This document shows, one piece after another, positions 1 to 64,000 of a stretch of DNA of 64,000 bases. Positions within the stretch are counted from its first letter, which is position 1; each line of letters opens with the position of its first letter. The notes below the pieces were generated by a model. It saw only the letters and a list, made by a program, of their open reading frames with translations, was not told where the DNA came from and made no database searches. This DNA is from Streptomyces sindenensis (GTDB lineage: Bacteria; Actinomycetota; Actinomycetes; Streptomycetales; Streptomycetaceae): NCBI RefSeq assembly GCF_014649035.1, contig NZ_BMSG01000016.1:1-64000 (forward strand), given 5' to 3'. The position numbers and the translations under genes were made by a program.

Positions 1-51
1 CTCGCCGCAGCCCTCACCTGCTACAAGCGACTCGCGAAGCTCGCCACGTGA
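1..51 (+). CDS. transposase C-terminus, IS5-like (partial)
   Basis: Only the last 16 residues are present, reading LAAALTCYKRLAKLAT and then TGA. This ending is like the C-termini of Streptomyces IS5/IS4-type DDE transposases, which often finish with a CYK-LAKL sequence. The catalytic residues are outside the window, so the family call rests on this short tail and on the repeat-like sequence that follows the stop. It could also be another short C-terminus, but the adjacent IS end makes a transposase most likely. Confidence 0.45.
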   Translation, partial: LAAALTCYKRLAKLAT

Positions 52-63
52 GACACCGTCTTA
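1..63 (+). mobile_element. right end of an IS5-like insertion sequence (partial)
   Basis: The window opens inside an insertion sequence. It holds the last codons of a transposase on the plus strand, followed by a probable right terminal inverted repeat, GAGACACCGTCTTA, ending about position 63 with TTA (a TNA-type target, as used by IS427-group IS5 elements). The terminus resembles the outer ends of the MITE-like element at 1860-2028, where AGACACCCTCTA is seen. The element sits inside the 3' part of the small zinc-ribbon gene on the minus strand. The left end lies outside the window. Confidence 0.5.
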
Positions 64-184
64 TGATCAGCGCCCGTGCGCATTCCTCGCACCAGTACTG
101 ATACTCCGCGTTGACCGGGTCCATGTCCCTGACGATGGGCGTACCGCTGCCGCACCAGTCGCATTTACGCCTGTGTGCACCCAT
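14..184 (-). pseudogene. small zinc-ribbon protein truncated by an IS
   Basis: The reading frame starts at ATG 184 and contains two Cys pairs, CDWCG near residue 9 and WCEEC near residue 32, so it looks like a small zinc-binding protein of unknown function. After residue about 41 (ARALII) the frame runs into the insertion sequence and stops at 14, giving a 56-residue product with an IS-encoded tail. It starts 4 bases past the stop of the other zinc-ribbon gene (188-376), so the two were probably co-expressed. The IS boundary suggests the native C-terminus has been lost. Whether the N-terminal zinc site alone still works cannot be told from sequence. Confidence 0.5.
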
Positions 185-187
185 CAG

Positions 188-376
188 TCAGCTCCAGCTG
201 TGGCCGCAGGCCGTGCACACGTAGGAGACCCCTCCGTTGTCACCCAGAACCTGGGCCACATGGGACGAACCGCAGGACGGACAGCCGAGTCGGGGTCGGG
301 CTTCGGACGTTACGGGGCCGGGAGGCGAGGCGGCGACAAGGCGCTGGTCGGGGACGTGTTCGCGACTCGCAGGCAT
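188..376 (-). CDS. small zinc-ribbon protein
   Basis: A 62-residue protein. The C-terminal half carries two CxxC knuckles, CPSCGSS and CTACGHSWS, separated by about 18 residues, a classic zinc-ribbon spacing. The N-terminal 30 residues are low-complexity and probably unstructured. The start ATG at 376 is supported by a strong upstream GGGAGGGAG; the frame stays open upstream into the tRNA region but that part has no coding character. It is followed at once by the IS-truncated zinc-ribbon gene. No specific function can be assigned; small zinc ribbons of this kind may bind nucleic acid or protein. Confidence 0.6.
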   Translation of the reverse strand: MPASREHVPDQRLVAASPPGPVTSEARPRLGCPSCGSSHVAQVLGDNGGVSYVCTACGHSWS

Positions 377-482
377 CGCGCTCCCTCCCGATCGGTACGT
401 CGCCCCCTCCGGCGCTCCGATTCTGCCATGGCCCCGCAAGAGGGGCAGCCCGCTCGACGCCCCCCGTCCCCTCCATACAGAA

Positions 483-510
483 GATCCCGCCCCCTGATGG
501 GGACGGGATC
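483..510 (-). terminator. terminator of tRNA-Ala
   Basis: GATCCCG at 483-489 pairs with CGGGATC at 504-510, and CCCC pairs with GGGG inside, around a TGAT loop with one internal mismatch. It lies 8 bases beyond the 3' end of the minus-strand tRNA-Ala gene, the expected place for its terminator. Confidence 0.6.
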
Positions 511-517
511 CTGATTG

Positions 518-590
518 TGGAGCTAAGGAGAATTGAACTCCTGACCTCCTGCATGCCATGCAGGCGCTCTACCAACTGAGCTATAGCCCC
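518..590 (-). tRNA. tRNA-Ala (anticodon GGC)
   Basis: Read on the minus strand the gene begins GGGGCTATAGCTCAG and ends in TAGCTCC plus discriminator A. The acceptor arms pair over seven bases with one G-U, the anticodon loop is ATGGCAT giving anticodon GGC, and the T loop reads TTCAATT. The length is 73 nt. The CCA end is not encoded, since the genome continues CAA. It reads alanine GCC and GCU codons. Confidence 0.95.
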
Positions 591-743
591 GCTGTCCGCT
601 GTGTTTCCCTGCGTTTCCGCGCTGCGAACAAGATGAACTTTAGCCTGCGACCGGCCGGAAAGTGAAATCCGGCCCGGGCCGCCCGAGGACGGCCCGCGAA
701 CGGCCTCCCGACGACCGCTGGACGGCCGCCCGGACGGGCCGGT

Positions 744-1397
744 CTAGTCGTCGTCGCCGAGCACCGGCTCCGGGAGCGTGCCGGCGTTGTGCTCCAGCAG
801 ACGCCAGCCGCGCGCGCCCTCGCCGAGGACGGACCAGCAGCAGTTGGACAGCCCACCGAGCCCTTCCCAGTGGTGCGCCTCCAGGCCCAGCAGCCGGCCG
901 ATCGTCGTCCTGATCGTGCCGCCGTGGCTGACCACGACGAGCGTGCCGTCCGCCGGAAGCTTCTCGGCGTGCTCCAGAACGACCGGAGCCGCGCGGTCGG
1001 CGACCTCGGTCTCCAGCTCGCCACCGCCCCGGCGCACGGGCTCACCGCGCTTCCACGCGGCGTACTGCTCGCCGTAGCGCTCGACGATCTCCTCGTGGGT
1101 CAGCCCCTGCCACTCGCCCGCGTACGTCTCACGGAGCGCGGCGTCGTGGGCGACGGTCAGGCCGCTGACGGCGGAGAGCTCCGCGGCCGTGGCCGCCGCC
1201 CGCCGGAGGTCGGAGGCCACGATGGCGTCCGGCTTCAGCGAGGCGAGCAGCCGGGCGGCGCGGCGGGCCTGCCCGATACCGGCCTCGGTCAGCTCGATGT
1301 CCGTGGAGCCCTGGAAGCGGCGCTCCAGATTCCATGCCGTCTGGCCGTGCCGCCAGAGGACGATCCTGCGGCCCTTGCCGCTCTTGCTGCCGTTCAG
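744..1397 (-). CDS. histidine phosphatase (phosphoglycerate mutase-like)
   Basis: A 217-residue histidine phosphatase superfamily protein. It carries the phosphohistidine motif RHGQTAW (His about 17) and the second catalytic His in VVSHGG (about 158). The substrate is unknown; family members dephosphorylate sugar phosphates, phosphoserine or cobalamin intermediates. The first ATG in frame would delete the RHG motif, and an in-frame TGA lies four codons before the motif-bearing segment. The only plausible start is CTG at 1397, which overlaps the rsfS stop as CTGA, so the two genes look translationally coupled. This pairing downstream of rsfS is common in Streptomyces. Confidence 0.85.
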   Translation of the reverse strand: MNGSKSGKGRRIVLWRHGQTAWNLERRFQGSTDIELTEAGIGQARRAARLLASLKPDAIVASDLRRAAATAAELSAVSGLTVAHDAALRETYAGEWQGLTHEEIVERYGEQYAAWKRGEPVRRGGGELETEVADRAAPVVLEHAEKLPADGTLVVVSHGGTIRTTIGRLLGLEAHHWEGLGGLSNCCWSVLGEGARGWRLLEHNAGTLPEPVLGDDD

Positions 1398-1825
1398 CTC
1401 CGGTCACCTTCCGTGCCGCCGTTGAGCTGTGCGTGCTCCTCGGCCTTGCCACGGGTCTTGACCGCGTCCTCGGGGAGGGCGATCTCCGGGCAGTCCTTCC
1501 ACAGGCGCTCCAGCGCGTAGAAGACGCGCTCCTCGCTGTGCTGGACGTGGATGACGATGTCGACGTAGTCGAGGAGGATCCAGCGGGCGTCGCGGTCGCC
1601 CTCGCGGCGCACCGGCTTGGCGCCGAGCTCCTTCTGGAGCCGCTCCTCGATCTCGTCGACGATCGACTTGACCTGGCGGTCGTTGGGGGCCGAGGCCAGC
1701 AGGAAGGCGTCGGTGATCGACAGCACATCGCTGACGTCGTAGGCGATGATGTCGTGCGCGAGCCGGTCGGCGGCCGCCTGGGCGGCGGCGTTGATGAGCT
1801 CGATGGAGCGGTCCGTGGCGGTCAC
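1394..1825 (-). CDS. rsfS: ribosome silencing factor RsfS
   Basis: A 143-residue member of the RsfS/Iojap family. These proteins bind ribosomal protein L14 and block joining of the ribosomal subunits when nutrients are short. Typical sequences are DVSDVLSITDAFLLAS near the N-terminus and ARWILLDYVDIVIHV further on. The GTG start at 1825 is chosen because the family begins just here and GAAAG lies upstream; the frame extends further only into the mobile element. The MITE-like element ends 35 bp before the start, so the native upstream region has been displaced from the LCP and nadD genes. Confidence 0.9.
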   Translation of the reverse strand: MTATDRSIELINAAAQAAADRLAHDIIAYDVSDVLSITDAFLLASAPNDRQVKSIVDEIEERLQKELGAKPVRREGDRDARWILLDYVDIVIHVQHSEERVFYALERLWKDCPEIALPEDAVKTRGKAEEHAQLNGGTEGDRS

Positions 1826-1859
1826 ATGCAGGCTTTCGTCGGCGGTCGGATGGCAACCT

Positions 1860-2028
1860 CTAGAGGGTGTCCGGCCGATCAGGGACGGACAGGCCGCGGC
1901 GTCTGGTGCGGTGCATCGCAAGGCGCTGGAACGTCCTCATCGCGGAGCGATTCGGGCGTTTCGGCAACGCCGCGAGGTGCCGTGCCAGGCGTCGCGGCCC
2001 CGGCCCTGATCGGCAAGACACCCTCTAG
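1860..2028. mobile_element. MITE-like element, 24-bp inverted repeats
   Basis: A short non-coding element bounded by near-perfect 24-bp terminal inverted repeats at 1861-1884 and 2004-2027 (22 of 24 bases match, outer part TAGAGGGTGTC). The tetranucleotide CTAG occurs at both ends (1860-1863 and 2025-2028), as expected for IS5/IS427-type target sites. The interior of about 119 bp has no convincing gene. The ends resemble the terminus of the insertion sequence at the window start, so a related transposase could mobilise it. It lies between the LCP-gene terminator and the rsfS start. Confidence 0.8.
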
Positions 2029-2080
2029 GGTCTCACGGACCGCCGACAGAGCCTTACTGCGTTTCGCCGGCGGAGCTCCG

Positions 2081-2120
2081 GGCCGCCGCCGGCCGGTGCC
2101 GAAGCGCCGGCCGGCGGCCC
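2081..2120 (-). terminator. GC-rich hairpin after the LCP-family gene
   Basis: GGCCGCC-GCC-GGCCGGTGC pairs with GCGCCGGCCGGCGGCC across a short CGAA loop with a three-base bulge. It lies within 50 bases of the minus-strand LCP-family stop at 2129 and before the MITE, so it probably ends that transcript. Confidence 0.6.
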
Positions 2121-2128
2121 CGGGCGGG

Positions 2129-3970
2129 CTACTGGACCTCGTAGTCCTGGCCGAGCACCACGGACACGTCGGCGTTGGCGGCCGGCTCGCCCTTCTTCAC
2201 GTCGTCCGCGGAGAGTCCCAGGGTCTTGGCCACCTCGACGGCCTTCTCCTTGTCCTCCGCGGACCGGTGGAGCACGACGGACGACGCCTCGGCCCCGGCC
2301 TTGCCGCTGTCCACGAAGGCGTAGCCGCCGTTGACCAGCTGGACCCGGGCGGCCTCGGCGGCCTTCTGGTTGCCGGTGGCGTTGCGGACGGCGACCCGGA
2401 GCGGGGCACCGTCCTCGGGGGCCTTCACCGTGCCGCCGAGGATGTCCTTGACGACGCCGCGGGTGTCCGCCTCGGTGAGCGTGCCGTCCTCCTGGACCGG
2501 CAGCAGGGCAGTCTTGTAGTCGCCGACCTTGGCTCGCGAGGCCAGCTTGGCCAGCGAGGCCCCGAGGTCCTTCTCGGGCAGCGACGGGTCGAGGACCTGG
2601 AGCAGCGTCTCGATGGTGACGGTGGCGGCCTTGGGGTCCTCGGAGATCTTGCGCAGGGTGGCCCGCATGACCTCGCCGAAGCGGGTCAGCTGCTTGGCCT
2701 CGGGCTCGCCGTCGGCGCGGTAGGTGGCGTACGCGACGGCCATCGGGCCACTGAGCGTCTGGGCCTCGCCCTTGTTCACCAGGGGCGATTCGCCCTTCTT
2801 GGCTCCGGGCACCTCGGTGTCGGTGTCGACCTCGATGTTGCCGACCAGCTCGACGAGGTTCTCCAGGTACGGGGTGTCCAGCCGCCAGGTGCCGGTGATC
2901 CGGGTGCCCAGGAGGGTGTCGATCGCCTCGCGGGTGCCGGCCCTGCCGTCGTCCTCGACGGACTTGCCGAGCGTGGTGGTGGTGCCGTCGTCACCCGCGA
3001 CGGCGAGGGAGTTGGGCAGCAGGACGGTGGTGCCCTGCTTGGTGGTGGCGTTGTCGACGAGCAGCGCCGTCGAGGTGCCCTCCTTCTTCGTGTCGTGCAG
3101 GTGCACCACGATCATGTCGCGCTGCTGGGCACCGGCGGCGACGCTCTTCTTCTCGTCCGGTCCGGACAGGCCCGGGATCATGTCGGCGGACCACAGATAG
3201 CCGACCCCGCCGACGACGACGAGAACGGCGACGACCATCAGGGCGACCATGCGGTTGCGGCCCTTGCGCCGGGCCTCCTCGCGCCGCTCACTGCGGCTCT
3301 CGGTGAACTTCAGCCAGTCGATGACATCTTCGGAGTCCTCGTCGGGCTCCTCGATGAACGAGAACTGCTCGGTGCGGTAGTCGGGGGCGGGCTTGCGCTG
3401 CCCGGGAAGCGCGGCACCGGGCTCCGCCTCCGGCTCGGCCTCCCGCCGCGGGGGCTGTGCGGGCGACTGCTGTACGGGGGGCTGGAGCGGGGCCTGTTCC
3501 GGTGCGGGGGCGGCGCCCTGTTGGGGGATGCCCCAGTGCTCGCCGGTGTCGACCGCGGCGGGCTGTTGCCCGGTGGCGTAGCCGTAGTCGGTGTAGGAGC
3601 CGTAGCCGTACCCCTGGTCGCCGCCCTGACCCTGCTGGACCTGGCCCTGCTGGACCTGGCCCTGCTGGACCTGGCCCTGCTGGTGGGCCTGTGCCGCCTG
3701 GTCGTGTTGACCGGTGGCGTAGGGGTCGTAGGCCGGCTGCTGCTGGGGGTTGCCGTACGCGTCGTAGCCGTAGCCGTAGCCGGTGGTGTCCTGGGTCTGG
3801 TGGCCCTGGCCCTGCTGGGCGGCGTAGGGGTCGTAGCCCTGGCCCTGCCGGTCGTACGGCTGGTGGTTCTGCTGCCCCTGCTGCTGGTAGACCGGCTGCC
3901 CGTACGCGTCGTAGCCGACGATCTGCGGCTCCTGGTAGTACGGGTCGTACGGGTTCTGTCGGTCGTTCAC
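2129..3970 (-). CDS. LCP-like membrane protein with LytR_C domain
   Basis: A 613-residue protein with a long Pro/Gln/Tyr/Gly-rich cytoplasmic part (about 1-200), one transmembrane helix near residues 240-262, an extracellular LytR-CpsA-Psr-like domain and a C-terminal LytR_C domain. LCP enzymes attach wall teichoic acids or other glycans to peptidoglycan. Here the usual Arg/Asp signature after the LSGPMAVAYATYR segment is poorly kept, so catalysis is doubtful. Around 3630-3690 a 15-bp unit encoding QGQVQ is repeated in tandem. The GTG start at 3970 has GGAAAGGGG upstream. nadD lies 19 bp upstream and is probably co-transcribed. Confidence 0.75.
   Translation of the reverse strand: MNDRQNPYDPYYQEPQIVGYDAYGQPVYQQQGQQNHQPYDRQGQGYDPYAAQQGQGHQTQDTTGYGYGYDAYGNPQQQPAYDPYATGQHDQAAQAHQQGQVQQGQVQQGQVQQGQGGDQGYGYGSYTDYGYATGQQPAAVDTGEHWGIPQQGAAPAPEQAPLQPPVQQSPAQPPRREAEPEAEPGAALPGQRKPAPDYRTEQFSFIEEPDEDSEDVIDWLKFTESRSERREEARRKGRNRMVALMVVAVLVVVGGVGYLWSADMIPGLSGPDEKKSVAAGAQQRDMIVVHLHDTKKEGTSTALLVDNATTKQGTTVLLPNSLAVAGDDGTTTTLGKSVEDDGRAGTREAIDTLLGTRITGTWRLDTPYLENLVELVGNIEVDTDTEVPGAKKGESPLVNKGEAQTLSGPMAVAYATYRADGEPEAKQLTRFGEVMRATLRKISEDPKAATVTIETLLQVLDPSLPEKDLGASLAKLASRAKVGDYKTALLPVQEDGTLTEADTRGVVKDILGGTVKAPEDGAPLRVAVRNATGNQKAAEAARVQLVNGGYAFVDSGKAGAEASSVVLHRSAEDKEKAVEVAKTLGLSADDVKKGEPAANADVSVVLGQDYEVQ
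3630..3690 (-). repeat. 15-bp tandem repeats inside the LCP-like gene
   Basis: The plus strand reads CTGCTGGACCTGGCC three times and then a partial copy, which encodes a run of QGQVQ units in the disordered N-terminus. In-frame 15-bp units can change copy number without breaking the gene. Confidence 0.75.
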
Positions 3971-3989
3971 CGGTGCCCCTTTCCGTGGC

Positions 3990-4607
3990 TCATTCGCCGC
4001 GGTACAGCTGGCGCTTGTCGATGTAGCGGACCACGCCGTCCGGCACCAGGTACCAGACCGGCTCCCCCTGCGCGACCCTCTCACGGCAGTCCGTGGACGA
4101 GATCGCCAGCGCGGGCACCTCCACGAGGGAGACACCGCCCTCGGGCAGTCCGTCGTCCGTGAGCACGTGACCCGGGCGGGTCACACCGATGAAGTGGGAG
4201 AGCGAGAACAGCTCCTCCGCGTCGCGCCAGGTGAGGATCTGGGCGAGCGCGTCGGCGCCGGTGATGAAGAAGAGGTCCGCGTCGCCGTGGACCTCGCGCA
4301 GGTCCCGCAGCGTATCGATGGTGTACGTCGGTCCGCCACGGTCGATGTCACTGCGGCTGACGGAGAACTGCGGGTTGGACGCGGTGGCGATGACCGTCAT
4401 GAGATAGCGGTCCTCGGCCGGGGAGACCTTCTTGTGGCTCTTCTGCCACGGCTGCCCGGTCGGGACGAAGACGACCTCGTCCAGGTGGAACTGGGCGGCC
4501 ACTTCACTGGCCGCCACCAGGTGTCCATGGTGGATCGGGTCGAATGTCCCGCCCATCACGCCGATACGGCGCTTGTCGGGGCCGGTAGGCACTTCCTGCT
4601 CTCCCAT
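3990..4607 (-). CDS. nadD: nicotinate-nucleotide adenylyltransferase
   Basis: A 205-residue enzyme that adenylates nicotinic acid mononucleotide to deamido-NAD in cytosolic NAD synthesis. The nucleotidyltransferase signature [12 protein letters not shown] sits near residues 19-30 and the second motif ISSTDCRER near the C-terminus; both match NadD. The ATG at 4607 begins a normal-length protein, with AGGCTC upstream; the frame is open further upstream but unlike the family. It lies 19 bp before the LCP-like gene. The nadD-LCP-rsfS-phosphatase order is standard in Streptomyces, here broken only by the MITE. Confidence 0.93.
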
Positions 4608-4645
4608 GCGTGCAGAGCCTACTGGCACAGCTGTGCGCCTCCGGC

Positions 4646-4807
4646 TCAGCGGTCGCGGTTGAAGCTGATGGTGATGAACAGAAGCAGCATCAGCGCGACG
4701 AAGGCCCCGGCGCCGACGAGGTAGGGGTTGAGGCTTTCGTGGTTGCCGCCGCCCTCGCCACCGGAGGCGAGAGTGACCAGCTGGTGTGTGGTGCTCGTGA
4801 GGCTCAT
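4646..4807 (-). CDS. small single-span membrane protein
   Basis: A 53-residue ORF from ATG 4807. The N-terminal 25 residues are polar ([14 protein letters not shown]), followed by one strong membrane helix in [18 protein letters not shown] and a basic NRDR end. It lies 38 bp upstream of nadD on the same strand. I recall similar short proteins next to nadD in other streptomycetes, but no function is known to me. The clean hydrophobic profile and codon use favour a real gene. Confidence 0.65.
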
Positions 4808-4891
4808 CTTCGGCAGGACCTATCGATCGTGAGTCGGAAGGAAGACGTCGGGGCCATCGTATGCGGGACCCTCGGGCACGCTCACGGCGAC

Positions 4892-5044
4892 TCAGTCGTT
4901 GTTGTCGTCGTTGCGGTACCCACGCAGCAGGAACCAGGCGAGGAGCACCGCTCCGAGGATCGAGACGAGCAGCACGATCCGGAGGGTGCCGCCCGGTCCC
5001 TGCTCCTGGGACGCGGCGGCGAGCAGTACGGCGGTGTGCGGCAT
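4892..5044 (-). CDS. small single-span membrane protein
   Basis: A 50-residue ORF from ATG 5044, with the upstream sequence AGGAGCGCCCGAA supplying an AGGAG ribosome site. A Gly/Pro-containing N-terminal stretch is followed by one membrane helix ([20 protein letters not shown]) and a short acidic tail, [10 protein letters not shown]. It is the second of two tiny membrane proteins upstream of nadD and lies divergently from the M48 protease gene, whose start is 111 bp away. Function unknown. Confidence 0.65.
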
Positions 5045-5155
5045 TTCGGGCGCTCCTCAAAGTTATCCACAGCCCCCCGCACACCGTAGCGCCAGCACAT
5101 ACGCTGGCATGTGTCCGGGGGACGAGCAACGTCTCGTACGAACAGGGGGCCATCC

Positions 5156-6268
5156 ATGACCGAAAACAGTCACGAGAACGTGCCGAGCAGGCAGCGCCGG
5201 CGATTCCCCGGGATCTCCTCCCGGGCCTATGAGCACCCCGCCGACCGCTCGGCCCTGGTCGCCCTGCGCAAGCTGACCGGGTTCGACACCGTGTTCAAGG
5301 CGCTCAGCGGGCTGCTTCCGGAGCGGAGCCTGCGGCTGCTCTTCCTCTCCGACTCCGTCCGCGTGAGCGACGCGCAGTTCGCCCATCTCAACGACATGCT
5401 GCGCGACGCGTGTTACATCCTGGACCTGGAGAAGGTCCCGCCGATGTATGTGAAGCAGGACCCGCAGCCCAACGCCATGTGCATCGGGATGGACGAGCCG
5501 ATCATCGTGGTCACCACGGGCCTCGTCGAGCTGCTCGACGAGGAGGAGATGCGGGCGGTGGTGGGCCACGAGGTGGGCCACGCGCTCTCCGGTCACTCGG
5601 TGTACCGGACGATTCTGCTCTTCCTGACCAACCTCGCCGTGAAGGTCGCCTGGATCCCGCTGGGCAATGTGGCGATCATGGCCATCGTGACGGCGCTGCG
5701 CGAGTGGTTCCGCAAGTCGGAGCTGTCGGCGGACCGGGCGGGGCTGCTGGTGGGCCAGGACCCCCAGGCCTCGATGCGCGGTCTGATGAAGATCGCGGGC
5801 GGCAACCACCTCCACGAGATGAATGTGGACGCCTTCCTCGCCCAGGCCGACGAGTACGAGAAGAGCGGCGACCTCCGCGACTCCGTCCTCAAGATCCTGA
5901 ATGTGCTGCCCCGGACGCACCCGTTCACCGCCGTGCGGGCCGCCGAGCTGAAGAAGTGGTCGGAGACCCGCGAGTACCAGCGGATCATGGACGGCCACTA
6001 CCCCCGGCGCGACGAGGACAAGGACACCTCGGTGAGCGACTCGTTCCGGGAGTCCGCGTCGCACTACGCGGACACGGTCCGCACCAGCAAGGACCCGCTG
6101 ATGAAGCTGGTGGGCGACATCGCCGGGGGCGCCGGAGACCTCGGCGGCAGGCTGCGCGACAAGTTCACCGGAGGCGGCTCTGGTGGCTCCTCCGCTACGG
6201 GCGGGGACGGGACGTCCGGTCGGCCTCAGGACCCGGAGGAGGGGAGCTCGGGGCCGTCGAAGGGCTGA
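5156..6268 (+). CDS. M48-family zinc metalloprotease
   Basis: A 370-residue member of peptidase family M48 (HtpX/Ste24-like). The zinc-binding and catalytic motif HEVGH is at residues 138-142, and a second zinc ligand is probably the Glu of ELSADRAG about 60 residues later. A hydrophobic segment ([15 protein letters not shown]) follows the motif, suggesting membrane association. The C-terminus is Gly/Ser-rich. The start ATG at 5156 follows AGGGGGCC; an upstream in-frame ATG lacks such a site. It is one of the few plus-strand genes here and its last 74 bp overlap the 3' end of the opposing gene. A role in membrane protein quality control is inferred. Confidence 0.85.
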
Positions 6269-7331
6269 CGGCCGCCAGAGTCCCGCACAGGGCCGCCGTG
6301 GGCGGGCCCGAGGCGTACGGGTCAGTGGCGGCCGGGCCGCGGGCATCCGCCTTCTCCCCGGCCAGGAGGGGGCGGAGCATCCCGGTCGCGTCGGCCGAGC
6401 AGGACTGCGGCCCGGCCTGGACCTGGGCGGTGCGCACCTCCAGGCGGTGCAGCCGCAGGTCCTCCCGGTCGAAGCGGAAGTGCAGCTCGCGCCGCACGGT
6501 GAACAGGGACGCGCCGTCCTCGCGCGGGGGTCCGTCCGCCGGGCGCAGGGCGTAGGTGAAGGTGTGGTCCGAGACGACGCCGAGCACGCCCGCCCCCTCC
6601 TCCTCGTAGCGGAGGGTGCCCTGGACCCGGATCTCCGGGTCCGCGAGCTCCACCCGCTCCGGGTCGAAGCGGACCAGCCAGCCGGTGGCGGCGTGGCTTC
6701 CGTCGTCCGCCGGGTCGCTCAGGCTCCGTTCGAACTGGGGGCGCTGATCGGGGTCGAGGAGGTGCTCGACCGGGCGGCGTACGGAGCCGGTGAGGACGTC
6801 GGGGTTGAGGGACGACTCCACCAGGTAGTCCTTGACCGTGGCGAGTGCGGCGGTGATCTGGCTCTCGGAGAAGTTCCGGGTGCGCTTCACGACCGGGAAG
6901 TTGATGCCCTCCGCGCCCGTGCGGAATCCGGAGAGCGGCTCGGCCCGGTACAGCTGCTCGGGTGATCCGCCCGGGACGGCGCCCCGGGGGGCCAGGGGGA
7001 CGACGGTGGTCCGCAGGGGTTCGGCGCGGCGGAGGGCCGGCTGGGGATACGGGCTGCGGAATCCGATGTAGACGGCCACGGCGAAGGCCAGGGCGATCAG
7101 GACGACCAGGGCTATGGCGGCCCGGGAGCCGCCTCCGCCGCGAGCGGGGGCCGGTTCCTCGGGCAGGGTGCGGACGGCGCGGGCGTGGTCGCCCATCCGT
7201 TCCTGCGCCGAGTACTCCCGCATCCGGGCAGCCTGGATGAACGATTCGTCGAAGACGAGCGAGCGGTATTCGTCATCGCCGCCCGCGGGGTTCTCGGGCG
7301 GGCCGTCCGGCGGTTCTGAGCGGCCTGTCAT
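6195..7331 (-). CDS. single-span membrane protein, VFDE-motif paralogue 1
   Basis: A 378-residue protein of unknown function. The short cytoplasmic N-terminus carries DDEYRSLVFDESFIQAAR near residues 18-35, then a membrane helix in AAIALVVLIALAFAVAVYIGF, then an extracellular region with mixed alpha/beta character. The N-terminal motif is shared with the next gene (7571-8155), so the two are distant paralogues in topology and motif. The ATG at 7331 has GGGAGAGAAG upstream. Its 3' end overlaps that of the convergent M48 protease gene by 74 bp. Conserved position upstream of nadD in Streptomyces is from memory. Confidence 0.7.
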   Translation of the reverse strand: MTGRSEPPDGPPENPAGGDDEYRSLVFDESFIQAARMREYSAQERMGDHARAVRTLPEEPAPARGGGGSRAAIALVVLIALAFAVAVYIGFRSPYPQPALRRAEPLRTTVVPLAPRGAVPGGSPEQLYRAEPLSGFRTGAEGINFPVVKRTRNFSESQITAALATVKDYLVESSLNPDVLTGSVRRPVEHLLDPDQRPQFERSLSDPADDGSHAATGWLVRFDPERVELADPEIRVQGTLRYEEEGAGVLGVVSDHTFTYALRPADGPPREDGASLFTVRRELHFRFDREDLRLHRLEVRTAQVQAGPQSCSADATGMLRPLLAGEKADARGPAATDPYASGPPTAALCGTLAAVSPSTAPSSPPPGPEADRTSRPRP

Positions 7332-7570
7332 GACTTCTCTCCCGATCTCCACACCGGTCGGTTCGGTGCGCAACGGTCTGCTTCGGCCGAGCGGGGCGTG
7401 CGGCAGCGAGAAGCCCCCCTGGGAGCGAGGGGTCACATCTTCAGGGTAGGTCGATTGCGGTCCGTGTAAACGCGGAGACGGCCGGGAAGTGCGGGGCCGC
7501 GGGGGCCGCCGTCGGCGAACGGGTGACGGGAGGGTCCGGGGCCTCGGCGGTCGCCCGCCCGGCGGCCGGC

Positions 7571-8155
7571 TCAGGGCACCCGGGGCTCGGCGGAGACCAC
7601 GGGGCGGGAGTAGTCGGCGGAGGCCGACGGGGCGGCGCCGGGCTTGTCCACACCGCTGCTGGCGGGGGGCGGCACCGGGTCCTGGCGGTTGTTCGACGAG
7701 CCCCGGTACACGGCGGTGAAGGCGAGGGAGACCATGCCGACGCCCATCACCACGGCGAGCAGCCAGGCGACCGGCCGGTGCCAGCGGGCGGAATTGCGGT
7801 AGGGGCGCAGGGAGCCGCCGTGGCGGCCGTAGGGCCCGGAGCCGTCGCCGGGGTCCCCGACACCGTCGTCCGGGTCGTAGTCGAGGTCCTGGGGGTCGTG
7901 GTAGCCCCGGGAGCCGTGGCGGCCGTACGCGTCGTCGTCCGTGCGACGGCTGCGGCGGGCGCGGGCCGCTTCGGCCTCGGCACGGGCCTCGGCGGCGGCA
8001 AGCAGGCGCTCCACGGCGGTGGGTTCGTGGACGGGCGCCGACCGGACGAAGTCCTCGTCGAACACCACGGAGGCGAAGTCCTCGTCCGCGCCCCCGCGGT
8101 CGTCGTCGGGCTCCCAGCCGTCAGGAAACGGCTTGCCCCCCACGTCGTCCGGCAC
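7571..8155 (-). CDS. single-span membrane protein, VFDE-motif paralogue 2
   Basis: A 194-residue protein. The cytoplasmic part has DEDFASVVFDEDFVRSA around residues 24-40, an Ala/Glu/Arg-rich helical stretch and an Asp/Gly-rich linker. One membrane helix (AWLLAVVMGVGMVSLAFTAVY) follows near residue 130, with a short extracellular Pro/Ser-rich tail. The VFDE motif matches that of the neighbouring 6195-7331 gene. The GTG start at 8155 has no clear ribosome site, so the start is uncertain. proA lies 98 bp upstream on the same strand. Function unknown. Confidence 0.65.
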   Translation of the reverse strand: MPDDVGGKPFPDGWEPDDDRGGADEDFASVVFDEDFVRSAPVHEPTAVERLLAAAEARAEAEAARARRSRRTDDDAYGRHGSRGYHDPQDLDYDPDDGVGDPGDGSGPYGRHGGSLRPYRNSARWHRPVAWLLAVVMGVGMVSLAFTAVYRGSSNNRQDPVPPPASSGVDKPGAAPSASADYSRPVVSAEPRVP

Positions 8156-8253
8156 GGTTTCAGCGTAGCCGGGCCGGGACCTTTTGGGCAGGGACCCCGC
8201 AAACTCCCCCGGATCGATACGGAGGGGGCGACCGCGGGCGGCGGCGGGGCTCG

Positions 8254-9537
8254 CTAGCGGGTGTGCCCGTCGCCCGTGACGATGTACTTCGTCGAGGTCA
8301 GCTCGGGCAGGCCCATCGGACCGCGGGCGTGCAGCTTCTGGGTGGAGATGCCGATCTCGGCGCCGAAACCGAACTGTCCGCCGTCCGTGAAGCGGGTGGA
8401 GGCGTTCACGGCGACCGTGGTCGAATCGACCAATTGGGTGAACCGGCGGGCGGCGGCCTGCGAGGTGGTGACGATCGCCTCGGTGTGGCCGGAGGACCAG
8501 AGCCGGATGTGGGCGACCGCCGCGTCCAGGGAGTCGACGACCGCCGCGGCGATGTCGTAGGAGAGGTATTCGGTCTCCCAGTCCTCCGTCGTCGCGGGGA
8601 CCACGGTGGCCTTGGAGCCCTCGGCGCGGGCGAGGACGTGTTCGTCGCCGTGGACGGTGACCCCGGCGTCGGCCAGCGCGTCCAGGGCGAGCGGCAGGAA
8701 GTCGTCCGCCACGTCCTTGTGGACGAGCAGGGTCTCGGCCGCGTTGCAGACGCTGGGGCGCTGGGCCTTGGAGTTGATCAGGATGTCGACGGCCATGGCC
8801 AGGTCCGTCTGCGCGTCGACGTAGACGTGGCAGTTGCCGGTGCCGGTCTCGATGACGGGGACGGTGGACTGCTCGACGACCGTGCGGATCAGCGAGGCGC
8901 CGCCGCGCGGGATGAGGACGTCGACCAGGCCGCGGGCCCGCATCAGCTCGGTGACGGAGTCACGGCTCTCGCCGGGGACGAGCTGCACCGCGTCGGCGGG
9001 GAGGCCGGAGCCGCCGACCGCGTCGCGCAGAACGCGGACGAGCGCGGTGTTGGAGGCGTAGGCGGAGGAGGAGCCGCGCAGCAGGACCGCGTTGCCGGAC
9101 TTCAGGCAGAGGGCGGCGGCGTCGACGGTGACGTTGGGCCGGGCCTCGTAGATGATGCCGACGACGCCGAGGGGGACTTGGACCTGGCGGAGGTCGATGC
9201 CGTTGGGCAGGGTCGAGCCGCGCACCACTTCGCCGACCGGGTCGGGGAGGGCCGCGACGTCCCGTACGTCGGCGGCGATGGCGCGGATGCGGTCCGGGGT
9301 GAGGGTGAGGCGGTCGATGATGCCTTCGCTCGTCCCGGCCTCGCGGGCGCGCTCGACGTCCTGCGCGTTGGCCTCGACGATCTCGGCGGTCCGCACTTCC
9401 AGGGCGTCGGCGATGGCCAGCAGCGCGTCGTCCTTGGCCGCGCGCGGCAGGGGCGCGATGTCGGCGGCGGCGGCGCGGGCCCGGTAGGCGGTCTGCGTGA
9501 CCGGGGAGAGGTTGTCGTAGGGCGAGAGCGTGGTCAT
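8254..9537 (-). CDS. proA: gamma-glutamyl phosphate reductase
   Basis: A 427-residue cytosolic enzyme that reduces L-glutamyl 5-phosphate to glutamate semialdehyde with NADPH, the second step of proline synthesis. The catalytic cysteine lies in [10 protein letters not shown] and the family sequence [14 protein letters not shown] is near the C-terminus. Length is normal. The ATG at 9537 is embedded in a 12-bp hairpin (9536-9568) and has no good free ribosome site, which may limit translation. An unknown gene separates it from proB upstream. Confidence 0.95.
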
Positions 9538-9568
9538 GCCCGCAGAGTAATGCGCGCTCTGCGGGCAT
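9536..9568 (-). promoter_or_regulatory. hairpin sequestering the proA start codon
   Basis: ATGCCCGCAGAG at 9536-9547 is perfectly complementary to CTCTGCGGGCAT at 9557-9568, with a nine-base loop. In the proA mRNA the 3' arm ends in the first two bases of the start codon and includes the bases just upstream, where a ribosome site would lie. This could act as a translational control or simply reduce expression. No ligand or regulator is apparent. Confidence 0.45.
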
Positions 9569-9640
9569 CCGTCACGTATCCCGTGATGCGAGACGGCCGA
9601 CCGCGGGCCGGACGCCTCCCCCGGGCCCCTGGGGCGGCCG

Positions 9641-10132
9641 TCAGTAGGGGTGGACGCCCACGGGGGCCGCGGGCGGCGGCCCGTAGCCCTCCGCGACCCG
9701 CAGGTGGTAGGTCTCGCGGTCGATGACTTCGAGGCCGACGATCTCCCAGGGCGGGAGCTGGGCGGTGGAGCGGTGCTCGCCCCACAGCCGCAGCGCGACG
9801 GCGGCCGCGTCGTGCAGATCGCGGGCCTCTTCCCAATAGCGGATCTCCGCGTGGTCGCCCGCGTAGCGGCTGGTCAGCAGGAAGGGATGGTCGTGCGCGA
9901 GCTGTTCCAGTCCGCGTCTGATCTCCGCGAGCGGAGTCTCGGCGCCCGACACGCTGAGGGTGATGTGCCAGAGTCTCGACTGCGGGGGCTCCTCCTTCGC
10001 CCTCGTGGCCGGCTCCCGTTCGGCGGTGTCCGACGGAAGGGGATTGCGGTCGAGATCCGCCCTCGCTCCGACACTCGTCAGGGCACGGTTGGCCGTGCCT
10101 CGGGGCGGCGCCCCCGGGCGCACTCGTCTCAC
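9641..10132 (-). CDS. conserved hypothetical protein between proB and proA
   Basis: A 163-residue soluble protein. The first 60 residues are Arg/Pro/Ala-rich and probably disordered; the rest has a compact fold beginning [10 protein letters not shown] and containing [24 protein letters not shown] recall the same protein between proB and proA in other streptomycetes but know no function. The GTG start at 10132 is preceded by a perfect AGGAGG with six bases between, which decides the start over the ATG at 10180. A near-palindrome lies 55 bp upstream. Confidence 0.7.
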
Positions 10133-10186
10133 CGGCGGCCTCCTGTGATGTGTTGCTGTGCGGTTCCCCTGTTTCCCCACTACAAA

Positions 10187-10200
10187 GTGGACCAGTCCAC
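10187..10200. promoter_or_regulatory. near-palindrome upstream of the 9641-10132 gene
   Basis: GTGGAC-CA-GTCCAC, two six-base arms around a two-base centre, sits about 55 bp upstream of the GTG at 10132, in the gap between that gene and proB. Its form is that of a dimeric repressor operator. Which regulator would bind is unknown. Confidence 0.3.
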
Positions 10201-10260
10201 AGCCGGGTGTGGGGTGGTTTTGGTGAAGGTCCCCGCCGAAGAGCCGGACTTTCGGCCGTT

Positions 10261-11415
10261 TCAGGGGGTGAGACGCGGCGTGAGGAGGACCAGATCGTCC
10301 CTGTGTACGACCTCGCGCTCGTAGGCGGGACCCAGTTCGCGGGCCAGGTCCCGGGTGGAGCGGCCGAGCAGCTGGGGGATCTCCTTGGCGTCGAAGTTGA
10401 CGAGTCCGCGGGCGATCGGGGTGCCGTGCGGGTCACGCAGTTCGACCGGGTCGCCGGCGCTGAACTCGCCTTCGACGGCGCAGATCCCGGCGGGCAGCAG
10501 CGAGGTGCGCCGCTCCACGACGGCCCGTACGGCGCCGTCGTCGAGGGTCAGCGCGCCCTGCGGGGTGGAGGCGTGGGCCAGCCACAGGAGCCGGTCGGCC
10601 GAGCGGCGGCCGGTGCGGTGGAAGTACGTGCCGGTGTCACGGCCCGCGAGGGCGTCGGCGGCGCGGCTGGCGGAGGTGAGGACGACGGGGACGCCGGCGG
10701 CGGTGGCGATGTTGGCGGCCTCGACCTTGGTGACCATGCCACCGGTGCCCACGCCCGCCTTCCCGGCGCTGCCGATGGTGACGCCGGCCAGATCGGCGGG
10801 GCCGGTGACCTCGGCGATCCGGGAGGCGCCGGGGGTGCCGGGCGGTCCGTCGTACAGGCCGTCCACGTCGGAGAGCAGGACGAGGAGGTCGGCGTGGACG
10901 AGATGGGCGACGAGGGCGGCGAGCCGGTCGTTGTCGCCGAAGCGGATCTCGTCGGTGGCGACGGTGTCGTTCTCGTTGACGACGGGGACGGCGCCCATCT
11001 CCAGGAGCTTGTCCAGGGTGCTGTAGGCGTTGCGGTAGTGGCCGCGGCGGCTGGTGTCGTCGGCGGTGAGGAGCACCTGCCCGACGCGGACGCCGTAGCG
11101 GGCGAACGAGGCGGTGTAGCGGGCCACGAGGAGGCCCTGTCCGACGCTGGCGGCGGCCTGCTGGCGGGCCAGGTCCTTGGGCCGGCGGACGAGGCCGAGC
11201 GGGGCGAGCCCGGCGGCGATGGCTCCGCTGGAGACGAGGACGACCTCGCGTTCGCCGCCGTCCCTGACCTTGGCCAGGACGTCGACGAGGGCGTCGACCC
11301 GGTCGGCGTCGAGGCCGCCGGAGGCCGTGGTGAGCGAGGAGGAGCCGACCTTGACGACGACTCTGCGGGCTCTGGTCACCGCCGCCTCTCGGTGCGACGG
11401 CCTCTGCTCTGCCAC
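10261..11415 (-). CDS. proB: glutamate 5-kinase
   Basis: About 384 residues; phosphorylates glutamate to glutamyl 5-phosphate, the first and usually proline-inhibited step of proline synthesis. The amino acid kinase core starts VVVKVGSSSLTT, contains LVSSGAIAAG and NENDTVATDEIRFGDND, and a C-terminal PUA domain follows. GTG at 11415 gives an N-terminus like other streptomycete ProB proteins; GTG at 11379, preceded by GAGAGG, would remove 12 residues and is a good alternative. proA is two genes downstream. The family is usually cytosolic and tetrameric. Confidence 0.92.
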   Translation of the reverse strand: MAEQRPSHREAAVTRARRVVVKVGSSSLTTASGGLDADRVDALVDVLAKVRDGGEREVVLVSSGAIAAGLAPLGLVRRPKDLARQQAAASVGQGLLVARYTASFARYGVRVGQVLLTADDTSRRGHYRNAYSTLDKLLEMGAVPVVNENDTVATDEIRFGDNDRLAALVAHLVHADLLVLLSDVDGLYDGPPGTPGASRIAEVTGPADLAGVTIGSAGKAGVGTGGMVTKVEAANIATAAGVPVVLTSASRAADALAGRDTGTYFHRTGRRSADRLLWLAHASTPQGALTLDDGAVRAVVERRTSLLPAGICAVEGEFSAGDPVELRDPHGTPIARGLVNFDAKEIPQLLGRSTRDLARELGPAYEREVVHRDDLVLLTPRLTP

Positions 11416-11612
11416 GTGCTTCCCCGCTCTGGATCGCCCCGGTGTCCGGTGAGGGCGTCGGAACCTGTCGGCCGGCCGCCCCCGGCACGTCACAGTACGC
11501 GAGCGGCCGCCCCCGCCGCCTGCCCGTTCCGCTCGGTGGACGACAGGCCTCGGGGGGGGGCGGGGCGTCCGGTGGGCGGGGTGCGGGCGGGCGGCGGGGG
11601 CGGCCGGTGGGC

Positions 11613-14417
11613 TCAGCCCCGCAGCTCGTCGTTGACGGCGAGCATCCGGTCGACGACCCGGGCGGCGGCGCGGCCGTCGGAGGGCTCGCAGAAGTCGACC
11701 CGGAACTGGGCGTACTTCTCCTTGTACTCCTCGCTGACCGCGTCGATGTTCCGGATCGCGGAGACCAGGTCCTCGGAGGTCTTGATCAGCGGTCCGGGGG
11801 CGCGGGAGGTGAAGTCGAAGTAGAAGCCGCGCAGGGTGTCGCGGTAGTGCTCCAGGTCGTACGTGAAGAAGAGCATCGGACGCCCGGAGTGCGCGAAGTC
11901 GAACAGCACCGAGGAGTAGTCCGTGATCATCACGTCGGCGATCAGGTAGAGGTCGGCGATGTCCGGGTAGTACGTGACGTCGTAGACGAAGCCCTGTCCG
12001 GCGCCGGGGATGGAGTCGAGGACCTTGTGGTGCTTGCGGTAGAGCAGCACGTGGTCCTCGCCGAGTTCGCGCCGGGCGGCCTCGACGTCGATCCGGTTGT
12101 CGAGCTTGAAGCGGCGTCCGCCGTAGCGCTGGTCGTCGCGCCAGGTGGGTGCGTACAGGACGACCTTCTTGTCGGCGGGGATGCCGAGCTTCTCCCGGAC
12201 GGCCGCGGCGCGCTTGACGCGGTCGGGGGCGTGGAAGACGTCGTTGCGCGGGTAGCCCGCCTCCAGGACCTCGCACTGGAGGCGGAAGGCGTTGGTCATG
12301 ATCGGGGTGGTGAAGGCGTTCGGCGTGATGAACAGGCTGTACTGGCGCGAGCGCTGCGGGAGGCTCGCGATGTAGGCCAGGTTCGCCTTCGGGGTGCCGA
12401 GGAGATCGGCGCCGATGCGCTTGAGCGGGGTGCCGTGCCAGGTCTGGACGACGACCTGGCCCTCGCGGCGGACGAACCACTCGCGGATGCCGCCGTTGGT
12501 GACGACGTACCGGCTGCGGGCCAGTGCCTCGTACCACTCCTCGCTGCCCCACTCGACGCCCCGGACGCCGGGCGGCAGCACGACCTGCTGGTCGTGGACC
12601 ATGGCGATGTGCTCGACCTCGGTGCCGCGGCGCTTGAGCTCCTCGTAGACCGCGCGGGGCGAGTCGGAGAACTGCTTGCCGCCGAAGCTGTTGTAGAGCA
12701 CGGCCTCGCGCAGGGGCAGCTTGCGCTGCTCGGGGGTGTAGACGTCGCGCATCAGGCGCTGGCGGTAGGCGCCGCGCAGCTCCGGGCCGAGGACCGGGCC
12801 GGACTCCACGAAGATCCGGTCGAAGTCGACCCGCTCGACGGTGTACGTGCGGTGCTCGCCCCGGTGGGCCAGCGGGAGCGTGCCGACGAGGTCGGGGCGG
12901 ACGGTGACGGGCAGGTCGCGCGTGTGGTCCCACTCGGTGGTGCGGCGCAGCCGCGGCATCCAGCGGCCGGCGCGCAGCGAGACGGTGCCCTCGTAGGTGG
13001 GCATGGTGTCCGGGCGCAGCCGGGCGGTGAAGCGGCCGTCGGCGAACTCGACGGGCAGCGGGCGGTCCTCGTTGCGGCCGGTGTGGCGCAGGACCATCTT
13101 CATCTGCTCGGCGGGGCCGGTGTAGACGCCGGTCAGGACCAGTTCGCCGTCGGCGCTCCACTCGACGCCGTCGACGACCGGCTGGACCGTGCGGACCTGC
13201 GGGGTGAAGTTGCCGGCGCCGTCGGTGAGGATCGCCAGCTCGCGGCCGGCGGGCAGCGGGTGGACGCCGGTGACGGGGCCGGTGCCGTTGGTGGCGCGGC
13301 GGGTGGTGCCGTCGGCGAAGACGATGAGCGTGCGGTACTTGACGGCCTTGCCGGGCCGTACGCCGTCGACGGGCAGATCGGCCAGGGGCAGCCGGGCGGT
13401 GTGGCGGAGCCAGCCGTCGGCGCCGGTCTCGCCCTGCTGGAGCGGCAGGTCGGTGGCGAAGCCGCTGGGCTCGTGGTCGATGCGCAGGGCGGTGGGGTAC
13501 TTGCCCGCCGGGGTGGTGACGCGGGAGCGCAGGGTGACGGTGAGGGTGTCGCCGTCGGCTTCCTGGGCGATGATCTCGGCCGGGACGACGTCGACGGAGA
13601 GCCTCAGCCGGTTGCGGTCGAAGCCGGCGACGAGGCGGACGCCGTCGTCGAGGGTCCGGGTGAGGCTGTGTCCGGCCGCGCCCGCGTTGTTCTTGGTGAT
13701 GCTGCCGACGGACATGCCGCCGGGGCGCGGGATACCGATGCCCAGGCGCCAGGTGCCGGGCTGCCACTGGCCGCGCACCCGGAGGCGGGACGGGTCGACG
13801 GCGATCTCGAAGCCGGACCAGTCGTAGTTGTGCAGTGCGCCCTTGGCCTCGGCGGTGGCGCGGGGCTCCAGGACTGTGCGCAGCCGCAGCGGGAGGGTGG
13901 AGCGGCTGCCCTGGCGGCGGAGCACGGCGACGCGCAGCGAGCGCTTGCCGGTGGCCGAGGGAACGTTGGGGATGTAGGCGTACCCCTTGATCTGGAGCTT
14001 GCCGTCCTCCCAGGCGAGGCCGAGGAGCTTGCCGCGTACGGGGAGCTCGCTGCGGTTGAAGTTGCGCACGGAGGAGGGGAGCGAGGAGCTTTCGACGCCG
14101 GGCAGCTCGATGCGGGCGCGCCGCAGGCCGCGGACGGAGAAGGCGCCCGGGTTCTCGCGCTCGTAGTGCAGCAGGTCGACCAGTTCGTCGCCGCGCCCGC
14201 TGGCGGCCAGGTGCCACTTGACCCGGGCCATCGGAGAGAACTGCCGTACGACCTTCGGGGCGGCCTGGGCCAGGAAGTCCTTGGCCGCCCGGTGGAACTC
14301 GGGGCGCTCCTCGACCGGAGTCTCCGGGAAATACTTCATGAGCCGACTGAGCTCGTCGGGGATCGCTTCGAGGGACGCCACGGGGGGAAGGCCTTTCCGG
14401 GGGGACGTGCAGATCAT
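11613..14417 (-). CDS. CDP-glycerol/ribitol phosphotransferase (teichoic acid)
   Basis: A large TagF/TarL-type protein of 934 residues. The C-terminal third holds the polymerase-like signatures TWHGTPLKRIG, LYAPTWRDD, YRKHH and ITDYSSVLFDF, typical of enzymes that move glycerol or ribitol phosphate from the CDP form to a teichoic acid chain at the membrane. The first 100 residues are helical and residues about 130-500 are beta-rich. Many actinobacterial relatives have an N-terminal GT2 domain; here it is absent and a separate GT2 gene lies just upstream. ATG 14417 follows an in-frame TAA; GTG 14381 is an alternative start. Confidence 0.8.
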   Translation of the reverse strand: MICTSPRKGLPPVASLEAIPDELSRLMKYFPETPVEERPEFHRAAKDFLAQAAPKVVRQFSPMARVKWHLAASGRGDELVDLLHYERENPGAFSVRGLRRARIELPGVESSSLPSSVRNFNRSELPVRGKLLGLAWEDGKLQIKGYAYIPNVPSATGKRSLRVAVLRRQGSRSTLPLRLRTVLEPRATAEAKGALHNYDWSGFEIAVDPSRLRVRGQWQPGTWRLGIGIPRPGGMSVGSITKNNAGAAGHSLTRTLDDGVRLVAGFDRNRLRLSVDVVPAEIIAQEADGDTLTVTLRSRVTTPAGKYPTALRIDHEPSGFATDLPLQQGETGADGWLRHTARLPLADLPVDGVRPGKAVKYRTLIVFADGTTRRATNGTGPVTGVHPLPAGRELAILTDGAGNFTPQVRTVQPVVDGVEWSADGELVLTGVYTGPAEQMKMVLRHTGRNEDRPLPVEFADGRFTARLRPDTMPTYEGTVSLRAGRWMPRLRRTTEWDHTRDLPVTVRPDLVGTLPLAHRGEHRTYTVERVDFDRIFVESGPVLGPELRGAYRQRLMRDVYTPEQRKLPLREAVLYNSFGGKQFSDSPRAVYEELKRRGTEVEHIAMVHDQQVVLPPGVRGVEWGSEEWYEALARSRYVVTNGGIREWFVRREGQVVVQTWHGTPLKRIGADLLGTPKANLAYIASLPQRSRQYSLFITPNAFTTPIMTNAFRLQCEVLEAGYPRNDVFHAPDRVKRAAAVREKLGIPADKKVVLYAPTWRDDQRYGGRRFKLDNRIDVEAARRELGEDHVLLYRKHHKVLDSIPGAGQGFVYDVTYYPDIADLYLIADVMITDYSSVLFDFAHSGRPMLFFTYDLEHYRDTLRGFYFDFTSRAPGPLIKTSEDLVSAIRNIDAVSEEYKEKYAQFRVDFCEPSDGRAAARVVDRMLAVNDELRG

Positions 14418-14441
14418 GAACCCCAGGGAGACGGGGCGTTA

Positions 14442-14465
14442 ATGAGACCTGTCCAACGGTCTCAT
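14442..14465. promoter_or_regulatory. inverted repeat before the phosphotransferase gene
   Basis: ATGAGACC at 14442-14449 pairs with GGTCTCAT at 14458-14465 across an eight-base spacer. It is 25 bp upstream of the ATG at 14417, in the 181-bp gap after the GT2 gene. It could be an operator or a weak hairpin; there is no U-tract to support termination. Confidence 0.35.
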
Positions 14466-14598
14466 GGTTGCCCCACAGTATGACGTGACACCCCTCACAG
14501 GACGAACTGGCCCCGGACGGCACCCAGGACGGGAAGGGTGTTCGAGGACTGACCGGGGCCCCGGCGAGAGGAACCCCCGAGCGCCCTCGAACTCCCGG

Positions 14599-15837
14599 TC
14601 AGGCGCGGTGTGCGCGGGGGCCGTGCAGGGCGCTGAGCACGGTCCGGCGGGTTCTGCGGACCACCCGCCGGGCGAAGGACGGGCGGGGCTCCCGCTGCGG
14701 CGCCTCGATCCGCCGTCCGCCGACCCATTCCGTGACGGTCACCTCGTAAGCGCTGTCGGGGAGCACCGAACCCTCGCCGAAGTGCGGGTAGGCGAGGTGC
14801 GGACGGCGCGGGTTTCCCCGGCGGACGATCTCGGGCTCCTTCTTGTCGCGCAGAAAGGCGGCGATGTCCAGGAGCAGGTCGAGCCGGCCGGCGGCGAGGC
14901 ACATCAGCCGCAGCCGTTCGTTCACCTTGAGGTTGCGGCCGAGCCCCGGTGTCCAGTACGCCCGCATGAGAGGGGCCGCGAGCGCCATCTTCCGCTCCTG
15001 GACCTTGGCCTTCTGCTTCACCAGTCCGGGCCCGAACTGCGGCAGCAGGGTGATGACGAAGGGACGCACCATCAGGGCGTCGCGCCGGGGGCCCGGGGGT
15101 ACGTACTCGGCGATGAGCCCCATGAGCGCGCGGGCCGAGTCGAAGCGGCGCTCGAAGCCGCCCTTCTTGGTCATCTGGTTGCGGTCCTCACGGCCCACCA
15201 GGTAGTAGCAGGTGTAGTCGGCGACGACGGAGATCCCGTTGCCGCGCAGATACGCCTCCATCGTGAACAGGGCGTCCTCGCCCGTCTTGAGCTTCTCGTC
15301 GAAGGCCATGCCGAGGCGTACGAGGAGGTCACGCCGGAACAGTTTCTGGGCGCTCAGGGTGAATTTGACGTTGGAGGAGTACAGGTCGGCGCGCTTGACG
15401 GTCTCTTTCCACATCGACTTCGCGGCACCGCGGTTGACGCCGACGATCTTCCCGAGCACCACGTCCGTACCCGCCCGGTCCCCCATGGCGACCATGCGCT
15501 CCAGGGCTTCCTCGCCGAAGTAGTCGTCCGCGTCGAGGAAGAAGACGTACCGGCCGCGGGCGAGGGCGAGACCCCGGTTGCGCGGGCCGCTGGGCCCACC
15601 GGAGTTCGGCTGCCGGACGACTCTCATGGGGATCGCGGTTCGGGCGGCGAATTCCTCCAGGCAGGCGCCCGTGCCGTCGGTGGAGCCGTCGTCGATCGCG
15701 ACGATCTCCATGCGGTCGGCGCCGATGGTCTGCGCCTCGACGGACTCCAGGCACCGGATCAGGTAGGGCATCGCGTCATATGCCCCGATGATCACACTGA
15801 CATCGGGCTCGTGGTTCTTCCTGGGCATGTCGGCCAT
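14599..15837 (-). CDS. GT2 family glycosyltransferase
   Basis: A 412-residue inverting glycosyltransferase of family GT2. The GT-A domain begins VSVIIGAYDAMPYLIRCLES, has the nucleotide-sugar region VAIDDGSTDGT and the metal-binding FFLDADDYFG, and continues with GEDALFTMEAYLR. The C-terminal 130 residues are basic and helical, likely for membrane contact. ATG 15837 is preferred, with AAGG upstream; GTG 15843 and ATG 15828 are alternatives. It lies between two teichoic acid polymerase-like genes and probably decorates or primes that polymer; donor and acceptor are unknown. Confidence 0.85.
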   Translation of the reverse strand: MADMPRKNHEPDVSVIIGAYDAMPYLIRCLESVEAQTIGADRMEIVAIDDGSTDGTGACLEEFAARTAIPMRVVRQPNSGGPSGPRNRGLALARGRYVFFLDADDYFGEEALERMVAMGDRAGTDVVLGKIVGVNRGAAKSMWKETVKRADLYSSNVKFTLSAQKLFRRDLLVRLGMAFDEKLKTGEDALFTMEAYLRGNGISVVADYTCYYLVGREDRNQMTKKGGFERRFDSARALMGLIAEYVPPGPRRDALMVRPFVITLLPQFGPGLVKQKAKVQERKMALAAPLMRAYWTPGLGRNLKVNERLRLMCLAAGRLDLLLDIAAFLRDKKEPEIVRRGNPRRPHLAYPHFGEGSVLPDSAYEVTVTEWVGGRRIEAPQREPRPSFARRVVRRTRRTVLSALHGPRAHRA

Positions 15838-15913
15838 GTGCACCTTGTCGATTTGATCATAAAAGAAGGCAGATTGCCCGACTATGCGATCTTTTGCTCA
15901 TCAACATGCCGAA

Positions 15914-15953
15914 CGACCCGTACGTCACCCCATCAGGAGAGACGTACGGGTCG
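15914..15953 (-). terminator. 13-bp hairpin terminator
   Basis: CGACCCGTACGTC at 15914-15926 is fully complementary to GACGTACGGGTCG at 15941-15953, with a 14-base loop. It lies about 70 bp beyond the stop of the 16024-18225 gene on the minus strand, ahead of the GT2 gene, so it probably ends that transcript. Confidence 0.75.
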
Positions 15954-16023
15954 CGGTCGGGGTTGCCTGCGTTTCAGCCAGTTCGATCAAACGTGCAGCA
16001 TGCGGCCGTGTGACCTCATGCGC

Positions 16024-18225
16024 TCAGCGCACGGACGAGGTCCCTTCGCTGAGAGCGGGCTCCGCCTCGCCCTCCGCCACGTCGGCCTCCAGGACGTCCG
16101 GGTCCGCCGTGGCGGCGGCCTCGGCGGCCGCCTGCGGATCGCCGGCCCCGGCGCCACTGGTGGCGGCCTCCGGGTCCGGCACCGCAACCGCCTGCTCACC
16201 GATGCGCTGGGCGACCGCCAGGTTACGGGCCTCGGCCTTGGCCGCCAGCGCCCGTACGGCGGCATTGAACTGCTCCATGGAAGTCGGCTCGTCCGGCCCC
16301 AGGAGGTAGGTCTTCAGCTCACGCCGGGCATCCGCCAGCGTGTCCGCCGCCGGGTCGGCCACCGCGGCCAGCAGGGCGTCGAGCTCCTCGGCGCCATTGG
16401 ACAGGATGACCGCGGCGCGCACCGCGGTGTTCTGCCGCTTGAACTCCTCGGCCCCGAGCGCGGCCGAGTCCGTGACCGCGTACGGCTTGCCGCTCGCGAT
16501 GAAGTCGGAGACCACACTGGAGATGTCCGAAACCATGGCGTCGGACTCGTTGAAGCAGTCGTACAGCTTGGGCTGCGCGCCGGTCACCGTACGGTGCTCC
16601 CACCAGCCGAAGGAGCGCCAGTAGGCATCGTTCCACTCCGCCCTCAGCCGTACGGTCTCTGCCTCGCGGACCGGGTCCGCGAGCGAGAGCCGCGACTCCT
16701 CCGCGTCGTCGCCGCCCGCGCGGCCGGTGGCCGCGAGCTGCGCGAGCCGCGCCTCGATCCGGGCGAGCTCGGCCTTGGCGGCGCTCTGCCCGGCGGCGGC
16801 CGACGATGCCTCCTTCGCCCAGCGGGGCTCCGCCGCGCGCTCGGCGGCGGCCTTCTCCAGCATGGCCCGGATCCGGGCGTTGACGGCCTTGGCCTTGGCG
16901 CTGCGGATGCCGGTGAACGGGTGCGGCTTGTAGATGATCCGGACCGGGTCGGCGGCGTTGAGCAGTCGGCGCACGATGTTCTCGCCCGCCAGCAGCAGGG
17001 AGGTGTTGCCCGGGTTGTCGTCCCAGCCCTCCCAGGTGGGCGCGTACAGCACGGTCGGGATGGGGTTCTTGATCGCACCCGTCCAGCTCTTGATGGGCTC
17101 CAGCTGCGGGCGCCCGACCTCGACGATGTCCTCGTCGCGGACCCCCACATCGGCCAGCGCGTACCGGTCGCGGCCGGCCCGGCCCGCCGTCCACACCTCG
17201 TCGTAGACCTTGGAGTAGGGGTTCACGCTGGCGAGCTTGTCGCTGTCGCCGTGCCCGATGAAGACGTGCTTCATGGTCGGGACGCGCAGGATGTGGATGT
17301 TCTTGCCCACGTTCGCCGGGTAGAGGCAGACCCGGACCGTGGAGAGGTCCAGGTTCATCAGGTGCGTCCCCGCGGGGACGCAGATCACCGGGACCGAGGT
17401 CTCGGCGAGCTGCGGGACGAGACCGCGCTCCCGCATGATGATCAGCGGACGGCCCTCGACCCGGCTCATGGTCTCCAGCCACATGTTGCCCTGGTAGGCG
17501 GACTCATTGGATCCGGAGAAGTAGAGCACCACGGTCGGCTGGTACTCACGCAGCCAGCTGTCGACGGCCTTGAGCACGGCGGGGGCCGGAGGAGCCAGCC
17601 TGCCGCGGCGCACGTACGGGAGCAGCAGCGCGAGGTAGAGCAGGGCCAGCAGCAGCGTCAGACCGATGCCCGCATAACCGACGACGTCCTCCCCGGTCCC
17701 GGCAGCGATCAGCACGCCCACCACCGCCGGAATGTCGAGGTGCAGCATCTTCTCCGCGGAGCGCCGCGTCAGCGCACCGGGCGGGGCGTCGGGGATACGA
17801 ACCGCGTGCAGGTCCACGTTGCGGGTGACCACCGGCATGGTGCGGCGAAGCCGGATGAGGGTCGCCATGGCCCCGTGCGGCGCCTGGAGCCCGTAGAAGA
17901 GCAGGAAGCAGGCCACCGCCGCGTAGAACAGCGGAGACTCGGCGAGATCCAGGCGGGCCAGCAGCAGGATGACCATCAACTGCCGGAGCAGGAAGCGGAT
18001 CGACAGCCCGGCCCGCACCTTGCCCAGGCGGTTGATCAGGTAGCTCCCCCGCTGGTGCAGATACCAGTCGGCGGCATACGTGACAGCGGTGGCCGCCGCG
18101 AAGAACCAGATGTGGGGAATGAGCGCGGCAAGCATGATGCAGGGATATCCCAGCCCCATCAACAAAGCTGCCGCCAGTTCCGACCTGCTGCCCACACGGG
18201 CCAGGCGAATGGCTGTCGAGATCAC
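16024..18225 (-). CDS. membrane-fused CDP-glycerol phosphotransferase-like protein
   Basis: A 733-residue two-part protein. The first 215 residues hold five or six hydrophobic helices (for example FFAAATAVTYAADW and VVGYAGIGLTLLLALLYLALL). The rest resembles the CDP-glycerol glycerophosphotransferase fold, with IGHGDSDK where the family usually has HGT, VLYAPTWEGWDD, IIYKPHPFTG and MVSDISSVVSDF. An Ala/Glu/Arg-rich segment (about residues 470-530) looks like a helical insertion, and the last 60 residues are Ala/Glu/Asp-rich. It lies after the CDP-polyol synthase-like gene and probably acts in teichoic acid polymerisation or linkage. The start ATG at 18225 is probable. Confidence 0.75.
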   Translation of the reverse strand: MISTAIRLARVGSRSELAAALLMGLGYPCIMLAALIPHIWFFAAATAVTYAADWYLHQRGSYLINRLGKVRAGLSIRFLLRQLMVILLLARLDLAESPLFYAAVACFLLFYGLQAPHGAMATLIRLRRTMPVVTRNVDLHAVRIPDAPPGALTRRSAEKMLHLDIPAVVGVLIAAGTGEDVVGYAGIGLTLLLALLYLALLLPYVRRGRLAPPAPAVLKAVDSWLREYQPTVVLYFSGSNESAYQGNMWLETMSRVEGRPLIIMRERGLVPQLAETSVPVICVPAGTHLMNLDLSTVRVCLYPANVGKNIHILRVPTMKHVFIGHGDSDKLASVNPYSKVYDEVWTAGRAGRDRYALADVGVRDEDIVEVGRPQLEPIKSWTGAIKNPIPTVLYAPTWEGWDDNPGNTSLLLAGENIVRRLLNAADPVRIIYKPHPFTGIRSAKAKAVNARIRAMLEKAAAERAAEPRWAKEASSAAAGQSAAKAELARIEARLAQLAATGRAGGDDAEESRLSLADPVREAETVRLRAEWNDAYWRSFGWWEHRTVTGAQPKLYDCFNESDAMVSDISSVVSDFIASGKPYAVTDSAALGAEEFKRQNTAVRAAVILSNGAEELDALLAAVADPAADTLADARRELKTYLLGPDEPTSMEQFNAAVRALAAKAEARNLAVAQRIGEQAVAVPDPEAATSGAGAGDPQAAAEAAATADPDVLEADVAEGEAEPALSEGTSSVR

Positions 18226-18297
18226 GAAGAACCTGCTCCAGGGGGTGCCGGTTGATTCACGTATTGGCGGAAATGTGAAGGTGCGGCTTCACGCATT

Positions 18298-18337
18298 CGG
18301 GCCTCTGCCATCGCGCAAAGCGACGAACAGAGGCCCG
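18298..18337 (-). terminator. hairpin terminator after the cytidylyltransferase/SDR gene
   Basis: CGGGCCTCTG at 18298-18307 pairs with CAGAGGCCCG at 18328-18337 around a 20-base loop. It lies 24 bp past the minus-strand stop at 18362. A second smaller repeat, GTGAAG/CTTCAC at 18274-18291, lies between it and the next start. Confidence 0.65.
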
Positions 18338-18361
18338 GAAAAGCACATTTGTCAAGAATTA

Positions 18362-19861
18362 TTACACATCTGCTTGACGGTCCAGCACGGAGGCCAGAGC
18401 CTGCTCGAAGCCCGAGGACTCGGCGGCGCCCGCCGTCGGGTCCTGCTGCCGTACGTCGATGACGTGGCCGGTCAGCTCGGAGAGCAGGACGTCCAGCGAG
18501 GTGCGCGCGACGGCCTCCGAGGAGAGCAGCGAGCCCTCGGGCTCCTGGCCGAACGCCTTGGTCCGCATCGGGGTCGCGGTGCGCTCCGGGTTCACGCAGT
18601 TGACCCGGATGCCCTCGCCCGCCCACTCGTCGGCGAGCGCCTGGGTGAGGTTGACCATGGCGGCCTTGGTGGAGGAGTAGAGGCTGTACTCGGCACGGCC
18701 CCGGGTGTAGCTGCTGGAGGTGTAGAGCAGCAACTGGCCCTGGGTCTCCGCCAGGTACTTGTACGAGGCGCGGGCGATCTGCACGGGGGCCAGGTAGTTG
18801 ACGTTCAGCGCTTCCTGGATCGTCGTGTTGTCGGTCTCGGCCAGCTTGCCGATCCGCAGCACGCCCGCGGTGTTGATGACGTAGTCGATGCGGCCGGTCT
18901 CGCCGTACGCCTTGGAGAGCGCGTCGTCCACGTGCTCCGGGTTCTCGACGTGCGTCCCCGTGGTGGAGCGGCCCAGCGCGTAGACCTTCGCGCCGTAGCT
19001 CTCGGCGAGGGCGGCGATGTCGGCGCCGATGCCGTACGAACCGCCGAAGACGACAAGGGTCTTGCCCGTGAGCAGCTCGCGGTAGGCGGCCTCGTCGGCC
19101 TGGCGCGGGGCGGCGGTGGAGGCCAGCTGGAAGAGCTTGTCGGTGATGAAGACGTCGACCGGCTGGGTCACCTTCATGTTGTACTCGTCGCCCGCGACCA
19201 CGAAGATCGGCACGTCGGGGAGGTACTTGAGGACCACCGAACAGTCGTCGGTGGCCTGGAAGTTGGGGTCTCCCGCCGCGACCTCGTACGCCCTGCGGAT
19301 CGTGGACAGCTTGAAGGCCTGCGGCGTCTGCCCGCGGCGCAGCCGGGAGCGGTCGGGCACGTCGGTGATGAACTCGCCGTCCTCACCGTGCGTACGGGTC
19401 ACGATGATCGTGTCCGCGGACGGGATGGCGACGTCGACGGCCTGGTAGCGCTCCAGCGCGTCGACGCAGTCCTTGATCACACGCTGTGACAGCAGGGGGC
19501 GGACCGCGTCATGGAAGAGGACGTTGCGGTCCTCGCCCTCGGCGAGGCCCTCGCCGAGGGCGGCGATGGCGCGCTCGGTGGTCTCGTTGCGGGTGTTGCC
19601 GCCCTCGATGATCCGGGTGACCTTGCTCAGTCCGGCCTTGGCGACGATCTTCTCGACGTCGGGGACGAAACCGGGCGCCATCAGCACGATGACGTCGTCG
19701 ATGCCCTCGGCGTTCTCGAAGATGGTCAGCGTGTGCTCGATGACGGCCTTGCCGGCGATCTTCAGCAGCTGCTTGGGGATCGAGAGGCCCACGCGCTGGC
19801 CGGTCCCACCGGCGAGCACGACCGCTGTGGTCCGGGGCTTGGCTTCATGCGGCACAGACAC
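18362..19861 (-). CDS. bifunctional cytidylyltransferase/SDR (CDP-ribitol synthase-like)
   Basis: A 499-residue fusion. Residues 1-245 are an IspD/TarI-like cytidylyltransferase, with AVVLAGGTGQRVG, PKQLLKIAGK and LFHDAVRP. Residues about 255-490 are a short-chain dehydrogenase, with VVFGGSYGIGADIA, NTAGVL and the active-site YSSTKAAM. This order matches the bifunctional Bcs1/Acs1-type enzymes of Haemophilus, which reduce ribulose 5-phosphate and make CDP-ribitol. Poly(ribitol phosphate) precursor supply is therefore inferred; another polyol is possible. The GTG start at 19861 follows GGTAGG. It is first in the minus-strand teichoic acid locus. Confidence 0.8.
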   Translation of the reverse strand: MSVPHEAKPRTTAVVLAGGTGQRVGLSIPKQLLKIAGKAVIEHTLTIFENAEGIDDVIVLMAPGFVPDVEKIVAKAGLSKVTRIIEGGNTRNETTERAIAALGEGLAEGEDRNVLFHDAVRPLLSQRVIKDCVDALERYQAVDVAIPSADTIIVTRTHGEDGEFITDVPDRSRLRRGQTPQAFKLSTIRRAYEVAAGDPNFQATDDCSVVLKYLPDVPIFVVAGDEYNMKVTQPVDVFITDKLFQLASTAAPRQADEAAYRELLTGKTLVVFGGSYGIGADIAALAESYGAKVYALGRSTTGTHVENPEHVDDALSKAYGETGRIDYVINTAGVLRIGKLAETDNTTIQEALNVNYLAPVQIARASYKYLAETQGQLLLYTSSSYTRGRAEYSLYSSTKAAMVNLTQALADEWAGEGIRVNCVNPERTATPMRTKAFGQEPEGSLLSSEAVARTSLDVLLSELTGHVIDVRQQDPTAGAAESSGFEQALASVLDRQADV

Positions 19862-20157
19862 AGACGACCTACCTTGCTATGACAGGGGGAACAGTGTGAT
19901 GGTCGCACTCTCCGTGACCGTCTCGCAAGGTGGACGCTGCCCGTCGCTCGCCCTGCGGATACCCGCAGTTCACCCTCTGGCCAGGGAGGTTGGGCGCTCC
20001 GGGGCTGGTGCGCGGGGTGACCGACCCCACAGATGTGTTGCGTAATCGGCACATGAGCGGCACGTGCACCCGGTGTGACCGGCGGAAACCGCCGACGCCC
20101 GGGCCCGAGGTTACCGGACGGCCCGCCTCCGCAGAGACGGGCCGGGGTCCGGAGCGT
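19862..20157. other. intergenic region between obg and the teichoic acid locus
   Basis: These 296 bp hold no credible gene. Next to obg is its probable terminator (20114-20152); the remainder must carry the promoter of the CDP-polyol synthase gene, but I see no clear -35/-10 pair. Confidence 0.5.
20114..20152 (-). terminator. probable obg terminator
   Basis: CCGGACGGCCCG and CGGGCCGGGGTCCGG form a GC-rich stem with an internal imperfection around a 12-base loop. It begins 6 bp beyond the obg stop at 20158. Confidence 0.6.
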
Positions 20158-21594
20158 TTAGAAGGGGTCGAACTCGTCGTATTCCTTCTGGGCGTCGTCG
20201 CGTTCGGCCTCGCGGTCCTTGCGGCGCTGCGCGGCGGGGCGCGGCGCCTCCATGCGGTGGTCCTCGCCGCGGCGGCCGAGCATCTCCGCGCCGGCCTGCA
20301 TGGTCGGCTCCCAGTCGAAGACGACCGCGTTGTCCTCGGGGCCGATCGCGACGCCGTCGCCGGCCCGGGCGCCCGCCTTGACGAGTTCGTCCTCGACGCC
20401 GAGGCGGCTGAGCCGGTCGGCGAGGTAGCCGACGGCCTCGTCGTTGTTGAAGTCGGTCTGGCGCACCCAGCGCTCGGGCTTCTCGCCGCGCACCCGGTAG
20501 AGGTCCTCGCCCTCGGCGGTGACCGTGAAGCCCGCGTCGTCGACGGCCTTGGGACGGATGACGATGCGGGTCGCCTCCTCCTTCGGCTTGGTGGCCCGCG
20601 CCTCGGCGATGATCCCGGCGAGCGCGTAGCTCAGCTCGTTGAGGCCCTTGTGGGCGATCGCGGAGACCTCGAAGACGCGGTAGCCGCGGGCCTCCAGGTC
20701 GGGGCGGATCATGTCGGCGAGGTCCTGGCCGTCGGGGATGTCGACCTTGTTGAGGGCGACGATGCGGGGCCGGTCCTCCAGCCCGCCGTACTGGCGCAGT
20801 TCCTCCTCGATGATGTCGAGGTCGGAGACGGGGTCGCGGTCGGACTCCAGGGTGGCGGTGTCCAGGACGTGCACGAGCACCGAGCAGCGCTCGACGTGGC
20901 GCAGGAACTCCAGGCCGAGGCCCTTGCCCTGGCTGGCGCCGGGGATGAGGCCCGGGACGTCGGCGATGGTGTAGACGGTCGAACCGGCGGTGACGACACC
21001 CAGGTTCGGTACGAGGGTGGTGAACGGGTAGTCCGCGATCTTCGGCTTGGCGGCGGAGAGCACCGAGATCAGCGAGGACTTGCCCGCGCTCGGGTAGCCG
21101 ACGAGGGCCACGTCGGCGACGGTCTTGAGCTCCAGGACGATGTCCCGGCTCTCGCCCGGCTCGCCGAGCAGCGCGAAGCCGGGGGCCTTGCGGCGGGCCG
21201 AGGCCAGCGCGGCGTTGCCGAGGCCGCCACGGCCGCCCTGACCGGCCACGAAGGTGGTGCCCTGGCCGATGAGGTCGGCGAGGACGTTTCCGGCCTTGTC
21301 GAGGACGACAGTGCCGTCGGGAACGGGCAGGACCAGGTCCTGGCCGTCCTTGCCGGAGCGGTTGTCGCCGGCCCCGGGCTGGCCGTTGGTGGCCTTGCGG
21401 TGGGGGTGGTGGTGGTAGTCGAGCAGCGTGGTCACGGACTGCTCGACGACGAGGATCACGTCGCCGCCGCGTCCGCCGTTGCCCCCGTCGGGGCCGCCCA
21501 GCGGCTTGAACTTCTCACGGTGTACGGAGGCGCAGCCGTGGCCTCCGTTACCCGCGGCGGCATGCAGCTCGACGCGGTCCACGAAGGTGGTCAT
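20158..21594 (-). CDS. obg: Obg-family GTPase
   Basis: A 478-residue Obg/CgtA GTPase. It has a glycine-rich Obg domain (about 1-158, with [14 protein letters not shown]), a GTPase domain with G1 [13 protein letters not shown] and NKVD motifs, a C-terminal OCT domain and an acidic/basic tail. In Streptomyces Obg is essential and linked to aerial growth; in general it assists 50S ribosome assembly and responds to GTP levels. ATG 21594 follows a strong TGGAGG. It lies downstream of rplU-rpmA, as in most bacteria, behind a hairpin that may partly separate it. Confidence 0.95.
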
Positions 21595-21661
21595 GGTGGG
21601 TGCCTCCAGATAACAGGTGCAGGTACAGCGGAAAAAGCGGAGTTGTCTCTGTCGTAACACG

Positions 21662-21714
21662 CCGAGGGCGGACCCGCTTCCCCGTTCGCCGGGAAAGCTG
21701 AGATCCGCCCTCGG
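21662..21714 (-). terminator. hairpin between rpmA and obg
   Basis: CCGAGGGCGGA at 21662-21672 is complementary to TCCGCCCTCGG at 21704-21714, loop 31 bases. It lies about 40 bp past the rpmA stop and 68 bp before obg, so it can end or reduce rplU-rpmA transcripts before obg. Confidence 0.65.
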
Positions 21715-21751
21715 AAGGTGCTGTGTGTCGTTCTGCGCGCGTCGAGAGGAC

Positions 21752-22009
21752 TCAGACGGCGAGCGGAACGATGTTCACGACCTTGCGGCCGCGGTGCGTG
21801 CCGAACTCCACCGCACCGGCGGTCAGCGCGAACAGCGTGTCGTCGCCGCCACGGCCGACGCCCGCGCCGGGGTGGAAGTGGGTGCCGCGCTGGCGGACCA
21901 GGATCTCACCGGCGTTGACGGCCTGACCGCCGAAGCGCTTCACGCCGAGCCGCTGAGCATTGGAATCGCGCCCGTTCCGAGTGGACGATGCGCCCTTCTT
22001 GTGTGCCAT
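21752..22009 (-). CDS. rpmA: 50S ribosomal protein L27
   Basis: 85 residues beginning [20 protein letters not shown], the very conserved L27 N-terminus that reaches toward the peptidyl transferase centre. [16 protein letters not shown] and the short basic body match the family. There is no N-terminal extension of the kind cleaved in Firmicutes. It starts 14 bp after the rplU stop and is co-transcribed with it. Confidence 0.97.
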
Positions 22010-22023
22010 GTGTTCTCAGTCCC

Positions 22024-22344
22024 TTACTTCGCAGCCGTGGGGATACCGGTGACCTTGATCGCCGTGTACTGCTGGCGGTGACCCTGGCGGCGGCGGTAGC
22101 CGGTCTTGTTCTTGTAGCGAAGGATGTCGATCTTCGCGCCCTTGTGGTGGTCCACGATCTCGGCCGTGACCTTGATGCCGTCCAGCACCCACGGGTCGCT
22201 GGTGACCGAGTCACCGTCGACAACGAGCAGGGTCGAGAGCTCGACCGTGTCGCCAACCTTGGCAGTGGAAATCTTGTCAACCTCAACGATGTCGCCGACA
22301 GCAACCTTGTGCTGGCGACCACCGCTGCGCACGATGGCGTACAC
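22024..22344 (-). CDS. rplU: 50S ribosomal protein L21
   Basis: A 106-residue L21, starting [17 protein letters not shown] and ending [10 protein letters not shown], with the family segment [16 protein letters not shown]21 binds 23S rRNA early in 50S assembly. The GTG start at 22344 follows GAGAGAG; the frame is open further upstream but unlike L21. It begins the rplU-rpmA operon and is divergent from the acetyltransferase gene. Confidence 0.97.
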
Positions 22345-22392
22345 GCGGATCTCTCTCTCGCTCGGAACGGAACCCCTGATGCCAGCCGCCCG

Positions 22393-22410
22393 CACGGGCC
22401 GGGGCCCGTG
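22393..22410 (-). promoter_or_regulatory. leader hairpin upstream of rplU
   Basis: CACGGGC at 22393-22399 pairs with GCCCGTG at 22404-22410 around a short G-rich loop, 49 bp upstream of the rplU start. It may be part of a leader that controls ribosomal protein expression, or a simple hairpin. No known leader consensus was matched. Confidence 0.3.
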
Positions 22411-22643
22411 TCGATCCGGAAGGATGAGCGGCCTCTCCTGGCGGACGGCGCGAACACCGACCGTTACCGGGAGGGATGTGCTCAGGGGTAGGTGCGTACG
22501 GAAACACACCGAAGGTCAAGGTTACGGGGCCGGGGTGTAGGGGTCAAACCGGGTCGGGGGATCGGAGGCGGGCCCGCGGCCCGGGGCCGGCGAACCGCCC
22601 GCCTTATGCTTTCCGGGCGCATCAGCTCTCCGAAAGGCATGCC

Positions 22644-23240
22644 GTGAACTACAGGGTCCAGCCCACCGCCCAGGTCGACGAGACCGCCGAGATCGGGGAC
22701 GGCTCCAGTGTCTGGGAGCTGGCGCAGATCCGTGAGGGAGCGAAGCTCGGCGAGGGCTGCGTCGTCGGCCGCGGCGCGTACGTCGGCACCGGCGTGCGCA
22801 TCGGTGACAACGTGAAGCTGCAGAACTACGCCCTCGTGTACGAGCCGGCCGAGCTCGGCGACGGCGTCTTCGTGGGCCCCGCCGTCGTCCTCACCAACGA
22901 CCACAACCCGCGGTCGGTCGACCCTGACGGCAAGCAGAAGCGCGGCGGCGACTGGGAGGCGGTCGGCGTGAAGGTCGCCGAGGGCGCCTCACTCGGCGCC
23001 CGCTCGGTCTGCGTCGCACCGGTCCGTATCGGCCGGTGGGCGATGGTCGCGGCCGGCGCCGTGGTCACCAAGGACGTGCCGGACTTCGCCCTGGTCGTCG
23101 GCGTGCCCGCGCGGCAGATCGGCTGGGTCGGGCGGGCCGGAGTACGGCTGGCCGAGCGGTCGGCCGAGCCGGGCGTGTGGGAGTGCCCGCAGAGCGGGAC
23201 GCTGTACGACGAGAAGGACGGCGTGCTGTCCGAGCGTTGA
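22644..23240 (+). CDS. hexapeptide-repeat N-acetyltransferase, WbpD-like
   Basis: A 198-residue left-handed beta-helix acyltransferase. Hexapeptide repeats start near residue 10 (VDETAEIGDGSSVW) and run to IGRWAMVAAGAVVTKDV; the catalytic-type His is in LTNDHNPRS. It resembles WbpD/WlbB, which acetylates the 3-amino group of UDP-GlcNAc(3NH2)A. After the repeats a short tail with CPQSG suggests an extra knuckle. The GTG start at 22644 follows GAAAGG. It faces the five-gene glycan operon, ending 82 bp from its last gene, and starts divergently from rplU. It supplies the acetylation step for that operon's pathway. Confidence 0.82.
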   Translation: MNYRVQPTAQVDETAEIGDGSSVWELAQIREGAKLGEGCVVGRGAYVGTGVRIGDNVKLQNYALVYEPAELGDGVFVGPAVVLTNDHNPRSVDPDGKQKRGGDWEAVGVKVAEGASLGARSVCVAPVRIGRWAMVAAGAVVTKDVPDFALVVGVPARQIGWVGRAGVRLAERSAEPGVWECPQSGTLYDEKDGVLSER

Positions 23241-23266
23241 GAGGGGCTCCGCGAGATGGCGGAGCG

Positions 23267-23310
23267 CACGGTGGGGGCGGGCGTCCCGCGGGACGCCCGC
23301 CCCCACCGTG
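23267..23310. terminator. bidirectional terminator, 20-bp palindromic arms
   Basis: The 20 bases 23267-23286 are perfectly complementary to 23291-23310 (outer sequence CACGGTGGGGG), with a minimal CGCG centre. It lies between the convergent stops of the acetyltransferase (23240) and the dehydrogenase (23323), and so can end both transcripts. Confidence 0.85.
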
Positions 23311-23322
23311 TCCTCGGACGGC

Positions 23323-24606
23323 TCAGCCGCCGATGACGACGCGGCGCACGCCCGCCCAGTTGGCCGGGTCCGTCGTGCGGCGGCCGTCGACCAGGACGCG
23401 GACGTCCGGGAGGTCGGCGGCGGACAGCTCGCGGTACTCGGCGTGGTCGGCCTGGAGGATCGCGGCGGTGACGGTCTGGCCCTCGTGCGGGACGAGGCCC
23501 AGCGCGGTCAGCTCCTCAGGCGTGTACATCGGGTCCGAGACGAACGGCACCGCGCCCCGCGCCTTCAGCGCCTCGACGACGCCGAAGACACCGGAGAACG
23601 CGGTCTCCTTGACACCGCCGCGGTAGGCCGCGCCCAGCACCACGACCCCGGCGCCGTCCAGGTCGCCGTAGGCGGCGGCCAGGAGATCCACGGCGTAGGC
23701 CGGCATCGCGGCGTTGGCCTCACGGGCCGAACGCACGACGGTCGCCTCCGGGTCGTTCCACAGGTACATCCGCGGGTAGATCGGGATGCAGTGGCCGCCC
23801 ACGGCGATGCCGGGCTGGTGGATGTGGCTGTAGGGCTGGCTGTTGCAGGCCTCGATGACCTTCTTGACGTCGATGTCGTTCCGGTCGGCGAACCGGGCGA
23901 ACTGGTTGGCCAGACCGATGTTGACGTCGCGGTAGGTGGTCTCGGCGAGCTTCGCCAGCTCGGAGGCCTCTGCCGTACCGAGGTCCCAGACGCCGTTCGC
24001 GCGGGGCAGGTCCTCGCGCTCGTCGAAGTCGAGGACGGCCTCGTAGAAGGCGACGCCTGCGGCGGAGGACGCCTCGTCGATGCCGCCGACGAGCTTGGGG
24101 TAGCGGCGCAGGTCGGCGAAGACCCGGCCGGTGAGCACCCGCTCCGGCGAGAAGACCAGGTGGAAGTCCTCACCGGGGGTGAGGCCCGAACCCTCGGCCA
24201 GCATCGGCGCCCAGCGGGTACGGGTGGTGCCGACCGGCAGCGTGGTCTCGTAGCTGACCAGGGTGCCGGGCTTCAGGCCGGCCGCGATGGCCTTGGTGGC
24301 GGCGTCCATCCAGCCGAAGTCCGGGGTGCCCTCGGCGTCCACGAAGAGCGGGACGACGACCACGACGGCGTCGGACGCGGCGACCGCGGCCGTGGTGTCC
24401 GTCGTCGCGGAGAGCAGGCCCGCGCCGACCGTCTCCTTCAGCTTGACGTCCAGGTCGTGCTCGCCGGGGAACGGCTCGGTGGCCGCGTTGACGAGTTCGA
24501 CGACCTTCTCGTTGACGTCCGCGCCGATGACCTTGTGGCCCTTGGCCGCGAACTGCACGGCGAGCGGAAGCCCGATCTTGCCGAGCGCGACTACACAGAT
24601 GTTCAT
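23323..24606 (-). CDS. UDP-sugar 6-dehydrogenase (WbpA/WecC-like)
   Basis: A 427-residue nucleotide-sugar dehydrogenase. The NAD-binding Rossmann fold starts MNICVVALGKIGLPLA, the central domain has TTYRDVNIGLANQFA, and the catalytic cysteine is in GGHCIPIYP (Cys about 273). It should oxidise C6 of a UDP-HexNAc, most likely UDP-GlcNAc to UDP-GlcNAcA, given the oxidoreductase, aminotransferase and acetyltransferase beside it. It starts 5 bp after the GT2 stop and is the last gene of the operon. UDP-glucose or UDP-ManNAc as substrate cannot be excluded from sequence alone. Confidence 0.85.
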   Translation of the reverse strand: MNICVVALGKIGLPLAVQFAAKGHKVIGADVNEKVVELVNAATEPFPGEHDLDVKLKETVGAGLLSATTDTTAAVAASDAVVVVVPLFVDAEGTPDFGWMDAATKAIAAGLKPGTLVSYETTLPVGTTRTRWAPMLAEGSGLTPGEDFHLVFSPERVLTGRVFADLRRYPKLVGGIDEASSAAGVAFYEAVLDFDEREDLPRANGVWDLGTAEASELAKLAETTYRDVNIGLANQFARFADRNDIDVKKVIEACNSQPYSHIHQPGIAVGGHCIPIYPRMYLWNDPEATVVRSAREANAAMPAYAVDLLAAAYGDLDGAGVVVLGAAYRGGVKETAFSGVFGVVEALKARGAVPFVSDPMYTPEELTALGLVPHEGQTVTAAILQADHAEYRELSAADLPDVRVLVDGRRTTDPANWAGVRRVVIGG

Positions 24607-24611
24607 CGGGG

Positions 24612-26231
24612 TTACTTCCTCTTCGACCTGGACAGCGTTCGGCGCAGCCGTGCGCCGACGCCGGACTTCGGTTCCCGCAGGGGGGCCGTCGTGATCACGA
24701 GACGGCCTTTGGTGTTGGTGGTCGCTGCCACGCGGTGGGGCTCGTCGCTCCCCCAGCGGCGTGCCAGCGGCATCGGCTGCCCTTCGGTGCGGACCGGGAC
24801 CTCGTACGTCGAGCCGGCCACGTCCACGTAGAGCCGGACGCCTCTCTTGGACCGGGTGGCCGCCAGCGGGATGCGGGCGGTCAGCAGGGTGCCGCCGTCC
24901 TGGGCGGCGTCGGCGGTGAGTGTGCCGGCGCGCCGGGGGCGCGGGGCGTCCGCCGGCAGCTTGCGCGCACCGGCCTTGTCGGCGCTCTGGGGCATAGCCC
25001 TCTGGGCCAGGGCGACGACGGCGGAGGAGGTGTCACCGGTGATGCCGACCCGCAGCTTCACGACGCAGGACAGCTCCGTGCCGTGCTGGTCCCAGTCGGC
25101 CGACTCCAGGCGCGTACCGGCGGAGAGGCGGCCGGTCACCGTCTCGCCGAGCACCTCGTAATAGCGGTCGTCGAGGCCGACGGCCGGGTCCCTGAATCCG
25201 GGGTAGGTGGCGAAGGCGCGGTCACCCTCCAGCAGAAAGGGCGGCGCTCCGTGCTCCGTCTCCTCCGCGATGGCGCGGGTGAGCTCCTCGACGGCGCGGC
25301 TGCGGGCGAGGCCGAAGCGCACCCGGCGCTTGACCCCGGTGCCGTCGCGCAGGCCGTCGGTGAAGTAGGCGTCCACCAGTGCACCCACGCCGTCGCACAC
25401 CTGACGCCGCGTGTCGAGGTCGAGCGCGGGGAAGTCCTGCTGGAGCAGCTTGGACAGTTCCCAGTCGAAGTGGCGCTTGAGTACGGCGTCGCGCTGCGGC
25501 CCCGCAGGGATCAGACCGGCCGTGTGCTCGATGATCCGCTCGACGCAACGGAGCCTCGCCAGGTGGTTCGCCCGGTAGGTGATGTTGCTGGCGTCGCCGC
25601 GCTTGACCGCGTAGTAGCAGGTGTAGTCGGAGACGACGGAGATCCTCCGGGCCCGTACGCACGCCTCGATGGTGAAGGGCTGGTCGCTGCCGACCGGCAT
25701 GTCCTCAGGGAAGCGGAGGCTGTGCTTCTCCACCAGCTCACGGCGGAAGAGCTTGGTGTTGGCCAGGGTGAAGGGCAGCGCCGAGTCGTAGAGGCTGATG
25801 TCGGGGTGGTTCCCGTCGTACAGCTTCTGGTGGACGTACCGGCCGTTCGTGCCGACCATCTTCCCGACGACCACGTCGGACCCGTTCGCGTCGGCGGCGG
25901 AGACCATCCGCTCCAGCGCCTCTTCGCCGAGGTGGTCGTCCGCCCCTATGAAGTAGACGAAACGGCCGGTGGCCACGTCCAGCGCCCGGTTGCTGGGCGC
26001 GGCGGGGCCTCCCGAGTTCGGCTGGTGGAGCACCTTCACCACGTCGGGGTAGCGCTCGGCGTACCGGTCGAGTTCGGCACCGCTCCCGTCGGTCGATCCG
26101 TCGTCGACGGCCACGACCTCCAGCCGCTCCAGGCCGATGCTCTGCCGGATCAGCGAGTCCAGGCACTCCGTGAGGTACGGCATGGTGTTGTAGACGGCGA
26201 CGACGACGGTGACGTCGGGCTCTCGTCTCAT
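24612..26231 (-). CDS. GT2 family glycosyltransferase
   Basis: A 539-residue glycosyltransferase. The N-terminal GT-A domain runs from VTVVVAVYNTMPYLTECLDS through VAVDDGSTDGS to the metal site FIGADDHLGEEAL and GSDQPFTIEACVR. The last 200 residues are beta-rich and end in a very basic tail, RRTLSRSKRK, fitting a membrane-near role. It resembles the GT2 at 14599-15837 in its GT-A domain. Its ATG at 26231 overlaps the upstream GT4 stop by 4 bp (ATGA), so it is translationally coupled. It likely transfers a sugar made by this operon to a cell-wall glycan. Confidence 0.85.
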   Translation of the reverse strand: MRREPDVTVVVAVYNTMPYLTECLDSLIRQSIGLERLEVVAVDDGSTDGSGAELDRYAERYPDVVKVLHQPNSGGPAAPSNRALDVATGRFVYFIGADDHLGEEALERMVSAADANGSDVVVGKMVGTNGRYVHQKLYDGNHPDISLYDSALPFTLANTKLFRRELVEKHSLRFPEDMPVGSDQPFTIEACVRARRISVVSDYTCYYAVKRGDASNITYRANHLARLRCVERIIEHTAGLIPAGPQRDAVLKRHFDWELSKLLQQDFPALDLDTRRQVCDGVGALVDAYFTDGLRDGTGVKRRVRFGLARSRAVEELTRAIAEETEHGAPPFLLEGDRAFATYPGFRDPAVGLDDRYYEVLGETVTGRLSAGTRLESADWDQHGTELSCVVKLRVGITGDTSSAVVALAQRAMPQSADKAGARKLPADAPRPRRAGTLTADAAQDGGTLLTARIPLAATRSKRGVRLYVDVAGSTYEVPVRTEGQPMPLARRWGSDEPHRVAATTNTKGRLVITTAPLREPKSGVGARLRRTLSRSKRK

Positions 26232-27808
26232 GCCATCACCTGGGAGTCCGGCTGTTGCGTCTTCACCGGCTCGGCACCGGTGAGACGCGTGTACACGTCG
26301 TCCAGGACCTCGGCCTGCGCCTCCCAGGTCCAGTTCTCCAGCAGGCCTTCGCGGGCGTAGGCGGCGCGGTACTTCGCCGGGTCGGCGAGCACCGACTTGA
26401 CCGCCCGTACGTAGTCGGAGACGTCCTCGGCGGTGAACACCTCGCCCTGACCGGTCCGGGCGACCATCTCCCCCATCGTCTTGACGTCACTCACGACGAA
26501 CGGCAGACGGGCGTGGGAGTACTCGAAGAACTTGGTGATCAGGGCGATCTCGTGGTTCGGCCAGTGGTGGATCGGGATGACGCCCACACTGGCCGCGGAC
26601 AGGAACGGGACCACCTGGTAGTGCGGCACGTACGGGAGGATGTGCAGCCGGTCCGAGACTCCCAGTTCGGCGGCTCGTTCCTTGAGTTCCTGCATGTAGG
26701 CCGAGTTCGGCCGCAGGACGACGAAGGCCACGTGCGTACCGGGGAGCTGGGGCAGCCCCTCGACCATGATGTCCAGACCCCGCTGCGGGGCCGCGGCACC
26801 GCTGTAGACCGCCAGCGGAACGTCCGGGCCGATACCGCACAGCTCACGCAGGTCGGGCACCGGCTCCGCGGCCTGCTCCGCGGAGACCTCGGCGTCCGGG
26901 GCGTTCAGCACGACCTCCGGCAGGGTCTTCAGACCGTGGCGCTCGACCAGCATCTCCGCCAGGGTGCCGGAGACCGTGGTGACGGCGTCGGCGTACTTGG
27001 CGTACTCCCGCTCGTGCCCGCACTGGGCGATGTGCCAACGCGGGTGCGGGTTCCACGGCTTGATGCCGGGCAGGAACTCGTGCACGTCCCAGAGGAGCTT
27101 GACCTTGCGGCCCTTGGCCTCGGCGCGCAGCTTCGCCCGCGCGCCCACGCCGAGCATCCGGAAGTCGTTCGCGTGGATCACGTCGGGTTCGAGCCGGTCG
27201 ATGACCTTCCCGTACGCCAGCTCGAAGTCCCACAGGGCCGGGTCGAGACGCCGCCAAGCCCGGTCGCCCATGGTGCGGACCCAGAAGGCCGTGGTGAAGC
27301 GGTCCAGCGGGGAGTCCATGCTCTTGCGGCGGTGCGCGAGCGCCTCCGTGCGGCCGGCCCGGAAGCCGACCCATTTGCTCAGCGCCTTCGCCAGCAGACG
27401 CGGGGGCACCAGACGCGCGACACCGAGCGAGGAACCCTTGCGCTTGGCCTCCACGCTTCGGACGTTCAGCTCGGCGCGCCACGCCTTCATCCGCTGCTTG
27501 CGGTATTCCGCGAGCGGACCGGGCGGATACGCGAGAGGCGAGCGCAGAACAGCCCTGCGGTACTCGTGACGGCGCCGGTGCATGGGCGTGGGCACATGCA
27601 GCAGGCGGACCTCGGCATCGCCGAGCCACCACTTCTGGGACTTCTTGGTGGGCGACTTGCCCAGAAGCACCACGTCCCACCCGGCCTCCGCCGCCGAGCG
27701 GGCTTCCTTCTGCACCCGGGAATCGCCGTTGACGCCGTTGTCGACGAGCATGACGATCTTTCCCCGGGGACTACGCTCCGGCCTCGCGGCCGAGCTGTCA
27801 TTCGCCAT
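26228..27808 (-). CDS. GT4 family glycosyltransferase
   Basis: A 526-residue GT-B retaining glycosyltransferase. The N-terminal domain begins KIVMLVDNGVNGDSRVQKEA, and the C-terminal domain has VYSGAAAPQRGLD and KFFEYSHARLPFVVSD, containing the nucleotide-binding E-x7-E-like region. A basic insertion near residues 90-200 (KWVGFRAGRTEALAHRRKS) is unusual. ATG 27808 overlaps the end of the oxidoreductase gene by 11 bp, with AGGAGAG upstream. It is the third gene of the operon and is likely to build a repeating unit with the GT2 that follows. Confidence 0.82.
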   Translation of the reverse strand: MANDSSAARPERSPRGKIVMLVDNGVNGDSRVQKEARSAAEAGWDVVLLGKSPTKKSQKWWLGDAEVRLLHVPTPMHRRRHEYRRAVLRSPLAYPPGPLAEYRKQRMKAWRAELNVRSVEAKRKGSSLGVARLVPPRLLAKALSKWVGFRAGRTEALAHRRKSMDSPLDRFTTAFWVRTMGDRAWRRLDPALWDFELAYGKVIDRLEPDVIHANDFRMLGVGARAKLRAEAKGRKVKLLWDVHEFLPGIKPWNPHPRWHIAQCGHEREYAKYADAVTTVSGTLAEMLVERHGLKTLPEVVLNAPDAEVSAEQAAEPVPDLRELCGIGPDVPLAVYSGAAAPQRGLDIMVEGLPQLPGTHVAFVVLRPNSAYMQELKERAAELGVSDRLHILPYVPHYQVVPFLSAASVGVIPIHHWPNHEIALITKFFEYSHARLPFVVSDVKTMGEMVARTGQGEVFTAEDVSDYVRAVKSVLADPAKYRAAYAREGLLENWTWEAQAEVLDDVYTRLTGAEPVKTQQPDSQVMA

Positions 27809-28817
27809 GGCGGGCAGGCTCTCCTGTCTCGAATACAACGGTCTGGCCACGGTTGGCCGAGTCGAGCAGCGATGTCGCCACCTCGACGGTACGCAGCCCC
27901 TGCCGCAGCGTGCAGATGTCGGCGGGCTTGCCCTGCACAGCGTCGCGGAACAGCTCGTGCTCGACAAGCAAGGGCTCGCGCTTGGGGATGGCGTAGCGGA
28001 TCATGTCGCCCTCGGCGACCCCGCGGAACGCGCGCAGCGCCTCCCATTCGGTGGCGACGGCGGCGTTCGAGTGGAACGTGAGGTCGGCGGTGAGGGTGTC
28101 GGCGATGAAGCAGCCGCGCTCGCCGGTGACCGAGGTGAATCGTTCCTTGAGCGGGCTCAGCCAGTTGACCAGGTGGTTGACCATCGTGCCGTCGGACAGC
28201 TGGCCCACCGCGGAGACCATGTCCTCGTGGGGGCGGCCCGACTTGGAGACGGTGTGCGCCGCGATGGACGTGTACGTCTGGCCGGTGACCCAGGCGGTCA
28301 GGTCGATGTCGTGGGTGGCCAGGTCCTTGACCACACCGACGTCGGCGATCCGGTGGGGGAAGGGGCCCTGGCGGCGGGTGACGACCTGGTAGACGTCGCC
28401 CAGCTCACCGGCCTCCAGGCGGGCGCGGAGCGAGAGCAGCGCGGGGTTGCAGCGTTCGATGTGACCGACGCCTGCGACCAGGCCGCGCGACTCGAAGGCG
28501 TCCACGAGGCGGTGGGCGCCCTCGACGGTGTCGGCGAGCGGCTTCTCGATCAGGGCGCCGACGCCGGCCTCCGCGAGCTGGAGGCCGACCTCCTCATGCA
28601 GCGCGGTCGGGCAGGCCACGACGGCGTAGTCGATGCCGAGGGCGATGAGCTCCTCGACGGTGGAGAGCACGGGTGCGCCCTGGGCCCAGCCGTTCTTGTC
28701 ACCCATCGGGTCGACGACGCCGACCAGTTCGACGCCCTCCAGGCTCGCGAGGACACGGGCGTGGTGGCGGCCCATGGAGCCGAGGCCGACGAGCCCGGCC
28801 TTGAGTACGGCGGTCAC
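27798..28817 (-). CDS. Gfo/Idh family oxidoreductase, WbpB-like
   Basis: A 339-residue NAD-dependent oxidoreductase. The Rossmann motif GLVGLGSMGRHHARVL is at the N-terminus, the family EKP motif occurs in ALIEKPLADT, and the C-terminal domain has DLATHDIDLTAWVTGQ. In the WbpB/WlbA family the enzyme oxidises C3 of UDP-GlcNAcA to a 3-keto sugar for the aminotransferase. The GTG start at 28817 overlaps the DegT stop as GTGA, so the two are coupled in the order expected for such a pair. Inositol- or other sugar-specific relatives have a similar fold, so the substrate rests on the neighbours. Confidence 0.83.
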   Translation of the reverse strand: MTAVLKAGLVGLGSMGRHHARVLASLEGVELVGVVDPMGDKNGWAQGAPVLSTVEELIALGIDYAVVACPTALHEEVGLQLAEAGVGALIEKPLADTVEGAHRLVDAFESRGLVAGVGHIERCNPALLSLRARLEAGELGDVYQVVTRRQGPFPHRIADVGVVKDLATHDIDLTAWVTGQTYTSIAAHTVSKSGRPHEDMVSAVGQLSDGTMVNHLVNWLSPLKERFTSVTGERGCFIADTLTADLTFHSNAAVATEWEALRAFRGVAEGDMIRYAIPKREPLLVEHELFRDAVQGKPADICTLRQGLRTVEVATSLLDSANRGQTVVFETGEPARHGE

Positions 28818-29932
28818 AGGTTCTCCCCGAGGGCGTTCACAGCGGTGACGATGCGCTCCAGGTCTCCCTGGGTGAGCGAGGGGTGGACGGGCAGCGAGAC
28901 GACCTCGGCGGCGGCCTTCTCGGTCTCGGGCAGGTCCCAGGTACGGCCCGCCTTCTGGTCCGGCTCCCAGTAGGGCTTCAGACGGTGGATCGGCGTCGGG
29001 TAGTAGACCGCGTTGCCGACGCCCGCCTCGGTGAGCTTCGCCATCGCGGCGTCCCGGTCGCCCTGGATGCGCACGGTGTACTGGTGGTAGATGTGCCGCG
29101 CGCCCTCGGCGACCGGCGGCGTGGTGATGGCCGGGGCGGTGATGTGGGCGTCGAGGTACGCGGCGTTGGCGCGGCGCTGCTCGGTCCAGCCTTCCAGCTT
29201 GCCGAGCTGTACGCGGCCGACGGCGGCGGACACGTCGGTCATCCGCATGTTGGCGCCGACGATCTCGTTGGCGTAGCGCTGCTCCATGCCCTGGTTGCGC
29301 AACAGGCGCAGGGTGCGTGCCAGTTCGGCGTCGGCCGTGGAGACCATGCCGCCTTCGAGGGAGTGCATGTTCTTGGTCGGGTAGAAGCTGAAGGTGCCGC
29401 CGGCGCCGAACGCTCCGACCGGGGTTCCGTTGAGCGCCGCCGCGTGGGCCTGGCAGGCGTCCTCGACCACGGCGAGGCCGTGCTTCTGCGCGATGGGCAT
29501 GAGCTTGTCCATCGCGGCGGGGTGACCGTAGAGGTGCACCGGCATGATCGCGGCGGTGCGCGGCGTGATCGCGGCTTCGACAGCGGCCGGGTCGAGACCG
29601 AAGCTGCCGGGCTCGATGTCGGCGAACACCACGTCGGCGCCGACCAGGCGGACGACGTTGGCGGAGGCAGCGAAGGAGAAGGAGGGGACGATCACCTCGT
29701 CGCCGGGGCCGATGCCCAGGGCGAGCAGCAGCAGGTGCAAGGCCGAGGTACCCGAGTTCACGGCCACGCAGTGCCGGCCGTCGACCAGGTGCGAGAAGCC
29801 TTCCTCGAAGGCCGCGACTTCCGGGCCCTGGACGACGCGGCCGCTGCGCAGTACGCGTACGGCCGCTTCGATCTCGTCTTCCCCGATGACCGGACGGGCA
29901 GCGGGAATCGGCTGCTCGTTGATGCTCGTCAT
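28814..29932 (-). CDS. DegT/DnrJ/EryC1 aminotransferase, WbpE-like
   Basis: A 372-residue PLP-dependent sugar aminotransferase. The cofactor lysine lies in FYPTKNMHSLEGGM (Lys about 187), VVEDACQAHAA supplies the Asp that contacts PLP, and NSGTSALHLLL is the phosphate-binding stretch. With the oxidoreductase, it fits WbpE-type amination of the 3-keto sugar using glutamate. ATG 29932 follows a perfect AGGAGG with six bases between; ATG 29938 would abut the ribosome site. It is first in the operon, after a low-GC intergenic region with the likely promoter. Confidence 0.85.
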   Translation of the reverse strand: MTSINEQPIPAARPVIGEDEIEAAVRVLRSGRVVQGPEVAAFEEGFSHLVDGRHCVAVNSGTSALHLLLLALGIGPGDEVIVPSFSFAASANVVRLVGADVVFADIEPGSFGLDPAAVEAAITPRTAAIMPVHLYGHPAAMDKLMPIAQKHGLAVVEDACQAHAAALNGTPVGAFGAGGTFSFYPTKNMHSLEGGMVSTADAELARTLRLLRNQGMEQRYANEIVGANMRMTDVSAAVGRVQLGKLEGWTEQRRANAAYLDAHITAPAITTPPVAEGARHIYHQYTVRIQGDRDAAMAKLTEAGVGNAVYYPTPIHRLKPYWEPDQKAGRTWDLPETEKAAAEVVSLPVHPSLTQGDLERIVTAVNALGENL

Positions 29933-30267
29933 GGACATCCTCCTTGAACACCGCAAGAGCTCGTTACCAGGCAGAGCTTTTGAGGTGCGGGACGCCCCAC
30001 GAGGTCGCGCTTAACCCCACCGGCGCAATGCCGACGCCCTGCCGAGGGATCCGGCCCGATCGATGGCGTCGCGGGCCGTGTCACCGTCCGTAGTTTTCGT
30101 GAAGAACGATCACACGTACGGCAACCGTCGTCACATTATCAGGGATTTCTTAACGCATTTCGGTCTCGTTAACCCACTTATGCATCAGTTCTGAAACAAA
30201 GCAGGTGTCCCGCCCCTATGTGCTCGGAGCGGGACACCCTGAAGATGAACGAACGGTTACCCATTCA
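29933..30267. other. low-GC intergenic region before the glycan operon
   Basis: This 335-bp gap has clearly lower GC than its surroundings (for example ATTATCAGGGATTTCTTAAC around 30134). It lies upstream of the DegT aminotransferase gene and downstream of rne, so it should contain the operon promoter and the rne terminator (30204-30238). On the minus strand TAATGT around 30140 is a possible -10 element, without a convincing -35. No gene is visible in it. Confidence 0.5.
30204..30238 (-). terminator. rne terminator
   Basis: GGTGTCCCGC at 30204-30213 is complementary to GCGGGACACC at 30229-30238, loop 15 bases, 30 bp past the rne stop. An A/U-rich stretch follows in the minus-strand transcript (GCTTTGTTTCAG), so it looks like an intrinsic terminator. 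Confidence 0.75.
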
Positions 30268-33200
30268 TCAGCTCGCCGATGATTCACCGTCCGCCGGGGG
30301 CGTGGAAACCGTCACCGAAGGCGACGACTGCTCGGCTGCGACGCTTTTCTTCGTCGCCTTCTTCGCGGCCGTCTTCGCCGTCGTCTTCTTGGCGGCGGTC
30401 TTCTTCGCGGCGGTCTTCTTGGCCGCCGCCTTCTTCGCCGGGGCCTTCTTGGCGGCGGCCTTGCGGGCCGTCTTCTTCGCCGGGGCGGCCTCCGCGGGCT
30501 CGGACTCCGGCGCTCCGGTCTCCGGGGCCTTCGCCTCGGTCTCCTTCGCCTCGGGCTCCTTCGCCTCGGGCGCCGGAGCGACCACGACGATCTCCGCCTC
30601 GTCCGACCCGGTGGGCGAGCCCGCCGGAGCGGTGACCTTACGGGTCACCCGGCGCCGGGCACGCGGCGGGGCGGCCACGGGGGCCTCGGGCTCGGGGGCC
30701 TGCTCCGCCGGAGCCTCGGGGGCCGGGGTCCGGTCGGCGGGCACCTCGATGACCGGGTCCTCGACCGCGACCGGGTCCGTGCTGGGCTCGGCCGGCTGTA
30801 CCGGCTCCGCCGCTTCGGCCTGCTTCGGCGAACCCGCCGGGGCGGTGGCCTTGCGGGTGGCCCGACGGCGCGTACGGCCCTGGGGCGCGGCCTCGGCCGG
30901 AGCCTCGGGGGTCTCCTCGACCTCCGCGACAGAGGCCTCCGCGACAGGCGCCTCCACGACGGGGGCCTCCGCGACAGGCGCCTCCACGACGGGGGTCTCG
31001 GCCACGGGAGCCTCCACGACCGGGGCGGGCGCCTCGGCCTTCGGGGCGCCGGCCGGGGCCGACGCCTTGCGGGAGGCCCGGCGGCGGCCACGGCGCGAGG
31101 CGGCCGCCTCGGCCTCGGCGGGGCTGCCGTAGAACTCGTCGTCCTCCCTGACCGCGGGCTCCACGGCCACCGGGGCGGCGACCTCGGCGGCCAGTTCGGC
31201 CTCGGTCTCCGTCTCCACGGGCTCGGCGGACATGTTGTCGTCGGAGCCGTGGTCGTGGGTGTGCTCGTGGTCCTGGCCGGCGCCGCCACGGCGCTTCTTG
31301 GACTTCTTGCCGCCGCCACCGCCGCCGACGGACGTCGGCTGCTCCATGTGGACGATGACACCGCGGCCGTTGCAGTGGACACAGGTCTCGGAGAAGGACT
31401 CCAGCAGACCCTGGCCGACCCGCTTGCGGGTCATCTGGACCAGGCCCAGCGAGGTGACCTCGGCGACCTGGTGCTTGGTGCGGTCACGGCCCAGGCACTC
31501 CAGGAGCCGCCGCAGCACGAGGTCCCGGTTGGACTCCAGCACCATGTCGATGAAGTCGACGACGACGATGCCGCCGAGGTCGCGCAGCCGCAGCTGGCGC
31601 ACGATCTCCTCGGCCGCCTCCAGGTTGTTCCTGGTGACGGTCTCCTCCAGGTTGCCGCCCTGGCCGGTGAACTTGCCGGTGTTGACGTCGACGACGACCA
31701 TCGCCTCGGTCTTGTCGATCACCAGCGAACCGCCGCTGGGCAGGTAGACCTTGCGGTCCAGCGCCTTCATCAGCTGCTCGTCGATGCGGTACGTCGCGAA
31801 GACGTCGACCTCGGAGGTCCAGCGGGAGAGCCGCTCGGTGAGGTCCGGCGCGACGTGCGAGACGTACCCGTGGATGGTCTCCCACGCGTCGTCGCCGCTG
31901 ACGATGACCTTGGAGAAGTCCTCGTTGAAGATGTCGCGGACGACCCGGACGGTCATGTCCGGCTCGCCGTAGAGCAGCGTCGGCGCGTTGGAGCCGCTGG
32001 TGCCCTTCGCCTTCTTCTGGATGTCCTCCCACTGCTGCTGGAGCCGCTCGACGTCGCGGCGCAGCTCGTCCTCGCTCGCGCCCTCGGCGGCGGTGCGCAC
32101 GATGACGCCCGCGTCCTCGGGGACGATCTTCTTGAGGATGGTCTTGAGGCGGGAGCGCTCGGTGTCGGGCAGCTTGCGGCTGATCCCGGTCATCGAGCCC
32201 TCGGGCACGTAGACGAGGTAGCGGCCGGGCAGCGAGACCTGACTGGTGAGGCGCGCGCCCTTGTGGCCGATCGGGTCCTTGGTCACCTGGACCAGGACCG
32301 ACTGGCCGGACTTGAGCGCGGTCTCGATGCGGCGCGGCCCGTGGGCCATGCCGAGCGCCTCGAAGTTGACCTCACCGGCGTACAGGACGGCGTTGCGGCC
32401 CTTGCCGATGTCGACGAAGGCGGCCTCCATGGACGGCAGCACGTTCTGGACCTTGCCCAGGTAGACGTTGCCGACGTAGCTGGTGGCCTGCTCCTTGTTG
32501 ACGTAGTGCTCGACGAGCACGTTGTCCTCAAGGACGCCGATCTGGGTGCGCTCGCCGTTCTGGCGGACGACCATCACGCGCTCGACGGCCTCGCGGCGGG
32601 CGAGGAACTCCGCCTCGGTGATGATCGGGACGCGGCGGCGGCCCTGCTCGCGGCCCTCGCGGCGGCGCTGCTTCTTGGCCTCCATCCGGGTCGAGCCCTT
32701 GATGGACTGGACCTCGTCGAAGCCGGTGCCCGGCTCGCGCTCCTCCTTCTTGCGCGGCTCGCGGACCTTGACGACCGTACGCTCCGGGTCGTCGGAGCCG
32801 TTGTCGGTGTCGACGGCGGCGTCACCGCTGCGGCGACGGCGACGGCGGCGACGGCGGGAGCTGCTGCTGGAGGAGGACGCCGAGGAGTCGTCGTCCTCGT
32901 CGCTCTCCTCGGCGGTCTCCTGGGCCTGGCCACGGCCGCCGTCCTGCTCGTCCTCGGAGCGGGACTCCTCGGCACGGGCGGGCGCGGACGCCTCCTCAGT
33001 GGTCTGCTCGTCGTCCGTGTCGTTGGCCTCGCCACGACGGCGACGGCGGCCACCACGGCGGCGGCGCCGCGAGGGGCGGTCGCCGTACTCGTCGGTGTCC
33101 TCGCCCTCGTGCTCCTCCGCCTCGGCCTCGGGGGCCTCGTCGGCGGTCTGCTCGGCGGGCTTCTCCACCGGGGCGGCGGGCTCGGCGGCCTGCTCGGTCG

Positions 33201-34530
33201 CCTCGGCCTCACCACGGCGGCGGCGACGGCGGCGCGAACCGCCCTGCTGCGGCGCGGCCTCGGCGGGCGCAGTGTTCTGCTCGGCCTCGGCGGTCTGCTG
33301 CTCCTCGGCCTCGTCCACCTCGTCGTACGGGGAGGTGGAACCGGCCGCGGCGGCCGCGGCGGCCGCGGTCTCGGGGGTCTGGAACATCGGCTCGGCGAAG
33401 ACCGGGGCCTGGAAGACGGCGACGGCAGGGCGCGTGGCGCGGCGGCCCTTTCGGCTCGGCTCCTCGGTCGTGGCCGTGAACTCGGGGCGGCCTGCGGCGG
33501 CCGTGGCGCGGCGGCGCTGGCGTCCGCGCGGGGCGGCCTCCTCGACCTCGTCCGCCTCGGCGGCGAGCTCCTCGGCGACGGCGGCGGGCAGGCTCTCGCC
33601 GGTCTCGACGGGCTCGGTGACGCTCTCGGCCGCCTCGGTGACCTGCGGCGCTCCGGCGGGCGCGGACGCCTTGCGGGAAGAGCGGCGGCGGGTGCGCGGG
33701 GCGGGCGCCTCCTCCGTGGCCTCGGCGGCGGGCGCGGCGGCCTCGGCGGCGGCCGGCTCCGGTGCGGTCACCGGCTCGGCGACGGGCGCGGCGGCCTGCG
33801 GCGCACCGGCCGGGGCGGAGGCACGGCGGCGGGTGCGGCCACGCGGGGCGGCGGGCTCCGCGACGTCGGCGGCGGGCTCGGCGGCCGGGGCGGGCTCCGC
33901 GACAGCGGCGGCGGGCTCGACGACGACAGCGGCCTCGGCGGCCTGCGGGGCGCCGGCGGGCGCGGTGGCCTTGCGGGAGGCGCGACGGCGGCGGGGCGCC
34001 GGAGTCTCGGCGGGGGGCTCCACGGCGGCCTCGGTCTCCTCGTCGATCTCTTCGTCGGCCGCGGGCTCGGCCGGGGTCTCGACGACCGGGGCGGGGGCCT
34101 CGGCGGACTGCGGGGCGCCGGCCGGGGACGTCGCCTTGCGGACCGCGCGACGGCGGGTGCGCGGCGCGGGTGCGGCGGGCTCCTCCTCGGCGGCGGGCTC
34201 GGCGGCCGGCGCAGGCTCGGCGGTCTCCGCCTCCGCCTCCGCCGGTGCGAGGGCGCCGGCGGGCGCGGTGGCCTTACGGACGGCGCGGCGGCGCGTGCGG
34301 GCGGGCGGGGCGGTCTCGGCGACCGGGGCGTCGGGCGTGTCGTCCACGGCGGGGGCGGCGGACTCGGCGGCCGGTATGGCCGGCGTGACGTCCTCGGCGG
34401 GCGTCACGGCCGCGCCGGGCGGGCCCGCGGGGCGGGAGGCGGCGCGGCGCCTGCGGCGCGGCGGCAGCTTGTCCCCGGGGGTGTTCTCTTCGTTGTTCCC
34501 GGTCGTGCCGGGTTCGTTCGGCTGAGGCAT
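30268..34530 (-). CDS. rne: ribonuclease E/G with long disordered arms
   Basis: A 1420-residue RNase E/G-family endoribonuclease. The catalytic core lies in the middle: an S1 domain (QATSYVGNVYLGKVQNVLP), the metal site VVDVNTGKFTG and VVVDFIDM, and the zinc-link CVHCNGRG. Both arms are disordered and rich in Ala, Glu, Pro and Arg. An RRR-x-x-RK-x-[AS]-PAG motif recurs about five times before and three times after the core, and the last 60 residues have a histone-like Lys/Ala tail (AAAKKAPAKKAAAKKTAAKK). It cuts single-stranded RNA in mRNA decay and rRNA processing. ATG 34530 with GGGAG upstream is probable. Confidence 0.95.
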   Translation of the reverse strand: MPQPNEPGTTGNNEENTPGDKLPPRRRRRAASRPAGPPGAAVTPAEDVTPAIPAAESAAPAVDDTPDAPVAETAPPARTRRRAVRKATAPAGALAPAEAEAETAEPAPAAEPAAEEEPAAPAPRTRRRAVRKATSPAGAPQSAEAPAPVVETPAEPAADEEIDEETEAAVEPPAETPAPRRRRASRKATAPAGAPQAAEAAVVVEPAAAVAEPAPAAEPAADVAEPAAPRGRTRRRASAPAGAPQAAAPVAEPVTAPEPAAAEAAAPAAEATEEAPAPRTRRRSSRKASAPAGAPQVTEAAESVTEPVETGESLPAAVAEELAAEADEVEEAAPRGRQRRRATAAAGRPEFTATTEEPSRKGRRATRPAVAVFQAPVFAEPMFQTPETAAAAAAAAGSTSPYDEVDEAEEQQTAEAEQNTAPAEAAPQQGGSRRRRRRRGEAEATEQAAEPAAPVEKPAEQTADEAPEAEAEEHEGEDTDEYGDRPSRRRRRGGRRRRRGEANDTDDEQTTEEASAPARAEESRSEDEQDGGRGQAQETAEESDEDDDSSASSSSSSSRRRRRRRRRSGDAAVDTDNGSDDPERTVVKVREPRKKEEREPGTGFDEVQSIKGSTRMEAKKQRRREGREQGRRRVPIITEAEFLARREAVERVMVVRQNGERTQIGVLEDNVLVEHYVNKEQATSYVGNVYLGKVQNVLPSMEAAFVDIGKGRNAVLYAGEVNFEALGMAHGPRRIETALKSGQSVLVQVTKDPIGHKGARLTSQVSLPGRYLVYVPEGSMTGISRKLPDTERSRLKTILKKIVPEDAGVIVRTAAEGASEDELRRDVERLQQQWEDIQKKAKGTSGSNAPTLLYGEPDMTVRVVRDIFNEDFSKVIVSGDDAWETIHGYVSHVAPDLTERLSRWTSEVDVFATYRIDEQLMKALDRKVYLPSGGSLVIDKTEAMVVVDVNTGKFTGQGGNLEETVTRNNLEAAEEIVRQLRLRDLGGIVVVDFIDMVLESNRDLVLRRLLECLGRDRTKHQVAEVTSLGLVQMTRKRVGQGLLESFSETCVHCNGRGVIVHMEQPTSVGGGGGGKKSKKRRGGAGQDHEHTHDHGSDDNMSAEPVETETEAELAAEVAAPVAVEPAVREDDEFYGSPAEAEAAASRRGRRRASRKASAPAGAPKAEAPAPVVEAPVAETPVVEAPVAEAPVVEAPVAEASVAEVEETPEAPAEAAPQGRTRRRATRKATAPAGSPKQAEAAEPVQPAEPSTDPVAVEDPVIEVPADRTPAPEAPAEQAPEPEAPVAAPPRARRRVTRKVTAPAGSPTGSDEAEIVVVAPAPEAKEPEAKETEAKAPETGAPESEPAEAAPAKKTARKAAAKKAPAKKAAAKKTAAKKTAAKKTTAKTAAKKATKKSVAAEQSSPSVTVSTPPADGESSAS

Positions 34531-34758
34531 GCGGGCGGTTCTCCCGTCGTGCTCCCGGGCGCCGCGTCTGATTCCGGTCCGGCTCGGTCCGCTGTGGTGC
34601 GATACCGCCGTCCGGGGCGCGGGCGCCGCACGGGAACTGATGTCTGGCTCGCCGGTTCCGTATGCGGTGTGCGTACGGCCTGGCGAAAGTCTTGTGGGTC
34701 AGTGCGCGGCCCGACCCAGGTGGCTCCCGGGTCGGAGGGCTGCGCTACAACGACCGCC
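34531..34758. other. intergenic region upstream of rne
   Basis: This 228-bp gap carries the probable terminator of the TIGR03936-like gene at 34711-34735 and, by position, the rne promoter. I do not see a clear -35/-10 pair or an RNA structure with a known consensus. Confidence 0.4.
34711..34735 (-). terminator. hairpin after the TIGR03936-like gene
   Basis: CCGACCC at 34711-34717 pairs with GGGTCGG at 34729-34735 around an 11-base loop, 24 bp past the stop at 34759 on the minus strand. Confidence 0.5.
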
Positions 34759-35583
34759 TTACGCGGAACCTGCACCTTCCGGCGCCGTCGCGACGGCTGC
34801 CCCGGCGACCGCGGGATGTGCGGTCGGGGCGGCCTCGCGGTCGGGCGCGAGCGGGTCGGTCACCGTGCCGGACTCCTCGTCGAAGAGCCCCTGCGCCAGC
34901 CTGGTCACCGCGGCGGGGACAGGCGGCGCCAGGTCGGCCACAGCTCGGAGACCGGACAGGACGTCGTCGGGTCGCACGGCAGGTGTCACGTGCCGAACAA
35001 CCAGGCGCAGTATCGCACAGGGCCGCTCACCCGGCCTATCGACCGGAGCGTCGACGACCCGCAGGTCGGCGACGGCGGCGCGGGCGTCGAACGTCCGGAT
35101 GCCGTTCTTGGCCTTGCGCTGGACCTCGACGGTCTCGGCGTCGTTGAACGCGGCCACGGCGGTGCGGACGTCCTCGGGGTCGACGCCGTCCAGGCGCAGC
35201 TCCCAGACGGAGGCGGTGAGCCGGTCGGCCAGGCCCGGGGTGCGGGCCTCCACCGCGTCGACGATGTCGAGGCCGACCGGCATGGACGCGTCGAGCAGTC
35301 CGCGCAGGACCTCGGGGTCCCGGGCCTCGGTGAGGGCGATCTCCAGGAACTCCGCCTCGCTGCCCGTGCCGGTGGGTGCGGCATTGGCGTAGGAGACCTT
35401 GGGGTGGGGCGTGAAACCCGCCGAATACGCCATCGGCACCTCGGAGCGGCGCAGTGCCCGCTCGAAGGCCCGCTGGAAGTCTCGGTGGCTGGTGAACCGG
35501 AGGCGGCCGCGCTTGGTGTAGCGCAGACGGATGCGCTGCACTGCCGGTGCGGGCGGCGGGCCTTCGGGCTGTCGCTTGCCCAG
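34759..35583 (-). CDS. TIGR03936/DUF2344 radical SAM-linked protein
   Basis: A 274-residue protein of the family fused to or found with B12-binding radical SAM proteins. The N-terminal region RIRLRYTKRGRLRFTSHRDFQR and FTPHPKVSYANAAPTGTGSEAE are typical. Its role is not established to my knowledge, but its constant linkage with TIGR03960 proteins suggests a shared tRNA/rRNA-modification or related pathway. GTG 35541 has no ribosome site, while CTG 35583, preceded by GGAGAAG, gives LGKRQPEGPPPAPA, an N-terminus I recall from other streptomycetes; I take CTG as the start. rne lies downstream, 228 bp away. Confidence 0.8.
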   Translation of the reverse strand: MGKRQPEGPPPAPAVQRIRLRYTKRGRLRFTSHRDFQRAFERALRRSEVPMAYSAGFTPHPKVSYANAAPTGTGSEAEFLEIALTEARDPEVLRGLLDASMPVGLDIVDAVEARTPGLADRLTASVWELRLDGVDPEDVRTAVAAFNDAETVEVQRKAKNGIRTFDARAAVADLRVVDAPVDRPGERPCAILRLVVRHVTPAVRPDDVLSGLRAVADLAPPVPAAVTRLAQGLFDEESGTVTDPLAPDREAAPTAHPAVAGAAVATAPEGAGSA

Positions 35584-35664
35584 TGGTTCTTCTCCTCGGT
35601 GCGGGGCGGGCGCGGTGGCGCGCCGCCCACGAAATACGGGTGGTCCCCGGGGTGCCGCTCCGGC

Positions 35665-36822
35665 TCACCCCTGTTTGGCGAATGGATCGCCGCCCAGAGG
35701 GGTCTCGGACGCCTGCGCCGCGCTGGGGACAGTCGTTGTACTACCCAGAGTACGCGCAGGGATCCCTCGCGGTTCCCCAGGCCGTTCGGCGGCCGGGGTG
35801 CCGAAGAGGGCCCGCCAGGCGTCGCGCCGCGCCTGGCGGACGGTGTCCCGGGCGGTGGTGAGGGCCGCGCGGGCCGCCCGGCCCGCTTCGGCGGCGGCGC
35901 GCCGGGCCGGGGCCCAGACCGCGTCGCGCAGGAAGTGGCCGACGGGGGTGCACACCGTGCGGTATGCCCAGGTGGCCGGTGCGCCGATCAGGTGCCACGC
36001 GAGCCGGGCCAGGGCCCGGCCGACGGCCCGGGAGACGTATCCGGCGATCCGCCAGGCGACCTCGAACGCGGCGGCGGTCTCCCGGCCGACCGGGGTGAGG
36101 ATCCGGCGGTACGTCCAGCCGAGGGGCGCGACCAGCAGGGTCATGACCAGCCAGGCGACCGCCCGGCCGAGCACGCGTCCGGTGACCGAGATCCCCCGCC
36201 AGAGCTGCGCCAGGACCCAGGCGGTGCCCTGCCAGAGCGTACCGAGGGTCCAGGCGGTGCCCTGCCACAGTTTGCTCAGGACCCAGGCCGTGCCGAGGCC
36301 GGCCGGCGTGAGCACATGGGCGTACAGCCACGCCACCGGGACGACCAGGCCGTAACGCACCACCGGAACGATCACGTACCGCCACAGCAAATCCAGCGGC
36401 ACGATCAGCAGCACGGTGATCAGCCACCCGATGCCGTTGCCGAGGCCGTACAGCGCCGGGAGGAGCAGGGCGGTGCCGATCCACCGCAGGCCGTGGCCCA
36501 GCGGGGTGAGGACCGAGGTGTACAGCCACCTCAGCGGTTTGAGCACCAGGGTGCCGATCAGCCACCCCAGCACCCAGCCGACGCCTCCGAACAGCCGCTC
36601 CAGGGCCCACCCCACACCGCCGACGAGTGCGGTGAGGGCCCGGCCGGCCGGTGGGAGCAGGACTCTGCGGCAGACCTGTCCGCCGGCGACAGCGAGGTCC
36701 CAGACCATCCGGACGGGCAGGACCACGACCAGTACGACGATGCGCACCACGGCCCTGAGCAGCCTGTTCGGGGCGGTCTCGGGCGCGTGCCGGTCCAGTT
36801 CCTGGTGCTCTGTGTCGTCCAC
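35665..36822 (-). CDS. Trp-rich repeat membrane protein
   Basis: A 385-residue membrane protein of unknown function. It contains four copies of P-x-x-W-x-Y-x-x-[VI]-[LC]-T-P-x-G, with the Trp at about 99, 165, 236 and 285, and three consecutive copies of an 11-residue GTAW-x-L-x-x-LW unit at about 177-209. Between these are hydrophobic helices. The C-terminal 80 residues are Ala/Arg-rich and polar. It lies between the radical SAM gene and its TIGR03936 partner, an unusual place. The GTG at 36822 is a likely start since an upstream ATG falls inside a terminator hairpin; no good ribosome site is visible. Confidence 0.6.
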   Translation of the reverse strand: MDDTEHQELDRHAPETAPNRLLRAVVRIVVLVVVLPVRMVWDLAVAGGQVCRRVLLPPAGRALTALVGGVGWALERLFGGVGWVLGWLIGTLVLKPLRWLYTSVLTPLGHGLRWIGTALLLPALYGLGNGIGWLITVLLIVPLDLLWRYVIVPVVRYGLVVPVAWLYAHVLTPAGLGTAWVLSKLWQGTAWTLGTLWQGTAWVLAQLWRGISVTGRVLGRAVAWLVMTLLVAPLGWTYRRILTPVGRETAAAFEVAWRIAGYVSRAVGRALARLAWHLIGAPATWAYRTVCTPVGHFLRDAVWAPARRAAAEAGRAARAALTTARDTVRQARRDAWRALFGTPAAERPGEPRGIPARTLGSTTTVPSAAQASETPLGGDPFAKQG

Positions 36823-36834
36823 GCCGTGAAAGAC

Positions 36835-36874
36835 GCGAAGACCCGGTCCGCAGTTGCCGGGACCGGGTCTTCGC
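36835..36874 (-). terminator. hairpin terminator after the radical SAM gene
   Basis: GCGAAGACCCGGTCC at 36835-36849 is fully complementary to GGACCGGGTCTTCGC at 36860-36874, loop 10 bases, 22 bp past the stop at 36897. It separates the radical SAM gene from the membrane protein gene. Confidence 0.8.
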
Positions 36875-36896
36875 ATCAGGGCGCCGCCGGAGGGCG

Positions 36897-38825
36897 CTAC
36901 TTGTTCACGACGCTCAGCGGCAGGAGCTTCTTGCCGGTGGGGCCGATCTGGATGTCCAGGTCGAGCTGCGGGCAGACGCCGCAGTCGAAGCAGGGGGTCC
37001 AGCGGCAGTCCTCGACCTCGGTCTCGTCGAGCGCGTCCTGCCAGTCCTCCCAGAGCCAGTCCTTGTCCAGACCGGAGTCGAGGTGGTCCCAGGGCAGAAC
37101 CTCCTCGTAGGTGCGCTCGCGGGTGGTGTACCAGTCGACGTCGACGCCGAACTCGGGGAGCGTCTTCTCGGCGCAGTTCATCCAGAGGTCGTAGCTGAAG
37201 TGCTCGCGCCAGCCGTCGAAGCGGCCGCCGGCCTCGTAGACCGCGCGGATGACGGAACCGACACGGCGGTCGCCGCGCGAGAGCAGGCCCTCGACGATGC
37301 CGGGCTTGCCGTCGTGGTAGCGGAAGCCGATGGAACGGCCGTACTTCTTGTCGCCCCGGATCTTGTCGCGGAGCTTCTTCAGCCGGGCGTCGGTGTCCTC
37401 GGCGCTGAGCTGCGGGGCCCACTGGAAGGGGGTGTGCGGCTTGGGCACGAACCCGCCGATGGAGACGGTGCAGCGGATGTCGTTCTGGCCGGAGACCTCG
37501 CGGCCCTTGGCGATGACGTTGACCGCCATGTCGCCGATCTGGAGGACGTCCTCGTCGGTCTCGGTGGGCAGGCCGCACATGAAGTACAGCTTCACCTGAC
37601 GCCAGCCGTTGCCGTACGCGGTGGCGACCGTGCGGATCAGGTCCTCCTCCGAGACCATCTTGTTGATGACCTTGCGCATCCGCTCGGAGCCGCCCTCGGG
37701 GGCGAAGGTGAGGCCGGAGCGGCGTCCGTTGCGGGTCAGCTCGTTGGCCAGGTCCACGTTGAACGCGTCGACGCGGGTGGAGGGCAGCGAGAGGCCGATC
37801 TTGTCGTCGGTGTAGCGGTCGGCGAGGCCCTTGGCGATGTCGCCGATCTCGCTGTGGTCGGCGGAGGAGAGCGAGAGGAGGCCGACCTCCTCGAAGCCGG
37901 TCGCCTTGAGACCCTTGTCGACCATTTCGCCGATGCCGGTGATGCTTCGCTCCCGCACGGGGCGCGTGATCATGCCGGCCTGGCAGAAACGGCAGCCGCG
38001 GGTGCAGCCGCGGAAGATCTCCACGGACATCCGCTCGTGCACGGTCTCCGCGAGCGGGACGAGGGGCTGCTTGGGGTAGGGCCACTCGTCGAGGTCCATC
38101 ACCGTGTGCTTGGAGACCCGCCACGGCACGCCGGAGCGGTTGGGCACGACGCGGCTGATGCGGCCGTCGGGGAGGTACTCGACGTCGTAGAAGCGCGGGA
38201 CGTAGACACCGCCGGTCTTCGAGAGCCGGAAGAGCACCTCGTCACGGCCGCCGGGCCGGCCCTCGGCCTTCCAGGCGCGGATGATCTCGGTGATCTCCAG
38301 GACGGCCTGCTCGCCGTCGCCGATGACCGCGCAGTCGATGAAGTCCGCGATCGGCTCGGGGTTGAAGGCCGCGTGGCCGCCCGCGAGGACGATCGGGTGG
38401 TCCACCGTGCGGTCCTTGGACTCCAGCGGGATGCCCGCCAGGTCCAGAGCGGTGAGCATGTTGGTGTAGCCGAGCTCGGTGGAGAAGCTGAGACCGAAGA
38501 CGTCGAACGCGCCGACGGGGCGGTGGCTGTCCACGGTGAACTGCGGCACGTCGTGCTCGCGCATCAGCTCTTCGAGGTCCGGCCAGACGCTGTACGTGCG
38601 CTCGGCGAGGACGCCGTCGCGCTCGTTCAGTACCTCGTAGAGGATCATGACGCCCTGGTTGGGCAGCCCGACCTCGTAGGCGTCGGGGTACATCAGGGTC
38701 CAGCGGACGTCGCAGCTGTCCCAGTCCTTGACGGTGGAGTTCAGCTCACCGCCGACGTACTGGATGGGCTTCTGCACATGCGGGAGCAGAGCTTCGAGCT
38801 GTGGGAAGACCGATGCGGCAGACAT
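36897..38825 (-). CDS. TIGR03960-type B12-binding radical SAM protein
   Basis: A 642-residue protein. The N-terminal third resembles a cobalamin-binding region (PDAYEVGLPNQGVMILYEVLN), followed by a radical SAM core with the iron-sulphur motif CTRGCRFCQ and FAPEGGSERMRK. The C-terminus has a Cys cluster, CFDCGVCPQ, which may bind another cluster or zinc. The exact reaction is not known to me; the family occurs with TIGR03936 proteins. ATG 38825 begins MSAASVFPQLEALLP as in relatives. The partner gene lies two genes downstream, with a membrane protein gene between. Confidence 0.87.
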   Translation of the reverse strand: MSAASVFPQLEALLPHVQKPIQYVGGELNSTVKDWDSCDVRWTLMYPDAYEVGLPNQGVMILYEVLNERDGVLAERTYSVWPDLEELMREHDVPQFTVDSHRPVGAFDVFGLSFSTELGYTNMLTALDLAGIPLESKDRTVDHPIVLAGGHAAFNPEPIADFIDCAVIGDGEQAVLEITEIIRAWKAEGRPGGRDEVLFRLSKTGGVYVPRFYDVEYLPDGRISRVVPNRSGVPWRVSKHTVMDLDEWPYPKQPLVPLAETVHERMSVEIFRGCTRGCRFCQAGMITRPVRERSITGIGEMVDKGLKATGFEEVGLLSLSSADHSEIGDIAKGLADRYTDDKIGLSLPSTRVDAFNVDLANELTRNGRRSGLTFAPEGGSERMRKVINKMVSEEDLIRTVATAYGNGWRQVKLYFMCGLPTETDEDVLQIGDMAVNVIAKGREVSGQNDIRCTVSIGGFVPKPHTPFQWAPQLSAEDTDARLKKLRDKIRGDKKYGRSIGFRYHDGKPGIVEGLLSRGDRRVGSVIRAVYEAGGRFDGWREHFSYDLWMNCAEKTLPEFGVDVDWYTTRERTYEEVLPWDHLDSGLDKDWLWEDWQDALDETEVEDCRWTPCFDCGVCPQLDLDIQIGPTGKKLLPLSVVNK

Positions 38826-38877
38826 CTCGCGAACCTTCGTGAGCCGGCAGGGGTGACCATCAAGCGTACCCCGCGTC

Positions 38878-40404
38878 TCAGTGCTTCAGATCCGCCCGCA
38901 GTCCGGGGTCCGACGCGCGGGCCCAGACCTCGGGCAGCTCACGCTCCCGCGCCTCGGCGGCGGCCTCCTCCTGCCCGTACAGAAGTCCCCAGGTGAACGC
39001 GGTCTCCCCGGCCGCGTGCGCCTGGATCGCGAGGGTGCGCAGGGCCTCGCGGGCGACGACGCTGTCCTGGTGGTCGCCGAGGACGGACTGCACGGCCTTC
39101 ACCCTCTTGGCGAACCGCTTGGCGGGCTTGCCGAGCGCGGGGCGGGCCGACTCGCCCGCGTACCGGGCGCGCTTGGCTGCCTTGCGGGCCTCGTGCATCG
39201 CGGTGTCCCGCTCGGGGCCCGGCGGGTGCTCCAGGGCGTGGTCCATGCGGCGCGCGAGCTTCTCGTAGTCCTTGAGCACCGCCCGGGGCAGGGCCTTGCC
39301 CGGTGCCTTGCGGGCGGCGGGGCGCAGGGGCGGGTCGGCGACCAGCGCGTCGAGGGCCTCCAGGAGGTCCAGATAGCGCTGCCCGTCGAGTACGTCGATG
39401 ATCCTGCGGCGCGATCCGGTGCGGCGGGCGGCCGACCAGGCGCGGAGCCGGCCGCGCACCGGGCCGAGGGTCAGGGCGGCGGGCAGGGCCTCGACGCGGG
39501 CGCCGATGCGCTCGTCCAGGACCTCCTGGTCGCGGTCGAGGCCCAGTTCGGCGGCGAGCCACTTGAGCTCCGCGCCGAGCGGGTCGGTGACCTCGCGGGC
39601 GAGGATCTTGCGGTGGGTCTTGAAGGTGCTGCGCAGTCGGCGGGTGGCGACGCGCATCTTGTGCACGGAGTCGGGAAGGTCCCGGCGGACGGCGGGATCG
39701 AGGCGGACGATCGTGGCGATCTGCTTGCGTACGTAGGCGAGGACGTGGTCGCCGGCGGTGTGCGGCACCTCCTCCTCCGGCTTCTCGCCGTCCCGTTCCA
39801 AGGCCGTCTCCGCCAGCGCCCGGGCCAGCTTGGACGCCGAGTGCGCGGGACGGATCCCGGCCTTGCGCAGCCGCTTCTCCACGGCGTCCAGGACGGCCGG
39901 GTCGCCGTCGTCGGCCAGCTCGACCTCGATCTCGGTCCAGGCGGCGGTCGGAGGGCTCCCCTCCCCCGTGAGCCGCTCGGCGTGTACCCGGTCGACGCTG
40001 ACCTCGGCGAGGAGGGAGCCGTCGGCGGCCAGCAGGTGGTGGACGTCCCGGGCGGAGCGCAGCCGGACAACGGGGACGATCTCCGCGTCCCGGACCCGGG
40101 AGCGCAGCAGGGCGGCGAGCGGGCGCGGCAGGTCGTCGGAGAGCGGTTCGCGCAGCTCGTCCCGGATGCCGACCGCGACGGGGAACTTCAGGTGCCAGCC
40201 CTCGTCGGACCCGCCGGTCCTGCGGCGCAGGGTGAGGGAGCCGGCGGCGAGGCGGAGGTCGGCGGTGTCGTGGTAGACGGCGTCCAGCTCGGTCAGTCCC
40301 CGGTGGACGCTCCGGTCGACCCCGGCCGCCCGCGTCAGGTCGGGCAGCCGGGTGTCCTCGGTGGCCTCGTACTTCCGCTCGATCTCGCGTTTGGTGTCCG
40401 CCAT
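38878..40404 (-). CDS. CYTH and CHAD domain protein
   Basis: A 508-residue protein. The N-terminal CYTH domain has the EIERKYE signature near residue 6 and acidic/basic residues for binding triphosphates and metal ions. The C-terminal CHAD domain is helical, His/Arg/Lys-rich (SVHKMRVATRRLRSTFK, ARYAGESARP) and is known to bind polyphosphate. The combination points to inorganic tri- or polyphosphate metabolism; hydrolysis is inferred. The ATG at 40404 overlaps no other gene; upstream is rodA, 29 bp away. Confidence 0.87.
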   Translation of the reverse strand: MADTKREIERKYEATEDTRLPDLTRAAGVDRSVHRGLTELDAVYHDTADLRLAAGSLTLRRRTGGSDEGWHLKFPVAVGIRDELREPLSDDLPRPLAALLRSRVRDAEIVPVVRLRSARDVHHLLAADGSLLAEVSVDRVHAERLTGEGSPPTAAWTEIEVELADDGDPAVLDAVEKRLRKAGIRPAHSASKLARALAETALERDGEKPEEEVPHTAGDHVLAYVRKQIATIVRLDPAVRRDLPDSVHKMRVATRRLRSTFKTHRKILAREVTDPLGAELKWLAAELGLDRDQEVLDERIGARVEALPAALTLGPVRGRLRAWSAARRTGSRRRIIDVLDGQRYLDLLEALDALVADPPLRPAARKAPGKALPRAVLKDYEKLARRMDHALEHPPGPERDTAMHEARKAAKRARYAGESARPALGKPAKRFAKRVKAVQSVLGDHQDSVVAREALRTLAIQAHAAGETAFTWGLLYGQEEAAAEARERELPEVWARASDPGLRADLKH

Positions 40405-40433
40405 GTACGGACACCTACCCCGACCGCGCGGGT

Positions 40434-41627
40434 TCAGGCGGACAGCGGCCGTTGCACCCTGATGGACTGGAGCAGGCCGACCGCCACCCAGACGGCGAAC
40501 ATCGACGATCCTCCGTAGGAGACGAAGGGCAGCGGCAGTCCGGCGACCGGCATGATGCCGAGCGTCATCCCGATGTTCTCGAAGGACTGGAAGGCGAACC
40601 AGGCGATGATCCCGGCGGCGACGACCGTGCCGTACAGCTCGGTGGTCTCGCGGGCGATCCGGCAGGCGCGCCACAGGACGACGCCCAGGAGCAGGATGAT
40701 CAGCCCCGCGCCCAGAAAGCCCAGCTCCTCGCCGGCGACGGTGAAGACGAAGTCGGTCTGCTGCTCGGGCACGAACTGGCCGGTGGTCTGGGTGCCCTCG
40801 AAGAGCCCGGTGCCGGTGAGGCCGCCGGAGCCGATCGCGATGCGGGCCTGGTTGGTGTTGTAGCCGACGCCCGCCGGGTCGAGCGCGGGGTTGGCGAAGG
40901 CGGCGAACCGGGCGATCTGGTAGTCGTCGAGCAGACCGAGCTGCCAGACGGCGACGGCACCGCCGGCACCCGCGCCGATGAGGCCGAGGACCCAGCGGTT
41001 GGAGGCGCCGGAGGCCAGCAGGACGCCGAGGACGATGACGGCCATGACCATCACCGAGCCGAGGTCCGGCATCAGCATGACGATGGCCATCGGGATCGCG
41101 GCGAGGCCCAGCGCCTTGGCGACGGTGCGGTGGTCGGGGTGGGCCTGGTCGCCCGCGTCGACGCGGGCGGCCAGCAGCATCGCCATCACCAGAATGATGG
41201 TGATCTTGGTGAACTCGGAGGGCTGGATCGAGAATCCGGCGGGCAGCTTGATCCAGGCGTGGGCCCCGTTGACCGTGGTGCCTAGCGGGGTGAGGACCGC
41301 GAGGACCAGCAGCACGGAGATGCCGTAGAGGACCGGGACGGCTCCGCGCAGGGTGCGGTGGCCGAGCCAGATCGTGCCGATCATCAGGGCGAGGCCGATG
41401 CCGGTGTTGAGGGCATGCCGCAGGAGGAAGAAGTACGGGTCGCCCTGGGTGAGGTGGTCGCGGTTGCGGGTCGCGGACCACACGAGGAGCGAGCCGAGGA
41501 ACGAGAGCACGAGCGCGGCCCCGAGCAGCGGCCAGTCCAGCCGCCGTACGAGGGAGTCGCGGGCCGTCAGCTTGGCCCAGGGGCCCTCGTCGGGTCCGTA
41601 CCGGGAGACGGAGAATCCACCTGCCAT
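40434..41627 (-). CDS. rodA: RodA/FtsW-family glycosyltransferase
   Basis: A 397-residue SEDS protein with about ten membrane helices. Family motifs GEELGFLGAGL and PFVSYGGSS are present near the C-terminus. SEDS enzymes polymerise lipid II glycan chains and work with a class B PBP; this one lies directly after the PBP gene in the mre cluster, and so serves wall growth other than septal division. ATG 41627 overlaps the PBP stop (TAATG), with GGGGAGG upstream, so it is translationally coupled. In Streptomyces this gene has been called sfr. Confidence 0.9.
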   Translation of the reverse strand: MAGGFSVSRYGPDEGPWAKLTARDSLVRRLDWPLLGAALVLSFLGSLLVWSATRNRDHLTQGDPYFFLLRHALNTGIGLALMIGTIWLGHRTLRGAVPVLYGISVLLVLAVLTPLGTTVNGAHAWIKLPAGFSIQPSEFTKITIILVMAMLLAARVDAGDQAHPDHRTVAKALGLAAIPMAIVMLMPDLGSVMVMAVIVLGVLLASGASNRWVLGLIGAGAGGAVAVWQLGLLDDYQIARFAAFANPALDPAGVGYNTNQARIAIGSGGLTGTGLFEGTQTTGQFVPEQQTDFVFTVAGEELGFLGAGLIILLLGVVLWRACRIARETTELYGTVVAAGIIAWFAFQSFENIGMTLGIMPVAGLPLPFVSYGGSSMFAVWVAVGLLQSIRVQRPLSA

Positions 41628-43849
41628 TACGGCTGCCTCCCCGTGGACGCGGGTGATCCGGTGAGTCCGGGCTGGCCTCCGGGCGGCAGGGGCAACTGGG
41701 GTTCCTGTCCTCCCGGCTGCTCCTCGGGCGTGACCGGAGTGGGGTCGTAGGGCTTGACCTTCGGCGCGTGGATCGAGCCGTCGGGCTGGATCTTCGGCAG
41801 CGCCTTCTGCGGCTCGGGCAGCAGGGCCCGCTTCAGGTCCTGGTTGCCGGCGGAGTCGAGGCCGTAGAGAGCGTCGTAGATCTTGCGGACGGCGGGGCCG
41901 GAGGAGCCGGAGCCGGTGCCGCCCTGGGAGATCGTCATGACGATGGTGTAGTCGTCGGTGTAGGTCGCGAACCAGCCGGTGGTCTGCTTGCCGTACACCT
42001 GGGCGGTGCCGGTCTTGGCGCGCATCGGGATCTTGTCCTGCGGCCAGCCGCCGAACCGCCAGGCGGCGGTGCCGCCCGGCTCGACCACCGAACGCAGCCC
42101 CTTGTCCAGGTCCTTGATGGTCTGGGCGCTGACCGGGAGCTTCCCGCTGGCCTTGGGCTTGATCTCCTGGACGGTCTTGCCGTCGGGGCTGATCACGGCC
42201 TTGCCGACGGTGGGCTCGTGGAGGGTGCCGCCGTTGCTGATGGCGGCGTAGGCGGTGGCCATCTGGATGGGCGTGACGAGGACGTCGCCCTGCCCGATCG
42301 AGTAGTTGATGCTGTCGTAGGCCTTGAGCTGGTTGCCTTCGAGGCAGCTCTCGTACGCGATCTGCTGGACGTAGGTGCCGCCCTTCTTGCCCTCCTTGCA
42401 CCAGGCGTCCTTGTTGGCCTCCCAGAAGTCCTGCTTCCACTGGCGGTCCGGGATGCGGCCCTTGACCTCGTTGGGCAGGTCGATGCCGGTCTCGGAGCCG
42501 AGCCCGAAGTCACGGGCGGTCGTGTAGAACCAGTTCTTGGCGTCCTTCTTGGGCTTTATGCCGCCGTCCTTGACCCACTCCTCGTGGCCGAGGCGGTAGA
42601 AGACGGTGTTGCAGGAGTACTTGAGCGCGTCGCCGAGGGTGATCGGGCCGTGGCCCTGGGACTCGAAGTTCGCGAAGGTCTGGTTGCCCAGGCTGTAGGA
42701 GCTGCTGCACTGGTAGAGGTCGTTGAAGTCGTGACCGGCGCGCACGGCGGCGCTGGCCGAGACCACCTTGAAGATCGAGCCGGCCGGGGCCTGGCCCTGG
42801 ATGGCCCGGTTGAGCAGCGGGTAGTTGGACTTCTTGCTGGTGAGCTTGGCGTACTCCTTGCCGGAGATGCCGCCGACCCAGGCGTTGGGGTCGTAGTCGG
42901 GCTGGGAGGCCATCGCCACGACCCGGCCGGTCTTCGACTCCATGACGACGACGGCCCCGGAGTCGGCCTCGTACTTCCGGCCGGTGATCTTGTCGGTCTC
43001 GCCCCGGACCCGCTTCATCGCGGCGGCGAGCTCGTATTCGGCGACCGCCTGGACGCGGGCGTCGAGGCTGGTGACGAGGGTGGAGCCGGCCACCGCCGGG
43101 TCGTTCTCCGCCTCGCCCATGACGCGGCCGAGGTTGTCGACCTCGTAGCGCGTGACGCCCGCCTTGCCGCGCAGCTCCTTGTCGTAGGTGCGCTCGATCC
43201 CGGACCGGCCGACCTGGTCGGAACGGAGGTAGGGCGACGGACCGTCCTGCGCCTGCTTGATCTCGTCGTCGGTGACCGGCGACAGATAGCCGAGCACCTG
43301 CGCGGTCTTCGCCTTGCCGGGGGCGGCATAGCGGCGTACGGCGGTGGGTTCGGCGGTGATGCCGGGGAAGTCCTCGGCGCGCTCACGGATCTGGAGGGCC
43401 TGCTGGGTGGTGGCCTCGTCGGTGACCGGGATCGGCTGGTAGGGCGAGCCGTTCCAGCAGGGCTGGGGGGTCTTGGAGTCGCAGAGGCGGACCTTGTCGC
43501 GGACGTCCTTCGGCTTCATGTCCAGGACCTCGGCGAGCCGGGTGAGGACGCCGACGCCGTCGTCCTTCATCTTCAGCAGCTCGGTGCGGCTGGCGGAGAC
43601 GACGAGGCGGGTCTCGTTGTCGGCGAGCGGTACGCCGCGGGCGTCGAGGATCGAGCCGCGCACGGCGGGCTGGACGACCTGCTGGACGCCGTTGCCCGCG
43701 GCTTCGGCGGTGTACTCGTCACCGTTGCGGATCTGGAGGTACCAGAGGCGTCCGCCGAGGGTGAGCAGCAGGGAGAAGACGAGGACCTGGATGACGATGA
43801 GCCGGATCTGGACCCGCTGGGTCCGCCCGGTCTCGGGAATGTTGCTCAC
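41627..43849 (-). CDS. mrdA: class B penicillin-binding protein (PBP2)
   Basis: A 740-residue transpeptidase. One membrane anchor lies near residues 16-36, then a dimerisation domain, then the transpeptidase with SIFK (Ser about 358), the YSCN motif and KTGTAQV. The C-terminus is Pro/Gly-rich. It crosslinks peptidoglycan outside the membrane and is expected to pair with the RodA protein encoded next. The GTG at 43849 is the family start, behind a GGGGGCAC stretch. It lies downstream of mreD in the shape operon. Confidence 0.92.
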   Translation of the reverse strand: MSNIPETGRTQRVQIRLIVIQVLVFSLLLTLGGRLWYLQIRNGDEYTAEAAGNGVQQVVQPAVRGSILDARGVPLADNETRLVVSASRTELLKMKDDGVGVLTRLAEVLDMKPKDVRDKVRLCDSKTPQPCWNGSPYQPIPVTDEATTQQALQIRERAEDFPGITAEPTAVRRYAAPGKAKTAQVLGYLSPVTDDEIKQAQDGPSPYLRSDQVGRSGIERTYDKELRGKAGVTRYEVDNLGRVMGEAENDPAVAGSTLVTSLDARVQAVAEYELAAAMKRVRGETDKITGRKYEADSGAVVVMESKTGRVVAMASQPDYDPNAWVGGISGKEYAKLTSKKSNYPLLNRAIQGQAPAGSIFKVVSASAAVRAGHDFNDLYQCSSSYSLGNQTFANFESQGHGPITLGDALKYSCNTVFYRLGHEEWVKDGGIKPKKDAKNWFYTTARDFGLGSETGIDLPNEVKGRIPDRQWKQDFWEANKDAWCKEGKKGGTYVQQIAYESCLEGNQLKAYDSINYSIGQGDVLVTPIQMATAYAAISNGGTLHEPTVGKAVISPDGKTVQEIKPKASGKLPVSAQTIKDLDKGLRSVVEPGGTAAWRFGGWPQDKIPMRAKTGTAQVYGKQTTGWFATYTDDYTIVMTISQGGTGSGSSGPAVRKIYDALYGLDSAGNQDLKRALLPEPQKALPKIQPDGSIHAPKVKPYDPTPVTPEEQPGGQEPQLPLPPGGQPGLTGSPASTGRQP

Positions 43850-43948
43850 TGGGTGCCCCCGGTGGTGGTCCGGCTGGGGGTGCGGGGGTCGTTCGCCGGG
43901 AGATACAGCCTCACGCGATGCCCCCGGGCCCCTCGGTGACGTACGGCT

Positions 43949-44614
43949 TCACAGGCGCTTGACCCCCTTGATCCGGCCCGCGCGGGCGGCCCGGTTGCGG
44001 GCTGCCTTGGCCCGCAGCCCACCGCGCTGGTTGCCGATCCGCAGACCGGTGCCCGAGGCGAGCCAGCCGGCGGCGACGTCGTTGGAGCCGGAGGACGCCT
44101 CGGCGAGCGGGTCGTTCTCGGTGCGTCTGGCGAGCGCCATGATGAGCGGCACCGTGAAGGGGGCCAGCAGCAGGTCGTAGACCGCGGCCGTGAACAGCAG
44201 GCTGCCCAGGCCCACATGGCGGGCGGCGGTGTCGCCGACGAGCGCGCCGACGCCCGCGTACAGCAGGGTCGAGCCGATCGCGGCGGCGACGACCACGGCC
44301 ATCGGGGCGAAGGCCGACTTCAGCTGCCCGTTCTCCGGCCGGGCCAGGCCCGCGAGGTAGCCGATGACGCAGAGCACCAGGGCGTAGCGGCCCGCGGCGT
44401 GGTCGGCGGGCGGCGCGAGGTCCGCGAGGAGGCCCGCGCCGAAGCCGATGAGGGAGCCACTGACCGGCCCGTACACGAAGGCGAGGCCGAGGACCGTGAG
44501 GAGCAGCAGGTCCGGGACGGCGCCGGGGAGCTGGAGGCGGGCGAGGACGGAGACCTGGATGACCAGGGCGACCACGACCAGGGCGGTGGAGAGCAGAGTC
44601 CGGTTGATGCGCAT
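43949..44614 (-). CDS. mreD: rod shape-determining protein MreD
   Basis: A 221-residue integral membrane protein with about five hydrophobic helices and the segment FVYGPVSGSLIGFGAGLLADLAP-like region near residues 45-70, typical of MreD. The C-terminal 60 residues are basic and cytoplasmic. MreD works with MreC and MreB in the elongation complex; in Streptomyces the Mre system matters for spore wall synthesis. It begins 5 bp after the mreC stop. Confidence 0.92.
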   Translation of the reverse strand: MRINRTLLSTALVVVALVIQVSVLARLQLPGAVPDLLLLTVLGLAFVYGPVSGSLIGFGAGLLADLAPPADHAAGRYALVLCVIGYLAGLARPENGQLKSAFAPMAVVVAAAIGSTLLYAGVGALVGDTAARHVGLGSLLFTAAVYDLLLAPFTVPLIMALARRTENDPLAEASSGSNDVAAGWLASGTGLRIGNQRGGLRAKAARNRAARAGRIKGVKRL

Positions 44615-44619
44615 GGGGA

Positions 44620-45669
44620 TCAGCCCTGCCCCTGGTCGTCGGGTTGCTGGGCGTTGCCCTGCTGGTTGCCTGCCGCGTCACCGGCGGCGTCGCCGTCGCC
44701 CGGCTTCTCGTTGATGTTGCCGACGACCTTGCCGGAGCCGTCCACCAGGTCGCCGTTGGGCTGGACCGTGACGGTGACCGTGGGGGTCGGCTTCGGCTTC
44801 GTCTTGACGGGCTGCTTGGGCAGGACCGTGTCGCGCGGGTCCTGGCGGGGGGCCTGCACGACGACGCCGACGATGTCGAGCTTGGTGAAACCGACGTACG
44901 GCTTCACGTAGACCGTCCGGGTCAGTGCGCCGCCGGACGGGTCGACGCGGACGACCTCGCCGACCGGGACGCCGGGCACGAAGGGCTTGTCCTTGCTGGA
45001 GCCGAAGGTGACCAGCCGGTCGCCGGCCTTCACCTTGGCCTTGCCGTTGAGGAACTGCACCGACAGCGGGCGCGAGCCCTGGCCGGTGGCGAAGCCGAGC
45101 TCGTCGGTCTTCTCCATCCGGGTGCCGACGGTGAAGTCGGGGTCGTTGGCGAGCAGGACCGTCGCGGTGCTGGGGCCGACGGTGGTAACCCGGCCGACCA
45201 GCCCTTCCCCGTTGAGGACGGTCATGTCGCGGCGGATGCCGTCGTTGGAGCCGGCGTCGATGGTGACCGTCCAGGAGAAGCCCTGGGCCGCTCCTATGGC
45301 GATGACCTCGGCGCCCTTGATGCCGTACTGTCCGGCGCCGGCGTTCTTCAGCAGGGCGTCGAGCTGGCGGACCCGGCTGTTGGTGCGGTCGTCGCTGCCG
45401 AGCTTGGCCTTCAGCGCCGCGTTCTCCTTCTCCAGGGTGGCGATCCGGTCGTGCCGGTTGCCGGAGTCCCTGACCGCCCCTATGGCGTTGCCCACCGGGT
45501 CGACCGCTGCCGCGACGCCGTTCTCGACCGGTCCGAAGACGGTGGCCGCGGCCTGCCGCGCGCCGTCGACCGGTGACCCCTCGCCGCCTCGGATATCCAC
45601 CGTGATCAGGGCGAATGCGATGGCGATCAAGAGCACCAGGAGCAGCCGGCTCTCTCGTGTGTCCCTCAC
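44620..45669 (-). CDS. mreC: rod shape-determining protein MreC
   Basis: A 349-residue protein. It has an N-terminal membrane helix (LLLVLLIAIAFALITVD), a coiled-coil segment (RIATLEKENAALKAKL, about residues 75-95) and the beta-barrel MreC domain with GLVGRVTTVGPSTATVLL. The C-terminal 70 residues are Pro/Gly/Gln-rich. It forms the extracytoplasmic scaffold of the elongation complex. The start is GTG 45669. mreB lies 183 bp upstream. Confidence 0.93.
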   Translation of the reverse strand: MRDTRESRLLLVLLIAIAFALITVDIRGGEGSPVDGARQAAATVFGPVENGVAAAVDPVGNAIGAVRDSGNRHDRIATLEKENAALKAKLGSDDRTNSRVRQLDALLKNAGAGQYGIKGAEVIAIGAAQGFSWTVTIDAGSNDGIRRDMTVLNGEGLVGRVTTVGPSTATVLLANDPDFTVGTRMEKTDELGFATGQGSRPLSVQFLNGKAKVKAGDRLVTFGSSKDKPFVPGVPVGEVVRVDPSGGALTRTVYVKPYVGFTKLDIVGVVVQAPRQDPRDTVLPKQPVKTKPKPTPTVTVTVQPNGDLVDGSGKVVGNINEKPGDGDAAGDAAGNQQGNAQQPDDQGQG

Positions 45670-45852
45670 GTGCGGCGGCCGTGCCTTCCTCGTCGGAATG
45701 TTCGTGCCTGTGTACGTCTCCGTACGGGGTACCGGTCGGAGGTGTCCCCGCTCCAGTACGTGTACAGCAACGATCTATATCAACGATCCGGCGACCGGAG
45801 CGGGTGCGTCCGCTCGCCGGATCGGGTGTGTCCCGCGGAAACCGCGCTGTGG

Positions 45853-46872
45853 CTAACGACGGGGCTGGGCGTCCAGCACCTGCTGGAGCGCCTCGAACTC
45901 CTCGACGCACTTGCCGGAGCCGAGCGCCACCGAGTCCAGGGGGTCCTCGGCGATGTGGATCGGCATGCCCGTCTCGTGGCGCAGCCGTTCGTCCAGACCG
46001 CGCAGCAGCGCGCCGCCGCCGGTGAGGACGATGCCGCGGTCCATGACGTCGCCGGACAGCTCGGGCGGGCACTTGTCGAGCGTCGTCTTCACGGCGTCGA
46101 CGATCGCGTTGACCGGCTCCTCGATGGCCTTGCGGACCTCGGCGGCCGAGATGACGACCGTCTTGGGGAGGCCGGAGACCAGGTCGCGACCGCGGATCTC
46201 GGTGTGCTCGTCCTTGTCCAGGTCGTACGCCGAACCGATGGTGATCTTGATCTGTTCGGCGGTCCGCTCACCGAGGAGGAGCGAGTACTCCTTCTTGATG
46301 TGCTGGATGATCGCGTTGTCCAGTTCGTCACCGGCGGTCCGGATCGACTGGGCAGTGACGATTCCGCCGAGCGAGATCACGGCGACCTCGGTGGTACCGC
46401 CGCCGATGTCGACGACCATGTTGCCGGTGGCCTCGTGGACCGGCAGACCGGAGCCGATCGCCGCGGCCATGGGCTCCTCGATGATGTGCACCTGGCGCGC
46501 GCCGGCCTGCGTGGACGCCTCGATGACGGCGCGGCGCTCGACCCCGGTGATACCGGAGGGAACGCAGACCACGACCCGGGGGCGGGCGAGGTAGCGACGC
46601 TTGTGGATCTTGAGGATGAAGTAGCGGAGCATCCGCTCGGTGATCTCGAAGTCGGCGATCACGCCGTCCTTCAGCGGCCGCACGGCGACGATGTTGCCCG
46701 GCGTGCGCCCGATCATCTTCTTGGCCTCGGAGCCGACCGCCAGAATTCCGCCGGTGTTGGTGTTGATGGCCACGACGGACGGCTCGTTCAGAACGATGCC
46801 GCGCCCCCTGACGTACACCAGCGTGTTGGCAGTCCCGAGGTCGATAGCCATGTCACGGCCGATGAACGACAT
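45853..46872 (-). CDS. mreB: actin-like cell-shape protein MreB
   Basis: A 339-residue bacterial actin. It begins [17 protein letters not shown], with phosphate-binding DLGTANT and DIGGGTTEV motifs and GGGALLRGL in the C-terminal half. It forms membrane-bound filaments that guide wall synthesis, here probably during sporulation. ATG 46872 is preceded by AAGGGGA at good spacing, so I prefer it over the upstream ATG 46893, whose extra seven codons contain that ribosome site. It is the first gene of mreBCD. Confidence 0.95.
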
Positions 46873-47160
46873 TGAGTTCCCCTTGTTCCCCATGAGGATG
46901 CGTCGGGCCTTCCCAGGTAGCGAAGATGGCTTGTTCTGGTAGGCGAGGTTGGGCGCTGCGGGCGTGGAGGCTTCCATCGTAGTGCCGTGTGCACGGACAC
47001 AGCGCGGGGTCCTTCGCCGTTGTGAGCGGAACGGGTGCCCGTTCTACCCATGGTGACGTTACGTCGGAGGGATGCGTTCCCGCGACACCGAACCCTATGC
47101 CGAGGGGCGGCCGAATTACTTCGGTCGCCCCTCGCTTACAGCGCTGTTTGGCCGATCGAG
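46873..47160. other. intergenic region between ndk and mreB
   Basis: The 288-bp gap contains the ndk terminator (47102-47133) next to ndk and, nearer mreB, the region expected to hold the mre promoters. No gene is evident, and no single -10/-35 pair stands out. Confidence 0.5.
47102..47133 (-). terminator. ndk terminator
   Basis: GAGGGGCGGCCGAA at 47102-47115 pairs with TTCGGTCGCCCCTC at 47120-47133 with a single mismatch, around a four-base loop. It lies 28 bp beyond the ndk stop at 47161. Confidence 0.75.
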
Positions 47161-47574
47161 TCAGGAAAGTCCGGGAAAGAAAAGCTTCAGTTCTCGCTCT
47201 GCGGACTCCTCCGAGTCCGATGCGTGGATGAGGTTCTCCCGGGTGATCGTGCCGAAGTCACCGCGGATGGACCCGGGCGCGGCGGCGATCGGGTCGGTGG
47301 GGCCGGCCAGGGCGCGGACGCCCTCGATGACCCGCTCGCCCTCGGCCACCAGGGCGACGACGGGGCCGGAGGCCATGAACTCCATGAGCGGCTCGTAGAA
47401 CGGGCGGCCCTTGTGCTCGCCGTAGTGCTGCTCCAGCGTCTCGTGGTCCAGGGTGCGCAGCTCCAGGGCGGTGATCCGCCAGTTCGCCTTGCGCTCGATG
47501 CGGCCGACGATCTCGCCGATCAGGCCACGGCGGACCGCGTCGGGCTTGAGCAGGACGAGAGTGCGCTGGGTCAT
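47161..47574 (-). CDS. ndk: nucleoside diphosphate kinase
   Basis: A 137-residue enzyme that balances nucleoside triphosphates. It begins TQRTLVLLKPDAVRRGL; the family's phosphohistidine region, usually NxxHASDS, is seen as NLIHASDSEESAERE. The ATG 47574 follows AAGGAG at ideal spacing; the frame upstream is open but unlike the family. DUF4233-like and folC genes lie upstream on the same strand, the usual Streptomyces order. Confidence 0.96.
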   Translation of the reverse strand: MTQRTLVLLKPDAVRRGLIGEIVGRIERKANWRITALELRTLDHETLEQHYGEHKGRPFYEPLMEFMASGPVVALVAEGERVIEGVRALAGPTDPIAAAPGSIRGDFGTITRENLIHASDSEESAERELKLFFPGLS

Positions 47575-47761
47575 GTACGGCTCCTTGCAAGGCCAGGCAT
47601 ACGGGTGCGGTGAGGCGAGATTACAGGGGTACGGGAACGGATCCACGCCCGGGTTCACCCTGGGTCACCCTCGGGCCCCGAATCCACCGGGCCCCGGGGG
47701 CCGGGCGGGCGTGTCGGACACCCGGCGCGCGCCTCGGGGCGTCGTCGAGTGACGATCTGGC

Positions 47762-48115
47762 CTAGGCGGTGGCCTCCTCGGCCTCCTGCTGGGCGGCCCA
47801 GCGCGCCTTCGCCTCGTCGATCTTGCGGCCGTAGTGGATCGAGGCCCACCACAGCCCGCCGAAGGCGAGGCCGAGGATGAACATCATCGGGACCACGAAC
47901 CCGCTGAGGACCAACGCGACCTGGAGCGCCCAGCCCAGCTGAACGCCGCCGGGCCGGGTGATCATTCCGCACAGCAGCACGGACAGGGCCATGCCGATGC
48001 CGCACACCGTCCAGACCGCGGTCATGGAGGTGTCGTCCAGCTTCATCGCGACGAGACCGGCGAAGCCGATCACGAAGAACTCACCGATGAGCGTCGAGGC
48101 GCAGAGCGTCCGCAT
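47762..48115 (-). CDS. DUF4233-like membrane protein
   Basis: A 117-residue protein with four hydrophobic helices (for example FFVIGFAGLVAMKL, VWTVCGIGMALSVLLCGM, LQVALVLSGFVVPMMFILGLAF) and a charged C-terminal tail. It resembles the DUF4233 proteins found between folC and ndk in actinobacteria; function unknown. The ATG 48115 starts 5 bp after the folC stop (48121), with GGAAGGGG upstream inside folC, so it is co-expressed with folC. Confidence 0.8.
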   Translation of the reverse strand: MRTLCASTLIGEFFVIGFAGLVAMKLDDTSMTAVWTVCGIGMALSVLLCGMITRPGGVQLGWALQVALVLSGFVVPMMFILGLAFGGLWWASIHYGRKIDEAKARWAAQQEAEEATA

Positions 48116-48120
48116 CCCTC

Positions 48121-49641
48121 TCAGCCCCTTCCCAGCAGCAGCCGGGCCTCGCCGACCGTGATCACGGACCCGGTCACCAGCACCCCGGCGCCCGCGTACT
48201 CGTCCTCCTCCTCGGCCAGCGTGATCGCCGCCTCCAGGGCGTCGTCGAGGCGCGGCTCGACCTGGACCCGGTCGTCGCCGAAGACCTCGACGGCGACCGC
48301 GGCCAGCGCGTCCGCGTCCATCGCGCGCGGGGTGGAGTTCTGCGTGACGACGATCTCGGCGAAGATCGGCTCGAAGGCCTCCAGGAGCCCCCGGACGTCC
48401 TTGTCGTCGCTCGTGCCGACCACGCCGATCAGCCGGGAGAAGCTGAACGCCTCGGAGATGCCGTCCGCCGCCGCCTTGGCCCCGGCGGGGTTGTGCGCGG
48501 CGTCCAGGACGACGGTCGGGCTGGAGCGCACGACCTCCAGACGCCCCGGGGAGAGCACCGAGGCGAACGCCTTGCGGATGGCGTCGATGTCGAGGGAGCG
48601 GGCCTGCTCGGCGCCGATCCCGAAGAACGCCTCGACGGCGGCGAGCGCGACGGCCGCGTTGTGCGCCTGGTGGGCGCCGTACAGCGGGAGGAAGATCTCC
48701 TCGTACTCCCCGCCCAGGCCCCGCAGGGTGACGAGCTGTCCGCCGACCGCGATCTCGCGGGAGGCGACGCCGAACTCCATGCCCTCGCGGGCCACGGTGG
48801 CGTCCACCTCGACGGCCTTCTTCAGCATCACCTGCGCGGCGTCCACCGGCTGCTGCGCCAGGATGACCGTGGCGCCCGGCTTGATGACACCGGCCTTCTC
48901 ACCGGCGATCTCGGCGGGCGTGGTGCCGAGCCGGTCGGTGTGGTCCAGCGAGATCGGGGTGACGACGGCGACCGTGGAGTCGATGACGTTCGTCGCGTCC
49001 CAGGTGCCGCCCATGCCGACCTCGACGACCGCGACGTCGACGGGGGCGTCGGCGAAGGCGGCGTACGCCATGCCGGTGAGGACCTCGAAGAAGGAGAGCC
49101 GGTAGGGCTGCTGGGCGTCGACCATCTCGACGTACGGCTTGACGTCCTCGTACGTCTCGATGAACCGCTCGGCCGCGATCGGCGAACCGTCCAGGCTGAT
49201 CCGCTCGGTGATCGACTGGACGTGCGGGGAGGTGTAGCGGCCGGTGCGCAGCTCGAAGGCGTTGAGCAGGGCCTCGATCATGCGGGCCGTGGAGGTCTTG
49301 CCGTTGGTCCCCGTGATGTGGATCGAGGGGTAGGCGCGCTGCGGCTCGCCGAGGACGTCCATCAGGGCGGCGATGCGCGTGACGGAGGGCTCCAGCTTGG
49401 TCTCGCCCCAGCGTCCGGCGAGCTCCTGCTCCACGGCGCGCAGCGCCTTGTCGGTCTCGGGGTCGGCCGGGCGGGCCGGGACCGCTTCGCCCTGCGGCTG
49501 ACCCGAGTGGGCGCGCAGCGTGCGACTCCCGGCCTCGATCACCGCCAGGTCGGGGTCGCGCTGGGTCGCCTCGTCGACGATCTCCTCGAAGGTGTCGTCG
49601 GGATCGGACGCGTCGTGCCGGTCTGGGCGGGGCTCACTCAC
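48121..49641 (-). CDS. folC: folylpolyglutamate synthase / dihydrofolate synthase
   Basis: A 506-residue Mur-ligase-fold enzyme that adds glutamate to folates. ATP-binding HITGTNGKTSTARMIE and the family GMGGTWDATNV, LDHTDRLGTT and VLDAAHNPAG motifs are clear. The first 60 residues are a polar extension with no obvious fold. GTG 49641 is taken as start, behind GGGGCCC; ATG 49671 is possible. It lies downstream of valS after a strong hairpin. Confidence 0.93.
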   Translation of the reverse strand: MSEPRPDRHDASDPDDTFEEIVDEATQRDPDLAVIEAGSRTLRAHSGQPQGEAVPARPADPETDKALRAVEQELAGRWGETKLEPSVTRIAALMDVLGEPQRAYPSIHITGTNGKTSTARMIEALLNAFELRTGRYTSPHVQSITERISLDGSPIAAERFIETYEDVKPYVEMVDAQQPYRLSFFEVLTGMAYAAFADAPVDVAVVEVGMGGTWDATNVIDSTVAVVTPISLDHTDRLGTTPAEIAGEKAGVIKPGATVILAQQPVDAAQVMLKKAVEVDATVAREGMEFGVASREIAVGGQLVTLRGLGGEYEEIFLPLYGAHQAHNAAVALAAVEAFFGIGAEQARSLDIDAIRKAFASVLSPGRLEVVRSSPTVVLDAAHNPAGAKAAADGISEAFSFSRLIGVVGTSDDKDVRGLLEAFEPIFAEIVVTQNSTPRAMDADALAAVAVEVFGDDRVQVEPRLDDALEAAITLAEEEDEYAGAGVLVTGSVITVGEARLLLGRG

Positions 49642-49711
49642 GGGCCCCAGTCTACGGATGGGCGCCGACATCGCGCGCAGCGCCCGGCGAACGGTCCGCA
49701 AGACGTACGGG

Positions 49712-49753
49712 GAAGCCCCCGCACCTCCGGTCGGTCGGGGGTGCGGGGGCTTC
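49712..49753 (-). terminator. valS terminator
   Basis: GAAGCCCCCGCACC at 49712-49725 is fully complementary to GGTGCGGGGGCTTC at 49740-49753, loop 14 bases. It is 14 bp beyond the valS stop at 49767. Confidence 0.8.
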
Positions 49754-49766
49754 GTGTCGCAGAAGA

Positions 49767-52388
49767 TCAGCTCTGCGGGAGGCCCGCAAGCTGGGCGCCG
49801 ATGCGCTCGATGTCGGCCTCGGCCTTGGCGAGCCGGCCGCGGATCTTGTCGACCACGTTGTCCGGGGCCTTGGCGAGGAAGGCCTCGTTGCCGAGCTTGC
49901 CGGTGGCCTGGGCCTTCTCCTTCTGTGCGGCCTCCAGGTCCTTCGTGAGGCGCTTGCGCTCGGCCGCCACGTCGATCGTGCCGGACAGGTCCAGGGCGAC
50001 GGTGGCCCCGGCGACCGGGAGGGAGGCGGTGGCGTGGAAGCCGTCACCGGCGGGCTGGAGCCGCAGGAGCTGGCGCATGGCCGCCTCGTGCGGGGCGAGC
50101 GCCGTGCCGGTCAGGGTCAGCTCGGCCGGGACCTTCTGGCCGGGCTGGAGGCCCTGGTCGTTGCGGAAACGGCGGACCTCGGTGACGACCTGCTGGACCA
50201 GCTCGATCTCCTTCTCGGCCGCGTCGTCGCGGAAGCCGGAGTCGGCGGGCCACTCGGCGATGACGATCGACTCGCGTCCGGTGAGCGCGGTCCACAGCGC
50301 CTCCGTGACGAACGGGACGACCGGGTGCAGCAGCCGCAGCATCACGTCGAGGACCTCGCCGAGGACCCGGCCCGAGACCTCGGCCGGGCGGCCGCCCGCG
50401 AAGAACGTGGTCTTGGAGAGCTCGACGTACCAGTCGAAGACCTCGTCCCAGGCGAAGTGCCGCAGCGCCTCGCTGAGCTTGGCGAACTGGAAGTCGTCGT
50501 AGAACGCGTCGACGTCCGCGACCGTCTTGTTGAGGCGGGAGAGGATCCAGCGGTCGGTGACCGACATCTCCTCGGCCGAGGGCAGTTCGCCCTCGATCGT
50601 GGCGCCGTTCATCAGGGCGAAGCGGGTGGCGTTCCAGATCTTGTTGGAGAACTTCGCCGAGCCCTGGACCCAGTCCTCGCCGATCGGCACGTCGGTGCCG
50701 GGGTTGGCGCCGCGCGCGAGGGTGAAGCGCAGCGCGTCGGAGCCGTACTTGTCCATCCAGTCCAGCGGATTGACGACGTTCCCGAAGGACTTCGACATCT
50801 TCTTGCCGTGCTCGTCGCGGACCATGCCGTGCAGGACGATGGTGCCGAACGGCGGGACGCCGTCGTTGACGTACAGGCCGAACATCATCATCCGGGCGAC
50901 CCAGAAGAAGAGGATGTCGTAGCCGGTGACCAGGACCGAGTTCGGATAGAACTTCGCGAGGCTGTCGGTGCGTTCGGGCCAGCCGAGCGTGGAGAAGGGC
51001 CACAGGCCGGAGGAGAACCAGGTGTCCAGGACGTCGTTGTCCTGGGTCCAGCCCTCGCCGGTGGGCGCCTCGTCGTCCGGTCCGACGCAGAGGACCTCGC
51101 CGTTCGGGCCGTACCAGACGGGGATGCGGTGGCCCCACCAGAGCTGGCGCGAGATGCACCAGTCGTGGAGGTTGTCGACCCAGTCGAAGTACCGCTTCTC
51201 CATCTCCTGCGGGTGGATCTTGACCTTGCCGTCGCGGACCGCGTCTCCGGCGGCCTCGGCGAGCGGGGCGACCTTGACCCACCACTGGAGCGAGAGGCGC
51301 GGCTCGATGGTGGTCTTGCAGCGGGAGCAGTGCCCGACGGAGTGGACGTAGGGGCGCTTCTCGGCGACGATCCGGCCCTCGGCGCGCAGGGCGGCGACGA
51401 TGGCGGAGCGGGCCTCCAGCCGGTCCAGACCCTCGAAGGGGCCGGGGACGGTGATGACCGCGCGCTCGTCGAGGACGGTGATGAACGGCAGGTTGTGGCG
51501 GTTGCCGATCTCGAAGTCGTTCGGGTCGTGGGCGGGGGTCACCTTGACCGCGCCGGTGCCGAACTCCGGGTCGACGTGGTGGTCGGCGACGACGGGGATG
51601 GTGCGGTCGGTGAGCGGCAGCTTGATCTGCTTGCCGATCAGGTGCTGGTAGCGCTCGTCGTCGGGGTGGACGGCGACGGCGGTGTCGCCGAGCATCGTCT
51701 CGGCGCGGGTGGTGGCGACGACGATGGTCTCGTCCCCCTCCCCGTACGTCATGGAGACGAGCTCGCCGTCGTCCTCCTGGTACTCGACCTCGATGTCGGA
51801 GATCGCGGTGAGGCAGCGGGGGCACCAGTTGATGATGCGTTCGGCGCGGTAGATCAGCCCGTCGTCGTACATCTGCTTGAAGACGGTCTGGACGGCCTTG
51901 GAGAGGCCCTCGTCCATGGTGAAGCGCTCACGGGACCAGGCGACGCCCTCGCCGAGGCGGCGCATCTGGCCGGAGATCTGGCCGCCGGACTCGTTCTTCC
52001 ACTGCCAGACGCGCTCGACGAACGCCTCACGGCCCAGGTCGTGGCGGGACTTGCCCTCCTTGCCGAGCTCGCGCTCGACGACGTTCTGGGTGGCGATACC
52101 GGCGTGGTCCATGCCCGGCTGGTACAGCGCCTCGAAGCCCTGCATCCGCTTGCGGCGGACGAGGGCGTCGATCAGGGTGTGCTCGAAGGCGTGGCCCAGG
52201 TGGAGGGAGCCGGTGACGTTCGGCGGCGGGATGACGATGCTGTAGGGCGGCTTGTCGCTGTGCTCGTCCGCTTCGAAGTAACCACGCTCTACCCAGCGCT
52301 CGTACAGCTTCCCCTCTACATCGGCCGGCGCGTACGTGGTCGGCAGTTCGGGGTTGCTGGCTGGCTGCTGCGATGAGTTCTCGGTCAC
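49767..52388 (-). CDS. valS: valyl-tRNA synthetase
   Basis: An 873-residue class I aminoacyl-tRNA synthetase. The HIGH-type motif appears as [14 protein letters not shown] and KMSKS as KKMSKSFGN. The editing domain is inserted between them; the anticodon-binding domain and a C-terminal coiled coil ([16 protein letters not shown]) follow. Cys pairs such as CPRCL and CSRCK are present, as in many ValRS. GTG 52388 is preferred over ATG 52421 because the family starts about here. The opposing gene begins 138 bp away. Confidence 0.96.
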
Positions 52389-52526
52389 GGGAGACAGTTT
52401 AGGGCCGTCACAGGTCTGCACTGAAACGGATTGGTTCAGTAACGGTGTCCGGGCCGGTCCCCCGTGTCAGGGCGGCTTCCGTCAGGATGTTCGCAACGCA
52501 TAAGGATTCTTGAGGGGACACCGCGA

Positions 52527-53531
52527 ATGAGCTACAACCAGCCGGGCCCGTACGGTGGGCAGCCGCCGCAGGGCCAGCCCGGACCGTACGGCCAGCAGCC
52601 GGGCCCGTACGGCGCCCCGCCGCAGCCGCAGGGCCAGCCCGGCTACGGATATCCGCAGCAGGCCCCGCAGGGCGTGCCGCCGCAGCAGCCGAACCCGTAC
52701 GGCCAGCAGCCCCCGGGGCCGCAGGAGGGTTACGGCTACCCGCAGGCGCAGCAGCCGGGTCCGTACGGCCAGCAGCCGCCCCAGCCGCCGTACGGCGGGC
52801 AGCCCGGGTACGGCCAGCAGCCGCCGCAGCCGAAGAAGAAGACCGGGCTGATCATCGGTGTCGCCGTGGTGGCGCTGGCGGTCATCGCGGGCGGGGTGTA
52901 CTTCCTGACCTCCGGCGGCGGCAACAGTGACGTGGCGGACTCCACCAAGGGGTACAAGCTGACCATCCCGGCCAGCGTGGACGACTTCCAGAAGGACACG
53001 TCCAAGCCCTCCGTGTCCCGCCCGGTCACCGGCAAGGACAAGGAAGAGGCCGAGGCCATGGGCGTCGAGAACGCCAACAAGGTGGAGGCCCAGTACAAGA
53101 GCGGCTCCCAGGACAACCCGCTCGCCCAGAAGGCGCTCATCTTCGAGGGCGTCTGGGGAGAGGTCTCGGACCCGTCGAAGACGCTGGACGGCGCCTTCGC
53201 CAAGGCCGAGGTGAACATGATGAAGGGGAACGGCAGCGGCGGCAGCAAGCCCTCCCTGGTGGGCAGCCCCAAGGAAGTGAAGCCCGAGGGCTTCGAGGGC
53301 GCGCTGATGAAGTGCCAAGACCTCAAGGTGGTCAACGACAAGGCCGACGGCACCCCTGCGAAGGGGCCGAAGGAGTTCACCATGCCGGTGTGCATCTGGG
53401 CCGACTACAGCACGGTCGGCATCGTGTCGAGCATCGGTGTCGCCTCGGCGCTGACGGGCAAGGGCGCGGCGCAGGAAGAGGTGGCCGACCTCGCCGCCAA
53501 GGTCTACAACGCCTCCCGCACCAAGATCTGA
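52527..53531 (+). CDS. membrane protein with Pro/Gln/Gly/Tyr-rich N-terminus
   Basis: A 334-residue protein. Residues 1-105 are a low-complexity tail built from QPGPYGQQPP-like units, then KKKTG and a membrane helix (LIIGVAVVALAVIAGGVYFL), then an extracellular domain of about 200 residues with two cysteines. Such architecture is common in Streptomyces; the extracellular domain does not match a family I can name. ATG 52527 follows GAGGGG. It is convergent with clpX, and divergent from valS. Confidence 0.8.
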   Translation: MSYNQPGPYGGQPPQGQPGPYGQQPGPYGAPPQPQGQPGYGYPQQAPQGVPPQQPNPYGQQPPGPQEGYGYPQAQQPGPYGQQPPQPPYGGQPGYGQQPPQPKKKTGLIIGVAVVALAVIAGGVYFLTSGGGNSDVADSTKGYKLTIPASVDDFQKDTSKPSVSRPVTGKDKEEAEAMGVENANKVEAQYKSGSQDNPLAQKALIFEGVWGEVSDPSKTLDGAFAKAEVNMMKGNGSGGSKPSLVGSPKEVKPEGFEGALMKCQDLKVVNDKADGTPAKGPKEFTMPVCIWADYSTVGIVSSIGVASALTGKGAAQEEVADLAAKVYNASRTKI

Positions 53532-53538
53532 TCGCCCG

Positions 53539-53587
53539 ACGCCGAAGGGGCGCCCGCCGGTTCATCCGGTGGGCGCCCCTTCGGCGT
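53539..53587. terminator. bidirectional terminator between the 52527 gene and clpX
   Basis: ACGCCGAAGGGGCGCCC at 53539-53555 is complementary to GGGCGCCCCTTCGGCGT at 53571-53587, with the stem extended inward by GCCGG/CCGGT. It lies between convergent stops at 53531 and 53605. Confidence 0.85.
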
Positions 53588-53604
53588 ACGTGACGGCGCT
53601 GCCG

Positions 53605-54903
<1,299 letters not shown>

Positions 54904-54995
54904 GAGGTGCTTCCCCTTCGCCTGGGACGCCGCCTGGTTCAGCGGCTCCTGGTGCCTCTATCCGACGGTACCTTGCCTGGGCCCCCGTTCGGGCC

Positions 54996-55049
54996 CCCCT
55001 TGGCACGGTTCACACGGCCGTGGTCGTGCAAACGGAATGTGCCAAGGGG
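54996..55049 (-). terminator. branched hairpin between clpP2 and clpX
   Basis: CCCCTTGGCAC at 54996-55006 is complementary to GTGCCAAGGGG at 55039-55049. The 32-base loop contains another palindrome, CACGGCCGTG, at 55013-55022. It lies 12 bp beyond the clpP2 stop and can end that transcript before clpX. Confidence 0.65.
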
Positions 55050-55060
55050 AAAGACCGACG

Positions 55061-55744
55061 TCAGAGCGATGCGCCCGCGGTGGTCTTGCGGGTGGAAACG
55101 ATCTGGTCGACCAGACCGTACGCGAGGGCGTCCTCGGCCGTCAGGATCTTGTCGCGCTCGATGTCCTCGCTGATCTTCTCCAGCGGGGTCGTCGAGTGAC
55201 GGGCCAGCATCTCCTCCAGCTGCGTCCGCATGCGGAGGATCTCGTTGGCCGCGATCTCCAGGTCGGAGAGCTGCTCGCGGCCCGTCTGCGAGGACGGCTG
55301 GTGGATGAGCACCCGGGCGTGCGGGAGCGCCATGCGCTTGCCCGGGGTGCCCGCGGCGAGCAGGACGGCGGCGGCGGAGGCCGCCTGGCCCATGCAGACC
55401 GTCTGGATGTCCGGCTTCACGAACTGCATCGTGTCGTAGATCGCGGTGAGCGCGGTGAACGAGCCGCCGGGGCTGTTGATGTAGATCGAGATGTCGCGGT
55501 CGGGGTCCATCGACTCCAGGCACAGCAGCTGCGCCATCACGTCGTTGGCCGAGGCGTCGTCGATCTGGACGCCCAGGAAGATCACGCGCTCCTCGAAGAG
55601 CTTCGCGTACGGGTCGTACTCGCGCACACCCTGCGAGGTGCGCTCCACGAAGCGCGGGACGACGTAGCGGTTGTCCACCTGCGGGCCGGTGTAGAGGCCG
55701 CTCGCGGAGGCGCCGGAGAAGTTGTTCATGTGGGTGTTCACCAT
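55061..55744 (-). CDS. clpP2: ATP-dependent Clp protease subunit ClpP2
   Basis: About 227 residues; the second ClpP of the operon. Catalytic Ser is in GQAASAAA (about 123) and His in VLIHQP (about 148); [19 protein letters not shown] is typical of ClpP2. Together with ClpP1 it forms a mixed tetradecamer. ATG 55744 and ATG 55729 are both possible; neither has an ideal ribosome site, GGATGG lying before the second. It follows clpP1 after 82 bp. Confidence 0.93.
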
Positions 55745-55826
55745 CCTGGTGGCGTTCTGGGGCTGGAGGTCTCGGCGTACGAGATGAGGGTGCGGGAGGG
55801 GTGCCGACGGTCCGGTGGGGACCGGA

Positions 55827-56444
55827 TCAGGCACCGGTGCCGCCGCCGCCCGGGATGCCCGACGCGAACGTGATGATCTCGTCGATGAGGCCGTACTCCT
55901 TGGCCTCCTCCGCCGTGTACCAGCGGTCGCGGTCGCCGTCGCGGATGATCGTCTCGACGGTCTGGCCGGAGTGGTGGGCGGTGATCTCCGCCATCCGCGT
56001 CTTGGTGCGGAGCAGGTACTCGGCCTGGATCTTGATGTCCGAGGCCGTGCCGCCGATACCGGCCGAACCCTGGTGCATGAGGATGTCGGTGTTCGGGAGC
56101 GCGAAGCGCTTGCCCGAGGCGCCGCCGGTGAGCAGGAACTGGCCCATGGAGGCGGCCATGCCCATGCCGATGGTGACGACGTCGTTCGGGATGTACTGCA
56201 TGGTGTCGTAGACCGCCATGCCGGCCGTCACCGAGCCACCGGGGCTGTTGATGTAGAGGTAGATGTCCTTGTCCGGGTCGGCGGCAAGGAGGAGAAGCTG
56301 TGCGGTGATCTTGTTGGCGATGTCATCGTCGACCTGCTGGCCGAGGAAGATGATGCGCTCGCCGAGCAGTCGGCTGTAGACCTGGTCACCGAGGCCACCA
56401 CCGAGGGACGGCTCTCCGGCGGCGTAGGGCATCAGATTCGTCAC
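55827..56444 (-). CDS. clpP1: ATP-dependent Clp protease subunit ClpP1
   Basis: A 205-residue Clp peptidase. The Ser-His-Asp set is Ser 99 in GMAASMGQ, His 124 in ILMHQG and Asp about 173 in [13 protein letters not shown] 56444 follows AGGTGG. It is first in the clpP1P2 operon and has a ClgR-type box 136 bp upstream. The Clp system degrades regulatory and misfolded proteins and is required for normal Streptomyces development. Confidence 0.95.
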
Positions 56445-56579
56445 GTATCCACCTGCTCGTCTCTGACGGCTCCGGCCGTCTCAGCGTCTTCGTACCGGGC
56501 GGGTGAAGTCACTGCTCCACCCTTCCTCTTCATGGACCCTAACGCGCAGGTGGGACAACGCCATCCCGCTTCCGCAACT

Positions 56580-56593
56580 GTTCGCTGGGAGCG
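56580..56593. promoter_or_regulatory. ClgR-type operator upstream of clpP1
   Basis: GTTCGCTGGGAGCG fits the GTTCGC-N5-GCG motif recognised by ClgR, the activator of clp and lon genes in Streptomyces. It lies 136 bp upstream of the clpP1 start, in the gap between tig and clpP1. The motif is short, so chance occurrence is possible, but position and match together make it credible. Confidence 0.65.
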
Positions 56594-56651
56594 CAAGGTC
56601 CGCAGTGGGCACAAGGGTTCCGGGGGCGCGCGGCGATCCGGCGCGCTACGC

Positions 56652-56690
56652 CGACGGGCCCCGAACACGCGATGCGTTCGGGGCCCGTCG
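56652..56690 (-). terminator. tig terminator
   Basis: CGACGGGCCCCGAAC at 56652-56666 is complementary to GTTCGGGGCCCGTCG at 56676-56690, loop nine bases, 39 bp past the tig stop. Confidence 0.8.
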
Positions 56691-56729
56691 TGACGATCAG
56701 CGCGAGGCTGTCGCGGAGCGGAGCGAGGC

Positions 56730-58130
56730 TCAGGCCTCGTTCTTCTCCTCGGCCTTGTCGTCCGCCTTGTCCTCGGTGGCGGCCTCGGCCGTCTCCGTGG
56801 CCTCGGCGGCCTCGTCCTCGTCGTCCTCCAGGTCGACGATCTCACCGTTGGTGTCGACGACCTTGGCGGCCTCGACGACGACGGCGAGCGCCTTGCCGCG
56901 GGCGACCTCGCCGACGAGCATCGGCACCTGGCCGCCCTCGACGACGGCCTGGGCGAACTGGTCGGGGCTCATGCCGGAGGAGGCGGCACGCCGCATGAGG
57001 TGCTCGGTGAGCTCCTCCTGGTTGACGTTCAGCTTCTCCTTGTTGACGAGCTCGTCCAGGATGAACTGGGTCTTGATGCCCTTGACGGCCTGCTCGGAGG
57101 TCTCGTTCTCGAACTCCTCCAGGGTCTTGCCCTGGATTTCGAGGTACTTCTCCAGGTCGAGGCCCATCTGACCGAGCTGGTGGTGCTCCAGGTTGTGCTT
57201 GCGGGTCTGGACCTCGTCCGCGAGCAGCTTCTCCGGGATCGGGACCTCGGCGAGCTTCAGCAGCTCCTCCAGGACGCGCTCCTGGGCCTGGGTGGCCTGG
57301 TCGTACTGCTTGGTGGTCTCCAGGCGCTTGCGGCTGTCGGCCTTCAGCTCCTCCAGCGTGTCGAACTCGCTGGCCATCTGGGCGAAGTCGTCGTCCAGCT
57401 CGGGGAGCTCACGGGCGGCGACGGCGGTGACCTTGACGGTGACCTCCGCGTCCTTGCCCTCGGCGGAGCCGCCCTTCAGCTGCGAGGTGAAGGTGGCCTC
57501 GCCGCCGGCCTCCAGGCCGGTCACGGCCTCGTCGATGCCGTCGAGGAGCTCGCCGGAACCGATGGTGTACGAGACACCGTCGGCCACGCCGTCCTCCAGG
57601 ACCTCGCCGTCGACCTTGGCCTGCAGGTCGATCGTGACGACGTCGCCGTCGGCGGCGGCGCGCTCGACCGGGTTGGTGGAGGCGAAGCGCTCGCGGAGCT
57701 GCTCCACGGCCTTCTCGACCTCTTCGTCGGTGACCTCGAGGGCGTCGACGGTGACCTCGATGCCGGAGTAGTCCGGGATCTCGATCTCGGGGCGTACGTC
57801 AACCTCGGCGGTGAAGGCCAGCAGTTCGCCGTCCTTCAGCTCGGTGATGTCGACCTCGGGCTGGCCGAGGACGTTCAGCTCACCCTCGTTGACCGCCTCG
57901 GTGTAGAACTTCGGGAGGGCGTCGTTGACGGCCTCCTCCAGCACCGCACCGCGGCCGAACCGCTGGTCGATGACCCGGGCGGGGATCTTGCCCTTGCGGA
58001 AGCCCTTCACCGTGACCTGCTGGTTGATCTTCTTGTACGCCGCGTCGAGGCTGTCCTTGAGCTCCTCGAAGGGCACCTCGATGCTGAGCCGAACCCGAGT
58101 CGGGTTCAGGGTCTCCACGGCGCTCTTCAC
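56730..58130 (-). CDS. tig: trigger factor
   Basis: A 466-residue ribosome-bound chaperone. The N-terminal ribosome-binding domain has [19 protein letters not shown], followed by the FKBP-like peptidyl-prolyl isomerase domain (about 150-245) and the helical C-terminal domain. The last 40 residues are very acidic. GTG 58130 follows AAGGAG. It lies upstream of clpP1P2, as in many bacteria, but ends in its own strong terminator. Confidence 0.95.
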
Positions 58131-58280
58131 GGTTCGGTCTCCTTGGTGGCTGACTTCTTGGGGTTCTGCTGGGCCGCCGAGTGACGGCTTCGCGGACCGA
58201 GCCCGGTACATCAGACACACGGGCACGCATTTTGCATAGTAACGGCAAGGGGGAGGACTCCCACAATGCGATCTTGCTGG

Positions 58281-58357
58281 TGGTCGGGGTGGCCGGATTC
58301 GAACCGACGACCTTCCGCTCCCAAAGCGGACGCGCTACCAAGCTGCGCCACACCCCG
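58281..58357 (-). tRNA. tRNA-Pro (anticodon TGG)
   Basis: On the minus strand it begins CGGGGTGTGGCGCAG, has anticodon loop TTTGGGA giving TGG, T loop GTTCGAATC, acceptor CACCCCG, discriminator A and an encoded CCA. The 5' end is at 58357. It reads proline CCA and related codons. It lies upstream of tig on the same strand. Confidence 0.95.
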
Positions 58358-58545
58358 TCGGTGCGACACGTAGGGTACATGCACGGCGACCCGGGGATCC
58401 GCCTTTACGGAGCGGTCTCACCGGTCCGGGACGGCCGCGGCGACAGGTCCGGTCCTTCGGCCGGCACAACGGGTGTGCGGGCACCGCCACCGACCCGCTA
58501 CGATGCTCTTCGTGCCGCGGTCCACGGACCTGCGGTGCGACGCTT

Positions 58546-58619
58546 GCGGGCGTAGCTCAATGGTAGAGCCCTAGTCTTCCAAACTAGCTACGCGGGTTCG
58601 ATTCCCGTCGCCCGCTCCA
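58546..58619 (+). tRNA. tRNA-Gly (anticodon TCC)
   Basis: It begins GCGGGCGTAGCTCAATGG, has anticodon loop CTTCCAA giving TCC, T loop GGTTCGATTCC, acceptor CGCCCGC, discriminator T and an encoded CCA. It reads glycine GGA and GGG codons. Confidence 0.95.
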
Positions 58620-58625
58620 CGCAGT

Positions 58626-58666
58626 CGAGGGCCGGGCCTGAGGATGATCCTCCGGCCCGGCCCTCG
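58626..58666. terminator. terminator of tRNA-Gly
   Basis: CGAGGGCCGGGCC at 58626-58638 is complementary to GGCCCGGCCCTCG at 58654-58666, loop 15 bases. It begins 7 bp after the tRNA-Gly CCA. It could also end the convergent small gene at 58714-58908. Confidence 0.8.
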
Positions 58667-58713
58667 CGCGTTGCGCCGCCGGAAACCGGTCCGGACCTCG
58701 GAAGGTCCGGACC

Positions 58714-58908
58714 TCAGAAGCCGATCTGGTTGATGGTCTCGGCGAGCGAGTCCATGAATCTGTTGATCGACGGGGCCATGCCGGTCGACGCCAGGAAGAA
58801 GCCGAAGAGCACGGCGACGATCGCGGGGCCGGCCTTGATGGAGCCGCCACGGATCATTACCACCAGAATGACCGCGAACAGCAGCACCATAGACAGTGAT
58901 ATAGCCAC
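58714..58908 (-). CDS. small hydrophobic membrane protein
   Basis: A 64-residue protein with two hydrophobic helices, SLSMVLLFAVILVVMI and AIVAVLFGFFLAS, and a polar tail ending NQIGF. I recall close relatives as short conserved proteins in Streptomyces; function unknown. The GTG start at 58908 has only GAGGGTG at longer spacing upstream. It is transcribed toward tRNA-Gly. Confidence 0.65.
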   Translation of the reverse strand: MAISLSMVLLFAVILVVMIRGGSIKAGPAIVAVLFGFFLASTGMAPSINRFMDSLAETINQIGF

Positions 58909-59408
58909 GTCTGATCACACCCTCGGTCGGTCGGCCTTGCCGGCCCGGAAGCGTGCACCACCGCACGCCCCGTCGCCTCCATCGTGCCACCAACTCCCCC
59001 GTGGGTGCTGCCGGGTGACGGAACGGAGTGACAGGATCCCGCCATCCTTCCCGGCCGGTGGCCTCGCGGTGGCGGGTGCGGCACGGGGCCGCCACCGTGC
59101 CGCACCCGTGAGGGGCACCGGCCTCGCACCGCCCCGCCGCCCCCCTGTGCGCAGGCTGTGAAAATCCGGTGGCCGAATATCCGTCGCCGCGATCGTTTCC
59201 GCATCCCCACACTTCATTCACAGTCAATTGACGGCGTGGATGCGACGTAATTCACTCCGGTCAACACCCAGGCGGTACGCCCTGTTTGAGGGGGATAAGA
59301 GGGGTCATAGCGGGCGCTGTTCAACCGTTTCACATTCGAACAAAGGGGAACACGCGATATCTCCCCGTAGTTTTACGTGAGGCAATCGACCGGTCTAAGG
59401 TGCCTTAG
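58909..59408. other. 500-bp intergenic region
   Basis: No convincing gene. The part near 59180-59400 is less GC-rich than its neighbours and contains TTCACATTCGAACAAAGG, TCGACCGGTC at 59386-59395 and a TTGACG hexamer at 59226-59231, so it probably holds the promoter of the acyltransferase gene. I do not see a well-spaced -10 element. Confidence 0.4.
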
Positions 59409-60575
59409 ATGTTCCAAGCTCCGAGCCTATTTCAGAGGGCCCCGCTCCCCCCGGCGACCCGGGAGTCGGAGCCCAGACACGAGCAGACGCTCACCGCCAC
59501 CGCGCCCCGGGCAGCCGCCGGGACCAGCGCTCCGGGCGCCGCCGCTCCGGCGGCCGCGTCGGCGAAGAAGCGCGATCCCTACTTCGACAACGTGAAGTAT
59601 CTGGCCATCGTCCTCGTCGCGGTGGCCCACGCCTGGGAACCCGTGATGGACGGCAGTCGGGCCACCCGGGCGCTGTACATGATCGTGTACATGTTCCACA
59701 TGCCGGCGTTCATCCTCATCTCCGGCTATTTCTCCCGGTCGTTCGACATGACGGCCCCCAAGGTGAAGCGGCTGATCACCTCGGTCGCGGTGCCGTACGT
59801 GCTGTTCGAGACGGCCTATTCGCTCTTCAAGCGGTACGCCGACGATTCGCCCGACATGGCGATCAGTCTGGTGGACCCGTTCTTCCTGACCTGGTTCCTG
59901 ATCGCCCTGTTCATCTGGCGGGTGACCACGCCGATCTGGCAGGCGATCCGCCATCCGCTGCCGGTGGCGCTCGCCATCGCGATGCTCGCCTCCGTCTCCC
60001 CCGACATCGGCGACGACCTCGATCTCCAGCGGGTGCTGCAGTTCCTGCCGTTCTTCGTGCTCGGCCTGCTGCTGAAGCCCGAGCACTTCCAACGGGTCAG
60101 GCGGCGCGAGGTGCGGCTGCTGTCCCTGCCGCTGTTCGCCGGCGCGCTGCTCTTCGCCTACTGGGCCGCCCCGCGCATGCAGCTCGGCTGGTTCTACCGC
60201 GCCAACAGCGCGCAGGAGATGGGCGCCCCGTGGTGGTCGGGCGCGGTGATGACGCTCGCGACGTTCGGCTGCGCACTGGCCCTGACGGTCGGCTTCCTGG
60301 CCTGGGTTCCCGGCCGGGCCCGGTGGTTCACGGTGCTTGGAGCCGGCACGATCTGCGGCTATCTGCTGCACGGATTCCTGATCAAGGGGGCCGAGTACGC
60401 GGGCCTGTTCGACCACTACACCTGGCTCTCCGGCCCGGTCGGGCTGGTCGTCGTCTCGCTCGTAGCGGCGGTCGCCGTGACGCTCATGTGCTCCCCGCTG
60501 GTGGGCCGCGCGCTGAAATGGGCCACCGAGCCGGAGATGAACTGGGCGTTCCGGAAGGCCGCCGCACGGCGCTGA
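59409..60575 (+). CDS. acyltransferase family 3 membrane protein
   Basis: A 388-residue member of the acyltransferase-3 (OafA-like) family, with about ten membrane helices. The fold start is NVKYLAIVLVAVAHAWEPVMD, then YMFHMPAFILISGYFSRS, a characteristic region. Such proteins acetylate or otherwise acylate sugars, polysaccharides or antibiotics at the membrane. The first 55 residues are a disordered Ala/Pro-rich lead. ATG 59409 is preceded by AAGGTG. The substrate is unknown; a cell-surface glycan is plausible given the nearby glycan genes. Confidence 0.82.
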   Translation: MFQAPSLFQRAPLPPATRESEPRHEQTLTATAPRAAAGTSAPGAAAPAAASAKKRDPYFDNVKYLAIVLVAVAHAWEPVMDGSRATRALYMIVYMFHMPAFILISGYFSRSFDMTAPKVKRLITSVAVPYVLFETAYSLFKRYADDSPDMAISLVDPFFLTWFLIALFIWRVTTPIWQAIRHPLPVALAIAMLASVSPDIGDDLDLQRVLQFLPFFVLGLLLKPEHFQRVRRREVRLLSLPLFAGALLFAYWAAPRMQLGWFYRANSAQEMGAPWWSGAVMTLATFGCALALTVGFLAWVPGRARWFTVLGAGTICGYLLHGFLIKGAEYAGLFDHYTWLSGPVGLVVVSLVAAVAVTLMCSPLVGRALKWATEPEMNWAFRKAAARR

Positions 60576-60646
60576 GCCCCGGAGCACGAGCGCTCCCGCC
60601 GACCTGGTCGCCGCCCCTTGAGGGGTGCCTTGCACCGCCCTCCACC

Positions 60647-60678
60647 GATCCACCCGCCGGCCCTGCCGCGGGTGGATC
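60647..60678. terminator. bidirectional terminator
   Basis: GATCCACCCGC at 60647-60657 is complementary to GCGGGTGGATC at 60668-60678, loop 10 bases. It lies between the convergent stops of the acyltransferase (60575) and the HD protein (60677) and overlaps the latter stop. Confidence 0.7.
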
Positions 60679-61177
60679 AGTGCGTCTCCGGGTTGGCCGG
60701 ATTCTTTCGGTCCGAGGGTGATTCGCCGCCGATCAGCCCCAGCAGCCCTCGTACCTGCGCATACTTCGCCGTCAGCCGGGTACGGGTCGGCTCGTCCAGG
60801 ACCGCCAGGCGGGCGGGATCCGCGTTGTGGGCGAGGTCCGCCTCCTTGACGAGCAGCGCGCCTGGGGTGGCCAGGATCCGCGCGGTGTACGAGGACAGCT
60901 CCTCCCCCGGCCGCTTGGTCACCGCCAGGACGATGTCCTTCACTTCCCGGGGCAGGGCGGCGTCCGCCAGCCACTGTGCGGAGAGCGCATCGTCCTCGAC
61001 CGCGTCGTGCAGCCAGGCCGCCGCGATCTGCCCGTCGTCGCCGCCGCGCGTCCGTACCCCTTCGGCCACCGCCGCGAGATGTTCCACGTACGGGCGGCCC
61101 GCCTTGTCGGTCTGCCGCGCATGGGCCGCGCGGGCGATGGCCTCCACCTCGTTGACGCTCAGATGCCGTCCGGTCAT
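60677..61177 (-). CDS. SpoT-like HD domain hydrolase
   Basis: A 166-residue HD-domain protein. The metal site is in LHDAVED, and GRPYVEHLAAVAEGV and KEADLAHNADPARL match the hydrolase part of SpoT/MESH-type small alarmone hydrolases. It could degrade (p)ppGpp or another nucleotide; this is family inference. ATG 61177 begins a normal-sized domain. No synthetase domain follows. The upstream gene (KefB-like) is divergent. Confidence 0.8.
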   Translation of the reverse strand: MTGRHLSVNEVEAIARAAHARQTDKAGRPYVEHLAAVAEGVRTRGGDDGQIAAAWLHDAVEDDALSAQWLADAALPREVKDIVLAVTKRPGEELSSYTARILATPGALLVKEADLAHNADPARLAVLDEPTRTRLTAKYAQVRGLLGLIGGESPSDRKNPANPETH

Positions 61178-61249
61178 GGGCCGACCCTACGGCCGCGTCC
61201 GGGGCCCGATCCGAACTCGGCGCTTCGGTGACGTTGTTGACGAGATCCC

Positions 61250-61261
61250 TCGACCGGTCGA
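61250..61261. promoter_or_regulatory. 12-bp palindrome upstream of the antiporter gene
   Basis: TCGACCGGTCGA is a perfect 12-bp palindrome in the divergent gap between the HD gene and the antiporter. The core TCGACCGGTC recurs at 59386-59395 upstream of the acyltransferase. It may be an operator; the regulator is unknown. Confidence 0.3.
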
Positions 61262-61413
61262 AGCGGACGAAAACCGGCAAGGCGACGGATCCATAGTTGC
61301 AACGTCAATCGTTCGGTAAACTAATTACTGATGGATCCTTGATGCCCCCTTGACCGATTCTTGACCGACCCTGAAGGACCAGGCTCATCGGACACGCAGA
61401 CACCCTCCTCGCC

Positions 61414-62598
61414 ATGGGCGGCGCCTTCCTGGCCGCTGCCGTCCTCGCCCGCCTCGGCGGCCGTATCGGGCTGCCGACGATTCCCCTGTTCATCCTGGCC
61501 GGAATCCTCCTCGGCCCGCACACCCCCGGATACACGCTCCTCTCGAACCCGCACGACCTGGAGATGCTCTCCGCGCTGGGACTCGTCCTCCTGCTCTTCT
61601 ACCTGGGGCTCGAGTTCCACATGGACGACCTGAAGACGGGCGGCCGCAAGATGGCCATCGCGGGCGGGACGTATCTCGTCCTGAACGTCGGCGCCGGTCT
61701 GATATTCGGCTTCGCGCTGGGCTGGGGCACCTCGGAGGCGCTGGTCCTCGCCGGTGTCCTCGGTATCTCCTCGTCCGCGATCGTCACCAAGATCCTGGTG
61801 GACCTGGGGCGCATCGGTAATCCGGAGACCCGTCCGATCCTCGGCATCATCGTCGTCGAGGACATCTTCCTCGCCCTGTATCTCGCCGCGCTCCAGCCGA
61901 TCCTGTCCGGTGCGGACAGCCTCTCGGCCGCGCTGACCGACGGCGGCAAGGCCTTCGGCTTCCTGCTGCTGCTCGCGCTGGCGGCCCGGTTCGGTACGAA
62001 GCTCATCGGCAAGCTCATGAACACCAAGGACGACGAGCTCCTCGTCATCTCGTTCCTGGGTGTGGCCGTATTCATCGCCGGTGTCTCGGAGATGTTCGGC
62101 GTCGCCGACGCGATCGGCGCGTTCATGGTCGGCCTGATGCTCGGCTCCACCTCCTCGGGCGACCGCATCCTCAAGCTGGTGCACCCGCTGCGGGACGCCT
62201 TCGGCGCCATCTTCTTCTTCGCCTTCGGACTCTCCATCGACCCGGGTGACCTGCCGAGCGTGCTGTGGCCCGTGGTGGCGGCCGTGCTGCTGACGCTCGC
62301 CATGAACATCGCGGCCGGCCTCGCGGCGGCCAGGGTCTACTCCTTCGGCGCGCAGGCCACGTCCAACATCGCCACCACACTGGTCGCCCGCGGTGAGTTC
62401 GCGCTCATCCTGGCCACGATGGCGGCGGCCGCCGGACTGGACGAGCGGCTCTCGCCGTTCATCGCCGGTTACGTCCTCCTGCTCGCCGTCCTCGCCCCGC
62501 TGGCCGCCGGACGCTCGCACTGGCTGGCCCGCATCCTGCCGGGCGGCCGCGAGAAGGACGGCCACCAGGACCAGGACCAGGTCCCGGTGTCGGTCTGA
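61414..62598 (+). CDS. cation/proton antiporter, KefB/CPA2 type
   Basis: A 394-residue membrane protein of the monovalent cation:proton antiporter-2 family, with about 12 helices, the GLPTIPLFILAGILLGP start region and TLVARGEFALILA near the end. There is no RCK/TrkA-N domain, so it may rely on another regulator or none. ATG 61414 has no ribosome site; the in-frame sequence back to 61381 encodes RTRLIGHADTLLA, which resembles the missing first segment and follows GAAGGA. A non-standard start at 61384 or 61387 is possible. Confidence 0.82.
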   Translation: MGGAFLAAAVLARLGGRIGLPTIPLFILAGILLGPHTPGYTLLSNPHDLEMLSALGLVLLLFYLGLEFHMDDLKTGGRKMAIAGGTYLVLNVGAGLIFGFALGWGTSEALVLAGVLGISSSAIVTKILVDLGRIGNPETRPILGIIVVEDIFLALYLAALQPILSGADSLSAALTDGGKAFGFLLLLALAARFGTKLIGKLMNTKDDELLVISFLGVAVFIAGVSEMFGVADAIGAFMVGLMLGSTSSGDRILKLVHPLRDAFGAIFFFAFGLSIDPGDLPSVLWPVVAAVLLTLAMNIAAGLAAARVYSFGAQATSNIATTLVARGEFALILATMAAAAGLDERLSPFIAGYVLLLAVLAPLAAGRSHWLARILPGGREKDGHQDQDQVPVSV

Positions 62599-62624
62599 CC
62601 GGTACCTGCGGAGCACCACCGGAC

Positions 62625-62676
62625 GGCGGAGAGGCGCCCGACCCCCGGCACTCCGGGCGACGGGCGCCTCTCCGCC
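62625..62676. terminator. bidirectional terminator
   Basis: GGCGGAGAGGCGCCCG at 62625-62640 is complementary to CGGGCGCCTCTCCGCC at 62661-62676, loop 20 bases. It lies between the stops of the antiporter gene (62598) and the phosphatase gene (62718). Confidence 0.85.
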
Positions 62677-62717
62677 TTCCGCGGTCCACCCGGCCCCTGG
62701 GGGTGCCGGAGGCCGCC

Positions 62718-63881
62718 TCAGGCCCGGCGGGAGAGCAGCAGCAGCGCCCGGTCGTCGTTGACGTCCTTGGCGCAGGCCTCGATCAGATGCCAGGCCGCGC
62801 CCTCGAAGCCGGTGGAGACATAGCGGTCGGCCTCGCCGGTCAGCCGGTCGATGCCCTCGGCGATGTCCCGGTCCGAGGCCTCCACCAGACCGTCGGTGAA
62901 GAGCATCAGGACGTCGCCGGGCGCGAGCGAGCCCTTGACCGCGTCGAACTCGGCCCCGTCGTAGACGCCGAGCAGGGGCCCCTCCCCCGACTTCTCCTCC
63001 CACTGGCCGCTGCCCGCGTGCAGTTGGAGGGCGGGCGGATGGCCCGCCGAGTAGATCTCGTAGTCGCCCGAATCCAGGTCCAGGACCAGGTGGATGGAGG
63101 TGGCGAACCCCTCGTCCCAGTCCTGGCGCAGGAGATAGCCGTTGGCCGCGGGCAGGAAGGCGTGCGGGGGCAGGGAGCCGAGCAGCCCGCCGAAGGCGCC
63201 GGACAGCAGCAGCGCTCGGGAACCCGCGTCCATGCCCTTGCCGGAGACGTCGGTCAGAACGGCTTCCAGGGTGCGGCCCCCGTGGGTGCGGGCCGCGACG
63301 ACGAAGTCCCCGGAGAACGACTGGCCGCCGGCCGGGCGCAGGGCCATCTCGCGGTGCCAGCCCTGGGGCAGCCGGGGCAGGGAGCTCTGGACCCGGATGC
63401 GTTCGCGCAGGTCGAAGAGCATCGTGCCGCCGCGCCGCCAGGGCACGCCGACCCGGGCCCGGAACTGGGCGAGGATCAGCCCGAAGAACCCGCAGGCGGC
63501 GACCACGAGCACGGTGCCCGGGGTGACCCGGGCGGGGCCGTCCAGATAGGGGCCGAGGGTGAGCGCCTCGACGATCAGCGCGCCGGCGGCCGTCGCGTAC
63601 AGGCCCAGCAGGCTGGAGGGGCGCAGCAGGAGGCCGCCCGCCACGATGGGCAGGGCGAGGGCGGCCGGGTCGACCCAGATCGGGCTGACGACGGTGGCCA
63701 CGGTGATGGCCGGGATCGTCAGCAGCAGACCGGCCAGGGCGATCCAGTCGGAGCCGTCGCCGCGGAAGTAGTCGACCCCGGATTTGCGCAGCCCGATACG
63801 GGCCCGGTGCATCTTTCTGCGCCACCGGGCCCAGAAGTCGTCTGTTCCTCCGCTACGGGCCACTGCCGGGACCTTATCCAC
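62718..63881 (-). CDS. SpoIIE-type PP2C protein phosphatase
   Basis: A 387-residue membrane protein. Several hydrophobic helices lie near residues 45-145 (for example WIALAGLLLTIPAITVATVV), followed by a PP2C/SpoIIE phosphatase domain with FSGDFV, LTDVSGKGMDA and LMLFTDGLVEASD, which carry the metal-binding aspartates. Streptomyces has many such enzymes that dephosphorylate anti-sigma factor antagonists. GTG 63881 follows GGAGG at good spacing. The partner kinase or antagonist is not in the window. Confidence 0.87.
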   Translation of the reverse strand: MDKVPAVARSGGTDDFWARWRRKMHRARIGLRKSGVDYFRGDGSDWIALAGLLLTIPAITVATVVSPIWVDPAALALPIVAGGLLLRPSSLLGLYATAAGALIVEALTLGPYLDGPARVTPGTVLVVAACGFFGLILAQFRARVGVPWRRGGTMLFDLRERIRVQSSLPRLPQGWHREMALRPAGGQSFSGDFVVAARTHGGRTLEAVLTDVSGKGMDAGSRALLLSGAFGGLLGSLPPHAFLPAANGYLLRQDWDEGFATSIHLVLDLDSGDYEIYSAGHPPALQLHAGSGQWEEKSGEGPLLGVYDGAEFDAVKGSLAPGDVLMLFTDGLVEASDRDIAEGIDRLTGEADRYVSTGFEGAAWHLIEACAKDVNDDRALLLLSRRA

Positions 63882-64000
63882 CCGGACGCCTCCGGTGCAG
63901 GGGGACCCCGGTGACAATGCGCTCGAAATGGGGTCGTCCGCGCGTTCCCGCCGGTCTTCTTCGGGCGGTTTTCAGCCTTTTCCGCCGTCGGAGGGGCGGG
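63882..64000. other. window end, no gene seen
   Basis: The last 119 bp are upstream of the phosphatase gene. They hold GC-rich sequence and a short TTTTCAGCCTTTTCC stretch; nothing can be annotated without the adjacent DNA. Confidence 0.3.

What the first reader, a model, noticed from the sequence alone, without database searches (positions are those of the whole stretch)
22644..29932. Glycan cassette between rplU and rne encodes a diacetamido-uronic acid pathway
A WbpA-like UDP-sugar dehydrogenase, WbpB-like oxidoreductase, WbpE-like aminotransferase and WbpD-like acetyltransferase surround two glycosyltransferases. In known systems these four activities convert UDP-GlcNAc to UDP-GlcNAc(3NAc)A. 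Five of the genes form a coupled minus-strand operon (overlaps or 5-bp gap) with the acetyltransferase convergent on it. It sits between ribosomal and RNA-processing core genes. The WbpI-type 2-epimerase is absent here, so either the gluco isomer is used or the epimerase is elsewhere. A wall polymer with a diacetamido uronic acid is inferred.
Basis: partly seen in the sequence, partly recalled or inferred. Interest (0 to 1): 0.75.

Follow-up and report, generated by a model that had tools for sequence, protein, structure and literature searches.

The report
Streptomyces wall-sugar (teichuronic acid) gene cassette
This is the six-gene version of a recently described Streptomyces gene set that decorates the cell wall with a rare charged sugar polymer; its gene content predicts a simpler polymer than the best-studied one, on a surface that rival bacteria's protein toxins can recognise.

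Summary
In detail: six glycan genes fill the gap between rplU and rne. The cassette is a utr locus, described by Zhao et al. (Cell 2025, PMC13274773) as making a teichuronic-acid-like (TUA) polymer on ribitol wall teichoic acid, a receptor for S. coelicolor umbrella toxins. The five shared genes are 86-96% identical to those of an S. griseus, and TarS-like UtrC keeps the catalytic Asp (window D183). The window's genome has no PF02350 2-epimerase and no UtrG match, so the gluco sugar GlcNAc3NAcA is predicted, perhaps as an uncapped homopolymer. Added here: UtrC orthologues are in 48 of 295 Streptomyces genomes, and in all 24 measurable ones lie between rplU and rne. In the 65 of 80 named loci that reach utrJ or rplU, a GT4 gene between utrB and utrC (called gt4K here) mostly replaces the 2-epimerase (26 GT4 only, 31 epimerase only, 5 both, 3 neither), on repeated lineages. 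In other Streptomyces the rplU-rne gap can hold dTDP-rhamnose-type cassettes, so it looks like a swap site for wall-glycan genes. Open: the sugar and linkage that gt4K makes. I have no chemistry for this strain.

The parts
22644..23240 (+). utrJ: hexapeptide-repeat N-acetyltransferase (WbpD/WlbB type); predicted to acetylate the 3-amino group of UDP-GlcNAc3NA
   Evidence: Best solved structure 3mqg/3mqh, E 1.9e-45; 94% identical to the utrJ of S. griseus L047
23267..23310 (.). 44-nt perfect palindrome in the 82-nt gap between convergent utrJ and utrD; likely two-way terminator
   Evidence: Sequence; RNA fold of 23241-23325 -72.6 kcal/mol, z -7.15; role inferred
23323..24606 (-). utrD: NDP-sugar 6-dehydrogenase (WbpA role), predicted UDP-GlcNAc to UDP-GlcNAcA
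   Evidence: PF03721/PF00984/PF03720; TIGR03026 over cut-off; 96% to S. griseus utrD
24612..26231 (-). utrC: TarS-like GT2 with TarS linker domain; predicted to put the first GlcNAc3NAcA on ribitol phosphate
   Evidence: PF00535, PF22181; TarS 5tze E 1.3e-54 with profile; D183 = S. griseus D181, invariant in 33 of 33 aligned
26228..27808 (-). gt4K (name used here): GT-B/GT4-type glycosyltransferase in the utrB-utrC slot; predicted TUA-chain-extending enzyme
   Evidence: PF00534/PF13692/PF13439; model pLDDT 82, GT4 neighbours; S. griseus UtrG query finds nothing in L031-L034, whose slot gene is 91-98% identical to gt4K
27798..28817 (-). utrB: Gfo/Idh/MocA 3-dehydrogenase (WbpB/WlbA role)
   Evidence: PF01408; best NCBIfam model NF040723 UDP-GlcNAc 3-dehydrogenase, 192.6 bits, below its cut-off of 450; 93% to S. 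griseus utrB
28814..29938 (-). utrA: DegT/DnrJ/EryC1/StrS aminotransferase (WbpE role); ATG at 29938 or, with better-placed GGAGG, 29932
   Evidence: PF01041 E 1.7e-121; 96% to S. griseus utrA, a gene hit by umbrella-toxin resistance mutations
11613..14417 (-). TagF-like polyol-phosphate polymerase (wall teichoic acid context)
   Evidence: PF04464 E 2.4e-106
14599..15843 (-). Second TarS-like GT2 among the teichoic acid genes (40% to UtrC)
   Evidence: PF00535, PF22181; row G000:C16:14710-15813
16024..18225 (-). Large protein with a marginal Glyphos_transf match (teichoic acid context)
   Evidence: PF04464 24.3 bits, cut-off 22.1
18362..19861 (-). TarIJ-type fusion (IspD-like cytidylyltransferase + SDR), predicted CDP-ribitol supply for the acceptor
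   Evidence: PF01128 and PF00106; the paper names TarIJ and TagF near L21/L27 in S. griseus

Best explanation
This is a minimal utr (teichuronic-acid-like, TUA) locus. UtrD, UtrB, UtrA and UtrJ convert UDP-GlcNAc to UDP-GlcNAc3NAcA (6-oxidation, 3-oxidation, 3-transamination, N-acetylation). UtrC, a TarS-like enzyme, puts the first beta-GlcNAc3NAcA on ribitol phosphate of the wall teichoic acid made by the neighbouring TarIJ/TagF genes. The second glycosyltransferase, gt4K, then extends the chain. With no PF02350 2-epimerase found in the genome and no utrE, F, G, H or I in the locus, the chain should contain only the gluco isomer: most simply a GlcNAc3NAcA homopolymer like that of S. antibioticus but without the 4-O-acetyl cap. 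Shown here: gene content, orthology, synteny, absence of PF02350. Shown by others in relatives: UtrC dependence, TUA-WTA structure and umbrella-toxin receptor role. Inferred: every enzyme step in this strain, the donor and linkage of gt4K, and the homopolymer.
For: Shared genes 86-96% identical to S. griseus NCTC13033 utrA/B/C/D/J. UtrC: TarS profile match 1.3e-54, catalytic Asp aligned with the tested D181, invariant in 33 of 33 aligned. UtrJ: only PDB sequence under 1e-30 is 3mqg/3mqh, recalled as WlbB. Pathway order as in P. aeruginosa (PMC10622841, abstract and introduction passages). No PF02350 in own genome; no UtrG match; no UtrI in the locus, a 36% relative elsewhere. rplU/rpmA/obg/TarIJ/TagF neighbourhood as in the paper. 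S. antibioticus lacks utrE, F, H and makes a beta-1,4 GlcNAc3NAcA homopolymer. Locus survey: gt4K in the B-C slot mostly replaces utrH (26 gt4K only, 5 both, 31 utrH only, 3 neither, of 65); on an rne tree 7 independent pairs, on average 6.3 same way, 0 opposite, 0.7 without difference, median p 0.031; 0 of the 36 utrH loci among the 65 lack a further GT4/TarM-like gene beyond UtrC and the slot.
Against: No chemistry for this strain. The paper calls its pathway speculative. UtrA matches a transaminase labelled glutamine--scyllo-inositol (7b0d, 299 bits) and 2oga (267) better than WbpE (237), so WbpE identity rests on context. UtrB matches WbpB 3o9z only at 8e-5. gt4K's nearest structures are GT4-type enzymes such as SPS, GlgM, MshA and BshA, which I recall as retaining; that would give alpha links from a UDP-alpha donor, whereas the S. 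antibioticus chain is beta. I could not obtain the S. antibioticus locus, so I do not know whether its 'UtrG' is gt4K. 5 of 65 loci have both gt4K and utrH and 3 neither, so the exclusion is not strict. The own-genome UtrG search had no positive control in that call.
Confidence: 0.8

Rival explanations
1. Same locus, but gt4K transfers a housekeeping sugar (such as GlcNAc, Glc or GalNAc), so the product is a heteropolymer or a short branch on ribitol rather than a GlcNAc3NAcA homopolymer.
For: gt4K has a GT4-type fold; in S. griseus alternate residues are GalNAc; UtrC is the only other GT in the cassette and could itself add more than one residue (inference).
Against: The only donor-making genes in the cassette make a diacetamido uronic acid; no 4-epimerase in the locus; S. 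antibioticus, also without utrE, F, H, makes a homopolymer.
Confidence: 0.25
2. The polymer contains ManNAc3NAcA, with the 2-epimerisation done by an enzyme outside PF02350 or missed in the draft assembly.
For: S. griseus, a close relative, makes the manno isomer; the assembly is a draft in 101 contigs.
Against: PF02350 absent in two searches, completeness 99.99%; 11 of 26 UtrC-positive genomes in the 150-genome set also lack any PF02350 match at 1e-20; UtrG, the predicted ManNAc3NAcA transferase, was not found.
Confidence: 0.07
3. The sugar enzymes serve a secreted glycoside or other polymer rather than wall teichoic acid decoration.
For: UtrA resembles aminotransferases of other sugar pathways; single-strain chemistry is missing.
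Against: TarS-like UtrC with the TarS linker and catalytic Asp, teichoic acid genes next to it, and loss of the wall glycan in utrC deletions of two relatives.
Confidence: 0.04

Closest known systems
utr (TUA) locus of S. griseus (utrA-J), Zhao et al. Cell 2025, PMC13274773
   Same: Same neighbourhood (L21/L27 and TarIJ/TagF per the paper); orthologous utrA, B, C, D, J (86-96% identity to S. griseus NCTC13033); UtrC catalytic Asp
   Different: Window lacks utrE, F, G, H, I and an umbA next to utrJ; has a GT4 (gt4K) between utrB and utrC that the S. griseus locus lacks
utr locus of S. anulatus (named in the paper; NRRL B-2873 = L034 here)
   Same: Same six-gene order and content, 89-98% identity; the paper's text says the S. 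anulatus cluster lacks predicted epimerase and O-acetyltransferase genes
   Different: None seen in gene content; polymer structure not reported in the sections read
S. antibioticus NRRL B-1701 TUA
   Same: No utrE, F, H; predicted same sugar; homopolymer of beta-1,4 GlcNAc3NAcA on ribitol phosphate
   Different: Has utrI and a 4-O-acetyl cap; its second GT is called utrG and could not be compared (sequence not reached)
Wbp/Wlb pathway of P. aeruginosa and Bordetella
   Same: Four activities leading to UDP-GlcNAc3NAcA; UtrJ closest to 3mqg, recalled as WlbB
   Different: No WbpI epimerase; product goes to a Gram-positive wall, not LPS; UtrB nearer the UDP-GlcNAc 3-dehydrogenase model NF040723 than WbpB

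Membership tests
utr/TUA locus (Zhao et al. 2025) | utrA-B-C-D core plus utrJ, orthologous to S. griseus | tested here: met
   96, 93, 86, 96, 94% identity
utr/TUA locus (Zhao et al. 2025) | Position at rplU/rpmA next to TarIJ/TagF | tested here: met
utr/TUA locus (Zhao et al. 2025) | UtrC TarS-like with catalytic Asp (D181 in S. griseus) | tested here: met
   D183; invariant in 33 of 33 aligned; TarS match
utr/TUA locus (Zhao et al. 2025) | S. griseus genes utrE-utrI | tested here: not met
   None in the locus; the paper treats genes outside a core as variable between species, so this is not taken as excluding membership
utr/TUA locus (Zhao et al. 2025) | TUA-WTA polymer on the wall; umbrella-toxin receptor | not testable with these tools
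   Needs NMR and binding or killing assays
UDP-ManNAc3NAcA (Wbp) pathway | 6-dehydrogenase, 3-dehydrogenase, 3-aminotransferase, N-acetyltransferase | tested here: met
   Family matches; WbpE and WbpB identity by homology alone is not exclusive
UDP-ManNAc3NAcA (Wbp) pathway | WbpI-type 2-epimerase (PF02350) | tested here: not met
   0 in the genome; so it is not filed as a full ManNAc3NAcA pathway and is predicted to stop at the gluco isomer
B. subtilis tua teichuronic acid operon | TuaD-type UDP-glucose dehydrogenase | tested here: not met
   NF047673 78.7 bits against cut-off 700
GT4 retaining glycosyltransferases (gt4K) | EX7E motif in the C-terminal domain (motif recalled) | tested here: inconclusive
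   gt4K 34 of 34 have Glu at -9 (EX8E) and Ile at -8; UtrF 31 of 32 have EX7E; UtrG (60% or more) 30 of 30 have neither

The most novel reading that the evidence does not exclude
The slot between utrB and utrC holds an interchangeable polymerase that helps decide which diacetamido uronic acid a Streptomyces displays: gt4K builds a GlcNAc3NAcA-only chain (possibly with links unlike the S. antibioticus beta-1,4 polymer, since gt4K looks like a GT4 enzyme with an altered EX8E motif), and swapping it against UtrG-type enzymes plus the 2-epimerase switches the wall from gluco to manno chains. This happened repeatedly between close relatives at rplU-rne, a site that in other Streptomyces holds dTDP-rhamnose-type cassettes and so would act as a serotype-like switch site under pressure from lectin-guided toxins.
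Probability: 0.35. Interest if true: 0.68.

Novelty: new member of a known kind. Interest (0 to 1): 0.45.

Why it matters
Umbrella toxins choose prey by lectins, at least some of which read TUA. If gene content predicts TUA structure, the susceptibility of many sequenced Streptomyces could be forecast from the rplU-rne interval. The window's cassette is the smallest version seen here (6 genes), so it is the easiest place to establish which enzyme sets the sugar and the link. The survey gives a rule that the paper's text does not state in the sections read: in the 65 loci examined the 2-epimerase always comes with a further glycosyltransferase, and a slot GT4 mostly replaces it. It also suggests that rplU-rne is an exchange site for wall-glycan genes in general.

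Tried and rejected
Epimerase elsewhere in the genome: searched with PF02350, none. gt4K as S. griseus UtrG: rejected, since the S. griseus UtrG query finds nothing in L031-L034 or in the own genome, while UtrG relatives at 60% or more are recognised in other loci. utrE and utrF were looked for only in the locus, not in the whole own genome. UtrC structure prediction: poor in the GT domain (pLDDT under 50 for residues 108-221), so its fold match (TarS, RmlT) is only supporting; the sequence profile is the stronger result. Spread beyond the genus: the order-level draw of 147 genomes held 5 genera with matches at 1e-60 in one; the 105 genomes listed were all of the window's genus, 42 were not listed, so little can be said. 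First gene-caller run missed overlapping genes in many loci; replaced, and counts use. Promoter scan: 0 found, 0.3 expected. Named and unnamed-genome loci partly come from the same genomes, so their counts are given apart.
Full report
What is there. Five minus-strand genes (aminotransferase, oxidoreductase, GT4, GT2, dehydrogenase) are coupled with overlaps of 4, 11 and 4 nt and one 5-nt gap; the acetyltransferase runs towards them, and the 82 nt between the two stop codons hold a 44-nt perfect palindrome, folding far better than shuffles (z -7.15), most likely a two-way terminator (inferred). rplU-rpmA-obg lie on one side and rne on the other. Further down the same strand are a TarIJ-type fusion, a protein with a marginal TagF-family match, a second TarS-like GT2 and a clear TagF.

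What it is. Full-text search for Streptomyces, teichuronic acid and diacetamido gave one paper: Zhao et al., Cell 2025, PMC13274773. I read its abstract and sections 8, 9, 10, 14, 35, 37 and 45, and searched passages; figures and supplements were not seen. It describes utrA-J of S. griseus: mutations in that cluster are prevalent in clones resistant to S. coelicolor umbrella toxins; deletion of utrC removes a polymer of GalNAc and ManNAc3NAcA that is joined through GlcNAc3NAcA to ribitol phosphate; S. antibioticus, lacking utrE, F and H, makes a beta-1,4 GlcNAc3NAcA homopolymer with a 4-O-acetyl end. The fetched S. griseus NCTC13033 locus (L047; not the paper's NBRC 13350) has the gene order the paper gives, ending in a FG-GAP-repeat protein where the paper places umbA. 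The window's genes are 96% (utrA), 93% (utrB), 86% (utrC), 96% (utrD) and 94% (utrJ) identical to it. UtrC carries the TarS linker domain, matches S. aureus TarS at 1.3e-54 by profile, and its D183 aligns with D181, whose change to Asn abolished toxin sensitivity in S. griseus; D183 is invariant in 33 of 33 aligned orthologues (32 of the 80 named loci plus the window). So this is a utr locus. S. anulatus, named in the paper as lacking the epimerase and O-acetyltransferase genes, has the same six genes as the window in strain NRRL B-2873 (L034).

The four sugar enzymes. UtrJ's best solved relative is 3mqg/3mqh (1.9e-45), which I recall as WlbB; PMC10622841 cites the WlbB structure for this step. 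UtrB's best NCBIfam model is UDP-GlcNAc 3-dehydrogenase, at 192.6 bits against a cut-off of 450; WbpB itself (3o9z) is a weak match. UtrA matches 7b0d and 2oga better than WbpE. UtrD is an NDP-sugar dehydrogenase over the TIGR03026 cut-off. By homology alone the substrates would be uncertain; the orthology to utr genes with a known class of product makes the assignment much firmer. The order of steps is that of P. aeruginosa (PMC10622841, abstract and introduction passages seen).

Gluco or manno. PF02350 has no member in the window's genome (0 of 1 at 0.001; again none at 1e-20), with 11 of 14 control genomes ringing. In a 150-genome Streptomyces set, 26 have UtrC orthologues, of which 15 have a PF02350 protein and 11 have none; 44 of the 124 others have one. 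The genome also shows no UtrG, and its only UtrI match is a 36% relative on another contig. The prediction is therefore GlcNAc3NAcA only, without the utrI-type cap. A S. griseus-type UmbA is not found except for two weak FG-GAP matches (the query was a 267-aa piece, so this does not exclude umbrella toxins).

How widespread, and where. UtrC orthologues (63% identity or more over 523 or more residues) are in 48 of 295 genomes of the genus, own included (the next best match is 46%). In the 150-genome subset rplU was found in 149 and rne in 144. Both lie on one contig in 131: 24 UtrC-positive genomes have 8.9-29.5 kb between the rplU and rne matches, with utrC between them in 24 of 24, and 107 negative ones have a median of 1.36 kb, which includes about 1.1 kb of rne itself in the window. 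Nineteen genomes with a missing or split pair were dropped, two of them UtrC-positive (G062, G126). Of the 107, 25 exceed 2.5 kb; I looked at 12. One (L161) holds utrA, B, D, G, F and J without a UtrC orthologue. Five (L162-L166) hold RmlA, RmlB and RmlC relatives; those of L163 pass their NCBIfam cut-offs, the others are 73-99% identical to them; L162-L165 also have a UtrC-like GT2 (33-40%), L166 has none. L167 has a lone UtrC-like GT2 (41%), L168 a TagF, L170 a GalU, and L169, L171 and L172 no glycan gene that I recognised. So rplU-rne is an insertion site that is often, not only, used for wall-glycan genes.

The locus grammar. From 80 named loci (80 best of 195 encoding stretches, biased to close relatives) the maps show a fixed core, rne-utrA-utrB-[slot]-utrC-utrD-[variable]-utrJ-rplU. 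utrA, B, C and D are in 80 of 80, rne is directly upstream in 70, cut off in 9, and not within 7.9 kb in one (L076, whose upstream region carries other sugar-enzyme-like genes); utrJ faces the core in 63 of 66 annotated copies. The slot is empty, holds gt4K, or holds two GT4s. Of 80 loci, 65 reach utrJ or rplU (15 cut by contig or fetch ends were dropped): gt4K without utrH 26, gt4K with utrH 5, no gt4K with utrH 31, neither 3 (Fisher p 4e-10, which ignores kinship). In the separate even draw, 45 of 47 unnamed-genome loci give 23, 1, 19 and 2 in the same order (this set shares genomes with the named one; one further UtrC-positive genome, G276, on a short contig was not fetched). All 5 named loci with both carry yet another GT, and none of the 36 utrH loci lacks a GT4/TarM-like gene beyond UtrC and the slot gene. 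On a quick tree of rne DNA from 71 rows the slot state needs at least 8 changes on well-supported branches (19 on the best tree, against 23.4 in shuffles, reached by about 22 of 500 shuffles), so the slot is swapped often among close relatives; of 7 independent pairs, 6.3 on average go the same way (gt4K present, utrH absent), none the other way, median p 0.031, range 0.016-0.063. Loci with utrE, utrG and utrF but no utrH (L035, L037, L116) fit a GalNAc-GlcNAc3NAcA repeat, a structure the paper cites for Streptomyces sp. VKM Ac-2537. The strictly six-gene form is seen in 7 of 29 complete named loci and 8 of 34 complete unnamed-genome loci, own included.

What gt4K does. It is the open point. 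The model (pLDDT 82) is a GT-B fold nearest to GT4-type enzymes such as SPS, GlgM, MshA and BshA. All 34 checked orthologues have Glu at position -9 from the conserved Glu, not -8; UtrF, predicted by the paper to make alpha links, has the usual EX7E in 31 of 32; UtrG at 60% or more, predicted to make beta links, has neither (30 of 30). Donor and anomeric form thus cannot be read from sequence. By analogy with S. antibioticus a beta-1,4 homopolymer is most likely; by fold an alpha-linked chain is possible.

Novelty. The kind is in print since late 2025. A search for umbrella toxin, Streptomyces and teichuronic ranked only that paper as holding all three, and a whole-word search for rplU, rne, Streptomyces and glycosyltransferase found none, in an open-licence library only. 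The slot/epimerase exclusion, the genus-wide spacing and the dTDP-rhamnose alternatives at the same site were not in the sections of the paper that I read; its Fig. 3C, which I could not see, may show part of it.

Noticed in passing
   Followed up: partly
   Followed up: partly
window 14599-15843: A second TarS-like GT2 with TarS linker among the teichoic acid genes, 40% identical to UtrC; it may decorate the same teichoic acid with another sugar.
   Followed up: partly
window 23267-23310: A 44-nt perfect palindrome without a T-run between convergent utrJ and utrD, probably a two-way terminator.
   Followed up: yes
L035, L037, L116: Loci with utrE, diverged utrG (63-65%) and utrF (51-53%) but no 2-epimerase in the fetched stretch: predicted GalNAc-GlcNAc3NAcA polymer.
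   Followed up: no
L043, L044, L059, L064, L073, L078, L089-L091, L102, L103, L106: Further GT combinations (two GT4s in the slot, or gt4K plus utrF/utrG) suggest several more TUA types than the two solved.
   Followed up: partly
L036, L037, L039, L047, L067, L115, L116, L143: FG-GAP proteins similar (39-100%) to the protein at the S. griseus umbA position sit near utrJ in these loci; none was found beside utrJ in the window.
   Followed up: partly
L076, 1-7852: The one named locus in which rne is not just upstream of utrA; 7.9 kb upstream carry two matches to utrE at 30% and a GT2 instead, perhaps a second cassette inserted at the same site.
   Followed up: no
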